Shown piece after piece: positions 1 to 64,000 of a stretch of DNA of 64,000 nt; positions within the stretch are counted from its first letter, which is position 1; the number at the start of each line of letters is the position of its first letter. Source of the stretch: Effrenium voratum. Lineage: Eukaryota > Sar > Dinophyceae > Suessiales > Symbiodiniaceae. The notes beneath the pieces are model-generated. The model saw only the letters and a program-made list of their open reading frames with translations. It had not been told where the DNA came from and made no database searches. The position numbers and the translations under genes are program-made. The stretch lies in the NCBI GenBank assembly GCA_963377175.1, contig CAUJNA010000189.1:236546-300545 (forward strand), written 5' to 3'.

Positions 1-3000
1 GTGCTTCGGGGGTGCTTCGCGTGTGCTTCGGGGTGCTCTTCGGGGCGCTCTTCGGGCTGCTTCGGGGTTGCTCTTCGGGGTGCTCTTTGGGGCGTGCTTC
101 GCGGTGCTGTTCGGGGCGCTCTTCTTTGGGGGGTGGGTGCGGGGTGCTCTTTGGGGGGCGCTCTTCCGGACGGGGGGCGCTGTTCGCGGGGTGCTCTTGA
201 AGGGGAGGCGCTCTTCGGGGGTTGCTCTTCAGGGGGTGCTCGTTGTGGCGCAGGGTGCGTTGGGGTGTGTCGGAGATGCATTGGGGTGCTTCGGGGCGCT
301 TCGTGCTTCGGTCGCTGTGCTTCGGTCGGTGTGCTTCGTGGGTGTGCTTCGTGGGTGGCTGCGGTCGGTGTGCTTCGGTCGGTGTGCTTCGGTCGGTGCG
401 CTTCCGTCGGTGTGCTTCGGTCAGTGTGCTTCGGTCGCTGTGCTTCGGTCGCTGTGCTTCGTTCGGTGTGCTTCGGTCAGTGCGCTTCGGTCGCTGTGTG
501 CTTCTATCGGTGTGCGCTTCGGACGTTGCGCGCTTCGCTCGGCGTGCGCTTCGGTTGGTGTTCTTCGGTCAGTGCGCTTCGGTCGGTGTGCGCCTCGGTC
601 GGCGTGCGCTTCGGTCGGTGTGCGCTTCGGTCGGGGTGCGTCGGTCGGTGCGCTTCGGTCGGTGTGCTTCGGTCGGTGTGCTTCGGTCGGTGTGCTTCGG
701 TTGGTGCGCTTCGTTTTGTGTGCTTCGGTCAATGTGCTTCGGTCGGTGTGCTTCGGTCGGTGTGCTTCGGTCGGAGTGCTTCGGTCGGTGTGCTTCTGTC
801 GGTGTGCTTCGTTCTGCGTGCTTCGGTCAATGTGCTTCGGTCGATGTTCTTCGGTCGGTGTGCTGCGGTCGCTTCGGTCGGTGTGCTTCGGTCGGCGCGC
901 GCTTCGGTCGGTTTTCTTCGGTCAGCGCGCTTCGGTCGGCGCGCGCCTCGGTCGGCGCGCGCCTCGGTCGGCGTGCGCTTCGATCGGTGCGCGCTTCGGT
1001 CGGTGCGCTTCGGTCGGTGCGCTTCGGTCGGTGTGCTTCGGTCGGTGTGCTTCGGTCGGCGTGCTTCGGTCGGTGTGCTTCGGTCGGCATGCTTCGTTCG
1101 GTGTGCTTCGGTCGGCGTGCGATACGGTTGGTATTCTTCGGTCAGTGCGCTTTTCAGTGTACGCCTCGGTCGGTCTGCGCTTCGGTCGGTGCGCGCTTCG
1201 GTCGGTGTCCTTCGGTCGGTGTTCTTCGGTCGGTGTGCTGCGGTCGGCGCACTTCGGGCGGTGTGCTTCGGTCGGCACGCGCTGCGGTCGGTTTTCTTCG
1301 GTCAGCGCGCTTCGGTCGGCGCGCGCCTCGGTCGGCGTGCGCCGCGGTCGGCGTGCGCTTCGGTAGGTGCGCTTGGGTCGGTGTGCTTCGGTCGGTGCGC
1401 TTCGGTCGGTGTGCTTCGGTCGGTGTGCTTCGGTCGGTGCGCTTGGGTCGGTGTGCTTCAGTCGGTGTGCTTCGGTCGGTGTGCTTCGGTCGGCGTGGTT
1501 CGTTCGGTGTGCTTCGGTCAGTGTAATTCGGTCGCTGTGTGCTTGAGTCGGCGCGCGCTTTGGTTGTTGCGCGCTTCGGTCGGTCTGCTTCGGTCGGTGC
1601 GCGCTTCGGTCGGTGTGCTTCGTTCGGTGTGCTTCGGTCGGTGTGCTTCGGTCGGCGCGCTTCGGTCGGTGTGCTTCGGTCGGTGCGCTTCAGTCGGTGT
1701 GCTTCGGTCGGCGTGCTTCGTTCGGTGTGCTTCGGTGAGTGTGCTTCGGTCGCTGCGCGCTTCGGTCGGTGCGCGCTTCGGTTCTTGCGCACTTCGGTCG
1801 GTGGGCGCTTCGGTCGTTGTGCGCTTCGGTCGGCGTGCGCTTCGGTCGGTGTTATTCGGTCGGTGTTCTTCGGTCGGTGTTCTTCGGTCGGTGTGCGCTT
1901 CGGTCGGTGTTCTTGAGGCAGCGCGCTTCGGTCACTGTGCGCCTCGGTCGGCGCGCGCTTCGGTCGGTGCGCGCTTTGGTCGGTTTGCTTCGGTCGGTGT
2001 GCTTCGGTCGCTGTGTGCTTCGGTCGGTGCGCGCTTCGGTCGGCGCGCGCTTCGGTCGGCGCGCGCTTCGCTTGTTGAGCGCTTCGCTCGGCGCGCGCTT
2101 CGGTCGGTGTTCTTCGGTCGGTGTTCTTCGGTCGGTGCGCGCTTCGGTCGGCGTTCTTCGGTCGGTCTTCTTCGGTCGGTGTGCTTGGGTCGGCGTGCGC
2201 TTCGGTCGGTGTTCTTCGGTCGGTGTGCGCTTCGGTCGGTGCGCGCTTTGGTCGGTGTTCTTCGGTCGGTGTGCTTCGGTCGGCGCGCGCTTCGGTCGGT
2301 GTTCTTCGGTCGGTGTTCGTTGGTCGGTGTGCTTCGGTCGTTGCGCGCTTCGGTCGGCGCGCGCTTCGGTCGGTGTGCGCTTCGGTCGGTGCGCGCTTCG
2401 GTCGGTGTTCTTCGGTCGGCGTTCTTTGGTCGGTGCGCGCTTCGGTCGGCGCGCGCTTCGGTCGGTGTTCTTCGGTCGGTGTTCTTCGGTCGGTGTGCGC
2501 CTCGGTCGATGCGCGCTTCGGTCGGTGTTCTTCGGTCGGTGTTCTTCGGTGGGTGTGCGCTTCGGTCGGTGCGCGCTTCGGGCGGCGTTCTTCGGTCGGT
2601 GTTCTTCGGTCGGTGTGCGCTTCGGTCGGTGTGCACTTCGATCGGTGTTCTTCGGTCGGCGTTCTTCGGTCGATGCGTGCTTCGGTCGGTGCGCGCTTCG
2701 GTCCGTGTTCTTCGGTCGGTGTGCGCTTCGATCGGTGTTCTTCGGTCGGTGTTCTTCGGTCGGTGTTCTTCGGTCGGTGTTCTTCGGTCGGCGCGCGCTT
2801 CGGTCGGTGTTCTTCGGTCGGTGTTCTTCGGTCGGTGTGCGCTTCGGTCGGTGTTACTCGGTCGGCGCGCGCTTCGGTCGGTGTTCTTCGGTCGGTGTTC
2901 TTCGGTCGGCGCGCGCTTCGATCGGTCTTCTTCAGTCGGCGCGCGCTTCGGTCGGCGTTCTTCGGTCGGTGTTCTTCGGTCGGTGTGCGCTTCGGTCGGT

Positions 3001-3377
3001 GTTCTTCGGTCGGTGTTCTTCGGTCGGTGCGCGCTTCGGTCGGCGCGCGCTTCGGTCGGTGTTCTTCGGTCGGTGTTCTTCGGTCGGTGTGCGCTTCGGT
3101 CGGTGTTCTTCGGTCGGTGTTCTTCAGTCGGTGTTCTTCGGTCAATGTGCGCTTCGGTCGGCGCGCGCTTCGGTCGGTGTTCTTCGGTCGGTGTTCTTCG
3201 GTCGGTGTGGGCTTCGGTCGGCGCGCGCTTCGGTCGGTGTTCTTCGGTCGGTGTTCTTCGGTCGGTGTTCTTCGGTCGGTGTTCTTCGGTCGGTGTTCTT
3301 CGGTCGGCGCGCGCTTCGGTTGGTGTTCTTCGGTCGGCGCGCGCTTCGGTCGCTGTGCTTCGGTCGGTGTGGTTCAG
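1..3377. repeat. GC-rich 12/14-bp satellite array
   Basis: Tandem array built on the core CTTCGGTCG joined by short spacers. The main units are 12-mers (GTGCTTCGGTCG, GTTCTTCGGTCG) and 14-mers (GTGCGCTTCGGTCG, GCGCGCTTCGGTCG). The first 300 bases are irregular (GGGTGCTCTTCGGGGCG-like); from about 300 to 2,100 the GTGCTTCGGTCG form dominates; from about 2,100 the GTTCTTCGGTCG form alternates with the 14-mers in a loose higher-order pattern. The array reaches the left edge of the window, so its full length is unknown. Because units lack stops, several frames on both strands stay open for hundreds of codons (Ser-Val-Gly-Arg-Cys-Phe type, or Thr-Glu-Ala-His-Arg-Pro-Lys type on the minus strand). 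I read these as by-products, not genes. Confidence 0.95.
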
Positions 3378-3428
3378 GATGCTTCGGGATGCTTCGGGAT
3401 GCTTCGGGATGCTTCGGGATGCTTCAGG
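3378..3428. repeat. 10-bp minisatellite closing the satellite array
   Basis: About five copies of a 10-mer (GGATGCTTCG) directly follow the 12/14-bp array. The unit keeps the GCTTCGG word of the larger satellite but has a new period, so this looks like the degenerate or newly amplified edge of that array. Confidence 0.85.
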
Positions 3429-3429
3429 C

Positions 3430-6400
3430 TTCAGGAGCCAAAATGCCGAGGAAATCCCAATAATTTCTTGCATAGAGAATGGGGAATTTGTATTTGTCCA
3501 AAGATGAAAACTCTCGGGGCAAGTTGGCAAGGTGCATCTCTCACAAAGCAATGTCAACCATGCTCTCCACCTGAGCGCAGTTCCCCATGCACTGCGCCCG
3601 TGCAAACGCCCGCGCAAACTTGCAACCATGGAGTAGGGAAAATCAAATACTCAGGACATGATCAAACTGCTAATATGCTGGTTGGTGTTTCACGCTAGTG
3701 TATCGACTGGCTCTTACACTATGATTCTCGCGATATGCGCGGTGCGTATCATCTCTGCGCCCCGCGATTCGTCTGTCAGGAACACAGACCTCCAAAACGG
3801 CCACGACATGGCATGTGCAACGAGCACTGACTCAGGGCAAGTACTCTAAACAAAGAACGTGGCAGATTTAGCTTGAGAGTCTAATTGCGGTGTAACGCAT
3901 CGCGCATCTTGAAGCGTTGGGTCCGTGGGATCTTCACACAGGTTTTTCTTGGATGAAAACTCACTGGTCAAATGTCCACTGTCCTTCCGCTCCTAGTTAG
4001 TGAATGGAGCAGCAACGCCAGCTGGTGGCTTGCATTTGGGGCCCAAACGCAACCCGCCACTTTTAGGGGTCCAAAACCGATGCCATTTCTGTTGACGGCC
4101 GTCAGCTACTGTTCAACATAGAAATAAAGCCAACAAAGCCCAAGCGGAGCGCCGCCTGTGGCGACACGCAGCCCGCAGCCCGGGAGAAACCTGCGGCTGA
4201 TGCCCTTTGGCACTTTCAGTCGCACAGGCAGGCACCGCTGATCCGCGCTCGTTTGGGATCGGGTGGCTGGCCTCAGGGCTGACCCATGCTCGATGCACGC
4301 TGCCTTTCCAAGTTGAGGGAGCCTTTGCAATTCACTGCTAGCAATGATATCGTTCTTCCTGCCCTTCCAGCCCCTTTCCTTTCTAGTGGGCAAACAGATG
4401 AACAGCTGGCTGCAAATGCGTGGCCACCTCCGAGCACCAGACAGCGCATATGCTTTGGCTGGCAGACGCGGCGTGACGACAACAGCCTCCTAGCGTAAAT
4501 CTGACACGAACTCCAGAGGGATGGGGCGCTTGGAAAAGCCTTGCCGAACCTGGAAACACCTGCCAAAAGCCTGGGATTTGTTTGGGGAAAGCTCCTGCGG
4601 CCTGGACTGAAAACCGGCCGCCCGCATCTGGCTGTGGCCTGGCAGCACCTGGCGAGAGTTCGGGTGAACTGAGGAAATGAGTGTCAATATCAATTGTCTA
4701 CATTGTCTTGAGTCGTCTGCACATTCAGCGGCCAAGGCCCAACGAGCTGACTTTGGTTGACAAGGCACGTTGACAGATTGCAAAACAAATAGAAGATTTG
4801 CAACGCCACCTGTTGCAGCCACACCTCGAAGCGGTGGTCCCTGTGAGGTGCACAGGCCATCGCTCTTCGATTGCCGGATTTGACAGTCCCCAGGGATGCG
4901 AAACTGTTCGGAATGAAGCAACCATGTTTTTCGTGCATGTGACTGTCAGCAAGTGTGGGTCTGAGTGATCTGCAACACTTGCTTGCATGACACCTTGAAG
5001 CAAGACAGCCAAGCCATCATGCACAGAATTGCCAGTGTCAATGCTGACAGAATGTCAACGTACAAATATCAAAACAAGAGAGCAAGGGAAACACACAGAA
5101 CGCGGCTTTTGCCTAAGGGCGAACAGCTCCTCCAACAGCAGCAAAAGAGCCTGCGTTTGCAAGTCAAGGCGTGCAACCAAGATGCTGCCCACGCAGAAAC
5201 TGGTGCACAAAATGTCGCTTGACCCTCAAGGCTCAAAGGTTTGAGGGTTTTCAGAATTTGCCTGCCGCTCCGCATGTTGAGAGCGGTCGTGCTCCACCAG
5301 CACCGGGGACAAAAGCCTCACAACAAGTCGGGCATGTTGCCAAGAACATGCTGACACGCTGCGGCACTCTCAGGGGCGAAAGGTCTACGAACCCCTGCGC
5401 CACGGTCCAGCCTGAAGTCGCTGTCGGCCTCACCAAAGCCGCACACGCGCTGGATCGCGAAGCCCTGGCATGGAATGCAATTGCTCCCTCCCGGTTTGCA
5501 GCGGCACTTTTGCTTAGTTGTAGAACTTATGGGACGGGCCTTTACATACACAGATTTTCCGCATCCCGTGCGCATCAGCTCATCACATGAGACAGGACCG
5601 CGACAGCAACCATGTCCAGAACAGTGCCTTGCTCTGTGCAAACAAACACTTGCTGCGCCATCATGTCAAATCAATGTCCAGGTATTCACCTCCAAGATAC
5701 AGTTGCAGCATGATGGCCGAGATCTCTTGTGGTGGAATCCCAGCCCACAGGCTGTATATTCTCAAGGCTCCCAAAAAGGATATCCCAGTACCGGTTTCGT
5801 CGACTCCGTCGACTCCCATTCCTCGGAGGCAAGACTGCAGCTGGACCACGCGGCGATGGAACGGGATGTGAGGCTCTGGTACACCTGGCCATTGGCTCCG
5901 CAAGGTTTGTGCAAGGAGCCGAATCCTCGGCATCACGTAAGCAGAGAGAGAGGGACGAAACTAAGGCATTCGATCGACACAGCCTCCTCGGAGTGGTACA
6001 GCTCCGAGCGCGCCTCGAAAAGATGCGCAAAGCGGTCTTTCGCATGTGGCAATGGGCGGTGTCTCGAAAGCGCCGTTTGAATCACATTCCGCGTGTCTCA
6101 AAATGCTCAAAGCAAAAGCTGCATCGATCTCGCAATGCGCCTGTGCGACAGCAATGGGCTTCCAAGCACCTGCCCAGCTCCCTCTGTCTACGACTGTCTG
6201 CGAATCTCAGTCTGCCCAAGATCTACGAATCTCACGCTGCAACGGACTCGATCTGACTGGATGAGGCCAAGCCAAGATTGGAAAACGCCATTCTGCAACC
6301 ACTTGTTTGCCAACGACTTGCTCAGTCTTTTGCCAACGCAATGCGTGACATACCTTCTCCCATCCGTCCTGGAAGGCAAAGCACCTCAAGGACCTCGAGC

Positions 6401-7900
6401 AATATTGACACTCAATACTCTGAATGTCTCTGAACCGGCTCGCGTTCGCGCACCCCTGCCAGCCCCCGTTCGCTAGGTTTGCCAAAAAAAGGTACATGTG
6501 CCAGTCAACGCTAGCAACGGGAATAGACTCCTAGAGGAGCGCGCATGCTGAACCCCACATGTTGGTGTGACAAAAGCAGCTTCCGGGCACAAACCGCCAT
6601 TCAAAGTGGGCCCCCCCAATGCAAAAACTGCGGTAAGATCACGGATTGGTGCAAGATGCAAATTCGCACCCGCTGCAAACACATCTTCCAATATTGAATT
6701 CCGGAATTCCGGACTGCACATGAAGCGCTAGAAATCAAGCCTTGCAACCGGCGAACCGAAAATTTTGCTAACGTCGTCAGCTCATCTTGCGCTGCCTGTC
6801 AACAGAAAACGGCTTTGACAGCCTGACCATATGTCACATGATTCAGGACTTGCGTCCAAGTTTTTTGACTGGAGGAACATCCAACATGTAGAAGAAGTAG
6901 AAACGAGAGAAAAGTGGCAAAGTAGCGCCGTACACATAACCGGCTAGTCAAACCTTTGCCATGTTGTTCTTTCACACTTGTTCAACTTCTCCAAACGTTT
7001 TGGCTTTTCCTACCACATCTCCAACTTTCGATGTTAGAGCCTTTGGACTCTTCATATTGTGCGCTCTTTGACAGTTCAGCTTCTATCAAATTGATGGGAC
7101 ACTAAAGCTTCTTTGTTGCGGGGGGGGCGAAGGGGTATGCTTTCCAACCTGCTGGCTTGTTTGTTACGATACAGCAAGAATCAATGATGCCATGATCATG
7201 CCTAAATGTTTTAAATTAATTAAATTTTAAGCAAAGCCATTCAGGACAAGCGCGCTCACAATGTTGCCCCATAATTGAAAAGCTCCACAAAGTTGTGAAC
7301 CTACGTACAGTTTCAACAAACGCAACAAGAGAAGAATTGACCAACCGTGGACTGATGTACATATTGGAACATACTGTATGTATAACACATGTATACATAT
7401 ACAAAACCAGTACTGAAGCGAAGACTTGCAAAGATTGTGGCAGCAACTGCTTCAAATGGTATTGCTGTATGTGATAAACAGGGTCGATGCATTATGTGAT
7501 CATCTCTCAGGGTTACAAACATTCCCGTCAGCACATTGTCTGAAATCAACTCGTAGTGGCTACATGATACCAACCAGATCTGGAAAACGTGCTCGAAGAA
7601 TATCACACACAAAATATTTAATCAACGGGATTTGGGCAGCCTCAAAGTACGGAGATTTGCATGTCTTTACAACATGGCCAATGATGAATTCTTGGGAGAC
7701 GGAAAGTAAGGGACGTCGCTGGTGAGCATGCTACTTTCGAACCGGCAAGCCGTGCAACCTTGTTCTCCCAAAATGTTGGCTTGCTCGGCCTCTTGCGTAT
7801 GCACCACTAGAAGCACGGGTGGCCAGAAAGCATAATGGAAAGTGACCAAAGACAAGCAAAGCGAGCCGACATGCAGGGGTGCCAGTGGAGTGGTTGCTCA
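3430..7900. other. Single-copy sequence, no supportable gene
   Basis: No frame here shows a recognisable domain, and the open frames are short and occur about equally on both strands. The first bases (around 3,437-3,460, minus) weakly resemble a spliced leader but with several mismatches. The segment 6,700-7,650 is more AT-rich than its surroundings. Two weak minus-strand stretches (4,490-4,921 and 5,661-5,936) have protein-like composition but no motif I can name. Confidence 0.6.
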
Positions 7901-7913
7901 CGAGTTGCTGTTG

Positions 7914-8103
<190 letters not shown>

Positions 8104-8203
8104 NNNNNNNNNNNNNNNNNNNNNNNNNNNNNNNNNNNNNNNNNNNNNNNNNNNNNNNNNNNNNNNNNNNNNNNNNNNNNNNNNNNNNNNNNNNNNNNNN
8201 NNN
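8104..8203. other. Assembly gap of exactly 100 N
   Basis: One hundred undetermined bases separate a GCGT repeat from a GT repeat. The round number indicates a conventional placeholder for a gap of unknown size. Sequence on either side is simple repeat, which explains the failure to assemble. Confidence 0.97.
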
Positions 8204-8995
<792 letters not shown>

Positions 8996-9350
8996 TGTGT
9001 GTGGGTGTGTGGGTGTGTGGGTGTGTGTATGTGTGGGTGGGTGCCTGCGTGCGTGCGTGCGTGCGTGCATGTGTGTGTGTGCCTGCGTGCCTTTTGCATT
9101 CAGCACCCAGCTGTCGCATGTCTCAACTCTTGCCACGGCAGGCCAAAGCAAATAAAGCCGACATGTGTGTGTGTGTGTGTGTCACAATTGCGCATGTGCG
9201 TGCGGCTGCGCTACCGCGGATATCTGCAAATTTTGCCCTTCTGTGACTGATAAGCTTCGGTGCTGCGAGCTCTGTGCGCTTGCGCGCGGTTGCTGTTGCG
9301 CGCGTGCGCGCGTGCGTGCGTGCCTGCGTGTGTGCGCGTGCGTGCGCGAG

Positions 9351-9387
<37 letters not shown>

Positions 9388-9411
9388 GCGTGTGTGTTTG
9401 TGTGGGTGTGG

Positions 9412-9444
<33 letters not shown>

Positions 9445-9480
9445 CATGTGTGTGTGTGTGTGCGTGTGCGTGTGTTTGCG
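8996..9480. repeat. Mixed GT / GCGT microsatellites with short unique spacer
   Basis: GT and GCGT tracts (8,996-9,088, 9,163-9,182, 9,296-9,480) flank a short unique spacer (about 9,089-9,162 and 9,183-9,295). The spacer contains the left arm of the inverted repeat described separately. Confidence 0.9.
9145..9288 (+). repeat. Left arm of a long inverted repeat
   Basis: This segment, containing AATAAAGCCGACATGTGTG and GCGGATATCTGCAAATTTTG, reappears in reverse complement at about 10,003-10,145. The two arms differ at scattered positions and in the length of their internal GT tract. The arrangement resembles a foldback or MITE-like structure, although no clear terminal target duplication is visible. 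Confidence 0.75.
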
Positions 9481-9799
9481 GTCTTGGCAGTGACCGGCCC
9501 CGGGCTCGAATCCTGCTTGGTCTCCGCGGCCTTTAAGTTAGAAAGTCAGCGCGAAAGTGGCTCACAAAGGGTGCGTTCGTAGCTCCGGCTCAAATCGAAA
9601 GGTTGCCATGTTGCGGTCAGCGCTGCACGCAGAGAACTTGCTCGGAGAAATTGCTCATAGAAACTTGTCCCGAGCTTGCGCAGCATACTTTTGCGTAGCG
9701 CTTGCGCATCGCAACTTGCTTAGAGCACTTGCGCCCGCAGAGCAACGTGCGCTGAACACTTGGGCCGAGCACTTGCGCAGAGCAACACTTGCACAGAGA

Positions 9800-10145
9800 T
9801 CGCAACACCGAAGCTTATCAGTCACAGAGGGGCAAACTTTGCAGATATCCGCAGTAGCACGCGCGCACGCACTGCGCGCAAGTGCACAGAGCTCGCAACA
9901 CCAAAGCTTATAAGTCACAGAAGGGCAAACTTTTCAGGTATCCGCGCTAGCACACACACACGTGCATGCGCGCAAGCCGCGCTAGCACAGACGCACATGC
10001 ACGCGCGCAAGTGCACAGCGCGCAGCGCCGAAGCGTATCAGTCACAGAAGGGCAAAATTTGCAGATATCCGCGGTAGCATACACACGCACGCACGCACGT
10101 GCGCAAGTGTGACACACACACACACATGTCGGCTTTATTTGCTTT
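9800..10145 (-). repeat. Three tandem copies of the inverted-repeat right arm
   Basis: The word containing CAGATATCCGC plus the CAGTCACAGA word occurs near 9,815, 9,905 and 10,030, spaced about 90-120 bases apart. All three are in reverse orientation to the single copy at 9,145-9,288. The last copy is the most complete and includes the CATGTCGGCTTTATTTGCTTT end. Between copies lie CGCAAGTGCACAG-rich stretches. No coding potential is visible. Confidence 0.75.
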
Positions 10146-10198
10146 GACACTCTCAAGCCCGCGTTCCGACTTGGAAAAGTAGCATTTTACTAGCATTT

Positions 10199-10424
10199 CG
10201 CCAATCCTCGCAGAGGGTCGCGCGGCCGCAGTTTTTGCACATCGACCACGCCAATCCACGCAGAGGGTCGCGCGGGCACCACAGAAATCGTAAAAAGTCC
10301 ACAGTTTTTGCACATCGACCACGCCAATCCCCGCAGAGGGTCACACGGGCAAATCAGAAATAGTAAAAAGTCCACCGTTGTTGGACATCGACCACGCCAA
10401 TCCCCGCAGAGGGTGTCATTTTTG
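10199..10424. repeat. Minisatellite, about 73-bp unit, four partial copies
   Basis: CGCCAATCC followed by CGCAGAGGGT recurs at about 10,199, 10,249, 10,323 and 10,396. The two full periods are about 74 and 73 bases and contain TTTTTGCACATCGACCACG and GTAAAAAGTCCAC words; the first copy is shortened to about 50 bases. Confidence 0.85.
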
Positions 10425-10496
10425 CAGGGTGGGTTCGGTCCCACCGCGCCACCTTAAGAGACTAACTAATTACTTTCGTGCCCAAATGTCTCGGGC

Positions 10497-10695
10497 AAGT
10501 TTGGCTGTGTGCTATCTCGTGCAAGTTGTTCTCGTGCAAGTTGGCTCGAGCAAGTTGGCTCGTGCAAGTTGGCGCGTGTAAGTTGGCTGTGCAAGTTGGC
10601 TCGTGCAAGTTGGCTCGTGTAAGTTGGCTCGCGTAAGTTTGGCTGTGCGATAAGGCTGGTGCAAGTTGGCTCGCGCAAGTTTAGCTGTGTGATAA
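10497..10695. repeat. GCAAGTTGGCTCGT minisatellite
   Basis: About a dozen imperfect tandem copies of a 13-16-base unit (GCAAGTTGGCTCGT with variants GTAAGTTGGCTCG and GCAAGTTTGGCTGTG). Copies drift toward the right end, where GATAAGGCTGG replaces part of the unit. Confidence 0.9.
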
Positions 10696-10699
10696 GGCT

Positions 10700-12190
10700 G
10701 GCGATTTTACCGCAAGAATCGCAATGCTTTCGGGACTTTCTTTCTGAAAAAAGAATGCGCTCTGTGACCATTCACAAGTATTTCGGGAGTCTGTCCCAAA
10801 AGTTGGAAAAGAAAAGGCGAGCTCAATCTTTTATTGGGGAGGGGCCAAAGGGGTAGGACCCGCGAAGAGGAAACAACCTGGGGTTGAGTAGGGATCGGGA
10901 TGTCCCTGCTTAGCAACTGTAGAACACGAGTCTTTCAGGGGATCTGCGCTAACCGTAGGTCACCATATCAGAAGTAAGGTGTCAGACCAAAACGCGGGCT
11001 TTGCGCCGAACATTGCAAATTCTCAACTTGCGTACGTTGACATGGCTCACACAAAACGGCGATATTGAAGGGCCTGCGTGCCATTGTGGGACGGGGGACT
11101 TCCGTCCATGTTTTGAAGGATCCTTGTGAATCGGTTTGGGGTGTATTGGCCTTTTGCACCCCACTTCTAGCTGGCCGAGTTAGATAGCTGTCACTAGCCC
11201 ATGTTATAGCTCGCTTGTAAGTCCCCCTGCGTGGAGAGACAACTGCAGTGGCTAAACACTTACCAATATGGCCCGATCACCCATAGGTCTTTGTTGCGCT
11301 GGTGCTTTGCTGATCACCGCTTCTGGAATTTGACAATTGCAGGATCATGGCTGTTAGCAAACAAGTTGGATGGCAAATACGCATCTGAGGTTGCCTTTTT
11401 CCGCAGGTCTCAGCCACTGCTGCCAGTTGCCACAGCAAGAAACCAAGGGAGCAAATGTTGTAACGGCTGTTAGGTATCAAGTGTAACAAGTACACCACGC
11501 CTGGTTTGCCTACTGCGTCTGCCTTTCCCTGTCCCGTAGCATGTACTTGCCTTTTTCCTGATTCGTTGTGGGCCAGTGTGAAACTGATGGGAGGGAGGTC
11601 CCATGCCCATAAAGAACTCATATCTGTAACACAAACAGCCAGAACAAAAATGAAAACCAAATTGAGGCGTTGAGTTTCCCCAAGCTTCAGGAACCAGATC
11701 TGAAAACCGACCACGCCTCAAGCCTGCTTCAATCCCATCAGGAACAGGGGAATAATTAAGGGGCATAAGGGCAATAAGACCCTCCACATGCCATCTGGGC
11801 GCCAGGCACGGCTTGTCAACGCGTTGCCCAGGCCAAACTGCCGCTCCAACACAGAATCCCGGAGCGCCGAGCCTGGGAAAGGCAATCCACGCAACACGCA
11901 TGACACCCGCATCAGCCGCGGAACACAACCGCTGGTAGTTAGTGCGCCAGTATGCATGCAACACCTCTCCCACAAAATCTGCAAGCCAAGGGGCAGGTCC
12001 AAAATGCAAGTTGGGGGAGCTCCCAACCCACACCTCCTCCGATCTCACCTTCAACTTCCGTCAAATCAGTGGAGTCAACTCCCAGCAGCAGCGCAATGCA
12101 ACTGCCGGCGTGACACCGCTCACAAACCAAACCGAAAAAGGACCACGGCCCCACTCTGATCCACACCTCCTCAAACTCGCTGGTTCCACT
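10700..12190. other. No supportable gene
   Basis: Open frames up to about 190 codons exist on the minus strand (11,470-12,054) but show no domain, no repeat pattern and no support from neighbours. I see no RNA gene or mobile-element end. Confidence 0.5.
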
Positions 12191-12195
12191 TCGCT

Positions 12196-13202
12196 CTACC
12201 CGTCGTCCGGCGCTCTTTCCATTCTGTGTCTACGGTGTTGGACAAGGTGGGACAAACTTGACGCTAGGGCGCGTGGGTTCTTAAGGCTCACCCTCCCGGG
12301 CCCAATGTCACCGCCGCCAGCTTTAAGGCTCTCAGCTGGCCCCGGCCGTCCTCTTTCCCACTTGGCGTGATCGAGGCTGCGCAACAGGTTATCTTCTGAA
12401 GCGCAAAGCCGCTTCCAACTCTCGGAGGCCGCCAAAGCGTCTGAACTGCAACCCCCACCTTCGCCTCTGCCAGCGGAACAAGCGCCTCGCGCAGAAGACT
12501 GCGCGAAGAAAACCATCGATCTACTGCTGTCACCCCCGTCCTCCCCGGGCCGCCCAGAAGCTCGGAACTAGGAATGAAGCCAAGCCCTTCAGAATAAGCC
12601 TTGGAAATGTGTTTGCGTGCCACGCGCAGCAAAAGCGCGCAGCTGCCACATCCTTGAAGGGCCCCGCTTGCAAACAAATCCTTCGCCTTCTTGTAAGCAT
12701 CTGCGTCTTGGCCTTTATTTCAGGGGCAACATCACTTGTCATTCTCTCTGCGGGCGTCAAGCGTTTAAAAGAGACCCGCGCCAGCAGAAAGCCTCAACCG
12801 GCAGTCCTTGCAATCCACCGCTGGCTGCGTCTCTTGCACATCAAATCAGGACTTCGCAGAGCAGTCTCGTATTTCCAGCAAAGACCAAACAGCAGGGCCT
12901 GACCCGCTTCCAGATTCGCGGGTTGCACGGAGAAGCGTGCTTCAAGTTCCCAGTCCTCTTGAAGGTCGTGCGTGAAGATCCGGGCCCACCTCAGTCGTTG
13001 CTCCTCCCAAATTTCTCCAGCGGCAGTGCAGCCGGAGCGGCGCTCCTTGCTGATCAATCATGTTCAAAGCACCACTGCCAGGCTGGTCGAGCAGCAGGGG
13101 CTTGCGTTTCGTCCTCGTAGTCCACAGAAAGCGTGGCGCAAATCGTCAAGCAACCAATTGCAAGAGACCACCCTGCTGCAGGGCTTCATCCCCACTACTC
13201 TC
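12196..13202 (-). pseudogene. Decayed coding region downstream of a spliced-leader relic, possibly PPR-derived
   Basis: Directly downstream (minus orientation) of the spliced-leader relic at 13,203-13,223. A first ATG lies about 13 bases after the leader but opens only about 42 codons. Further down, protein-like stretches lie in different frames: 13,057-12,794 (with FTHDLQEDWELEARFSVQP), 12,760-12,530 and 12,677-12,288. A short stretch near 12,400-12,470 (SDALAASESWKRL) resembles the first helix of a PPR motif. No frame is intact. The leader implies that this DNA once passed through a trans-spliced mRNA and was reinserted; assigning it to a PPR gene is an inference from weak motifs and the clearer PPR debris at 14.3-15.5 kb. 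Confidence 0.3.
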
Positions 13203-13223
13203 CTTGAGCCAAAATGGCTACGG
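13203..13223 (-). other. Dinoflagellate spliced-leader relic
   Basis: The minus strand reads CGTAGCCATTTTGGCTCAAG preceded by C, giving 21 matching bases of the conserved 22-nt leader that is trans-spliced to dinoflagellate mRNAs. The leading base is C, where the consensus has A, G or T. It is followed by GAGAGTAG rather than a GT donor, so this is a retroposed mRNA 5' end, not an SL RNA gene. Confidence 0.9.
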
Positions 13224-14263
13224 GCTCAGGTTTAGGGGCTTTGGTTTATGAAACAAGGTCGGCCTCAAGGCGCCAAACCACCAGCTGAGCCATCCCGAGA
13301 TTTCCAGAGTCCGGGCCTTTGGTCTGCCTTCCCCGCCCAGGGATCCGCACCAGACCTCCGCTTTGTGAGACCCATCAGGCGTGGCCTTGGGCTTGAGGTG
13401 ACCCCTACGCGCCCAAAACCTATGTCCGGCTGCCCCTACCCCACCGCATTTGGGAGCACGACCAAGCAGGTGCAAGCAAAGTGCGGCGAGCGAACTCCTG
13501 ACTCTCAAACTGTTGCGCAAATCAAACTACTTGAGAAGGCATCCACGTGCGTCTCGGACTCTCTACTCCATGCCTGTAAAGCAGAGCCGTATGCCTGGCG
13601 GCTAACTTCTGAGGCTCTACGTGTGACCACTGGGCTGTTTCCATCGCATCGGGGGCCGCAAAACTTGCCCCTGCCTGGAAGAAACCAGCATCTGTCAGAA
13701 GGTCAAGCGCCAGCACCAGCTGCCCCTCTCAAGTATTTGTTGCAAATTGCTCCGTTAGGGCCACGCGAGAAAGCCTAAGCCATGCTCTAAAGCCTGAGGC
13801 ATGCACAGCCAGATTTTCCACTGAAGAGAAGGTGTTGCCTGCGCAAGCAGACAAATTTCAACGCATTCCAACCCCCTCCCATCGAGCTTACTCCCTGCAG
13901 CTAAGCAGCCCAGCAGGGCACATGCAGTCCCAACCAGGCAAGCGACAGCCTCGTAAACACCAACAGCTTGGGATGCGCTCGATGTGTCCGCATCTTCGCA
14001 TCTTGATTGATTGATTGGTCCCGATGTTTGTGACCCCTCCCGCCCCCCCAAGGCAAAAACAAAAACGACACGAAGAAGCCTTTTTTATGGTAGCGGAAGC
14101 GGGATGAAAAAGCATCCATGGCTGCCTCTGCGCTCCGCCACGATGAGACTCAGCGAAAGCAAGGTGTGCACGCGTGACTGAGGACCCATAGCCCTTCAAC
14201 TTACGGATTGAAACGGTGCTGGAAGCAGAAGGGTTCGTGGTGACATTACGTGGGTATGTATGT
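13224..14263. other. No intact gene; possible upstream PPR debris
   Basis: On the minus strand 13,716-13,522 reads LALDLLTDAGFFQ, which resembles a PPR second helix but is isolated. Other frames are short and unconvincing. A C-rich tract lies near 14,040-14,050. Confidence 0.35.
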
Positions 14264-15490
14264 TCAAGGCTGGAGCTTGCCAAGATTCGGGCTGCCCCTG
14301 TCAGCAATGGCCTCGATTGCCGCGACATACCTCGGCGTCACCGGACCGCCTCTCAGCCGTCCAGTGTCACAGAGTCTGCCTCCATTCCCTCCCAGGAAAC
14401 ACAGGCAACGCGCCAGGGCCACAGACGACAGAATGTCCGGCTCCAAGTCTGCGGAACGGATCTCCTGATTCCCAGAGGCTGGTCCTTCCGGCACCTGTAA
14501 TTGGACCATCCCTGAACCGTTGCCCTCATGTCGAGAGCTGCCTTTGCTTGCTCTTGCCTTTGAAGGTAATAGCTCTGTAAGCAGCGCTACCTGGAGTTCG
14601 ATTCTTTTGGAATGCGTCACACAACCTGTCGGCCAACACAACGTGAAAATGGTATCCTCCGATTCTGGCGTACCAAAAACGGGGCTCTGACTTTGTTTGC
14701 CAACACACGTTTTGATCCAAATTAGGCCATGCGTAAGACGCGTGTTCTCCGGGTCGAGGCCCTTTGATTCTGCACTCCTGCAAGAGGCCCAGCGCAACGC
14801 CAGGCGCCTCACACGCTCCCACCTCGCTTCGAGGAGAATACATCAGCGTGTGGGTTTGCTTCATGGCTGGCCAGTCTGGGTCCTGACTGCTGGGGTCAGG
14901 GCTGCGGCGTTGAGGACCTTGATGTTGGGCCTGGAACGTGTAAAAGCCTCTGACACCAAGTCTTCCGAGTCTTCTTTGAACATGCCATCTTGCAAAACAA
15001 ATGCTTCTTTGGGGAGCCTGTGATTCGTCTGTGCAATTCTAACGGAGAACCCGGCTCAGCTAGGCAACCCCACGCAGTCGCCCCCCGGCCTCACAGACCG
15101 CTGGCGCATATCCGCCAACACGGCCAGGGCCGGCGCCCAGGCTTTGGCCTGCGATGTATCGCAATGGGATTACCTCGCCAGGCTTTGATGGGAAGCCGCC
15201 AGGCCAAAAACGGCGCCTCTGCACACGCAGAGATTGCACTGCTGGCGGTGCGCACCTCAGACCGCGCCGTCGCCTCTTCTGACCCCAAGCTTTGCCTGGC
15301 TTTGCCTTGCCTATGCGGCATCCTGAATCCGGATTCATCGGGCTGAATCTCTTCAGAAACGGAGCGAAACGGCCGGCTCTTGCCAAGGCGCGTCCACCCC
15401 CAGGTCCGCCGCTTCCGACAAGAGCTGCACTGCTACCTCCCATTGGCCGCCTGGAGCACAGGCGCTGATCACCTCAACTCGCTGGGATCG
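14264..15490 (-). pseudogene. Decayed pentatricopeptide-repeat (PPR) protein gene
   Basis: Several PPR motif halves occur in succession on the minus strand but in different frames. Near 15,391-15,475 the sequence reads VISACAPGGQWEVAVQLL followed by SEAADLGVDA; near 15,240-15,300, AISACAEAPFLAW; near 15,060-15,130, APALAVLADMRQRSVRPG; near 14,760-14,830, VALGLLQECRIKG. PPR proteins are helical-repeat RNA binders that usually act in organelles. The pattern 'ISAC...W..AL.LL.EM...G..P' is what I recognise. At least three frame changes separate the motifs, so no full protein can be read. The spacing of motifs (about 100-130 bases) fits 35-residue repeats. Introns cannot be excluded, but decay is the simpler reading. 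Confidence 0.7.
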
Positions 15491-15494
15491 AAGA

Positions 15495-15880
15495 ATGGCG
15501 AAGCTCTGAGCCTCTGGAGCTCTGCAAAGCTCTGCAAAGCTCATTCGCAAGCTCTGGGGCTTTGATCGTGACTGAGTTTCAAACGACGTTGTAGGGCGTG
15601 ATTTCAGGCCTCGCTTGGCATGCCTCAATGCCTGACAATCCTGCAAGGCTCCGCTACGTCCGTTCCAGCCAACTCGGGTGTCTTGCTGGCCATCCCGCCT
15701 GAACTTCCTGAGGGCCTCTTTGAGAAGGTAGAGCGCTTCTGCCCAGCGCCGGCCTCACGGCCCGCAAATCACACGTGGGAAAGAAGGACAGCTTCTTCAA
15801 AACGACACATATAAATATCCGCCGACCCCTTTCTTCAAAGGGGAGGCTCATGGGGAACGGTTTGTGTTCGTCCTTGCCTT
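15495..15880. other. No supportable gene
   Basis: Contains a doubled word (AGCTCTGCAAAGCTCTGCAAAG, near 15,520-15,545) but no motif-bearing frame. It may be the upstream flank of the decayed PPR gene. Confidence 0.4.
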
Positions 15881-16523
15881 CGCGATGATTATCATCACCA
15901 CTGATGTTGGGTGATGGTTCGCAGCATCCGGATACTCATCATTCTTCTGCTTCATATACGTTTCAAGAGGCCCGACCCGACTTGGAATGCAGGCGCTGCA
16001 TATTCATGATAGCTGCTGCTCATGCTGGGGATGCAAAGTGATGAGCATCATCAGGGTGTCGTCACGGTAGCTGCTGGTGATGCTGGGGATGCGTAGTGAT
16101 GATCATCAGGATCATCATCATCATCATCTTCATCATCATGTTTGGTGATGATTTGCATCATCATCATTATCGCGGCGCTCCTCTTTTCATTCAACTGCTG
16201 GTATTGCTGGGGATGCATAGTCATGATGTGATTATCATCAGGATCATCACCATCATCATCATCATCATCCTGACCCAATCTGACGTGCAAAGCAACGTTT
16301 TCATCATGACTGCTGGCGATGCTGCGGATGCATAGTGATGATTTTCAGCAGCACTGATGGTGGGTGACATCAGGATCATCATCGTTATCGTGGCGCTCTT
16401 CTTTTTCAGACACGTTTCAAGCGCGCCGTTAGACGACTAGAAATGCAAAGGATGCGTAGTGATGATTGTCATGATAACTGCTGGTGATGCTGGGGATGCG
16501 TAGTGATGATTACCATCAGAAAC

Positions 16524-16557
<34 letters not shown>

Positions 16558-16575
16558 CCATGACCCGACTGGAAA
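15881..16575. repeat. ATC-rich repeat region with a dispersed GCTGGTGATGCTGGGGATGC unit
   Basis: Blocks of ATC/TCA trinucleotides (for example 16,106-16,140, 16,240-16,268, 16,530-16,560) alternate with a recurring word of the form CTGCTGGTGATGCTGGGGAT, followed by GCGTAGTGATGAT. The word appears near 16,070, 16,195, 16,308 and 16,470, with a drifted copy at 16,825. The larger period is about 110-160 bases. Frames rich in Asp or His-Ile are artefacts. Confidence 0.85.
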
Positions 16576-18140
16576 TGCAGGGGATGCGCAGTCATGCTTC
16601 TCATTTCTCGCAAAGACGAACAAAGTGCACGCTTTGCATCCACAGCAACACGACGAAGTCTTGCGAACCAAAAAAGTGCCCGCAACATGGTTTTCCTGCC
16701 CAAGTTTGCACACACCGGGGCACTTCTTGTAAAATCCAACAAGGTGCTCATCATCATGCGACTTAATCCTGCAGTAACTTGTCTGAGATGCAGGGAATGC
16801 GTCGGCATAATTTTGATAATAATTGCTGGTGATGCAAATAATGTAAAGTAATAGTTATGATTATGATTGTTGGCGATAATGCGAATGCATAGTAATAAAT
16901 ATCAGCATCCCTAATGTTGGGTAATAATTTGAATCGTCAAAAGCATGATCATTTTCGCGGCGCTCTTCTTTTTCATATATTTGTTTTAAGTGCGCCGTTT
17001 AACCCGACAAAAAACGCGTAATCATAATTGGTTTAAGCAAGCCGGGGGCGGCGGCACAGGGCGGTAGCCCTTAGATCCGGCTACGAGCATGTGGCCGCTA
17101 GGCAATTAGCCTGCTAGCTTTAGCTATCGGGGCTGCACCCTGGTGCCGCCGACCCTCGTGACGCGTGGCCTAAATCCGTCGCCTCTGCATCACCAGCTCG
17201 GGCTTGCGGTTTTGCTTGCCTGTGGGAAACCCTCGCAAAACATCGCGTAGATGCAGGGTTCAGGCCATGTGGCTGACATCATCAGGGTCTGGGGTTGGGC
17301 CTGGGTGATGCTTCAGCGGGGCTTGGTCTGCATCATCAAGACTTCCTTCCAAAAAGCCTCTCAACCCATAAAGCACTGTTTTTAAGGTATCGGAGGGATA
17401 TAATCGAGGCTCATTGTCGCGCATTTTGGCGCCAAGCGCTGCCGGGCATGCGGGCGATGCTGGGTCCCTCGCTCTACAAAAAGCTGTAAATACGGTCAAA
17501 AACTGCTGTGCTGAGCGGTGGGCTGTTGTTCTGTCCGTTTTGCTTTTGCTGTGGCTGGCTCGCGCGCTGCGCGGCCCTTGCTTTTTTCCCGTTGGATTTC
17601 GGGCCTTCTGGCGCGCGCGCGCGACCCCAGCCACAAAACGCTGCTATTTGCGGTGTCTTGTTGCATTTGCGTTTCCGGGCTGGCTTGCGGGCTGCTCAAT
17701 TTGGGCTGCTCTTTCTGGGGCCTCTGGCGCGCGCGCGCGTCCGCGCGCGATCCCATGTCAGCCTCCTGGGTTGGGGCCCGGCTGGGGCCAAGAAAGCTGG
17801 CATCCCCGGCATCATCTGGGGTTGGGGTGGGCAACATGCATAACCTAACCAGCCATATCATAGCACAGGATACGTTTCTCATACAAAATCATGACATGAC
17901 ATGGTATAACTTCAAAGAGGCGTAGCCAGCTGGAGGCCGCAGGCCCAGAAAATATTAAACATTCCAACAGTCAACCTTGGCATGCCTCACAAATTCCAGC
18001 CAAGGGTATGCTGCTGATTGCAGCTGCAAACCAGGTACCCATTGCTTCAATGCGCGGGCTTTCCGGGATGCAGTTGGAACTACGGTTTCCCGAGCCGCTA
18101 CTCGCTTGGCTGGCTGGCGACCCTCTCTTGCGGAAAGTCT
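16576..18140. other. No gene; GC-rich inverted words near 17,050-17,160
   Basis: The segment 17,050-17,160 contains GGCGGCACAGGG and, about 85 bases later, CCCTGGTGCCGCC, which could pair as an imperfect stem, with smaller internal hairpins (AGGCAATTAGCCT). I cannot assign it to an RNA family. GCGCGCGCGC tracts lie at about 17,609 and 17,725, each preceded by a similar word (GGGCCTTCTGG, GGGGCCTCTGG). No protein-coding frame is supported. Confidence 0.45.
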
Positions 18141-18215
18141 TCTGGCGTTCTGGCCTTTCTCGCAGGCGCTCATCACAGCGCTGTAGAGGACCATATCCTG
18201 CACATAAATCCAACG
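18141..18215 (-). pseudogene. PPR motif fragment
   Basis: The minus strand reads DMVLYSAVMSACEKGQNA, the first half of a PPR motif of the dinoflagellate 'SACEKGxQW' type. The second helix is absent in the same frame, so only a fragment remains. Confidence 0.6.
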
Positions 18216-20290
18216 CTGAGGGAGAGAGCGGCATGCACAACTTCGCACCACACACGTAAAACCACATTGTTTCAGCACAAACCAAGCACCGGGAGACACC
18301 ATCAAAACCTGGTATTGAAGGGGTCTACTCACAACCATGCCCAAGTAGAGAATGAACATTAGGACTGTTCCTTACGTTCAAGTGGTCCAGATTCTACATA
18401 TCACCGCGAAGTGTTGGCCGCGTGCGCCGAAGAAAGTCGCCAGGTTTGCCCTCTGAGATTTCCAAAGAAAGTTTGAAGCTCCGCCAAAGACTGGCACGTT
18501 CCATCCCGCTCCGTGGGCACGCGTTCTTCCAGCATCTGCTGCAGCACCAGCACCGCCTTGCAGGTCGTAGCTTACACGAGCCAAGTCGAGTTGACCAGTC
18601 GACCCCACGTCCCATCAAACTGATTGGTAGATGTAGACGTGTGTGTGTGTGTGGGTGTGGGTGTGTGTGTGTGTGTGAACGTGTGAAATATTAGGCGATG
18701 TTGCGAAGGTATGTTGACATGCGTGCGGTGCGTCTCTTCTTGTCTCTGTCACTCTCTCTGTCTCTCTGTCTCTATCTATCTATCTCTCTATGTTTGTCTC
18801 TGTGCATATGCATAGCTACATATGCCTCTGCATCTGCATGTGCACAGACGCGCGCGGCTGATCAAGCAGACCACATTACTCTTTTCACAGTGCCAATGAG
18901 CGAAGCACGATGCGGAGCGTTGCACGTGTTTGCATCGCTCGGCTCATAATGAGTTATTTATTGCCCAGGTTGGCACCTCCGGCTCTACCATCTGAACATC
19001 ACAACAGCTGACTCGGCATGCAAATATTCAACAGCTGGATGCCTAACAGTAACGGTCACGGTAACAAGGTGTCACCGTCTAGTTTATCTTCTTCGTTCTC
19101 TCGATGTGTTTATTGCTTTTGGTCTTGCTCTTCCTCCTTTCCGCCTTCTTTTCATCTGACTTCTAGCAGAAGTGGAGGCAGAAAAAAGCCGGACATGAAA
19201 AAACAAAAAACAACGGAACCTGCATTGGGGGATTCCAAAAAGCTCAGGGCATTTGACACACTGTTGCTTCTCCACTCAGGCTTTCACATGCGTGTCCTTT
19301 CTTTTGTCGCCCAAGCTATATCGTTTGCATGTGGCTTCTTTTAGGTTCCAAAGGCCAAATCGGTGTGCCTCAAGCACCCCTCGCTAAATGTGTGTGGCTT
19401 CCCGGCTCACTTTTCCGCTTCAGACTCTGAACAAGAACCTTGAGGACCTGGCTGAGTCAAACTAGCAGGTGCCCCAGTGTTGCTTGTTAGGCCTGCTGCC
19501 AGCGCCCGCTCTTCTCGCACCTGAGAGCGGAAGGTTTCCCAGGGATTGAACGAAAAGCTGTATGACGGAAACAATAGCTGTTGTCAAATTGTCTGTCAGC
19601 GCCAAGAAGACATTCCCCTTGCCAACGGCATTGAGACCACATCTGTACACCCATTGCCGCATTGCCGCCCTTGGAGGTGAAGAGCGAGACGCTCAAAGAC
19701 GCTCACTCCCTCCATTCAAACATGGGTCCACTGATTTACACGCTTGAAAGTGGCAGCTTTAAGCTGCCTTCGCCATGCATAGGATAATCTGAACAGCACA
19801 AAGGCGAAATCAATACAAGAATGAGTTCTGTGCGTCAGTACGCACACGCACACCAACGTCAAAGTGACCACTGTGATCCACCCCTTGCTGAGGGCACAGC
19901 GCGCTGATTGCAGCACTGTAAATGATTGTGTCTGCGGTCAATCTGCTCCTTCGCCACGCATATGTTCAAACTCGGGCGGCACTTCCGTACTCATGCTTTG
20001 CATGCCGCTCTGTTCTGACCCCGCCATGTTTTTGGCCACATTGTGGAGCTGCGTGCACTGCAATAGTTTTTGGCGGCTCAAACCTCGAACGCTCGAAAGC
20101 TGCCAGCCAAGAGTCCCTCAGATCTGCGCCGCTTTGGCCGCAACTCAACCGTCGCCCTCAGTCCTCTTCAATTGGCCCAACATTGCCAAGGCCTTGTGCA
20201 ATAACATAAACAACACACACCGCATCCCTGAACTTCCCCGTCCACTCAAAATGCACCATGCCGCACGCAAAACAAGGATCACTACTCGAC
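18216..20290. other. No gene; small microsatellites
   Basis: A GT tract at 18,636-18,677 and a CT tract at about 18,735-18,800 are the only regular features. No coding frame carries a motif. Confidence 0.5.
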
Positions 20291-20295
20291 CCGGG

Positions 20296-20342
20296 CCCTC
20301 TCCCACTGCCGGCATTTCTCGCAGGCACTGATGGCACCACCT
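20296..20342 (-). pseudogene. PPR motif fragment
   Basis: The minus strand reads GAISACEKCRQWERARVE and then a stop. This is the first helix and turn of a PPR motif. No neighbouring motif is in frame. Confidence 0.6.
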
Positions 20343-20344
20343 GC

Positions 20345-22000
20345 ATGCTGCGAGGCCCCTTTGATTTTTAATTCAGCGGTTTGTGCGCGTTATGAAAAGT
20401 ATATGACTTCCACCTTCTATTATTCAATTGCTGTGAAAATCTAGCTGAGTACTGGGCTGTACGCTTGGGCCTGTGTTGCTTCGGCTGGTCAAGTCTCGAG
20501 AATTCTTGAAATGTGCATCATCGACAGCGCTCTCACTGACTTGGGAGTGCAAAAGCTCACTGGTGCTAGGGGACGCTGTTGTGCTGCGCTTGGCATGGGG
20601 TTTGGGTAAGGTTTAACTGTTGAATTGCGCGAATGTTCGATGCGGCCTGAGTTGGATTGGGATGGCTTAGGGTAGTGTGTAGGCTTGGTTTAGCTTGGGT
20701 TTAGAGCTGGCATTTGCAGGTTGATTTAAGGTGAGTTGTTGCTTGTATCAAAGTATATGCACGGCGTTCTCAGGATTTGGGTCAGTTCAAGGAATCTTTC
20801 GTCTTGAGAGTGGCTTGAGTTGAAGATTGGCTGAGATCCAATTTCTGGGTAGGGTGTAGTGGCTGACTTGAGTTTGGCTTGGGCTGAAAGCTGCGTGATG
20901 TCAGCTCCAGAACAAACAAGTCGACAAACACTTTGCAAAGGAGGGAGAGCAGCTCCCCCCCCAAACCGGACATAAGCAAACCGACCAAACCGTTGGACCT
21001 ACCGACCAAAAAAGCAAGCAACAGACCTCCGAAAGCCTCCGGACTGGCCAGGCATCCGGCCGATTCTCTTTGAGCAACCAAAAAAAACAAGGAAAGTGTG
21101 TTTTTTAGGAATCAACATGCGGGTACAAGTAGGTTCTCGGATTTGTTTTGAGTCCGGTTGGAGACTTCACAAGTAGCTTGTCATAAACTTTATCTGATGC
21201 CTTCCATGCGAGAACAAGCAAAGGGGTCTCCACGCAAGCTACGTGAAGTTGACTATCTTCTACAATTATGTCTGACACGAAATGTACATTCACCTCGGTG
21301 TGCAGTTGGAAGCAACACCGGGGATAATTTGCCACTGCCCTCATTCAAAACAAATATTGAGGGCCTAGCTGAAGGTGATTGTCTCAGCCTGGCTGCAGGC
21401 ATGGGCATTGTGCTGCGCAAAAACAAGCTGTCATATCGATGAAAACAATCAAAACAATCAAAACAATCATAAGCTGAACAATGCAATCGGGTTTGCTTTT
21501 GACAAAGACAGGTCAACTGGGTCATCAAAGTTTGAGGCTTTGCAATTTTACCCGGTCTTTATGCAGCATTGTATCGGTGTGCCAAATGTTGTGCCTGCAC
21601 CCTGAGACCCCCAGCAGCATCCAGCAAGGTCAGGGCCTCAAAAAGCGCAGTGCGGTGGCTTCCACAAACATATGCCTGGCATGTTGTATTTAACAACGAT
21701 TCCCTCCATCCGGATGCTTCCACACAGGAGGCATGTACAAGATCTAACCTGGCAACAGCCTCGGGAAATCGCTTCTTTTGAGCTTTCAGCCTGATCTTCT
21801 GCGCATGTCAAGTCAGCCTGTTCTTTGGTGCGTGACTAGCACAGCTCTCCAAGTGTCCACTCGTTTTGTCTTGACTTCTGCGTTCCTATGTGAATCGCAA
21901 TAGGATCAATTCGCAGTTGACAAAGCCCTTGTCGGTTCTAGCTTGTTCAATCATAATTCAGTTTGCAAGCATGCCTTGGTTCTTGGGAAATCCATGCTGG
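20345..22000. other. No supportable gene
   Basis: Contains three to four tandem AAAACAATC units at about 21,441-21,470 and a GGCTTGGGTTTAG-like G/T-rich stretch at 20,580-20,900. No motif-bearing frame was found. Confidence 0.5.
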
Positions 22001-22004
22001 GGCC

Positions 22005-22078
22005 ACCTGTTCCCACTGCTGGCCCTTCTCGCAAGCACTGATCGCAGCGTTGAAGTTTACAATGTCGGGTGGCACTGA
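22005..22078 (-). pseudogene. PPR motif fragment
   Basis: The minus strand reads PPDIVNFNAAISACEKGQQW, a well-preserved PPR junction (loop of one repeat and first helix of the next). The open frame extends for about 110 codons (22,285-21,947), but only this part is recognisable. Confidence 0.7.
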
Positions 22079-22079
22079 G

Positions 22080-23225
22080 CACATTGCCTCCTGCAGAGCG
22101 ACAGGAAGGATGCCCATTGTGAGGCAGACACGTGTATGGTGAGTCCTGATTTGGTTAAAACCCATGCAAACAGCTTGCCCGTTCGCAACGTAGCATTCAC
22201 AAGACCAAGTGATCCCTGTCTGAGTGAGCTGAAGACCGGGTCTAGTGACCGGAGCCGTCTGAAACGTCGCTCCTTCAGCAGCCACACTGCGACAGTCCAG
22301 CGCTCCCCGCGCAGGGCCGTAATGGTGGCCTCGGGTGAGCCGTGAGCGCGATGATAGTCTCTTTAAAGTTTCTTTAACCGTTCTTTAAAGACTTTTAAGC
22401 ACCCGTTCTTGCTTTCAGTTTGGAACCGAATCGTTTCAAACCGTTCATGCTATCAAAGACTTTCGTTTCAATGGTTCGATCTTCGCTGTCTATAGATATT
22501 GAGGCTGCCACAGAGTTCAGACGGGGATCAAGCATGCTGCAGTCCCGCACCTCCTGGCACATGGATTCAAAGACGGTTGCTTCAAAGACTCAAAGACGAT
22601 TGCTTTAGCTCCAGACGCGCGACAAAGACAAGCGCAGCCAGTCAGTGTGCTGCAAGCCACCTAGCACCACTGTCCTGCCATGCCATCATGCTCCTCACAG
22701 CACCATTGCGAATAGCTGCATTTCATATCTACATGTGCTTGCTTCGCGTTGCAATGTCCTGGCCCAATCCGAACCTTTGGATAGCGACTTGATGAGAGCC
22801 TCAGCCGGAAGTTCAATCGGCTGACTCCGTGTGATTCCGTGTGTTTGCCTCAGCAATAGATCAAGCCGTCCTCCCGTCCTCGGAGCCCTACAGTGATGTG
22901 AATTGGACCCGTGGGGGTGCCTTGCACAACGCACGCCAAAAAAATAATGCTTTGCAGGCAGACCAGTCAGGATCCAAAGCCTAGGAAACTGCTAGAAAAC
23001 AAAGCAATCTGGCTCTTTGCAAGACAAACAATTCTGGACTTGGGATTTCCCTCTGTATCCAAACTTTCAGAGAGCCTGCTTGAAGAGCTTGACCGATCAG
23101 CGACAAGCAGATACTCCAGGAAGGCACCTGCGCACTCTTTAGCCCCCGCAATCTCAAGCTCGACAAGCCCAAACTCCCCAAACGAATTCAGAGAGTCGAA
23201 CTGGTCGAACTTGGCCGAGAGGCAG
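22080..23225. other. No supportable gene
   Basis: A run of CTTTAAAG-like words occurs at 22,355-22,405. Frames are short and without motifs. Confidence 0.45.
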
Positions 23226-23227
23226 CC

Positions 23228-23290
23228 CCCAGCGCTGCGCCGTAGGTGATGCTGCTGGGCTCCAGGCCTATGGTGAAAAGAAGCCCTGAA
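23228..23290 (-). pseudogene. PPR motif fragment
   Basis: The minus strand reads TIGLEPSSITYGAALGA, matching the loop and first helix of a PPR motif ('G..P..ITY.AAL.A'). An adjacent stretch in another frame may be further decayed PPR sequence. Confidence 0.5.
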
Positions 23291-23299
23291 AGACAAGAC

Positions 23300-26200
23300 C
23301 AAGCTCTGGCAGAATACACCAGGCCAAAAACGGACAAAAGGACGCCTGACCCGTCTGAGCAGCAAGCTGTCACTACGTAAGCCGCAGAGAAGACCAAGGG
23401 CCTGCCGCAGTCCAAATTCTGCAACCCAGTCAAATGAACCAATTCTGAGTTGAAATGGCAAACTCACAACTCAACTCCAAATCACAATTCCAGGTGTGGC
23501 TTGGCAAACATTGCCTCCGGCCACGCAGAAGCACGACCGAGAGCATTGATTGCTGTCGAGCACTCCTGACCAGGCTGCTCGTGTGACAAATGAGCCCCGA
23601 CAAAGGCACCTTGATGCTCAAGAGACCGTCTCGCCTTCGAAAGCACACAACAGGATCACAACATGCACTGCTAGTGACTGCTGTCCGAACGCTCGCCTGA
23701 GACGATCGACCGTTTGAACCAGCGAGTGCTTGGGCTTGTTTTGGAGCCTGGGCAGCAGTGGCCATGACAATTAGCACTTGGTGACATGCTGAAGCGCGTC
23801 TGAGGTGGATGCTCTTTGGGATCAAACCTGCCTCTCATCTGCCAGGTGCTTCCTGGCACAGGGGATTACAATTCATAAACTGGCTGGACTGGCGTAGTCT
23901 GCACAGTTGCCAACTTCCATTGCTTGCCAGTCTGCATAAGGGGCTTCTGCTGAGTCAGAAAGAAAGACCGAAGGGGGTGAAGTGTTCCGCACGGATGCGG
24001 CGCTGGACGCCCGGCAGTTTAGGATCAAGCAGGAAAAAACAAGCTTCATGTTTCCAAGGACTGGCATGTTATATGCCTGGCAACTAGCAGCGCTACTACT
24101 TGCTCTTGGATCCAGCTTGCAGATATGTTTTATCCCTGCTACACGCATGCCACTTTTCACAGCCTTCATATACCCAAAAATGGCGAAAGAACAACCAAAA
24201 CAGCAGAGCAACAGAGCCGCGATAAATCGACGAACGATGATCGAATTATCACGTTCCTCTAAGGTCCTGAAGGAAGTGCTTCGAGTCTGTCAACTGCTTG
24301 ATGCAGGCACCAACTCCTGCCTTGGAGTTTCTGCCTTGGTTTGTCTTTCCACAGCCACAGCTTGCAAGCCTTAACCCGGCGCTGAGAAGCACCTTTCTTG
24401 GCAGCCTTCCAGCACGTCAAAAATGCGTTTCTTCGAATACCTCTACATGATGTCTACCGGTCCTTCAAACTTGAGACCGAGTCTTTGCACGTTGTTCACT
24501 TCAGCCTGAAGTGCCTGGTATTGCGTCTAAGGATGTTGAAGACTCAATCATGAGCCCTAAGATGTTCTTCCGTGAATGCTCAGCTGCGCCCCATGATGCA
24601 TTTTTTGGAAGCCATGCGCAGATTGATCAACTAAAGACACAGTATCACTCTGCACATTGCCCCGCAACAAGGCCTGGCTGACGTGCTTTGCGTTGCACGA
24701 CGTGACAGGGTCCTGAGGGAATCTTGTCAGATGGTCGCATGAAAAGTCCGCAGCTGGGCTGCAAACCTGCGGTCATGCTGATGCAAAGAGCATCTTGAAT
24801 CGGAGTACATCTTCGCTTTGGCACCAAACACGTGAATCTGACAAACCAACAAATCCTGCATGGCAATTGAGTTTGTCGGCAAAGGCATGAAACCATTTGC
24901 CGGTCAACCATGCTAGCCCAAACATGTCAATGCCGGCCTGGCCTCCTTTCAGCGTACGTGCATGCACTCGTCATGAACTGGGTCAATAGTCAATTCTGAT
25001 AACTTGCTGTCCTCGCTGCCATTCCATTCACACGTGCCATGGGTCACACACTGCCCTGACGACTGGAATGGTGCCACCGCCGAGCAAACAAATTTCACCA
25101 AAAGCATTACACAAGTCGCAAACAAATTCAAGATCATGTTGCGTGCTGACATTCGGCACACAACCTCATGTTTTTTCTGGCATTGTCTTGCCATTTCTCT
25201 GAGTTGTGCATTACAAACCACAAGGCAACTCCACCTGCGTTTGGTTTTGATGTTCATATTCGGATTGTGGTTGGCCGCATGCACAACACCAAGTCGGTGA
25301 AACGCAGGTGAGGATTACATGCTCGTTGAAAAGATGCATAGGCAAAATGTGTTTGTGTGCATGATGTGTATCCAAAATTAATGAACGCTGTCTGCGGTCC
25401 GGTACTTCATTTCGCCGATTCTCAAATACCTGGACAGGGCCGTGAATCGTCCTACCAAGATTGGAGTTTTTAAGTCGCCACAGTTGTAGCTATTGATCAA
25501 CCTGCCAAAGTAGATCCTTCCGCGCCTAGTACGTCAGAGCTGACTCACTTGCCCCTAGCTATGTCTCAACATACTGGATTCCCGGTTGGTTAGTCACCTT
25601 GCACCAGAACACCGTGGAGTATGTGTCTTCCGAACTTCCCTTTTCAGCTTCCCCAGCAACAATATTTGATTTGCAAAGAGTATATCAGGCCGTAGAATGA
25701 AAAACAAAGCTCCAAATCAATTCCTGCAATTTCTCAAGAGCTTTAGGTGTGCCCCCTGCGCGTTGGCGTTTATTTCCTTTCGATTTGATCGGAAATTCAA
25801 ACTTCCGACCCTTCTGCATCCCTTTCCGCAAGCCCAAGCGTTGACTTCGGTACATCTTCCGGCTTACGTAACGCATTGACGCGAGTGACGCACACACGCG
25901 AGTGACTCAAGTCAAAACATTTCCCAGGCCGCATGGCAAGCTTCGCCATTGGTTTTCATGTGACGACAAACTGAGGCTTGCAAACTGCAGGGTGTTTTGC
26001 TTTGCCTGTGTTCCTGCAACGTGTAGTTTGGGTGGGGCTTCTGGCGCTACGTGGGCGTTTGCTGAGGGGCGGCGCAGCTTCGTCACAATAGGCGTGCTAT
26101 GCCTCCGTGTTCGAGGGTTAGTCGACCATCTTGATCTGAAAGCACCAAAGACTTGGGGTCCCTGATGGGGTCACTGATAAGGTCGCCAAGAGGTGGAGCC

Positions 26201-29200
26201 CCTTGCCAAACACGGCCTGGCTGGGGCTCCTTCCATAGCTGAAGGTGCAGCTGTTGATCGTGTGCAGGATGGCCACCAAAGCCTGAACCAATTCCTTCTT
26301 GAGCGCAATGCCGAAATTGTGAAATCACGCCCTCGACCAGCGTGCGCATCAAGGCGTTGCGTCTTTCTATCCGGCCGATGTGACTATGAGTTTTGGCAAA
26401 AACTTGATCATACAGTATGCCATGTCGAGCCAGCCAGCGACTTCACCACCATAAGTTCCATAGTTTTATCTTGATCACATTTGAACTGCAAAGGCGGACC
26501 CACGGGCCGGTACCAAATCTCCACAATGCTGCTGAGCACGTCGGTAGGTGCCCTTGATGGCAAAACCTTTGCCGCGCTGTCTCCTCGTCTGAAATTTCTG
26601 AGGAATGGCAACCAGTTTGTGACGATCCTAAACCTTCCAAAAAGAACAACTTCAACAAAAGACCTGACGATCCCGCAAAACGACAAGTAGCACATGTGTA
26701 ACATAGCGCGGACCTGCGCAATCGCAAATGGCCGCACGAAGTAAAACAACCACTGAGATTTTTTGAAAACTGTCCGCGGCTGCACATGAACATAGGACAT
26801 GTTTCCAGGGCTGACGAATGCTCGCCGCCGCAAGCAACCAAAAAACGGGGTGCTATTTAGCCTGGACTGTTTTAGAGAAGCTGCATTTGGACACGGTTCC
26901 CTAGTTAAAAATTGCCACCATAATGTTTCCACGCATTCCACTTCTGATGGACACCTTACCCAAGTGAAATTGCGAGGTTGGACTTCTTGCATCAGTTTCC
27001 GCATGGAATAAAAAAAGAAAAGCCGGGTTGGGCTTTTCGCCAGAACTGCCAAAAAGTTGACGAAGTTTGGCTGGATCGATTGAAAATATCAAATTAGGGC
27101 AATCTATCAGATTTGCATTGGCCATGCCAATATGTTTTGCTTCTGTGGTAGAAGTAACAAGCGAGAGAAAATTGTCTAACAAAAAAACCAAGGTCTTCGA
27201 AGCTTATAATGCGCTGCGCTATGTCATTTTAATTCATCCGTGTAGCCAACCGCGATCACGCAGGTCCACTGTTTCAGCAACGAGAAAGTAATCACACAAA
27301 AAACGAGGAAGGAAACCCAAACCAAAACAATGACAGGGCAAAACAACAAAAACAACAACGAACCACCAACAATACAAAACGATGTCTTGGAGGATTTGGG
27401 ATGTGGAACATCAGATGCAGAGGGGGGGGGGAACACAAAGCATGGAGCTTACCACGGAAACTGGGAGAAGTACAAGAGCAGCCGTGGCCGTTTTCACAGA
27501 CGGGTTCTCCGTGTCCAGTTGTCGCTGTCAGGCGATTGCGTGCGTGGTGCACCTAGGTCCATCCCCTCTCCATGGCCATTACCGGGCCCTTCTGCGTCAG
27601 TCTGAAGGCTGGTTTTTCGCGGATGACGGAGTAAGGCCAAAGCTTTGCAACTTGACAGACATGCATGCGCGAAACGTCTATTTGATCTGGTTAGACAGGG
27701 TAGGCCACGCTTAGCTCCTGCATGAGACAGTGAGCCTGAGTGTTGCACGCTGGCGCATGACCATTCATTGCTGTAGGTTTTTGGCTCTCCAGATTGACTT
27801 GCGCAGAAACTTGTGGCCCACCATGCAAAACGAACAAATCCAGACCATCTTCGGTGAAATCCTGCCAGCTGTGAGCTTGCAGGGGGTTCTGGACAGTGAC
27901 CGGCCAAGACCGAGCAGAACAAGGGCAACGGAAGCAAGCCCAAAAGCAAGGAGCAAAAGCAGCCCCGCCAAGCTGCAACTTCGTCAGGGGAGTTCCTCTC
28001 TCCTTAAGTGCCTCGCCACACTCTCCCTGTGGCTCGCTCATATTAACACACTTGCGACCGTGGCCCTCGAGTTGTTTTGGCCAAGTTTAACCTGGCCAAC
28101 TCACAATATTCCAGTAAACATTGAGCAGAACTTGGTCAGACCGGTTGACCAAGTTACGCTTGGTCAAGGAAGGCCAGGGGCCAAAGGATAGAATAAGGGT
28201 ACCCGATTTGTTTCTGCAGTCTAGTTTAGTAGGGGAACCTAGCCGGGGGACCTAGTCTAAGTCATACCCCCTTGCTAGATGATGAAACCACCAGGTAAAC
28301 CAGGAGTCGCCATTTAGCTTTTTTTAACCAAAACAACCAAAAAGGAGACTCGTACCCCTTCCGCTTCTTGCAAAAATTTTCAGCCTTTCCTTGTCGCCTT
28401 CATTCTCTGGAGCCTAACGACACACAAGAGTTGCCACTTGCAGTTCCCCGCTTTTTGGGCCAGTTGCCATTTGGGCAAATTCACGGCACTGAGCGCAGAC
28501 TTGGAGCAGCCTTGTCGCAAATCCGCCTTGCAAACGCTGGGACTTTCAAAAGCTGACTTCGTCCGCGCGACAGGAGATCCGCACAGGAGATTCGCCTTTG
28601 ATACCTCTCGTTTTCGCGCCATTAGGTCCTCGCGCGGCCCCGTGGCCCAGCCTGCTTGGGCAGGGCAGCGCCGCCAAGTTGAATGCCTGCTGGGCGGTGC
28701 CGCGGCCCAATCAGAACTCGTGAATTTTAGCACCTTGTCAGAACTCGTTACAGGCGCGCGCCGCCTTTGAGCAGCCATGCTAAGCATGCGGCGCAGAGAC
28801 AGAGACAGAGACAGAGACAGAGAAGAGAGACAGAGAGCACGATCTACGTTTTTCTTCGAGAATGGCTTGACCTCCGCTCAGGAAGAAAACGTGCCTCCAG
28901 TTTACAGATCATGCGAAAGCGCCACACTTGGTTGAACCCTGTAGTTGAGAAAAGAAGCCCGGTCAAAAGTTTATGAAAATCGTTTGCAATAGTTTTATTT
29001 AGCGCAAACACAAATGGTTCTGCTTCGCACCGCTGCTTCTACGGACAAAGAAGAAAATGAAAAACCTAATTCTACGGACAATATGCCGCTAGGTGATGAT
29101 AATGATGATGGTGACGGCGGCCACGACGATGAGGCGCGAGAGTGGTTAGCCGTAAGCATGTTCAAAAACTTTCTCAGTAGCGTTAGACAAATCAAATCAA

Positions 29201-30046
29201 TCCTATTATGCCCTATTTGCTTGAAGCCTTTGCTTGGATGAATGGGTGAGTGGATGAGTGGAGGGCAGGTAACTAGGTCACAACGTTGATAGGTGGGTAG
29301 ATTAGCGCAAATTTAAACGATACGTAGACACACAGAAAGGTCGATCGACAGACACATGGACAGGTCGATAGATAAAGGCACGGGGCGGACATGCGAGTGG
29401 ATACAGAGTTAACTAAGTAGATTAGACACATAGACGGTTAGACCGAGAGGTAAGTAACTGCAAAGATGCATAGGTAAAGCTTGGAAATGGATAGAAAGAT
29501 CGACCACACTGCTACAATGATAAACAGCATCAACGCGACACCTCCACTTTCTTCCCTGGTTCTCCCCGTAAACCATGAACTGCAGAGACCATAGAACAAG
29601 AAATGAACAGCACCCACGCCATTCTGTAAATGAAGCATCTTTCAGGATGACGCCGTCAAGAGACTTTCACGTTTGCGCTCACGGTTTTTGCAGCCGCAGC
29701 ATCCACTCTAGTTGTAGCGTGGCACTCCAGGGGACCATGTGGGAATTTTGTTGCGATACAGCACAAAAGCCCCAAACGCTGCACTAACAAAACCTTAGTG
29801 CCACCTGCCGACTGTAACACCACCAAGGCGGATTCGGCCTACCCCTTGTAGCTTCACCTAACGACAAGCTTTCCGACCACGCACAAACGATAAAGGGCCG
29901 ACTCACAACATAGACCTGTCACCAGCGAATTCGTCACTAACAGCCTCAATCAAATGCTTGCCTATCCATGTTCAACAAACCTACTACCAAATCCCTGCCT
30001 TGGTACCAGGCTTGTTCTCAGTGTCTGAGCCAGCTGGGTCAAATGC
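23300..30046. other. Long region without a supportable gene
   Basis: Apart from short simple repeats (AGAGAC at about 28,796-28,830; A/C-rich 27,300-27,365; degenerate GATA/GTAGA-type words at 29,225-29,480) nothing could be assigned. Two minus-strand stretches look protein-like by composition: 25,284-24,773, with one frame change, and 27,052-26,408, 214 codons. Neither shows a domain, so they are not called. Confidence 0.5.
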
Positions 30047-30531
30047 GTTAAGGCATGTTGCACTGCTCCTATCTTGAACCCAAACCAGACCACCCAAAAG
30101 AACAAAGCAAGTCCGAAGCGGCCGCAGTTCTTTAACCGGGATTGCTGAAAGTAGCACTGCTTCCAGGGCACGGATGCGCCTGGAGCAGGAGGTGCGTTGA
30201 CCCCCCGTGAAACTTAAAAGGCAAGACAACGCGTGTCCTTGCAAGTGCGTGCAGTGCGCGCAAGGCGTGGCAGGCGTGCCCACGCCGGTCCGGAGACCTA
30301 ATGGTCCTGAGACCGTGGGCGGTCCGGAAACCGGGAGGTCCGGAGACCATGAACGGAATTGCAGAGCGTCTGCAACTTCTCTTTGCAGAGCCTTGTACAA
30401 GGCAGTGCAGGGTGGGTGGGTGGGTTTCAAAAGAAACAAATCAAGTTTGGGTCAAGGCTAGGAGCAAAACGGCCACCACAGAAGTAGATTCACAACATGC
30501 CCTAAACACAAGGGAAAAGAAAACCCTAAGC
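30047..30531 (-). mobile_element. 485-bp non-autonomous derivative of the A/B element family, unit 1
   Basis: Read on the minus strand, the unit begins GCTTAGGGTTTTCTTTTCCC, which is the 5' end of element B, and ends CAACATGCCTTAAC, which is its 3' end. About 155 bases at the 3' end match elements A and B closely, and about 115 bases at the 5' end match element B, including a degenerate spliced-leader segment near 30,457-30,477. The centre differs from A and B and carries four GGTCCGGAGACC-like boxes (about 30,287-30,350). It has no coding capacity, so it would need proteins supplied by a full element. It is joined without spacer to unit 2. Confidence 0.85.
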
Positions 30532-31016
30532 GTTAAGGCATGTTGCACTGCTCCTATCTTGAACCCAAACCAGACCACCCAAAAGAACAAAGCAAGTCCG
30601 AAGCGGCCGCAGCTCTTTTAACCGGGATTGCTGAAAGTAGCACTGCTTCCAGGGCACGGATGCGCCTGGAGCAGGAGGTGCGTTGACCCCCCGTGAAACT
30701 TAAAAGGCAAGACAACGCGTGTCCTTGCAAGTGCGTGCAGTGCGCGCAAGGCGTGGCAGGCGTGCCCACGCCGGTCCGGAGACCTAATGGTCCTGAGACC
30801 GTGGGCGGTCCGGAGACCGGGAGGTCCGGAGACCATGAACGGAAGTGCAGAGCGTCTGCAACTTCCCTTTGCAGAGCCTTGTGCAAGGCAGTGCAGGGTG
30901 GGTGGGTGGGTTTCAAATGAAACAATCAAGTTTGGGTCAAGGCTAGGAGCAAAACGGCCACCACACAAGTAGATTCACAACATGCCCTAAACACAAGGGA
31001 AAAGAAAACCCTAAGC
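30532..31016 (-). mobile_element. 485-bp non-autonomous derivative, unit 2 (tandem copy)
   Basis: Same length and structure as unit 1, with only a handful of substitutions and two or three compensating single-base indels. Its 5' end abuts the 3' end of element A at 31,016/31,017, so two short copies and one long copy share head-to-tail junctions. Each junction reads CCTTAAC then GCTTAGGG on the minus strand, with no spacer or duplicated target. Confidence 0.85.
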
Positions 31017-31334
31017 GTTAAGGCATGTTGCACTGCTCCTATCTTGAACCCAAACCAGACCACCCAAAAGAACAAAGCAAGTCCGAAGCGGCCGCAGTTC
31101 TTTTAACCGGGATTGCTGAAAGTAGCACTGCTTCCAGGGCACGGATGCGCCTGGAGCAGGAGGTGCGTTGACCCCCCCTTCAGTGTTTCAGGCAACCCCG
31201 GTACAAGCGAGCCAGCTGGGCCGTCGGCCTCATCACCCCCCCTTCAGAGTGGGGTTGCACCTGGCAGGGCAAGCGTCGCATGACACTGCACTCTCTTGGT
31301 CGTGAGCATCCTGTTGCTCTTTTTGGTCAAAGCG

Positions 31335-31985
31335 GCTTGCTGTCAAGCTGCTGACTGATGCAGCCAGATATTCTGGTTGCCAGGGCGATGTCGGGTCGCA
31401 ATTAAGGCTCGGCTACACGCTGCTGGCGGCAGCTGCGAAACGCTGGCGCAGTTGGCACTGTTGCAAGCCACCCATAGCCATATTGGTGGTGGGCACAACT
31501 CGTTCAGCATGCCTTCAGGCACTGATAATTCGGCAACGGAAGCAAGCCTTAACAAGTTGTTCACGACTTCCTGGCCGTTGCAACTTTTCGTGCAGCTAAC
31601 AGCCTTCTGGGCTCATGCACACAACGTGTTGCTGCAGCCAACACATGTTCCGGGAAGGAACAATGATTGGGCAGACGACCAAGCAGTCGGTTGGCCCGAT
31701 TCAGCCTGTTTCCGATTGATGCGCCCTGGCGCCTGGAACATCTGGAAACATGCGATGCGCCGCTGCCCAGGCTTGACAAGGCAAGGCCATACTGCCCGTA
31801 TGTCCTGCGTGTTCCAGGTTTCGGCAAACCAAACCACTTGTGATGAAGTGATTGCCCAGCCCCCTATACCTACCAAGTCGTCTTCGGCACAGGCATCCGC
31901 AGCTGCCAGTGCTTGCAGCTGTGTGGCCGTGCCAAGGGCTGAACCGGCGAGCGCTGGAAGCACAAGGCCAGCCATGTAAGGCATT
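31335..31985 (-). pseudogene. Element A RNase H domain, with an internal inversion
   Basis: The outer parts read on the minus strand: from 31,985 down to about 31,745, EDDLVGIGGWAITSSQVVWF holds the first catalytic acid. The middle (about 31,433-31,744) reads on the plus strand: CETLAQLALLQA, SGTDNSATEASLNKLF and THVPGRNNDWADD, which contain the second and third acids and the final H/D. In element B the same peptides are collinear on one strand. The domain is therefore split by an inversion of about 310 bases and cannot be made intact. The last motif reads WADDQAVG instead of the WADDLSRG of element B. Confidence 0.85.
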
Positions 31986-32129
31986 GCTGGCTCGACTTGG
32001 AAAGGCCAGTATAGGGGTTATTCGGATCCGCGACACGTACCCACGCCTGGCACACGCGGGACGTCCTGAGGGCAGTGTGTGGGGCGGCCTTTTGGAGCCC
32101 ACTGCGACCCACAGGCTGGGAAGGCTATG

Positions 32130-33080
32130 GCTGGTTTTGAGGCCCTTGTTCAAGGAGGCTCTGAAGGCTGACCACATTTGCGGTGGTATTGAGCGCATCG
32201 AGCCCGGCGGGCTGTCGAGATCAGAGTACAGCGGCGCTAACCAAGATCTGAGACGCAATGCAATGCTGGTGGCCCAAATGAGCAGGCCTATGCACTGCTC
32301 GAGTGTTTTAGGGGGCGCCCGTTTGCTTCCCAGCAGTGCTTTGATCAAGGCGTCCAGCTTCATCAGCTTAGCGGACACGAGCTGAATGGTGTCGTGGGAG
32401 AAGTTGATCTCCCAGCCACACCAAATGAGGCTGTCCTGGAACTGCGCCTTCTTCCACGAAATTGGCGCAGCAATCGCGCAGAAGAACAGCACCACTAAGG
32501 TGCGCACAGCAGGTCGTCCACGAAGAGGAAGGCTTTGTGGGGCTTCCAAGCCAACAGCCCATGCACTTGGCGGAGTGGAAATGCGCCCAGTGCGCTGCCA
32601 CCAGAATGCCGAGAAACGGCCTCCAAAGTGGCATACTCTATAATGGTAGAGTTTTTCCTGAAAGGCAAACAGTAGAAGGCCATGCTCTTCAGGGCGGACC
32701 TGCGCCTGTTTGTGAGCGGCTTTGAAGTCTCTGCTCGCCCCCGCAAACGCAAAGGCACCTGGAGTGTCTTCTGGTTGTGTGGACAGCGCCAGGTCTGAAG
32801 CCATTGGCAGGCTGAGGCGCTCTGGTAATTGGCATCTTGTGTTGACGCGGCACACTGTGCTATCCAGGACAAGGCGAGGCTCTTTGCCTTCTGCAAAGAC
32901 CACATTTAATTTGCCTACGGCGATGCCTAAAGGCCATTTTTCACGAGCCTCGGCAACGCTAAAGCCGGTTTCTACAATCAAGTTGTTGGCAATTTCATTG
33001 CGTAACAGGCTTTGCACTGTCTCTGGTTCGTCCTCGGCCATTTTCCAGTTGCCTTCACAGATCTCGAGATCTGGCGGCAC
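32130..33080 (-). pseudogene. Element A reverse transcriptase
   Basis: RNA-dependent DNA polymerase of the retroelement. From the N-terminal side: DLEICEGNWKMAEDEPETVQ, VVFAEGKEPRLVLDSTVC (template-grip region), DFKAAHKQAQVRPEEHGLLL (first catalytic aspartate region) and YHYRVCHFGGRFSAFWWQR. The catalytic pair lies in FLFVDDLL near 32,504-32,520, one frame away from the preceding block, so a frameshift separates fingers and palm. The thumb/connection region (WCGWEINFSHDTIQLVSAK) follows in the first frame. The style (VDD box, thumb beginning 'WCGWEI') matches DIRS-like RTs better than LTR or LINE RTs. Confidence 0.85.
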
Positions 33081-33249
33081 GGCAGTGTCCGGCTTTTTGG
33101 CCGGCCATTGCAGGCTGGGTGGCAAAGGCTGAGACAGCTCCCGTCGGTACCCCGTGTTGCAAAAAAGGCAGCAGGGCCATGTCTGGGTCACCACGAGTTG
33201 GCTAAGATTTGCAGCAAACGGAGTCTGTAAGGCTGTCCTGTCTCGGGGC

Positions 33250-34140
33250 TCATATCTGGAGGGCAGGGCAATTGCAGAGCTGTGTAAGCCATGTTCGCCA
33301 CTTCCAGGCTTTCGGATGGCGTGAGAGGGCAGTCCGGCAAGCCATTCTTGACGCGCGCCGCGCCATCCAACGCAGCCAGGCCTGGCCACTGCTTGCAGAG
33401 GGTGTTCTGCCTTTGGATGACACCAGTCTGCGGACGAGTGCATTCCTGCTCCGTCGCAAGGCGCCAATGAGATGGTCCTGAATATTTCGGAGTGCAGTGG
33501 TGCGGTCAGAGTGCTGAGGTATACCCCTTGCTCCTTTACGCCTGCAATGAGTGATTGCAACGGGCTTCAGGGCCTGGATTTTTGCGCTGTTGCAGCCGAA
33601 AGCCCATGACTTGGAGAAGGCTTTATTGCGCCTGCAGGCGTCGACCCGCAGCAAGGTGCATTGGTGGTCGCGCAGCATCTGGAAATTGCCAGAACATGGC
33701 GGAGGGCGGTTGTTCCCAGACGCCGACGCCTCCTTTGGAGACTGCTGCTCTGAACAAGGCTCTGCCGCGCTCGTGTATAGTGGTGCTATCCAGCAGTTTT
33801 TTGCGTTGCGACGGCGAAAGGCCGGGGACTCCGTTCATGTGTTGCGGCGTCCTCAAGGCTTTGGGTCCGCCTGGGCGTAGTTTGAGTCTGGAATATTCCT
33901 TGCAAGGCGGGGCAAGCATGATCAACACCACGATTCCTGACCAACATTGTCTGAGAAGAGCTTCAAAGACTTCGTTGTCCAGTATGACATGCGCGGTGGA
34001 TCAAAAGGCTCAAAACAGTCCAGGCCAAGGCTAATGGCTGCCGATGTCACCGGGTGTAGCCTACCCGAAAACACGTCCAAAAACAACTTTTTCAAGGCTG
34101 AATGTAACGGCGGTTCCGATGAGCTGGCGTTAGCAAGCAT
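33250..34140 (-). pseudogene. Element A cytosine-methyltransferase-like domain
   Basis: Motifs of a C5 DNA methyltransferase are visible in order. LFLDVFSG (near 34,065-34,090) corresponds to the S-adenosylmethionine-binding motif I, and DCFEPFD to the acidic motif II. LAPPCKEYSRL (near 33,890-33,910) is the Pro-Cys motif IV with the catalytic cysteine, and GVGVWEQPPSAMFW (near 33,690-33,730) stands where motif VI (ENV in classical enzymes) should be, here EQP. The C-terminal stretch ACRRNKAFSKSWAFGCN is shared with element B. One frameshift lies between motifs II and IV. Known retrotransposon methyltransferases in dinoflagellates act on CG sites; activity of this degraded copy is unlikely. 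Confidence 0.75.
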
Positions 34141-34324
34141 GTGCGGCCCTGGCGTTGCGCCAGGCCCATCGTGGTAAGCGCAGGGCAATGCCGGAGTTGG
34201 GGTAGCCTTTACCGGCATGGGCAACTGTGAAGGCTGCGTATGGGGGCCCGGTGTGGGGCCCGGCCGGCTGCGGTGCGGCTGCCTGATCCTGCGCCGGCCC
34301 AAGATCAGGGCTGTTTCACGTGTG

Positions 34325-34440
34325 CTTGTTGCGGTCCATGGCCGGGTGCTTTTGCTGGCAGCCCATGATGGCGCACACATGGGCGAAACGGCACTGGTTG
34401 TTAGTGCAAAGGCCTGTCTGATAGCGTTGGCAGACTTCGC
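34325..34440 (-). pseudogene. Element A CCCH zinc finger
   Basis: The minus strand reads CQRYQTGLCTNNQCRFAH, with spacing C-x7-C-x4-C-x3-H, close to the usual RNA-binding CCCH finger. It is followed by a second Cys/His stretch (CAIMGCQQKHPAMDRNKH). The position between the gag-like region and the methyltransferase suits a nucleic-acid-binding nucleocapsid function. Confidence 0.75.
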
Positions 34441-34599
34441 ACCCTTTGTATGTAGCGCACCACTCTGCTTTGGGCTTAGACGGTGGCAGGGCTCCTTTGG
34501 ACTTCCCCTTGCCTTTCTTGGCTGGACGTGAAGGCTTGCGGGGTGGCTTAGGGTTGCGTCTGCCGCGGTGTTGCCGGGCGTGGCGGCGCTGGCACGGTT

Positions 34600-35880
34600 G
34601 GCTTGGAAATTTTAGGGCGCAACTCTAGAAGGCTGTGCACATCGTACGCGTTAGCTCGTACAAGGCATCATCCAGCGACCATTGCTGTCCAAGGAGGTCT
34701 GATATGGCTGCCCAGAGCTTGCGATCCGCCGACAAGAGCTCTTGTGTGTTCACTGCGCGAAGGCCAAGGCTGGCATCTGGCTGTGTGAGACACAGGTCGG
34801 CTATCTTTTTGTCGAATGCCTTGAGATTCGACAAACGCGCTGCTTGGCACAGGGCCAGGGCATTGCGAAAGACGGTTTGGATGCGGGTGAGCCACTCCAC
34901 TGACACTTCGGGGGTGTCGTCAAAGAAGGCTTGGCTCAGGAGCTGTAGTTCTGACCGTACAGCTTGGGATGACTTTGCCTCCATGCGTTCCTGGTACGCG
35001 GAACTGCCAGGGCACCCATTTCAGGGATTGTCCGGGCTTCAGGCCCTCGTGCACTAAGCGGATGGATGGCGTGGTGTCAGCAGCTCACCCAGGATTGGAG
35101 TTAAAAGAAGGCTGGACACACGTTTGGATGTGAGCTTGGGTGGCAAGTGCTCTGCCCACGATGCTAGCTGGTTAGGCTGAACACATGGCGACCTGGAGTT
35201 GGCAGCAGGCTCGGGAGGCGCCGCTGAGCTCATGCTTAGCCGATGGGCTAGGGCTTTCCGAAGGCGCGCTGCTGCCACACTGGATTCTGGATCTTCAATG
35301 CTGTTGGCTGTCCAGAAGTCCCTGGCAGAGACTATGAAAGGCTGCAGATCTGCGGCGAAGGCAAAGTCCGACGGACAGTCAAAACCTTTTGCCTTCTGGG
35401 ACCCTGGCGTCTATAAGGACATCCTGGAGCCCATCGCGATCCATGTGCTTCAACAAGGCATGTTTTGAAGGCTGGTTTGATGGAAGGAAACAGCTGCGGA
35501 GCAGGTAAAGTCAATGCGAATGGCGGGCACCTGATTGGCGCATGAGCACTGCTGAGTTGCTGACGCGCCGTCCGAGGAATACCTGCGGTGTGAGCTGCAC
35601 AGAGTTTGAGTACTCCGTGGGTGCCGAGGCATGGCAAGCAACCGCTCATTTTAGCACAGCAAGGCCACGCATGCTTTGCGTTTGCAGAGCTGCATGTCCG
35701 GGTGAGTTTGGCGCACGGGGTATGAGCACTCTTTGAAGTGCAACCCGCATGCTGTTTGCACTGAGCTGTTGTGAGTGCTAAGCACGGCATGTACGGAACC
35801 CCAGGGCACAAGGCGAACGCCGATCGAGTCGACTGCGAGAGTCGGAGCCAGCGGGCGATGCGAGGGCTCTGGCGAACCTT
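34600..35880 (-). pseudogene. Element A ORF1, gag-like
   Basis: The 3' part (34,984-34,625) encodes an open stretch of 119 residues containing QELLSADRKLWAAISDLL. The gag-like region of element C has the related KQVETADKKFWSLMAELT, so I take both as the same structural-protein domain. The upstream part (35,420-35,280) reads FAADLQPFIVSARDFWT in another frame, and 35,880-35,450 is open in two frames without a recognisable motif. Frameshifts break the ORF at least twice. Confidence 0.5.
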
Positions 35881-35882
35881 CT

Positions 35883-36231
35883 TTATAAACAGGCACAATC
35901 CCAACATCCTTGCATATCACCTATTGCATCATAGCCATAGGCCAAGAAGGTATCTGTGATCCCAAACTGCCATGAAAACTCTCGTGCAGACCATGCGACC
36001 CGTAAGGTTCCTTAGGGGTCGTTAAAAAAAAAACTTAACAGGTTTCAAACAGTTGCATCTGAACCCCAAAAGGTGGGGGGTGAGCACGTCATACGAAAAC
36101 GGAAGCTTGTTCTTTTCTCGCTCGGCAGACGAGGGGTTATCTCTTGCACAGTTCCATGTATCTTGGAGGCATATCCAAGACAAAGAGAAAGCATTTCTTC
36201 GAGATGCATATCTCATACATATCATTTCCCC
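35883..36231 (-). repeat. Repeat B2 of element C (349 bp)
   Basis: Direct copy of the 350-bp segment at 36,681-37,030, with about 11 differences, including the boundary of an A-run and one single-base indel. It begins (plus strand) TTATAAACAGGCAC and ends ATCATTTCCCC. It forms the outer 3' repeat in the split-direct-repeat arrangement. Element A sequence starts immediately to its left. Confidence 0.9.
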
Positions 36232-36288
36232 ATGTCTCATGTGAGGGCACACGTATCATGCCGGGCGGGTTCTGCAAGAAATGGGAGG

Positions 36289-36680
36289 GAAGAAAACATC
36301 TAGTATGCACCTACCAAAGGCGCACCCACCCAACCCTACCCTGCATCTTGAGACGGCGGGGCGAAACATATAATTTTCAAATCATCCTGATCACTTCATG
36401 GTTTGCAGCATTTGTACTTCAAGAAACAAATGCACCCCACATTCCAGAAGGCCGAGGGGCCCACGTTCAAAATTTAAACGCACGAGTCACGCATAGTGTC
36501 AAAATTAAAAATTTCGCACCACGCACTCTTGTCAGAGTTGAGGCATATTAGCAAATCAAAGTTTCAGCACGAACTCCTCGACATGTTATGCACACACACG
36601 GCAGCTGTCCCGGGACGCCTTGGTTCCAAGGCTGTAGTGCCTAGTTTATAAACAGCTATTTGACAAGTCTAACTGCAACC
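36289..36680 (-). repeat. Repeat A2 of element C (392 bp)
   Basis: Direct copy of 47,252-47,643 with the same length and only about five substitutions (roughly 98.7% identity). It is separated from B2 by 57 bases and touches B1 with no gap at 36,680/36,681. It contains no TG...CA ends, so it is not a conventional LTR. Confidence 0.93.
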
Positions 36681-37030
36681 TTATAAACAGGCACTATCCC
36701 TACATCCTTGCATATCACCTATTGCATCATGGCCATAGGCCGAGAAGGTATCTGTGATCCCAAACTGCCATGAAAACTCTCGCGCAGACCATGCGACCCG
36801 TAAGGTTCCTTAGGGGTCGTTCAAAAAAAACCTTAACAGGTTTCAAACAGTTGCATCTGAACCCCAAAAGGTGGGGGGCGAGCACGTCATACGAAAACGG
36901 AAGCTTGTTCTTTTCTCGCTCGGCAGACAAGGGGTTATCTCTTTGCACAGTTCCATGTATCTTGGAGGCATATCCAAGACAAAGAGAAAGCATTTCTTCG
37001 AGATGCGTATCTCATACATATCATTTCCCC
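36681..37030 (-). repeat. Repeat B1 of element C (350 bp)
   Basis: Lies between the end of the RNase H frame (37,039) and repeat A2. It matches B2 at 35,883-36,231 almost throughout. In PAT/Ngaro-type elements the inner repeat B1 occupies exactly this place. Confidence 0.9.
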
Positions 37031-37038
37031 TGTCCGCT

Positions 37039-37818
37039 TCAGCATTGCGCAATCGCTTCAAGCTTTAGTTTCGTCACCGGGCACACAGGCTGCGCAACCT
37101 GAAAGGGGCGAAGGAATTCCAGAGGGCCAAGGGAACCGCGACTGGGGTGGTCTGAGACATTCGATGACGACGGCACGCGGGCAATCCACAGCAAGAAAAG
37201 GTCCTCCTCCGGGTCTTCAAGCAATAGCAACAGGTCTCGCCAATCCGCTTCCTTTGACGAGCACATCCAGGCCAGGCCAGTTGTTGACAAAAAGGATCAA
37301 GCGCTTTGTATCCACCATGTGTTTCCAGTGAAGCGTTGCCACCACGCAAGCATATAGCTCGACCAGTCCAATGACATGCGACTTCCCTTTGGCCTGCCAC
37401 TTTTCAATCATGGCTGACGGGCCAAGCTGACTTTCCCAGAGGGGGCCAAGAGAACGGCCCCTATGGTTGCTCTAGCCGATCCTCCTTCATACTCCAAGGC
37501 TCCGTCCGTGAAAAGCAGGAATGGTTTTTGCACATCATCAGCATCAAACATTTTGGGTCGGCCCGAGCCTAGCCTGCCCTTCAAAATATTCAAAGCCGAT
37601 ACCATGGTTGGATCCAGCATTTTCTGTCACGCGACGCATGTCCCATCTCACGCAAGTCTGCCAATGCACATCGGCCAGCGCGTCCCCACACATGAGAATC
37701 GGCGTATTGTAGCTTTCCCAGAATCGAGGGCAACTTTGCCGGAACAATGAAACCATCGTCAAGTATGCCGTCTATGGCGCGCTTGAGCTCATTCACTCGC
37801 GAAGGTTTATTCCTGATC
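37039..37818 (-). pseudogene. Element C RT thumb and RNase H (3' half of interrupted gene)
   Basis: Continues the RT interrupted at 42,446. It starts with IRNKPSRVNELKRAIDGILD, then LPSILGKLQYADSHVWGRAG (thumb/connection). RNase H follows in other frames: LLFTDGALEYEGGSA contains the first catalytic aspartate, GLVELYACVVATLHW the glutamate, and WIARVPSSSNVSDHPSRG the C-terminal aspartate. The third catalytic acid, expected in a 'FVDN' box, reads LFVNNW, an Asp-to-Asn change that should abolish activity if real. The frame changes near 37,600 and 37,410 and again near 37,250. Confidence 0.8.
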
Positions 37819-38334
37819 GTTAAGGCATGTTGCACTGCTCCTAGCTTGAACCCAAACATGAACCCCCAAAAGAACAAAGCAAGTCCGAAGCGGCCGCAGT
37901 TCTTTTTACCGGGATTGCTGAAAGTAGCACTGCTTCCAGGGCACTGGTGCGCCTGGAACAGGAGGCGCTTTGACCCCCCCTTCAGTGTTTCAGGCAACCC
38001 CGGTATAAGCGAGCCCGCTGGGCCGCAGGCCTCATCACCCGCCCTTCAGAGTGGGGTTGTACCTGGCAGGGCAAATGTTTGCGTGGCCATGCACGCTGGG
38101 CTGTGAGCAGCCTGCTACTCAGGGTCTGCACTTTTTCCGGTCAGAGCGGCTTGATATAAGCGGCTGGCTGACGCCGCCAGTTGTTCTGGCTGACAGGGCA
38201 ACGACGGCCATTTGGTCGCAATGCACGTCGGGATGCAAATAAGGCTGGCTAAGCAGTGACAGAGGCTGCTGCCAAGTGCTCCGGGCGCCAGGGCGCATGC
38301 ATCGGACACAGCTGAATACCTCGGCCTGACATCG

Positions 38335-38865
38335 CTAGGCCTGCAGGGCTGAAGCGTATGCGACTTTCAGGGCGATGGCTGAATCGGGCCAGCCTCTGCT
38401 GAGATCGTCTGCCCAATCATTGCACCTTCCTGGAACGTGCGTTGGCTGCAGCAGCACATTGTGAGCGTGAGCCCAGAAGGCTGTTAGTTGCACGAAGAGT
38501 TGCAACGGCCAGGAGGTCGTGAACAACTTGTTAAGGCTTGCCTCCGTTGCGGAATTGTCCGTGCCTGAAGGCATGCTAAACGAGTAGCGCCCACCACCAA
38601 TGTGGCTGTGGGTTGCTTGCAGTAGTGCTAACTGCGCCAGCGTCTCGAAGCATGCGATGTACCGCTGTCCAGGCTTGACAAGGCAAGGCCACACGGCTCG
38701 TATGTCCTGCATGTTCCAGGTTTCGGCAAACCAAACCACTTGGGAGGATGTGACTGCCCAGCCCCCGATCCCTACCAAGTCGTCTTCGGCACTTGCAGCT
38801 GGTGTGGCCGCGCCAAGGGCTGAACAGGCGAGTGCTGAAAGCACAACGCCAGCCAAGTAAGGCAT
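38335..38865 (-). CDS. Element B RNase H domain (intact frame)
   Basis: A 176-codon open frame covering a whole RNase H domain: EDDLVGIGGWAVTSSQVVWF (first acid), ETLAQLALLQATHSH (glutamate helix), SGTDNSATEASLNKLF (third acid) and HVPGRCNDWADDLSRG (final His/Asp). It degrades the RNA strand of the RNA-DNA hybrid during reverse transcription. All catalytic positions are preserved, unlike in elements A and C. The frame is a domain within a longer polyprotein rather than a separate gene; the first ATG is probably not a true start. Confidence 0.8.
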   Translation of the reverse strand: MPYLAGVVLSALACSALGAATPAASAEDDLVGIGGWAVTSSQVVWFAETWNMQDIRAVWPCLVKPGQRYIACFETLAQLALLQATHSHIGGGRYSFSMPSGTDNSATEASLNKLFTTSWPLQLFVQLTAFWAHAHNVLLQPTHVPGRCNDWADDLSRGWPDSAIALKVAYASALQA

Positions 38866-39059
38866 TGTTGGCTTGACTTGGAAAGGCTAGTGTATGGGTT
38901 ATTGGGGTCCGCGATGCGCACCCATGTGGGCTTGCTAGTGCCAGGCACTTGCGGGATGTCCTGAGGGCAGTGCATAATTTCCAAGATTTTGGAGCCTACT
39001 GTGATCCACAAGCCCGGAAGGCTATGGCTAGTTTTGAGATCCTTGTTCACGGATGCTCT

Positions 39060-40193
39060 AAAGGCTGACCACATTTGAGGCGGTATCGAGTGCATCGAGC
39101 CTGGTGGGCTGTTGAGGTCCGAGTACAGCGGCGCTAGCCAGGATCTCAGATGTAGGGCAATGCTGCTCGAGTGTTTTACGGGGTACCCGTCGGTTCCCCA
39201 GCAGTGCTTTGATCAAGGCGTCCAGCTTGGTCAGCTTAGCGGACACGAGCTGAATGGTGTCGTGGGAGAAGTTGATCTCCCAACCGCACCAAACAAGGCT
39301 GTCCTGGAATTGCGCCTTTTTCCATGAAATGGGCGCTGCAATGGCGCAAAAGAAAAGCACCACCAAGGCAAACATGTCTGGCGCGCTATCCCGGAAGAGT
39401 GCACACAGAAGGTCGTCCACAAAAAGGAAGGCTTTGTGGGGCTTCCAGGCCAGCAATCCATGCACCTGGCGAAGCAAGAATGCGCCAGTGCGTTGCCACA
39501 GAATGCCGAGAAACGGCCCCCGAAATGGCACACTCTGTAATGATAGAGCTTTCCTTGAAATGCGAAGAGCAGAAGGCCATGCTCTTCAGGGCGGACCTGC
39601 ACCTGTTTGTGTGCGGCTTTAAAGTCAATGCTGGCGCCCACGAAGGCGCCTGGAGTGTCCTCTGGCTGCGTGGACAGCGCCAGGTCCGATGCCATGGGCA
39701 AGCTCAGACGCTCCGGTAGATGGCATCTGGTATTCACTTGGCACACGGTGCTGTCCAAGACAAGGCGCGGCTCTTTCCCTTCTGCAAAAACGACATTTAA
39801 CTTGCCTACGGCGATGCCTAAGGGCCATTTTTCTCGAGCTTCGGCGATGCTAAGGCCGGTTTCTACAATCCAGTTGTTGGCAATTTCATTGCGCAGCAAG
39901 CTTTGCACGGTTTCTGGCTCGTCCTCGGCCATCTTCCAGTTACCCTCACAAATTTCCAGATTCGGCGGCAGCGCGGAGTCTGGCTTCTTTGCCGGCCATT
40001 GAAGGCTGGGCGGCAAGGCTGACACGGCTCCTGTCGGTACCCCGTGTTGCAGAAATGGCAAGAGGGCCATGTCTGGATCACCCCAAGAGTTGGCCAGGGC
40101 CTGCAGCAGGTGGAGTCTGTATGGCTGTCCTGCTTCGGGGCTCATGTCTGAAGGGCAGGGCAATTTTAGAGCTGTGTACGCTAGATTTGCCAC
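39060..40193 (-). pseudogene. Element B reverse transcriptase
   Basis: Fingers and palm read from 40,193: LEICEGNWKMAEDEPETVQS, VVFAEGKEPRLVLDSTVC, DFKAAHKQVQVRPEEHGLLL, then YHYRVCHFGGRFSAF. A single frameshift near 39,490-39,520 moves the catalytic box (KAFLFVDDLLCA) to the next frame, which continues through WCGWEINFSHDTIQLVSAK to 39,058. Protein similarity to element A is high throughout, so the two are close relatives. Apart from the frameshift the polymerase is well preserved. Confidence 0.87.
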
Positions 40194-40199
40194 TTCCAG

Positions 40200-41407
40200 C
40201 TAGGGCGAGAGGGGGCAGTCCGGAGAACCGCTTTTGATGTGTGCCAGGATTCGTGGCACCAATTTGCGCTCATGCATCCAATGCAGCCAGGGCCTGGCGA
40301 CTGCTTGCAGCGGGTGTTCTGGCTTGGGACAACACCAGTCTGCGGAAGAGTGCATTCCTGCTCCGTCGCAGGTTGGGAGCCTGCAAGGCGCCAGTGTGAT
40401 GGTTCTGGAGAATTCGGAGTGCAATGGCAGCGCTTGTCGGAAGGAGCCTGTTTTACTGACCCTTCCTATGCCTACCTGGGCAAGTTGCAGGGCCAGGGAA
40501 GGAGGGTATTCAGCGGTCAGAGTGCTGAGGTATACCCCTTGTTCTTTCACGCCTGCAATGCTTTGCTTGTATGAGTGATTGCAACGGGGGTGCAGGGCCC
40601 GTATTTTCGAACTGTTGCAGCCGAACGCCCACGACTTGGAGAAGGCTTTATTGTGCATGCAGGCGTCTACCCACACCAGGGCACATTGATGATCGCGTAG
40701 CATTTGGAAGTTGGCCTCTTCCAGCCAGGACATGGCTGATGGTGGCAACGCCGACGCCTCCTTTGGAGACCACTGCTCTGAACAGGGCTCTGCCCCGGTC
40801 GTGGATGGTCTTGCTATCGAGCAGTTTTTTACGCTGCGAAGGCGAAAGGCCGGGGACCCCGCCCATGTACTGCGGGGTCAGAGTAGTATACATTGAATGT
40901 ATGCGTGGCGTCAATGCGGCCGGGTGGCGGAGCCAGCGAGACCAAGAGACTCCGGATTCTCCACGAGATTCAGGTAGAACTTGTCAAAGCTGTGGAGGTG
41001 CGGATCTGGCAGAATGGCGAGTGACTGTGGCTAACAAGTGGGGGAGTCCTTTTGATGGCACACTGAGGTCCGGGCAGCGATCGTAGTCATCAGAGCAAGT
41101 CCATGAGCTCTCTGGGTTCGGTGGACTGGCGGGCTCTGAGTCTGGAGTATTCTTTGCAAGGCGGGGCAAGCATTATCAGGGCCACGATTCCTGACCAGCA
41201 GAGTCTGAGAAGTGCCTCGAAGACCACGTTATCCAGGATGTGCGCTGTGTCTCCATCTAGGTCAAAGGGCTCAAAGCAGGTGCAGCCTACCTGCAAAAAC
41301 GTCCAAAAAGAGTTTCTTTGAGGCTGGATGCAACGGCGACTCCGATGAGCTTGCCTGGGCGGGCGTGTGTGGCCTTGGCGAGGCGCCTGGTTGGCTACGG
41401 TGCGCAT
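40200..41407 (-). pseudogene. Element B cytosine-methyltransferase-like domain
   Basis: Same domain as in element A, in several frames. Motif I reads LFLDVFAGR near 41,275-41,320, motif II CFEPFDLD, motif IV LIMLAPPCKEYSRL near 41,140-41,185. The C-terminal recognition part (ACMHNKAFSKSWAFGCN, then SIAGVKEQGVYLSTLTAEYP) is intact in one 182-codon frame (40,748-40,200). Between motif IV and the C-terminal part, the segment around 40,880-41,090 does not match element A. It contains unrelated sequence where A has GGPKALRTPQHM, so a small insertion or rearrangement is likely. The motif VI region (WEQP in A) is also frame-shifted. Confidence 0.72.
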
Positions 41408-41554
41408 AGGGCAAGGCTGGAGTCAGGGCAGCTTCCACTGGCACATGCAATGGTGAAAACGGCGCATGAGGCCCGCTGTGGGGCGAGGCCGGCAGCAGCA
41501 TGGCTGCCCGATCCTGCGCCGGTCCAAGTCACGTGTGTTTGTTGCGATCCATGG

Positions 41555-41640
41555 CGGGGTGCTTTTGCTGGCAGCCTACTATGGCGCACACGTGGGCGAA
41601 ATGGCACTGGTCATTAGTGCAAATACCCGTCCACGCCCTT
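41555..41640 (-). pseudogene. Element B CCCH-type zinc finger
   Basis: The minus strand reads TGICTNDQCHFAHVCAIVGC followed by QQKHPAMDRNKHT, then a stop. It corresponds to the finger of element A. The first zinc ligand cysteine seen in A (CQRYQTG) is lost to a frame change upstream of TGIC. Confidence 0.65.
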
Positions 41641-42059
41641 TATAGGTAGTGCACCACTCTGCCTTAGGCTTTGGCGATGGCGAGGCTCCTTTGGATTTCC
41701 CCTTGCCTTTCTTGGTGGGGCGTGAAGCGCGGGCTGGCTTAAGGTCGCGCTTGGGCCCCCTTTGCCTTGGTGTTGCAGCTCCTAAATACCTGGACACTAG
41801 TGTCATGGCAGCAACCCCGGAGGGGTGCGGTGCTGGAGCGGACTCAAGGATCAATGACTAAGGCCGTAGCGAAGGGACAGGCGTACAGTGCAACACATGC
41901 TTGAAAAGGCTCACGAACGCCGCAGGCGAGGTTGCCAGTCAAGAAGGTGCAAAGTGGGCTCAAGATCCAAGTGCAATGTCGCGGCATTTTTTTACATTAG
42001 CAGGTTGCGTATAAGGCAAGGCTGTCACGGGGGCAGGGCGTCTGCCGGTTGCATGTGCT

Positions 42060-42329
42060 TCACCACAGGCTGAGACAATTGTCACACGGTTGATACGCGA
42101 AGGCTGAGGCATCGCGCTGTGCCAAGTGGTGGCAGCGCCGATGATGAAAAACCTTGCGTTTCGGCAGAATGTGAACAGGCCCGGGGAGGAGCGGCGGCTC
42201 AGAACCTAACGATTCCAGCAGTGCCTTGCGGTGCTGGCGCAACAGACACCCAATGGCAAAGCAAGTAAGGCCGGACACCAGAGCTGTGTAAATGGCGAGA
42301 CACATTCCAAAGCACAGCAAGGCGTCCAT
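42060..42329 (-). CDS. Small ORF at the 5' end of element B, one membrane segment plus Cys/His motif
   Basis: 89 codons from ATG, starting 45 bases downstream of the spliced leader (GCCGCCATGG context at the start). Residues about 4-30 are hydrophobic (CFGMCLAIYTALVSGLTCFA), followed by basic LLRQHRK, consistent with a single membrane anchor. Residues about 62-86 read VFHHRRCHHLAQRDASAFAY then QPCDNC, a Cys/His arrangement that could bind metal. I do not recognise the family. It occupies the place where element A has its gag-like ORF. Being the first ATG after the leader, it is the likeliest to be translated if the element is expressed. Confidence 0.5.
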   Translation of the reverse strand: MDALLCFGMCLAIYTALVSGLTCFAIGCLLRQHRKALLESLGSEPPLLPGPVHILPKRKVFHHRRCHHLAQRDASAFAYQPCDNCLSLW

Positions 42330-42373
42330 GGCGGCGTTTGCGTTTCAAATGAAACCGCAGGTTTGGGTCAAGG

Positions 42374-42393
42374 CTTGAGCCAAAATGGCTACG
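42374..42393 (-). other. Dinoflagellate spliced leader inside element B
   Basis: The minus strand reads CGTAGCCATTTTGGCTCAAG, 20 bases identical to the conserved leader; the next upstream base is G where the consensus is C. It lies about 50 bases inside the 5' end of element B. The 485-bp units have a degenerate version at the same position, so it is a fixed part of the family's 5' region. Confidence 0.92.
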
Positions 42394-42445
42394 CGTAGTT
42401 CGATTCACAACATGCCCTAAACACAAGGGAAAAGAAACCCTAAGC

Positions 42446-43420
42446 ATGCGTCCACCGGCGCTGCATGTCAGGTCGAAAACCACCCCGAGCACTTCAGCAG
42501 AGTCTCCAAAGGGCTCCAACTTGTCTTCAGCAAATGCAAATCCAAACAGCGAAAAGAGGCCCTTTGCGCTAGCCATCGTTGAAGCAATGTGCAGCTGGTG
42601 GGAAACAACTGGGAAGTCGTCAAAGTAGCTAGCCCATAGAATTCCGAGCTCGCACCCTGCGGCCTGCATGACCCGCAAGAAATTGTGAACGCTGCCTGCA
42701 GCCCTGAAGGGGAGCTGCAGGGTCCCATAGCGACACCACCGCCTTGTCATAGTCGAGTGGACTCAAAGGAAGCTGCTTGTACTTTAAGTCCAGCGCAGTG
42801 ACCTTGAAATCTTGTGTCACAGAAAGCCAATCTTCATGGACGAAACCAGCCAGCTTTTTTGTGGTGGAGAGCGCAAATTCGAATTCACCTCCAGCGCGGT
42901 ACAATCTCTTGGCAACCGCCCAAACCAAATGATCCATAGCATACATGGACGAGTAAGCACTGATTGGCCTCAACTTGTTCTTTCGCATGATCCCAAAACG
43001 CCTTACAGGCAACCACCTTTTCCCCAACAGGGCAGAGACCGCGGCAGGCGTCATCGGTCCCTCGAGCCATCCCTTTTGAAAGGCCTCGTCCATAGGCAAG
43101 ACAAGAAGATCCGATCCAAATGCGCCGTCTCGTTCATTGCGGATCTTTCCCAACAATGCAGGTCTCATGAAGGAGGAGTCGCTCATCAGCTGAGCTTCAC
43201 TCAAGGAGGCAACCTTTAGGCCCTGCTTGAAAATGTTGGACTTGGTAGCATTTCCAACGATCCGAAAACCTTGAGCCAATTCATCGAAGAGCACTGTATC
43301 CGGCCACTGCATGGATTCTGCTATCCTCCTCATGAGAACCAATCTCTTCGGCCCCAAGACTGTTTTGACGCCTGGGTGAGTGCTGGACTTGAGGCTCTTC
43401 ACCATGTAAGCTTTTGGCAA
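42446..43420 (-). pseudogene. Element C reverse transcriptase, 5' part (interrupted by element B)
   Basis: From the N-terminal side: GNATKSNIFKQGLKVASLSE, then MTPAAVSALLGKRWLPVRRF, KNKLRPISAYSSMYAMDHLV (fingers) and FKVTALDLKYKQLPLSPLDY (first catalytic aspartate region). A frame change near 42,730 leads to AAGSVHNFLRVMQAAGCELG and the catalytic YFDDFPVVSHQL at about 42,610-42,625, then EVLGVVFDLTCSAGGRM, where element B cuts in. The box is FDD rather than the VDD of A and B, and the peptides differ clearly, so C belongs to a different subfamily. Confidence 0.85.
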
Positions 43421-44666
43421 GCTCAATCCATTTCTTAACAAGGTTGATCCGATGTCCAACAAGTGGGGACAAAGTAAGTTGGAGACATAAGCACTTGAGG
43501 ATCGAGTCGGGCATGTGGACAGCCAGGTCAAAGGGGCGCCAAAGTCGCCTCGCTGCATTCACAAATTCCTCCTCCGTGTGGTAGATGCCATAAATGCAAA
43601 AATAGAGCCCTCCCCGCTTCTCGGAACGTAACAGTTTACTGCCCTTTGGTACATGCCTGAATGGCTCAAGCAAACACCGTTTCTGATCCAGCGGATGTCG
43701 ATATTCATCGACAAGCTGTGGTGTGGCCCTGCCTCGTGGCTGGCGAGCAGCTCGTGGAGGTTGAAAGTGTCCAGGTTCCACAACAATAGCATTTGATCTG
43801 CAAATGTCATCGAAAATTTGCACCAATGCTTCACACATAGCATCGGGATATTGAGCCTCATGCGATGTGGCAAACCCAGTGGCTTTGTCGAATCCCCAGG
43901 GTGCATGAACATGCGGCGGAGCATCGTCGCAATTTTTTTCATGGAAAGTATGCCGACATGGTTGCTGAGAGAACTGGTTTTCTTTGGTCTCTCGCCTCCA
44001 AAAGCGCAAGCATGGCAATGTGCAAAAGTACCCTGCTGCACAGCATATTGAAAGTAAGGCAATTCCCACAGAAAACTGTGTGGGATTCTCGATGATCCAC
44101 GGTAGGTTGTGGTTCTGCAAGAACTTTATGAACTCTCCCAGCCGTTCATAAACCAGGTTTCCCGCTTGCACTTTCTCATAGTCAGTTCCAGTCAACGAGC
44201 TGAGACCTAGAGGTTGTTCTGATGACCTCAAAGGCTGAGGACCTGGAGTGCCATCTGGCATTGGTATACCACGTGCTTTGCTGCAAGTCCCACACGGCGG
44301 GGCTGCATGAACACAAACAACGTCACACGTTGCGATGACGTACCTCAAAACATCCCATGCGTGATTTTTGGACAAACCAAGCTGAGCTGTATGGCATTTA
44401 GGAGTGTGGCGATTTCGCTTGTAGTCAATTGGCATAACACGATATCCTTGCCGTTTGGCGAAAGAGCTGAGGACGGCACTCCCAGCACATATCTCAATGA
44501 AAAGCATCTGTTTCAAAGTGGGTGAAATCATGGTGGGCTCCATCTTGGAGAAGCATTCATCCCCGTCTGGGGTAGAGCCATTGGGTCCCGTTGCATTCGG
44601 GGCCGGAAGACTGCATGAAGGCTGCATCAATTTGGCCTTCTTGGAAGGCTGGCTTCCCGTCTCCAA
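43281..44666 (-). pseudogene. Element C methyltransferase-like protein region
   Basis: An open frame of 461 codons. Residues about 55-75 hold LFIEICAGSAVLSSFAKRQG (motif I of S-adenosylmethionine-dependent methyltransferases); DVVCVHAAPPCGTCSKARG holds the Pro-Cys motif IV; PWIIENPTQFS holds motif VI as ENP. After motif VI two frameshifts nearly compensate. The segment about 44,070-43,930 reads sensibly in a second frame (MPYFQYAVQQGTFAHCHACA), then the first frame resumes with PPHVHAPWGFDKATGFATSH and MCEALVQIFDDICRS. The part beyond about 43,700 leads toward the RT. Motif order suits a C5 cytosine methyltransferase, but with an unusual motif VI. Confidence 0.72.
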
Positions 44667-44726
44667 CTGTGCATTGGCAGGACATGAGCATGCATTGTCA
44701 TCGTCAATCTCATCGCCATCGCCTAG

Positions 44727-45440
44727 TCACTCCTGACCAGGCAACTTCTTGTTGCTGCAATCAACTGCATGTTTGCCGAAACATCCACGCACTGCGCAAC
44801 AATTGCGCAACGCTAGGCTCCGACCTAGACTTCTTGGGCCATCATTGCGCCTGTCTGGCTTCGGCTGCAAAGGGGTCTGGGGAGGAGCAAACCTGGGTTG
44901 CAGCAAATTCAAAAACTCAGGGCTGTTGAAGCATTCACTGAAGCGCAAGTCGCACGGCTTGCCAGCAGCCTTGGTCTTGATCCCCTCGCGCGTGAGCTCT
45001 GCCATCAAGGACCAAAATTTCTTGTCGGCAGTCTCAACCTGTTTCATCGTGAGGCGAACATAACCATGCGGGGGTTCATCAAGTCGGGCTCCTAGGAGCT
45101 TCTCAGTCAGCCGGTCATGTTTGATATTTGCTTGGTCCAACTTGCATCTGGTCGAGCACGGCTCCGCAGTCTCCTTCTTTGACAGCTTGAGGTTTCCTGA
45201 AGAATCGAAAGAGACTCCCCGAATCCTTCTTGGATCCTGTAAGCAACTCATGCTCACGCGACACGCATGTCTCCCAGGCAAGATAAACTATGCGGTCTGA
45301 TTCATAAGCTGCCACGCATCTATCCACAAGCGTGTCTCCAGGCTCATAATTTCCCCTCAGCTCCAAGCCAGTGAGCCGCTGCTGCTGATCCTTTAGGCGT
45401 TGCCAAACGTTTGGCGGACATCTTGTCTGAAGCTTCCACC
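44727..45440 (-). pseudogene. Element C gag-like region with Cys/His knuckle
   Basis: 45,366-45,115 reads YEPGDTLVDRCVAAYESDRI then VYLAWETCVSREHELLTG. A frame change leads to 45,281-44,727, which includes YVRLTMKQVETADKKFWSLM, then CDLRFSECFNSPEFLNLLQP. It ends with CCAVRGCFGKHAVDC, a short Cys/His cluster suited to RNA binding. The 'ADKKFW' stretch is shared in form with the ORF1 of element A. A structural/nucleocapsid role is inferred from position and composition. Confidence 0.6.
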
Positions 45441-45499
45441 CGCGACTTTATTAAGCCCCACCCATCTTTTGTGCCTCATGACTGAGATCAGCCTCACTA

Positions 45500-45790
45500 A
45501 CTCATCTCAGGTACAATTTGAACTCATGCTTGCTGAAGCAAGCACTGCAAGCAGGATGCATGAACTTTGGCTTTTCAGCCAACATCTCATACCGGGTAGA
45601 CATAGTCCTTCCACAAGACAAATTTGCGCCTGACTCATCAGCCATGGAAGCCTTGTGTCTGCCAAGCACCAACGACCTGCTCTGTTGCTTGCTCGTCTTC
45701 ACAAGGGTCAAGGTCGTCCTCATCTTCTGAGCCTGGCGCCGAAGAGGCATCGCTGTAAACACCATCATCCGCTGCGCCAATCCTTGCAAC
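45500..45790 (-). pseudogene. Cys-rich domain between recombinase and gag in element C
   Basis: The minus strand reads LGRHKASMADESGANLSCGR, then STRYEMLAEKPKFMHPACSA and CFSKHEF. Conserved cysteines (SCGR, PACSACF) suggest a metal-binding or DNA-binding module attached to the C-terminus of the recombinase. Family not recognised. Confidence 0.5.
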
Positions 45791-45839
45791 TTCAGCTGCA
45801 ATGAGTCCAGACCTAGTCAGTCCAGGGTCGCTACCGCCT

Positions 45840-47005
45840 TAAGCAGTACGATCAGCAACCGACATGGCGTCCCGGGAGTATACCAGCATGCTCTTATCCG
45901 AGGATGACGAAGGAGATTTCTAGGGTCATGAGGCAAACCATATCGAGCTGCCCAAGCCAACAATGTAGCCTTGCAGCTGCAATCGTCTCGGTACCTGCTA
46001 GCAACGCCCTCATCCATTCACCTGCAGACGTAACGTTCAAGGGCGTCTGAGACCATCCTCCTCCATGGGCTGGGGCGGGCATAACAGGCAATGCACTGCG
46101 TCGTTCTGAAGACATCAGGCCTTGCTCTTCCCTCAACTTGTTCCACACCGGCAGCCAAGGAGGGTCAACAGGCATTGAACTGGTATTGCAATGGGCAAGA
46201 ATCTCACCTTGCGTTCCAAGGTGACACTGGTCTTGCCCAGCTGAACATTCGAGGAAACCAACCAACGAACCGTTCACCCGCATTGTATCCAACTTCATGC
46301 CAGAAATGCGCTGCCCATCCGAAAACCTGAGCCGTCCATAGACAAGCCGAAAATCGACGTCCTTTCATCGTGGACCACTCTCTCAAGCCTTTGGACTTGC
46401 TCTTTGGTAAGCGGTGGCCTTTGTCTCAGCTTGGCCCCCTTGCCATAATGAATCCTGATGGCTCCGCAAATCCGAGCTGAATGTCCCCCTGCAGAACCGC
46501 CAATAAGTCCCAGGATGTGCGTTGCGAAGTTGATGGACAACATGAGGGATTTTGGAAAGGTGGGCGCCGAACTCTGCATAGCCTTTACGAAGTCGTAGAC
46601 TCTGGACTCTTCAAGTGGAAAACAAATCACATGCCTGTCAGCCCAGAATTTGATGAATCTCAACAGCGGTCCTGCACGATTTTGCAATGTAGCTGATGCC
46701 TTATCGCCCAACGCATCACGGATAGATTCAGCAACACCGCCTCTGGCAAATTCCATAGGGCCTGACAATGCCTGCATCCTCGAAACTTCTGGATTAACAG
46801 CTACAATCGAAAGCCACTTGCGATACGCACACTTCCTTTCATAAGACATCTGTTCGGCGTGAGCATTCTTCATTGCCTTCTGCGCAAAACTGTCAGCTGT
46901 CATCGTAGGGCCCAAGCTTTCGTCCAAATATTCGGCATCCACTCGCATAGGTGGCGGAATAGGAGGCATAGGCCCTCGAGTGCACAGTACAGAGTCACGA
47001 TGCAT
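45840..47005 (-). pseudogene. Element C tyrosine recombinase
   Basis: Integrase of the retrotransposon, which would join a circular DNA copy to the genome. The N-terminal arm-binding part is open from 47,005 (YERKCAYRKWLSIVAVNPEV, later QNRAGPLLRFIKFWADRHVI). A frame change near 46,335 gives YGRLRFSDGQRISGMKL, the box-I catalytic arginine in its 'LRFSD' setting (46,300-46,340). Near 45,940-45,975 CSCKATLLAWAARYG matches the box-II region; the usual His reads Cys and the Arg position is Lys. SMLVYSRDAMS carries the nucleophilic tyrosine at 45,878-45,880 in yet another frame. Three frames are needed, so the copy is inactive as read. Confidence 0.85.
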
Positions 47006-47251
47006 TTTGAGATATCCAGTTTGATCTTAAGGCGTAGTTTGTTTGCTCTTGTTTATGGCCAAAAAAGGATGTCGAGCATGCATGCGAAAGTGAAGAGTGT
47101 CCACTGTAACATCTGACGAACGCTTTGAAAGTCTGCTGCCAAGACTGCCATCTGTGTCCCCTTGCATCGCCCCGTTTCGCTTTAGTCACTGCAGGCAAAC
47201 ACACATCTGCCACACTCAGTTCTGTTGTAAAGGCAAACGCCGGGACAGGGA

Positions 47252-47643
47252 GAAGAAAACATCTAGTATGCACCTACCAAAGGCGCACCCACCCAACCCT
47301 ACCCTGCATCTTGAGACGGCGGGGCGAAACATATAATTTTCAAATCATCCTGATCACTTCATGGTTTGCAGCATTTGTACTTCAAGAAACAAATGCACCC
47401 CACATTCCAGAAGGCCGAGGGGCCCACGTTCAAAATTTAAATGCACGAGTCACGCATAGTGTCAAAATTAAAAATTTCGCACCACGCACTCTTGTCAGAG
47501 TTGAGGCGTATTAGCAAATCAAAGTTTCAGCACGAACTCCTCGACATGTTATGTACACACACGGCAGCTGTCCCGGGACGCCTTGGTTCCAAGGCTGTAG
47601 TGCCGAGTTTATAAACAGCTATTAGACAAGTCTAACTGCAACC
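47252..47643 (-). repeat. Repeat A1 of element C (392 bp)
   Basis: The 5' terminal repeat of element C on the minus strand, equal in length to A2 (36,289-36,680) with about five substitutions. The outer boundary is GGTTGCAGTTAGACTTGTC on the minus strand. A promoter driving the element would be expected here or just downstream, but no motif can be named. Confidence 0.92.
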
Positions 47644-48570
47644 ATGGTGTCATCCCTGCTGTACAGCAGTGCAGATGAAAGGCGATGGTGACCCTGAAGT
47701 CTTCGGCTGTCTTCGGGAAGGCGTAGCTGTGCTGGTCATTCCTACTGGGGTCCTGTGTGAAGGTTGCAAAAGTGCTCCGCCCTACTTGTCTTACACCACA
47801 GCAAGCCTCACGCCAACCGCACGCTGCAAAGCACAAATCTTGCACCATGCTGTCACCTATTACAAGCGCCCCTCAGTACTGGCATTGATGCAGCAGCTCA
47901 TGCCGCTCATGCTGCCAGGCCATCATCACTGGGGCAACGGCACAACTGCAAGGAATCCAAGGAACTGGGGCTGGAACAATCACGCAATTCAAGGTACAAT
48001 CGGTATGTCACTCAGCAACCTGCGCCCAGGCGCAACATCTGGGAGCCCATGTGGCTTGGCATTTTATTTCCTAGCGTTAGCAAGTTGTCAGGGCAAAGGA
48101 TGGAGCATAAAACGAAGGAAGAAAGCGACCACACAACCATCAACCATTCAGAAGAGTTTTACAATAATCTTGAATAGGGAATAGGGTCTGAAGCTTGCTT
48201 AAGTTTACGTGTCTGCCTTCATGTGAAATTCATGTCTACAACTATTTGAATCCTCCTGATCCGATGAGTGACCATGACAACTTGACAACTTTCCGGTTGA
48301 GCAGCAGACAGCCCGGGCCGCTTTTCTTCTTTTCCGTGCCTCGCAGCCGCAGCCTCATTGACAACTCATTGATGACAATGAAAGCTTTCTGAAAGACATG
48401 CGTGTGTGCTTCCAACTTCCAACCTTGGTTGGCAGCCAGCCAGCCCAACCAGCGCCAACCAGTTCACACACACAAATTGTCACACAAACAACGACTGCCT
48501 GCTGCTGCCACTGCCAGGGCTGCCAACGCAGACGCAGACGCAAACCAAAACTCAGACCAGCTTTGGCTCA
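47644..48570. other. No supportable gene outside element C
   Basis: An open frame on the plus strand (47,669-48,184) has ordinary composition and no domain. If element C inserted into element A, the 5' remainder of A should resume at 47,644; I could not recognise it. Confidence 0.45.
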
Positions 48571-49320
48571 TTACTGCAGCTCTGGCAACTGGCTCAAGAA
48601 GACATTGCGGAGCCACAACAACCAAATGTGTGGCCCAGGCTTGTCACAACGAGGCCAACGAGGATTGTTGCTACTTGCCACTGCCACTGCTGCCTGCTGA
48701 GCCTGCTGCTGCTGCTGCCATTCGGTCAGCATGAGTGTCAAGAACTCCACACTACCTTCTAAGAACTCATAGTACTCCTGCAAGGCAGCAGGCTCCTGCA
48801 ACACAGGGATTGGGCCAGACTGAGGCCCTTCAACAAGCGCCGCTGCAGGGAGCTCGTGCTGCGGCTCCCTGGCCCTGGCCTGGCTGGCGCCATCCAGCTG
48901 GAAGATTGTTTCGAGCAGGGCTGCCTGCCAGTAGGTCAGCCACCCCCACACAGCTGCAGACTGCAGCCTGCGCTTCAGGAACCCAATGACAGCCACCACC
49001 ATCGCAAGGCTGTTTCTTGCAAGGCCCTTGTCTGCGTCGCAAGACATGTTGGCCAGGAAGAGGTCTGATTCATGCGGCTTCTTCAGCACAATGTCCACGG
49101 CTCGCTCTGCCCAATTCAGAATGTCATGCAAGCTCTCTGGCCCATCCTCAACCTCATCACACTGGGGGACACGCCCGCTCCAGATTTGCCCGTCTGTTTC
49201 TGAGTGATGTCCTGCTAGTGGGTCAGGCTCATCATCTTTTGCGCTCGGCTTCTTCTTTGCCCTACGTGTTTCCATTTCCATCGAAGCTGCAGGCCACTTC
49301 AACCCCTTCTTGGGCGCCAT
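48571..49320 (-). CDS. Hypothetical protein, 249 aa
   Basis: The frame opens further upstream, but the ATG giving MAPKKGLKWPAASMEM is chosen because the residues before it are hydrophobic and unlike the rest. The first 50 residues are basic (RRAKKKPSAKDDEPD), suggesting a nuclear or nucleic-acid-binding protein. The middle is helical in character (LHDILNWAERAVDIVLKKP; LTYWQAALLETIFQL), and the C-terminal third has a glutamine/alanine run (WQQQQQAQQAAVAVA) and ends LLWLRNVFLSQLPELQ. No known domain is recognised. It is the longest undisturbed frame in this part of the window and the last block in the minus-strand series starting near 61.7 kb. Confidence 0.5.
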   Translation of the reverse strand: MAPKKGLKWPAASMEMETRRAKKKPSAKDDEPDPLAGHHSETDGQIWSGRVPQCDEVEDGPESLHDILNWAERAVDIVLKKPHESDLFLANMSCDADKGLARNSLAMVVAVIGFLKRRLQSAAVWGWLTYWQAALLETIFQLDGASQARAREPQHELPAAALVEGPQSGPIPVLQEPAALQEYYEFLEGSVEFLTLMLTEWQQQQQAQQAAVAVASSNNPRWPRCDKPGPHIWLLWLRNVFLSQLPELQ

Positions 49321-50000
49321 TCTGATTCTTGCAGTTGTGAAGCACACGCAACAAGGAACTTCAAAGAACCAAATCACTGCCACGCAAGTGCATCATGCAA
49401 GCTCAGACTGCACGCAACATGGCCATCAGCAGGCAACATGTCTCCAACCTGCAAGTGTCAGGCATGAGCAACATGCCAAAAACCATCGCAACTCAACTCA
49501 ACAATCAACAAGTCACTGCGCATGTGTCAGATTGCACTGCTTTGCCCTGCAATGCGTTAGCCGTTAGCAAGCCTCATCACAAAGCGCATGCCGAACATGA
49601 AGCTCAGGCAGCTGTTTGATGGCCCCGAATAAGGGCCTCTGACTCCAGTTGAGTTGCACTGCCCCTGAGGACCCCTGCACTGCGCAGTCCAGTGACAGGG
49701 ACCAGGAGCACACTTCAATGCATGCGCATCAAGTTGCGCTTGAAACAGCTGATGGAACTGGAACTGTGTACACAAGCTGCTCCTACTACAATCAGTGTGT
49801 TCCTAGCTCTACACTACACGCTCCAAGATGGATGCAGCTTGGTCTGGAATCTGGAGTTCCCCAACAACCGTCTCACAATGTCAAAGCCTGTCACCTCCAC
49901 ACTCTGTGACAAGTGATAACCACTCTTTACATTCAAACAGTTGAAAGCAATCTGAATATGACCAAGCCAAGCTTGCAACTTCCTGCGACAGACTGTCTAC
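49321..50000. other. No supportable gene
   Basis: CAACATG and CAACTCAAC words are frequent. No frame on either strand shows a motif. It may be an intron or spacer of the 48.5-61.7 kb series. Confidence 0.4.
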
Positions 50001-50335
50001 TCAGTACACTTGCTCAGAGCCGGCCGGCTCAGCCTCAGCTGCCCCTGACTGAGCTGGCTTTGCTGGAGCTGGCTTTGGCTCTGCTGCTTCTGGCACTTCT
50101 GGCGACTTGGCAGACTTGGCAGCCTTGGCAGGCGCCTTCTCCGACTTCTCCTTGGCAAGCTGGTTTTTGGCTGCTTGGAGCAACTTCTGCATGGTTCCCT
50201 TTTGCTTCTTGCCGTCGCTGATCAAATTGATCAACTGCTCCAAGTTGCCGCTGACAACATCCTGGCTGGAAAGGGCTGCGTAGCGCTTGTCAATGCGGTG
50301 GCTCTGTGTCTGGTCAGTGATGCGCCTCGCGGTCT
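50001..50335 (-). pseudogene. Coding block of unknown function with Lys/Ala-rich tail
   Basis: The minus strand reads ITDQTQSHRIDKRYAALSSQ, then VVSGNLEQLINLISDGKKQK, and ends in a Lys/Ala/Pro-rich tail (EKAPAKAAKSAKSPEVPEAA) before a stop at 50,001. No start codon is seen upstream within the block, so it is probably a 3' exon or a fragment. The basic low-complexity tail resembles the alanine/lysine-rich stretch at 53.6-54.3 kb. Confidence 0.4.
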
Positions 50336-50347
50336 AGCTTGTTCACG

Positions 50348-50713
50348 CCAGAAAAGCAGGACTTGCCAGGGCTGCCAGAGAACAAGAAAAAGAATATCAA
50401 AGACATCAGTCGATACAGAACGAAAAAGTACGACGCAGTCATGAAGACTTACAAGAGCTTGGACCTCAAGTGCGACAGCTTGCGTAAGCAGGTCTCGGAC
50501 TTTTGCAGCTCCAAGGACAACACTGATGAGTTCAAGCACTTCATTGACCTGGCCAAGTTCAAGTTGGAGTTCATGGGCCGCTTGTCAACCTCCAAGGACG
50601 CAGAGGAATGGTGCAGCTACTTGGAGAGCCTTTCAGAGCAGGAGAAGGCGATGCTTCCAGGCGACTTGTCCTTGCTGCACTGCCCTGCTGAGATTGACGC
50701 TCAGGCTTCATAG
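50348..50713 (+). pseudogene. Coding block of unknown function, opposite strand
   Basis: An open, charged stretch on the plus strand: NKKKNIKDISRYRTKKYDAV, LDLKCDSLRKQVSDFCSSKD, FKHFIDLAKFKLEFMGRLST, ending AEIDAQAS and a stop. There is no ATG at the beginning; a stop precedes it closely, so an upstream splice site or truncation is needed. Composition is strongly protein-like (alternating Lys and Asp/Glu, few Cys/Trp). Unlike its neighbours it lies on the plus strand, which suggests a local inversion of part of the minus-strand series. Confidence 0.4.
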
Positions 50714-50845
50714 TAATTACTTAGTATTACTTAGTATAGTAGTCAGAAGCCATTGAAGTCATAGTCAATTGGCGATGTGCTGCGAGGCTGTGAATTGCGA
50801 GCCCGTGCAGCAAGCTTGCGCGCGTGCTAATGAATCGCATGTTGA

Positions 50846-51142
50846 TTGACCATGTGGTGGATGTCAAGGGGGGCAAAGCATGTTGAGCTGTGTGTGTTCA
50901 GAGGACAGGCGCTCCAAGTCTCCAAGTTGCATGTTTTGGTTTGGATTTGGATTGTTGTAAGTTGTAAGGACACTATGATTGCCGCGCTGTTGGGCAAGAA
51001 TGATGTTGATGAGATTGACCAAGCCCATGTCAAGATCACAGCAGCTTTGAATCTTGTGGTCACCCAAGCTAAAGCAGTAAAGGGGGCTGTGAATGATTTG
51101 CTTGCTGCAAAGCGAAGCCGGGAGAAGGAGGTGGAAAGGTGA
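50846..51142 (+). pseudogene. Coding block of unknown function, opposite strand
   Basis: 98 codons on the plus strand; the convincing part is the second half (DVDEIDQAHVKITAALNLVV, then QAKAVKGAVNDLLAAKRSRE), a probable amphipathic helix. The region 50,714-50,850 between this and the preceding plus-strand block is AT-rich (TAGTAATTACTTAGTATTAC) and could be an intron or spacer. Confidence 0.35.
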
Positions 51143-51144
51143 AC

Positions 51145-51660
51145 AAAGAATCCAGCCCTGCACTTGCTTCGCACATAGGAGTGCTTGGCGCTGCCGCTGC
51201 CTGGTCGCCATGCGTGAAACCGTTGCTGGTTGCCCCGGATTTGTTGCCGATTGCAAAATGCGAATCAGTCCATCTGGGCAAAGAAGTGCAAACTGTGGAG
51301 TCAGCCTTCTCCATGTCCTCCTGCTTGGGGTTTTTCATTTGCTTGTGGGCTGCAACGCGAGCTTTGGAATACCCGCTCACGTCTTCTCGGAGGATGTAGT
51401 CTTTCACTGGGCATTCAATTCTGAGTTTTGAGCACTCCGGACCCATCTGGCCCTTTTCGCGTTTGCTGTCGTTGGAGAACTCGGTCCACATCCTGTCGCT
51501 CTCTTCCCAGGACCGCTTGCGCTTTGCCTGTGAGACATCCATCCACTGCTCGTAGCACATCCTTGCCAATATCAAGCCCACATGCTGCATGCTTCAACAA
51601 CCACTTCAGCCTGTCCAGCAGTGCAGCAGGAATCTTGCTAACATGATCCAAAACAAGGGA
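51145..51660 (-). pseudogene. Coding block of unknown function, frame-shifted
   Basis: Two overlapping minus-strand frames carry sensible sequence. 51,660-51,545 reads VASLVLDHVSKIPAALLDRL then KWLLKHAACGLDIGKDVL. 51,550-51,240 reads KRKRSWEESDRMWTEFSNDS, KLRIECPVKDYILREDVSGY and KQMKNPKQEDMEKAD. One frameshift joins them. The latter resembles a recurring segment of uncharacterised dinoflagellate proteins as I remember them; I cannot name a function. Confidence 0.45.
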
Positions 51661-51682
51661 GGCAACTGATGCAAATTTCAAA

Positions 51683-51832
51683 TTGCGGCAACATGCGGCA
51701 ACATGCGGCAACATGCGGCAACATGCGGCAACATGCGGCAACATGCGGCAACATGGGCAACATGCCCAACATGCGGCAACATGCGGCAACAACATGCGGC
51801 AACATGCGGCAACATGCGGCAGCCAACAGCAT
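51683..51832. repeat. 10-bp minisatellite, unit GCGGCAACAT
   Basis: About 14 copies of a 10-mer (AACATGCGGC) with two small disturbances (AACATGGGCAACATGCCC and a 3-base insertion near 51,788). It lies between two coding blocks of the minus-strand series and shares the CAACATG word with the array at 56.03-56.12 kb. Confidence 0.93.
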
Positions 51833-52052
51833 CAATCAAGCAGCGCTGGGGTGTCAGGTATCTTTAAAGCCTCTTGAGTCAGCATGGGGCAACATGTTCA
51901 ACATGCCGCACGCAGTCGACACATGAACCAGGCAACATGCTCAAAAGTGACAGCATGAGGCAAAGCGGCAATGCGAACCAACAGTGACACATTTGGGCGT
52001 GGCTCAACTGGCAACATGGGGTAACATGATGCAGCCGCAGCATGAGGCAGCA

Positions 52053-52591
52053 TCATTCAGCATGAGAGCATCCCGGTGACCCGTGACCCCCTAAGAGCGA
52101 AAACCTGTGACATGTGTTTTTGGAGCCGCGCCTGACCTCCCTGCATCTGTAGCATGTCTCCTGGTACTGAACCCAGTTGAAGCGCTCCCGACCTGCGCCC
52201 TTCCCCCTGCTCTGGCACCTACCCGTGAACTCAATCAGCATCTTGGAGTACAGCGTCTGGGATGAGCATTGGGACAAGTAGAACTGCAGGGCGCATTTTT
52301 GCCGCTCTTCTCTGCGTCGCGCTTCAACGCCTCTGCCTCCTTCTTGTGGGCGCTGCAGAACTTGCTCTTGGCATATGTCTTCTTGTCGCATGTAGGTGAC
52401 AACCAGCAAATGCCTGTCTTCAAAGGCTGCTCACTGAGAGGGTCAGTCACACATCGGCGCCAAAGCAGGCAGCGCCTGAGCAGCCTGGTCAACCTGGGAC
52501 ACCCCCTGCATCGCATCCTCGTCAAAGTCGAGAACCAAGGAAGCTTCCATAGATTCCATACTGGCGGCTGGGCGTGCAACAGGTCGGTCAA
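52053..52591 (-). pseudogene. Coding block with Cys/His motif, frame-shifted
   Basis: 52,591-52,235 contains CWLSPTCDKKTYAKSKFCSA and HKKEAEALKRDAEKSGK, with Cys-x5-Cys-x9-Cys-x2-His spacing that could bind zinc. The next frame (52,409-52,053) continues with CALQFYLSQCSSQTLYSKML, IEFTGRCQSRGKGAGRERFN and WVQYQETCYRC. The order, zinc-like motif then 'FTGRC...GRG..R..FNW..Y.E', agrees with a collinear arrangement followed at 51.6 kb by the next block. Function unknown. Confidence 0.45.
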
Positions 52592-53049
52592 ACAATATTA
52601 CTGCCAGCCTGAAAAGCTTCACAATGATCAAGCCGCTGTCGCTAACTAGGACACAAGGTCACAGCCACAACAAACTCGACATTTCAATGTCAACATGCAC
52701 ATCAAACTTGCTGATGCACATCAAGCCCAACATGCTGAAGCTAGCAACTCAACAACCACTGGCATCAAGCGCTTGATTCAGCATGGCACAGCAGTCCAAC
52801 ATGTCCAACATGGCACAGCAAATTCAACCAAGCATTGCCAGCATGGCAATGAACACCTTTTTTCACTTTCCAGATGCCAGAAGCCCCCGGCCAGTCTTGT
52901 CTTCTTCTTTGGCTTTTTGCCTGCCAGCGCAAAATGTGGCATACTGGGCGAGACATGGCAAGAATCTGCTGCCCCATGCCTGAAAACTCCCACAACTGCA
53001 AATTCTGTAGTGTTCTGGAAAAATGGAAAACATTGCCAGGGCCACGAAT

Positions 53050-53275
53050 TTTGAAATTCGTGGAGCTTCGTGGACCTTCGTGGACCTTCGTGGACCTTCG
53101 TGGACCTTCGTGCACCTTCGTGCACCTTCGTGTTCGTGGACCTTCGTGGAACCTTCGTGGACCTTCGTGGCCTCCAGGGGGGTGTCATCTTCGCCCTTTA
53201 CATAACCTTCGAGGACCTTCGTGGACCTTCGTGGAACCTTTGTGGGGCTGTGTGGCACCTTCGTGGGCCTTTCCG
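53050..53275. repeat. 10-bp minisatellite, unit GTGGACCTTC
   Basis: About 20 imperfect copies of a 10-mer (GTGGACCTTC, variants GTGCACCTTC, GTGGAACCTTC), interrupted at 53,170-53,205. All frames are open on both strands (DLRGPSW-type and TKVHEGPR-type peptides). I treat these as repeat by-products. Confidence 0.9.
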
Positions 53276-53609
53276 GAATTTTCGTGGGTGTAGTGCTGAC
53301 TATCGCGGGCCTCCCTGCTGGCTTTCCATCACAGGCAGAATCAACAAATGGAAGCACAAACGCAAAAATAGTGGACCTGAAGTGTTTTTCAGTTTTTGCC
53401 AGATTGTGGTGAAATCCAAAGGTCACCCCAAACCCTAAGTGCAGAGACCGCCTTTTTCATGCTGGGACCATGTGACTGGCTTGCCTTTGGCTGGCCTGTC
53501 TTGGGCGGCTGGCCATTCCATCAATTCCTGCTCAGTTGGCAGCTGTGGCAGCCTTGCGGGGGCTGTCCAGCACTTGCCAGTTCAAAGTCCGCTCAGCGGC
53601 TCATCCCAC

Positions 53610-54293
53610 TCACAAAGCTCCAGGCATCCAGTGACTCCAGGGCGTCCTCAATGAGGCCTCGGAGGCCTTGGTCCATCTGCCCCAATGCTTCCAGGTCTGA
53701 TCATCTTCATCGTCATCTTCTGGAAGCCATGGATGAGGACTGGCAGTGGCAGGACTGGACTCGGCCATCTTCTTGACCTTTGGCGTCATCGGTGTCATCG
53801 GCGCCTGCTTCGCTGTCATTGCCGCAATTGCCGCCATTGCCGCCAATGTCTTGGCCTTGGCTGCTGCGGCTGCTGCCTTGGCCATCGCCTTCTGCTCCTT
53901 CTGCTTCTCCCTCTGCTTCCTGTTCTTGTTTGTGTTCTTTGCCTTCGGCGGCGGTGGCGCCGGCGGTCCGAGTCTTGGTCTCGAAGGCGCAGGCGCAGGC
54001 GAAGCAGCGATTGGTCTCTGCGGCGACGGCGATGGCGATGGCGGCGACGGCGGCGATGGTGTTCTCGCTCTCGGCCTCTTCGCAGGCTGCAATCTTATCG
54101 GGACTGGGGGCGGCTTGCATGGCAAGGCGGCGGCGGGAATGGAGGTGGAAACTGGGATTGTGAACTGGTAGTTCACAGTGAGGAAGCTCACCTGGACCTG
54201 CGCCTGGCGGGCCGAACTTGTGATCTCCGGCTGGGCGTTCTCATGCTCATTCTTCTTCTTGTTGTCAGCCCGCGCCCTGAGCAAGGGTGGCAA
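53610..54293 (-). CDS. Hypothetical low-complexity protein, 227 aa
   Basis: ATG-initiated frame with three zones. Residues 1-60 are mixed (VQVSFLTVNYQFTIPVSTSI looks like a short beta-rich segment). Residues about 65-115 are Pro/Ser-rich (RTPSPPSPPSPSPSPQRPIA). Residues about 115-165 are Lys/Gln/Ala-rich (NRKQREKQKEQKAMAKAAAA). The tail carries an acidic DDDEDD. Such composition suits a disordered, basic nucleic-acid-associated region. The opposite strand is also open here, so coding status is uncertain. Confidence 0.4.
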   Translation of the reverse strand: MPPLLRARADNKKKNEHENAQPEITSSARQAQVQVSFLTVNYQFTIPVSTSIPAAALPCKPPPVPIRLQPAKRPRARTPSPPSPPSPSPSPQRPIAASPAPAPSRPRLGPPAPPPPKAKNTNKNRKQREKQKEQKAMAKAAAAAAKAKTLAAMAAIAAMTAKQAPMTPMTPKVKKMAESSPATASPHPWLPEDDDEDDQTWKHWGRWTKASEASLRTPWSHWMPGAL

Positions 54294-55004
54294 AAAAGGA
54301 GCTCAGTAGGCTTTATTACCGGCTCAACACTTGACTTCCTCTTGGCTTGCTCTCAAAGCTAAACCTGAATCTGAACAAAAACACAACTTGCCAAATTTTG
54401 CCACGCAGCCTCTTCCAAGGCGGGGACTGCTGGAAAGAACTCATAGCTGTGCTCAGGCAAGGTCGAAGGTTGGTAAAGTCATGTAGCCGCACATGCGTGA
54501 CGCACGATGCACATTGCTGTGACAGCATGACTCACACAGCACGAATGCCACCCCATGACCGCCAAAGCAGCCAGTCCCATGCCTGGCTTGAGCTTCTGTG
54601 CGAAAGGCACACACAAGGAACATGCCATGAGGTCACAATCGGAAACACGCCAACAACAATTGGTTGGTGCGAGGGTTCAAACTGCAACCTCAACACGCCA
54701 CACTTGCGTGAAAACCAACTCCAAGACAGCTTGAAAGTCATCACCTGCTGAGAGCAACAAACTAAGCATGTCCTCTGCCCTTAACACTATCTTTGTAGAA
54801 CCTTAATTTTACTCTTCCTTCATTCCTTGCCACACCCATCCCAGCCCGATCGATCTGAGCAACACACGCCTGGCCTTCTGCTCGCGGTCACTGCCCGCTG
54901 CCCTTTGTCTTTGTTGGAAGACGATCAAGAACTGGAAGATGAAGACGAGGAATCAGAGTCTGAGTCAGAATCAGACGAAGCTTCCTTCTTCGGCTCAGCA
55001 GCGA

Positions 55005-55990
55005 TCACTGTTGTTGATGCCTTTGCCGCAGCCTTTGCCTTCTATTCGCTTGCCTTGTTAGAGCTCTTTCTGCTGGCGGCATTTGCGCGTCCAGCTCCTG
55101 GTCTGAAGGCAAAGCGCTCAGCGGCGCCTTCTGAACCTGCTTCTTGATCTCTTGGTGAGCAGAATGGCTTCGACAGGACTCCTCAAGGCCTCTAATGATC
55201 CACCACTTCATGCGCTGCACAGCCTCATGGCGCTGCTCCTCAGTTTTGTAGTTGCTTGAGTATGTGCAGAGCATTCGTTTCCCACTCTTGTGGTGATGAC
55301 GGATGTGACTGCGACGAGGGCAATCAACTTGCAGCCCTCCACGTTTGTGATGCTTGAAGCTCACACACCCCCATGTAAAGGACTGTTCCAGCCTGAATTT
55401 CCCCCGCCCTGGGCCAAGGGCGCCTGCCAGAACCTGTAGAGCTTCCTCCTTTTGGCTGCTGCTTGCAGCGCCCATGTCATGCTCGAAATCGAACGCCTGA
55501 AGCTTCGCAGGCTTTCTGGACAAGAGCAACTTGTAATAAGCCTCAGGCTGGCAATGCTTGAACATCTTGACTTCATGCTGCCGCAAAAATGCCCTGAAAT
55601 CTCTCTCGGTTGTGAGCTCCCAGCAGCAAAGAATGTACTGCTTGCCAATGCTCGCTGCCCCCTGCACCAGGTAAAGCGTGCGGCTGGTCTGAGGGATCTC
55701 GCCAGCAGGTGTTGGAAGCGCTTCCAACCAACCTCCAGAGCCCACCCTGCTTTGAACAGCTGGGTGAGAAGGGTGTAGACACAGCGTTCCGCAGCAGGAC
55801 TGTCCTGGTCTGAAAGGAGGACAAAAGCTGGGTTCTTCAATGCCCTCGCAAACTTCATATTCTGGACCGCCCAGGAAGTCAATTGAAATCCTGACCTCGG
55901 GTTGGCATGCAACTCCAGTCTCAGCATCCCGTGGAACATGCCCTCGACATGGTCAGCATGCCCTGCCTGCAACATGGAACATGGCAACAT
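55005..55990 (-). pseudogene. Coding block of unknown function, one frameshift
   Basis: 55,990-55,760 reads FQLTSWAVQNMKFARALKNP, then FVLLSDQDSPAAERCVYTLL; after a frameshift near 55,740 the second frame reads SRTLYLVQGAASIGKQYILC, ELTTERDFRAFLRQHEVKMF, QPEAYYKLLLSRKPAKLQAF. The C-terminal part FTWGCVSFKHHKRGGLQVDC PRRSHIR...KSGKRMLC has Cys/His/basic spacing suggestive of a zinc-binding or DNA-binding module, followed by RHEAVQRMKWWIIRGLEESC. The end is basic (RQANRRQRLRQRHQQQ). Not recognised beyond a resemblance to uncharacterised dinoflagellate proteins. Confidence 0.5.
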
Positions 55991-56035
55991 GGGTTAACAT
56001 GGGCAACATAAGCCGCTAAGCCAACATTGCCAACA

Positions 56036-56122
56036 TTGGCAACATGGGCAACATGGGCAACATGGGCAACATGGGCAACATGGGCAACATGGGCAACATG
56101 GGCAACATGGGCAACGGTGCAA
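56036..56122. repeat. 9-bp minisatellite, unit GGGCAACAT
   Basis: About nine copies of a 9-mer (GGGCAACAT), followed by a degenerate CAACATGGGCC tail. Further single CAACATG words extend to about 56,400. It separates the 55.0-56.0 kb and 56.5-57.4 kb coding blocks. Confidence 0.93.
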
Positions 56123-56474
56123 CATGGGCCAACATGCCAAACTCAAGTCTTCAGGTGGGCTCAACTTGGAACACTGCAACATGGAGCAACACACCACAAC
56201 ATGACACATCAAGTTCGAAGCACAGCGGATGCAACAAGACCTGCACATTATGCGCCATCATGACATGTGCCAGCAAAACAAATCAAAGCAACAAGTGCAA
56301 CATGCCCCAGCAAATGTAACGTGGACCAGCATGATACATCGAGACGGCCGACCAACATGAGGCAACAAGACATCCAACATGGGCCAGCAAGGCATGTTTG
56401 AAACAAGTTGGGCAACAAGGGCCAAGGGCAGTCATGACCTCTGCTTGCCTAAGGAACTTGAACCTGCAGCCAAA

Positions 56475-57392
56475 TCACATAGCAGGCAACCATGCAAAAC
56501 ACTTCGGGTTGTCCTTCAGCAAGTCCATCTCTTCCTTGTCCAAAAGATCCGTGTGAAGAACTGCAGTTGTGCCTGGCCACGCGTGCCGCTCTGCGTGCTC
56601 AAGAAGCGCCTGTGTCTCTGGAGTGACCAGTGATGAGTCGATGCCTTTGCAATGCAAAATCTCGTCAGCTTCCCACACACGCGCATGTCTGATATGGGAG
56701 GCTTGTGTTGTCTGCAACTCCCCTGAAGTCCTCTCCAGCATTGCAACTGGCATTGCAAAGGTTGCAGCGGCCTCAATTAGGGCTGTTCCGTTGCGCAAGT
56801 CTGCAAAACCTGATGCTAGCCACAGCAATGTCTGTCGAGGCAAAGCCAAGCATGGTGCTCACAGCATCCTTCTTTTGCAACGATGGGCTTTTCGAAATCA
56901 CCCGAAAAAAGAAGTCATCAGGGGGGGAACCTGGTTCAGGAGCTGGAGCGACTGCGGGGCGCTGTGACTCCCTGCTTGCCTTCAAACACCCCAACTCCAA
57001 CCTCAGGGTTGTCAAACTCCAACTCCTCAAGACCTCCTTCTCTCTGTAGCCAGGCAGGGAAATCACCCGCCGAAGCTGATGCGCTTGCTTGCAATCGGTC
57101 ACATGCGTCCACAATTTGCAGTTGGGACTCTTCAGCACACACGCAGGAACACTTATGTGTGCCCCGATTCCACCAACAGTGAGAATGCCTTGACTGCTTC
57201 ATGGTTCAGCAGGTCAAAAACAAGGCCGTGAAGCGCAAGCGCGGTGATCTTAGACTGCTTCTGCTGCGGCGGAAAGGCCTGGCTCAGGTCCATGTGCTGC
57301 AACGCGCTGTCTGTGCGATAGACAATGTTTTTGACAGTCTTGCTGTGTTTCATGGTGCTAGCAATCTTAGCAGCGAAGGGTTTCCTTGACAC
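56475..57392 (-). pseudogene. Frame-shifted coding block, continuation of the 57.3-60.7 kb series
   Basis: Sensible sequence moves through several frames. 57,392-57,153 reads AAKIASTMKHSKTVKNIVYR and SKITALALHGLVFDLLNHEA. 57,138-56,860 includes REKEVLRSWSLTTLRLELGC and DDFFFRVISKSPSLQKKDAV. 56,849-56,475 reads LLWLASGFADLRNGTALIEA, ATFAMPVAMLERTSGELQTT and HTDLLDKEEMDLLKDNPKCF, then a stop. No known domain. It continues directly from the preceding block. Confidence 0.45.
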
Positions 57393-60300
57393 TCAGCCAC
57401 GCGGCGAGGCCCCAGCGATGGATGCTCAACAATACCGAACACAGGTGCTGCCCTCAAGGGGTGGTAGCTTTGCTGGCAGGCCGCAGCCATCCACGCAAAC
57501 TGACCAGGCTGCTGCACAGCACTCAAAAATTCATTCCAACGATTGCCGAGCGACAATGTGGGCATGCTGGAATGCGCGCTGCCAGACCGCAAGACTGACT
57601 GCGTGACTGCGTGCATCCTTTCCACAGACATCTCGCACAAGTTGACAAGGGCCAGCCTGAAAACCTCCAAGCGAAGCTGCGGCAGCCCAACCAAGGGCTG
57701 CCCCCTCACAAACTGCACCAGGGCCTGTCGCAAAGGGCCTTCCTTGCAGAATTTCACTGCAATCTTGCGCGCGCAGCCTCGCTGCGCATCACTCATGTTG
57801 CGCCATTGCGTCAGCGCACTTACAGCACATTGTCTTGCCTTTGCCTCGTCGAGGTGGTGAACACCAAGCAGCACCCGAGGCAAGTGGCTCCAGGAAGAAA
57901 ATTGCACCCTCAAATGGAAAAGCAAATGTTGCTTAGCTGCCTCAAAATCAGCAACTATTCGCCCTTGGCTCTCTGAGTCGCAAGCAGGCAACACAACAAG
58001 CGTCACCCGGTGATTTGCAGCTGCCAGCATGTGATCCAACACGCACAGCAAGTCCCCGCTTGCAATCTCTGGCCCGCGCCATCCTCTGAACACACATGAG
58101 TGTTTCCTCGCCTGCAAATCTTTGCGCACACCCTCTACCTGCCGGGTCAGTCCTGACAGAACAAGCAAACAGTCTTCAAGGTTCACTTCCTCAGCATGGC
58201 ATGGGCAGTCAAAGAATCAAGATTTCAAGTATGACAAAATGCGTGTCAGAACTTCCAGCATGTGAAGCCATGCCCAGAACTCGCGGCTTTTGATGGCCTG
58301 GCGCACGAGATCCCACTGCATCGGAGCAAACCTGTCAGCAGCGGCTTCTCCTTCACCATTGTCATTTCCAGCATCTTGCACTTTGACTCCCATGAGGTCT
58401 GGGGACCACGCTGCTTCAAGCGCGTTCTGGCGAAGAAGCAGTTCTGGAATAACCGCAGTCAATGTGAGCCATCTCCACTGCGCTATGGTCAAGGGAAATG
58501 TTTTGAAAAGCCCGCGCAAAGGTTCAAGTGGCCCAGTAAGACAAAGCTCGCAAAACCTTGACCGTTGCCAAGGAGCATGCAAGAACCGCACCAATGCATT
58601 GAGGAGTGGGAAAAAGAAACTTTCGTAGTTTGGCGTGGCTGTCAGCATCGCTTTGCTTGCATTACTCAGGGCGTGCGTAGCGCCTGCAACATCCAAGGCG
58701 CACTCCAACGAAAGCACATCTGTAGGATCAATGTCAGCTGGGGCGCTGTAAGTCTCCTGTTCAGCCTGTTCAGCCTGGCCATCGTCTATGTCCCTGGCTG
58801 CATGAGCATCCCCTCCATCAACCTTGCGAAACGAAAAAAGGAAACACAGCCCCAAAGTTCACTGAAGGCACATGGACCAAACCTTTCTCAACACCTCGAT
58901 CTGTGGTTACGGCGACCACAGCCGCGTTGAAGGCAGTCAGAACCTTTGTCGAACCAGCCTCCATGAAAATAGAATGCTGAAGAGCTACAAACTCACGCAA
59001 CAAGGTTGCGCACCCAGAGCCCAGCGCAACAGGAATGTTTGCATGGTGTCGCATAAGTCTCTTAGCTCGCTCCAGCATGTCGCATTGCTCCTCGAAGATG
59101 GCCACGGCCTCACGCACAGAAGGGTCACGGTGTCTAAGAGTCTTCATGCCTGAAACCATGTTTGCAAAAATGCTGCACAGCTCCAGCAAATCCTCACCTA
59201 GCACATAATCGTACTCTGAGTTGACAATATTTCTTCCTCCTTGGGGGCTGCTGTCCACCATCGCGTAAACGCACGGCCTCTCGGTGCGCGCGCTTGACAA
59301 CATGTTGTGCAAACATTTCCTGTGGAAGAACATCAGGCCGCAATCCACCACAAATCTCATGTGATATAGAACTGTTTTCCTTGGCAATGAGAATGCCTTG
59401 TCCTCCACAATGCCTTTCAGGTAGGAAAAGTTTGCCTCTCCAACATCCAGCATCCTCAACGTTCAGCAGCGCATCTTGGGCCTGAGTTTGGCTGCGCAAG
59501 TCCCTGGCAAACAGCACCACACGCAAGAGCTGCACCATGCGAAATCGCTTCTGAAAACCAAATCTTCCATATCGCTCCATCATGGGATCTCGCAACATGT
59601 TTTCCATCGAACTAGCATGTTGCTTGAAAAAACTCACAGCTGTTTCCAAATCAAACCTGTCCTGCTCGCATCCATTTGTGGGCCGTGCCCAATAATGATT
59701 CTGGACCAATGTCTAACTTTTTCAGCCATCTCCCTCAAGATGTGAGGATTTTGCAAGTCCTGCGGCCCAGGGTTTTGAGGCTGGCCGCCCTCGTAATTGG
59801 CTTCGCACTGCCCCAGAACAGTCTTTGCAGCTGCCTTCAACTGCCCAGGAACAGAAGGCGGCATCCTCTGCAGCACAGGAAAACCTAAGCACGCCCACCT
59901 CCCTTCAGCAACTAAAAGTCCGAATGGCGCCCAAGTTTGCAAACCAAGCCTGCAACGCTTAAGTTGCTCAACGCTCCACCCTGACCTTCCAGCAAACTGC
60001 TGCACGCTGTCAAGTTGGCACAAGTTCTCCACTTGCTCTGGACGCATGCTGAATAGAACTGAGGTTTGGTGGCCACCTCTTTCGAACGGGATTGCATTGA
60101 GGCTCAGGCTTTGCAGACTGCAAACATCAAGTACCCGCAAAAGAACACAGGGCAGTTGGTTGTGAAATTCAGACATGAACCGTTCTTCATGACTGAGCGC
60201 TGCCAGTAACCCATCCTCAAATGTGACAATAGAAACTTTGCAAAGTGCCACCAACTGTTGTTGATTTTCAAGCGTGCTGAGAAATATGCCCTTTGCTCGG

Positions 60301-60707
60301 TCATAGTTGTTGCCCACTATGTGCAGCACATTGCGCCACATGGATTCCAACACTGTGCCCATGCATCCGCCGCAGCGGGCCTTCTGCAACGCCGCCGCTC
60401 TGAGCGGCTTTTGCAGCAGTGGCCAGCACACTGCGGGCCACCACTGTAGGCTCCGCGTCCCGGCGGTTACGCTGTTGACGGCAAGCATTGACAGAGCGTG
60501 GCTCGAATGATCGGAAGCGATGCCTATCATTGAAGCGAAAGGCCAGCCACAGTGGCACTTCGAGTTCTTCCTCGTTCCGAAATGCTGCCATGTGAAAAAG
60601 GCCAACCGCAAGCTGCAAACTACCAGCAAGTTTGAGCCAACAACATGTTTTGGCTTTCGCTTTGCAAAAGCGCAACTCAACTCAACAGTCTGCAATCTGC
60701 AAAGCAC
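57350..60707 (-). pseudogene. Large protein of unknown function, broken by frameshifts and one stop
   Basis: Nearly 1,100 codons of protein-like sequence on one strand. Frames: 60,707-59,690 (VGNNYDRAKGIFLSTLENQQ; GLQTWAPFGLLVAEGRWACL), 59,709-59,450 (MLRDPMMERYGRFGFQKRFR; LLRVVLFARDLRSQTQAQDA), 59,459-58,830 (VGEANFSYLKGIVEDKAFSL; CVYAMVDSSPQGGRN; DPSVREAVAIFEEQCDMLER), then 58,855-57,350 in one frame with a single TGA at 58,217-58,219. After the TGA the frame continues FFDCPCHAEEVNLEDCLLVL and later LVNLCEMSVERMHAVTQSVL. The piece 'MVDSSPQGGRN' might be a nuclease or transposase core, but this is a guess. Three frameshifts and one stop make it a pseudogene unless they are sequence errors. 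Confidence 0.5.
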
Positions 60708-61098
60708 CGACCTAAGGTATCACTCACTCACAACTCACAGCATGACAGCAAGAGACGGCACATGCACAATCATCATGGCTCATGGCTCAAAGCCATGTGC
60801 CATGTTGCGTGCAGCAAACACTTGGTCACAGGCGTAGTCATGCGCAAAACCCTCTTTCTGCCTCAGGCTCGCTGCTCGTTGCACTCTTGGGCAATGCTTG
60901 CTGTGAGCACCGCAGCCAGGCACCCTGGCCCTGGCCGGCCCTGGCCCAAAACCACTGGACGCCAGACTCCGAAAACTTGGAAACTGATTTGACCCCACAA
61001 TGGAAAACAATTACTTACAAACAAAGCTGAAGTCACTCACAGCATGGCGTGGCATGACAAGCTAATGCTAAGAGCCAAGTCTGAAGGGCATAAATCCC

Positions 61099-61698
61099 CT
61101 ATCCCTTGAACTTGAGCGCACGCTGCGCCGTGCGCGCTATAGGCACACAGTAGTGTGGCACACAACGAACTCTGACTCTGTTGTCTGTTACTGTTGTAGT
61201 TGTGCCGTGCCTATACTTGCGAGCATGCAAAACACAGCGATGCGTCAAGTGGCGCTTGAACTTAAACGGGTGACACACAGGTCTCCAACAAGGGTCAGCA
61301 CAATCCTCAGCGTCGCAAATTGCTCGGCATGACCAGTGCCAAAACAGTGTGAGTGTGCACTGTAGCTCTGTTCCGCGCCCTGGCGGCCCTGGCGTCTGAG
61401 TCTGTTCAGAAGCCTCACTCTGCGACTGCGAGCAGGACCCTGACTCTGACAATGACAATGGCCACGACGACGACGGCGACTGCGACGATCGTGGGCCTTC
61501 GAGATCCAAGTTGCTGCCATCAGTAGACTCATCGTCGTCTTCAGACACAGTTTCCGCGCAGTCCGCGCAGTACTCCTCTGGCGTCAGGGGGCCTGAAGCT
61601 GCCATGGTTGCTGCGCTTCCCTGTGTCAGCGTTCCAGGAATGGGTTGGCCAGCTTGGCCCTTGCGCTTCTTGCCGCAGCGCAGTCGGAGCAGTCGCAA
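61099..61698 (-). CDS. Hypothetical acidic/Ser-rich protein with Cys/His-rich C-terminus
   Basis: 199 codons. A basic N-terminus (RLRCGKKRKG) is followed by an alternative start at MAASG. An acidic and Ser-rich middle follows (CAETVSEDDDESTDGSNLDL; SLSESGSCSQSQSEASEQTQ). The C-terminal part has closely spaced cysteines and histidines (ICDAEDCADPCWRPVCHPFK then FKRHLTHRCVLHARKYRHG) that may form a zinc-binding fold. It may be the first exon of the minus-strand series or an independent gene. The opposite strand is open only in short pieces. Confidence 0.35.
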   Translation of the reverse strand: MRLLRLRCGKKRKGQAGQPIPGTLTQGSAATMAASGPLTPEEYCADCAETVSEDDDESTDGSNLDLEGPRSSQSPSSSWPLSLSESGSCSQSQSEASEQTQTPGPPGRGTELQCTLTLFWHWSCRAICDAEDCADPCWRPVCHPFKFKRHLTHRCVLHARKYRHGTTTTVTDNRVRVRCVPHYCVPIARTAQRALKFKG

Positions 61699-61699
61699 G

Positions 61700-62335
61700 C
61701 TGCCTCGCCAAGGCCGCCAAGGTTTGCCTTCGACTTCGTCCTGGTCAGGGCCAGCTGACGAACCATTAGGCTGGCATGCTATTGCCCAGCTGCAAGCCAG
61801 ACCATGGTCAGGGTCAGACCGTCAGACCTGATGAGCCAGAAGGCGGCGCCGGCGCGCCGATGTTTTGCGTTGTCAGTAAATTCTTCAGTTGTTGACTGGT
61901 GGTGGCTGAAAGCTGAAAGGTCATCGCAAACTGTGCTTGGCGACATTGGCGCCAACTAACAGGCCATCATCGCAAAGTCGCAAGTTTCCAGTTCAGAAGT
62001 TCAGAGGTCAGAAATTACTAAGTAACTCAAGTAACTCAAGTCTCGGGTTTTAAAGCCTTGAAGCCTTGAAGGCCCGGCCCGGCCCCTTGAGACTTGAATC
62101 GAGTCACTGCCCTGAAGTCCAGGACCTCAAGGCTGACTCGAGAAGTTCGAAATGTTAATGTTTCAGAGGGTCGAAATGCAAAGCCATACTAGTAACAATA
62201 GACTATTCAATAGACTATAGGACTATAGACTGGTCAGACTGGTACTACTAAGCGCAGTAACGCGGCTGCCCTGCCGCTCTGCGATCATCTGAGAATCTGC
62301 GACTCTCAAGCTGCAAACTTTTTAGAAGGCCTAGC
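61700..62335. other. No gene; small inverted repeat
   Basis: TCAAGTCTC (62,036-62,044) and GAGACTTGA (62,089-62,097) could form a 9-bp stem around a CCCGGCCCGG-rich loop. Tandem ACTCAAGTA words and repeated ACTAGTA/GACTATAG words follow. No coding frame is supported. Confidence 0.5.
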
Positions 62336-63549
62336 TTAGCTAGGTCCAACCAAAAATAGAGGACCCCAATTGGAATGACCAAGCTGCGCAGCCGCACTGA
62401 GCAGCGAGCATTTAAGGCTGTGAAAGGTGAACGAGGCAGCCTCGTCTTGGGTCACCAGCTGGCCGCCTTCCGACCTCCAGGGCAACTGTATTGCCCAAGC
62501 GGAGGCACACCAATGCTTGCAAGTACGACATTGGGCGTGAAAGGCTGGGGCATAGACCAGGATGCCAAGACGCCGCATAGGAAGGCGACAACGGCGACAA
62601 CATTTTTCAGTACAAGGCGGTTAGCGCTGGAAACAGACTCATCATTAACAAGTGGCACAAGTGGCGCTGATAGGCTGATAGTTTGGCAGCCTTGACTACT
62701 AACTGCCAACTGCGCTGCAAATTTTTAGGCCACCTAGGCAGGGCAAGCCACTTTACCAGGATGCGCTGATGTCTTCCCCTTGAAAACCGAAAGGCAAACA
62801 TGCAAATGGTTGTCCCTGATTGGTTGTCTTGGTAGCCCAACACAGGCCACGAAGCGCTTGCGCGGACAGTGAGAGAGCGGACGGCTTGATTCTCTCAATG
62901 TCCCCAAACCTCAATGCGCGCACAAGAGCAGGGCGCCGAGTAGCAAGCCCACGGCTGGCGTGGACGCAGGTGAAACTATGTGTTCCTCCCATGCTGCAAG
63001 TACGGCTAACGGCAAAGGCAGGGCTTCGCGCCGATCGTGAGGTTTGGGGTTGTGTGCGAAGGACTTGATTAAGGGGCTGCTCATCAAGTCCAGCAGGCTT
63101 GGTACCTGTCCAATGCGCGCAAACCAAGACAGGGCTTTACTCATCATGATTGCGCTGCACTTGAGTGCAGTGCGGTCCTCTGCTTGTGACACATGGCAGC
63201 CTGCGATGAAATCTGACAGATGGGCTAGGGTAAGGCGCAGCAAATTCCCCACACACTGATTCACGAAGGTGAGAAAAAGGCGGATGGCGCGGAGGTACTG
63301 CGACAGCGTGCCCCCCGAAAACTTGCGCAGCGATGCCTCGACAAGGACGTGCGGGTGTTGCGCGGATTCCAGGGCTTGCGCTAGCATGCTGCTTACCGCA
63401 AGCCACAGCCTTGGCCAAAGCCCTCCCAGCCGCAGGAAAACACACGCGCCATCGCCCAGCTGAACCATTGTGCGCAACTTCCTGCTATGCGGCTGCCTTG
63501 CACTATGAAGGCTGCGCGGGTCGCCAAAGCGTGGTATCTGGATGACCAA
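62336..63549 (-). pseudogene. Tyrosine recombinase remnant (element D)
   Basis: The N-terminal helical domain reads from 63,549: LRKFSGGTLSQYLRAIRLFL and SKALSWFARIGQVPSLLDLM. The catalytic part begins with LPLAVLAAWEEHIVSPASTP. A frame change gives ALRFGDIERIKPSALSLSAQ (box-I arginine in an 'LRFGD' setting, 62,880-62,920), then LCWATKTTNQGQPFACLPFG with the likely hairpin lysine. Further on, 62,430-62,385 reads FHSLKCSLLSAAAQLGHSNW, the box-II region with His present and Lys at the usual Arg place. The catalytic tyrosine was not found before the frame ends at 62,336. The boxes resemble those of element C, but the sequence is distinct, so this is another family member. Confidence 0.72.
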
Positions 63550-64000
63550 TCCAGATTGTGCTGCGCATTGCCTTGTGCGTCATCGCCCTGTCCTTTCCAC
63601 TCAGCCTGCGGCCGCATCATTAATGACAGGATTCCTGTGTTCGCACACTTTGCACTACTGCAGCCGGTGCTATGAAGCCTTGCAACCCAGTGTAGCCATG
63701 TACTAATGCCTTGCACTGTGCTATTGACTGCACTATTCAGCTTCATGAGGGCCACGCAGTGCACTCTTTTCATTGTCTTAGTACTAAGGGAATGTTTTCG
63801 GTGAAGCCTTCTGCTTTTTTGCACCCATCGCATTATTTGTGCATCCGACACATTGCGTTGGCCCTCATCATGACCGATCCGCATGCAGCAGTTGCAACGA
63901 AAAAAATGACGTGCGCAAGCAGCGCTGCCCTTCCCGGCACAGGTGCACCAACGGGCCTTCTGGTCAGCACCTCAGAGGGTCGCCTGTAAGCCTGCCACCC
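63550..64000. other. No supportable gene at the right edge
   Basis: Two overlapping frames are open but featureless. Sequence upstream of the element D recombinase may contain its 5' end, but no repeat partner is available inside the window. Confidence 0.4.

Follow-up and report, generated by a model that had tools for sequence, protein, structure and literature searches.

A decayed dinoflagellate retrotransposon with split direct repeats and a tyrosine-recombinase-like gene in Effrenium voratum, and probable spliced-leader scars in a neighbouring split-repeat family

Two pairs of long direct repeats, A and B, are interleaved around a coding body and a nested element, C, in a 64,000-nt stretch of the dinoflagellate Effrenium voratum (contig CAUJNA010000189.1; the whole stretch analysed is called the window here, and C189 among the copies). 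What kind of element has this order, and how might it replicate? An earlier note had read it as a PAT/Ngaro-type tyrosine-recombinase (YR) retrotransposon. In our reading, which taken jointly is very probable, the A/B element is a decayed dinoflagellate YR retrotransposon of 7.1 kb with split direct repeats, encoding YR, Gag and methyltransferase-RT-RNase H; the reading includes the replication route and the restoration of the family-C template proposed below.

Repeat order, ends and genomic copies

The repeats had the dimensions given in the earlier note: A (392 bp, about five differences) showed exactly 5, and B (350/349 bp, about 11 differences) showed 11 including one gap, lengths and identities (97-99%) for which chance is impossible. 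The coordinates (Table 1) also confirmed the proposed minus-strand order: A1, body, B1, A2, a 57-nt spacer and B2, with B1 directly adjoining A2.

Table 1. Features of the A/B element and family C in the window, in minus-strand order
Feature	Coordinates	Strand	Evidence
Repeat A1, 5' end of A/B element	47252..47643	-	392 columns, gapless, 5 differences to A2; outer end GGTTGCAG identical in two other genomic insertions
Tyrosine-recombinase-like frame, frameshift-broken in the window	45577..47104	-	tblastn with relative P0026; 99 relatives
Gag-like region ending in Cys/His-rich knuckle, broken	44730..45417	-	tblastn with relative P0019, residues 106-171 at 54.5%
Methyltransferase-like domain, motifs CAGSA, PPCGTCS, ENPT, frameshifted	43700..44640	-	25 relatives, alignment
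Reverse transcriptase, part ahead of C insertion	42427..43396	-	tblastn with P0018
Element C2, 4627-bp retrotransposon inserted in the A/B RT frame	37818..42444	-	joined flanks align through RT/RH frame
Spliced-leader sequence fused to splice acceptor, A end of C2	42374..42394	-	20/21 bases of DinoSL; mean 0.00 in 100 shuffles
RT connection and RNase H-like region, past C insertion	37072..37817	-	tblastn with P0018, 547-803
Repeat B1	36681..37030	-	alignment to B2, 350 columns, 11 differences including one gap
att-like inverted repeat, left arm, ending exactly at the B1-A2 border	36681..36696	-	0/1000 dinucleotide shuffles reach score
Repeat A2, abutting B1	36289..36680	-	alignment to A1
att-like inverted repeat, right arm, 29 nt inside A2	36635..36651	-	same shuffle test
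Spacer A2-B2, 57 nt, with acceptor-like TTTCTTGCAG	36232..36288	-	conserved in other copies
Repeat B2, 3' end	35883..36231	-	alignment to B1; outer end TTTATAA identical in three other genomic places
C1 3' end: B1, then two tandem A-x-B units of about 485 bp	30045..31177	-	second C-family copy

The host genome (1.16 Gb) was searched for other A/B copies (21 rows, 11 of 11 candidates scored, very common words skipped). The complete four-repeat order was present at three places: the window and contigs C3495 and C622, the last two giving a positive outcome to the search for further loci proposed in the earlier note. A fourth place, on C3522, had B1-A2-spacer-B2, with no A1 within the 13.7 kb examined. 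Neither A nor B was found alone as an ordinary LTR in these 21 rows and 11 candidates, the arrangement that the earlier note had set against its own reading. The spacer measured 57 nt in C3495, 62 in C622, 56 in C3522 and 57 in C2700 (85-93% identity over the aligned part); being conserved (56-62 nt), it belongs to the element and is not the one deviation that it had been taken for. Contig C2700 contained tandem A-x-B units, with no coding domains detected in 5.5 kb.

In most copies the A pair and the B pair were closer within a copy than between copies. B1 and B2 were 96.9% identical in the window, 99.7% in C3495 and 98.6% in C3522, against maxima of 94.1, 96.0 and 91.5% respectively to the B of any other copy, and A1 and A2 were 100% identical in C3495 and 99.5% in C622, against 98.5-98.7% at most to other copies. 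The test failed twice: B1 and B2 of C622 (94.6%) were less alike than its B2 and the B1 of C3495 (96.0%), and the window A pair (98.7%) was no closer than window A and C3495 A (98.5-98.7%).

The outer ends of the A/B element (GGTTGCAG and TTTATAA) were identical among independent insertions and, when joined, gave the B1-A2 junction. The arms of the att-like inverted repeat, TAGTGCCTGTTTATAA and TTATAAACTAGGC(A/G)CTA, were present in 4 of 4 A/B copies (0, 0, 0 and 2 of 1000 shuffles reached the score). Another family (C3671, C3554, C1105), which shares only the last 148 bp or so of B, had a junction without arms (631-638 of 1000 shuffles reached the score). The A/B element showed no consistent target duplication: none was seen at the window or C3495, and in C622 a 3-bp gag stood on both flanks, which may be chance.

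A very improbable alternative is an ordinary LTR retrotransposon, with A as the LTR pair of an element at 36289-47643 and B as an unrelated tandem duplication around the 3' LTR. A alone is indeed a long direct-repeat pair flanking a coding body, but it has no TG start, CA end or flanking target duplication, other copies repeat B1-A2-spacer-B2 with identical borders, the ends of independent insertions are A1 5' and B2 3' rather than A1 5' and A2 3', and a YR-like frame is present; the LTR reading was rejected, as contradicted by C3495 and C622. Even less credible is an assembly artefact or chance tandem arrangement. The window does contain one assembly gap (100 N, 8104-8203), but far from the element, and the same order, with a similar spacer and the same borders, was repeated on those two contigs, on which ground the artefact was rejected; 255 exact B-A junctions in family C also speak against it.

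Coding body and described relatives

Without the nested insertion, the domain order was YR, Gag, methyltransferase-like, RT and RNase H, with the YR directly after A1 and ahead of Gag in the window, C3495 and C622. The stop-to-stop frames of C3495 were of 613 (YR), 409 (Gag, separate) and 1075 aa (methyltransferase-RT-RNase H), and the YR frame was also open, at 613 aa, in C622. The YR that the earlier note had placed in the body was found as a recombinase-like frame with conserved R, K, HxxK and Y, though broken by frameshifts in the window and with 0 of 19 relatives matching PF00589 at E<=1. Among these 19, the R, K, H and Y positions were invariant and HxxK nearly so, and the GYH and YSRD positions were conserved. 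The RT relative P0018 matched PF00078 with E 1.6e-6 (28.5 bits, slightly below the curated cut-off of 29.6), and RT and the RNase H-like region were traced with it by tblastn; for the RNase H region of P0018, Pfam gave no model at E<=0.1, and the name comes from motifs.

The methyltransferase-like domain is named from motifs which we take to be those of methyltransferases; C5 methyltransferases carry ENV, and this domain has ENP. Of 26 members, none matched any Pfam methylase at E<=1, and PF00145 (Dnmt3) was absent from the families that they matched at that threshold, so that a Dnmt3 domain was rejected. Profile comparisons of the YR with E. coli XerD and of the methyltransferase with E. coli Dcm gave nothing convincing, PDB searches with the two alignments gave one chance-level row each, and Rfam gave 0 matches. 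No relative was confirmed for either domain in viral contigs or for the YR in genome contigs. A separate search of the whole host genome, with P0064 as the single YR query, scored 72 of 976 candidates and gave the 613-aa frames of C3495 and C622. In another genome, a YR gene lay beside a Gag-methyltransferase gene by gene numbers (s792_g18, s792_g17). The YR and methyltransferase identities are therefore putative, resting on motifs, position and gene order, and the Gag is a candidate from its position and Cys/His motif.

PAT elements usually carry the YR last, downstream of RT-RNase H(-methyltransferase), whereas in A/B it lies right after A1. VIPER/TATE elements begin with a Gag-like frame and have no methyltransferase; their order, Gag-YR-RT/RH, differs from the YR-Gag-methyltransferase-RT-RNase H of A/B, in which the methyltransferase-like motifs between Gag and RT (no Pfam match) may be a PAT-type feature. 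What stands of the PAT/Ngaro-type assignment is a split-direct-repeat retrotransposon with a YR-like gene, RT and an RNase H-like region; the domain order is neither PAT's nor Ngaro's. The A/B element would work like PAT, Ngaro and VIPER elements, but its domain order differs.

Nor does the four-repeat order define PAT/Ngaro, as had been claimed: split-repeat architecture is not diagnostic because VIPER and dinoflagellate SymbioDIRS have it too, in the accessible parts of PMC6681497 and PMC5890265. The likeness to VIPER/TATE of kinetoplastids lies in A1 ... B1-A2-B2, three ORFs (Gag-like, YR, RT/RH) and a host that trans-splices its mRNAs (as excerpted from PMC6681497), and that to PAT in split direct repeats, a putative methyltransferase and a zinc finger in the Pat1 Gag (excerpts of PMC4157794). 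The Ngaro of Cafeteria burkhardae shares A1-[ORFs]-B1A2B2, solo AB repeats and insertion into other mobile elements; its ORF order is Gag, RT-RH, YR, with no methyltransferase mentioned in the sections available (PMC8547959), whereas A/B has the YR first and a methyltransferase-like domain. The closest described elements, as judged from their description, are SymbioDIRS. SymbioDIRS-Dnmt3 has a dinoflagellate host (Symbiodinium), A-coding-B-A-B repeats and a YR ORF separate from Pol; two SymbioDIRS structures are reported, differing in domain and ORF orders (PMC5890265). It differs in that a Dnmt3 C5-methyltransferase was found in its Pol by PF00145, matched by 0 of 26 A/B members, and in that the A/B YR matches no Pfam model; the same paper describes the methyltransferase of DIRS elements as Dam-like (PMC5890265).

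Family C and its spliced-leader scars

The site of C2 was empty in three other A/B copies (C3495, C622 and C3522); no target duplication was seen, and the empty site was 3 bases longer than the joined flanks. A second copy, C1 (about 30045-35882), lay directly beside the B2 end of A/B, with 72-92% DNA identity to C2 in aligned pieces. Family C, a new point, is itself an abundant split-repeat family. No YR gene of family C was found in the window (98 of 99 YR relatives matched the A/B region only), and copy C200 gave only one weak match (E 0.007). Family C searches scored the best 40 of 553 candidates for the A end and 40 of 862 for the tail.

The scar search covered family C, whose scar-bearing repeat is 108 nt long, and pattern counts (27 scars, 358 acceptors, 255 junctions) are exact matches in the whole assembly. 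Spliced leader (SL) sequence was fused exactly at the splice acceptor of the A repeat at 27 genomic places, C2 included, against 0 for the backward-pattern control. The 5' part of A was still upstream at 26 of the 27, and a B end lay within 260 nt upstream at none of them; for the element's own acceptor (358 places), 53 of the first 100 stood behind an exact B-A junction (Fisher p 6e-8). A2 partners of scarred copies were present in 6 of 7 stretches examined, and all 6 were unscarred, with matching subfamily bases; the A2 stretch of C1703 (601 nt) had no site and is not counted among the 6. All 21 SL bases were present in three scars and 20 in four, while 18 of the 27 had 12 or 16 bases.

Proposed replication route

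For PAT- and Ngaro-like elements, a reverse-transcription model with annealing between repeats has been proposed (PMC6681497, in the text available). In the A/B element, the RNA would be reverse-transcribed, the internal B1-A2 block would supply the ends missing from it, a circle with a B-A junction would form, and the YR would integrate this circle by recombination at that junction. In family C, the position of the scars, at the A1 acceptor and not at A2, indicates that a trans-spliced RNA may serve as reverse-transcription template and that A2 may restore the upstream part of A lost from the RNA 5' end. More generally, and with somewhat better than even confidence, split direct repeats in trans-splicing hosts would tolerate loss of the RNA 5' end: the upstream part of A1 would be removed by trans-splicing and restored from A2 during reverse transcription, sometimes leaving a piece of SL at the joint, and the family-C scars would be direct physical traces of the strand transfer assumed in models of such elements.

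The scars might instead reflect sequence drift, or gene conversion with SL genes as donors, and no trans-splicing, which is improbable. The own acceptor region GGCCGTTTTGCTCCTAG resembles the SL AGCCATTTTGGCTCAAG (an equally good alignment came from 64 of 2000 shuffles of the C1 segment), scars of 12 and 16 bases differ by few bases from the element's own sequence, and one copy, L027, combines SL-like bases upstream with the element's own acceptor end; the seven scars with 20 or 21 SL bases, however, and the overshoot joins at L054 and L069, which drift does not produce, point to trans-splicing, and drift or conversion should strike A2 as often as A1, yet no scar lay behind a B end. Less likely than restoration from A2, but a more serious competitor, is strand transfer between the trans-spliced RNA and an unspliced sister RNA of family C. 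Both routes give SL at the acceptor and a restored A, and co-packaged RNAs would have the same subfamily bases, so that the match of the restored parts to the partner A2 in 6 pairs would be expected from a sister RNA too; the simplest donor is the RNA's own A2.

Read as restoration from A2, the scars are an outside marker both of the RNA end that was lost and of the repeat copy that repaired it, which makes the strand-transfer step testable in existing dinoflagellate assemblies and extrachromosomal circles. They may also offer a reason for split-repeat elements in trans-splicing hosts (dinoflagellates, kinetoplastids, nematodes). From the A/B element come a family resembling recombinases and a domain resembling methyltransferases, unrecognised by Pfam. 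Among the literature matches listed, drawn mostly from outside subscription journals, none described SL sequence within a YR retrotransposon. In dinoflagellate retrogenes with relict spliced leaders, reverse transcription has likewise left SL in the DNA at the splice border, but there SL marks the 5' terminus of a processed copy of a gene, whereas family C has the terminal repeat again upstream of it (PMC12014239, PMC3229502, in the parts available).

Two of the scarred places, C544 and C1703, had a common flank and are probably one duplicated insertion. The two partners at C502 were separated by 28.8 kb and may not belong to a single element.

Repeat architecture and other copies of the A/B element

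The repeats of the A/B element, a split-direct-repeat retrotransposon, lay exactly where the earlier note had placed them, and their minus-strand order was verified as A1, body, B1, A2, 57 nt and B2, with B1 abutting A2 (see the table of features). Without C2, a nested copy of a second split-repeat family (family C), the element measures 11,761 - 4,627 = 7,134 bp.

Features located in the window
Feature	Position	Strand	Remarks
Repeat A pair	36289-36680 and 47252-47643	minus	392 columns, 5 differences
Repeat B pair	36681-37030 and 35883-36231	minus	350 columns, 11 differences (one of them a gap)
C2	37818-42444	minus	RT/RNase H frame continuous across the joined flanks
Exact 21-nt dinoflagellate spliced leader (SL)	13203-13223	minus	sequence match; followed by GAGAGTAGTGGGG
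One-mismatch SL copy	42374-42394	minus	sequence match

The host genome comprises 1,155,904,702 bases in 3,699 contigs; the window lies in it at C189:236546-300545. It was searched with B1+A2, which returned 21 rows. Other loci with the same four-repeat order, the check proposed earlier, were found on contigs C3495 and C622, both complete (A1, body, B1-A2, spacer, B2). C3522 carried B1-A2-spacer-B2, no A1 being found within 13.7 kb, and C2700 consisted of a tandem pair of A-x-B units, in one of which a piece of B is inverted; 5.5 kb of that locus showed no coding domains. The bases between A2 and B2 had been taken for a deviation from the plan, a view refuted by their recurrence in five places: 57 nt in the window, C3495 and C2700, 62 nt in C622 and 56 nt in C3522. 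The spacer, kept at 56-62 nt, is therefore part of the element. In the C622 copy (L012/L013), an additional RT-bearing element of reverse orientation, with 302-bp direct repeats spaced by about 600 bp, splits the Gag-MT part, again a nested insertion.

Divergence did not differ significantly between A (5/392) and B (10 substitutions/349; Fisher p 0.19). Annealing between repeats, in the model as presented in PMC6681497, requires similarity within a copy, so that the repeats of one copy should be closer to each other than to those of other copies. This was the case for B in 3 of 4 copies and for A in 2 of 3. B1-B2 identity was 96.9% (window), 99.7% (C3495) and 98.6% (C3522), against 94.1%, 96.0% and 91.5% for the nearest B in any other copy; A1-A2 identity was 100% (C3495) and 99.5% (C622), against 98.7% and 98.5%. 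Contrary to the model, B1 and B2 of C622 (94.6%) were less similar than B of another copy (96.0%), and A in the window showed no preference either way (98.7% in both comparisons).

Independent A/B insertions start with GGTTGCAG and end with TTTATAA, and the B1-A2 border reads TTTATAA/GGTTGCAG, so the joined outer ends equal the internal junction exactly. No consistent target duplication was found at these insertions. In all four A/B copies the junction is spanned by a 16-17 bp inverted repeat, its left arm stopping at the border and its right arm beginning 29 nt inside A; its score was reached by 0, 0, 0 and 2 of 1000 shuffles. Family C showed a similar layout (2/1000 shuffles). The inverted repeat may be a recombinase site. 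A third family (C3671, C3554 and C1105; L017-L019) had no inverted repeat at its junction (631-638 of 1000 shuffles reached the score). It has direct repeats of its own (about 385 bp, 99.7-100% identical, starting 722-730 bp apart) and shares with the A/B element no more than the final ~148 bp of B (84-85%), as if the families had swapped terminal sequences.

One predicted protein, P0244, matched the window at 47669-47755 and 62465-62549 and the other A/B flank at 35796-35876, which points to a relative in which the two flanks are parts of a single locus.

Coding domains and classification

From A1, the domains follow in the order YR-like (tyrosine recombinase-like), Gag-like, MT-like (methyltransferase-like), RT and RNase H-like. 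In C3495 they fall into three frames, 613, 409 and 1075 aa long from stop to stop; the frames of the window copy are broken. The YR-like protein had 99 relatives at E<=0.001, and in an alignment of 19 of them the R, K, H and Y positions were invariant and HxxK nearly so. The tyrosine recombinase proposed for the body is a candidate, seen as a YR-like frame; 0 of the 19 relatives matched PF00589. The MT-like domain had 25 relatives, and none of 26 scanned members matched a Pfam methylase; six family C proteins gave weak matches to this A/B domain, at 21-28% identity and with E values between 0.006 and 1.4e-6. In another genome a YR gene (s792_g18) stands, by gene numbers, beside a Gag-MT gene (s792_g17).

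The PAT/Ngaro-type reading holds for the split-repeat plan, and in its way of working the element resembles those of the PAT, Ngaro and VIPER groups, but its domain order fits none of these groups and membership in them is not claimed. SymbioDIRS, as presented in PMC5890265, is nearest in host and repeat plan. The A/B element is a variant of an already known kind of element, itself new.

Family C and its spliced-leader scars

Family C is an abundant split-repeat family, as follows from the layout of one copy (C200: A1-body-B1-A2-x-B2, with an A1 of 108 nt, 99% identical to A2), from 255 exact B-A junctions in the genome and from the genome rows, 26/46 of which span B1 through one A-x-B unit, with two more covering the equivalent stretch (40 of 862 candidates scored). 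C2 ends in a single A and a single B; its empty site, GGACGCACCTTGATCAGG, was found in three other copies of the A/B element and is 3 bases longer than the joined window flanks. C1, the copy adjoining B2 of the A/B element, has at its end B1 and then two A-x-B units, both of which were covered, among those 46 rows, by the window's own row only. Within the RNase H region, 276 bp of C1 (31432-31706) are inverted relative to C2 (38377-38651; 88% identity). Palindromic GGTCTCCGGACC-type units form a short array in spacer x (30287-30348 and 30773-30834), which may be a structured RNA element.

A splice-acceptor-like site, TTTTGCTCCTAG/CCTTGACCCAAAC, lies in repeat A of family C and is present exactly at 358 genome places. 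At 27 places the SL end is fused at the same border (TTTTGGCTCAAG/CCTTGACCCAAAC); the scar pattern read backwards gave 0 places. The matching SL length was 12 nt (the search floor) in 9 scars, 13 in 1, 16 in 9, 17 in 1, 20 in 4 and 21 in 3. The literature searched held no earlier description of such scars. The upstream part of A was still present at 26/27 places, the sole exception (L061) having unrelated sequence there. At none of the 27 scars did the 260 nt upstream contain a B end, so the scarred copies are not A2; 53 of the first 100 own-acceptor sites listed lay directly behind an exact B-A junction (Fisher p 6e-8, two of the 27 scars being probably one insertion). The expected A2 partner was held by 6 of 7 fetched stretches (C159, C171, C440, C544, C502 and C2464), in all six with its own acceptor intact and with subfamily bases in common with the scarred A1, at spacings of 28.8 kb in C502 and 5.4 kb in C171.

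In the assembled DNA, SL sequence is joined at the family C acceptor, the segment of A expected to be lost by trans-splicing nevertheless stands upstream of it, and the second A copy, where seen, is untouched. The joint would have arisen in trans-spliced RNA, the SL joining border of family C transcripts being putatively TTTTGCTCCTAG/CCTTGACC. First-strand cDNA of this RNA may then transfer to A2 via the ~30 nt of A past the acceptor, SL bases probably being sometimes retained at the microhomology GCC.TTTTG; A2 would complete the missing end, and circle formation and integration would follow. At L054 and L069, overshoot joins, A extends past the usual border before the SL starts. L027 (G000:C1954:10948-11190), an A copy with leader-like bases upstream yet its own acceptor end, falls outside what this simple model explains. 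The same route of trans-splicing and A2 repair is only suggested for the A/B element, by a 5' body edge that is ragged after A1 in 3/3 copies (window, C3495 and C622), A ending at the same GTTTTCTT.

Leader copies and host sequence

The 21-nt dinoflagellate SL matched twice in the window and not at all in shuffled sequence. The match at 13203-13223 is possibly the relict leader of a retrogene. The last 15 bases of the SL are given in PMC12014239. Named relatives of the window proteins came from Symbiodinium microadriaticum, S. natans and Symbiodinium sp. KB8. The window also contains a 3-kb minisatellite (303-3425) with a 14-nt unit, GTGCTTCGGTCGGT, and GTGTTT hexamers (8212-9002) adjoining a 100-N gap (8104-8203).
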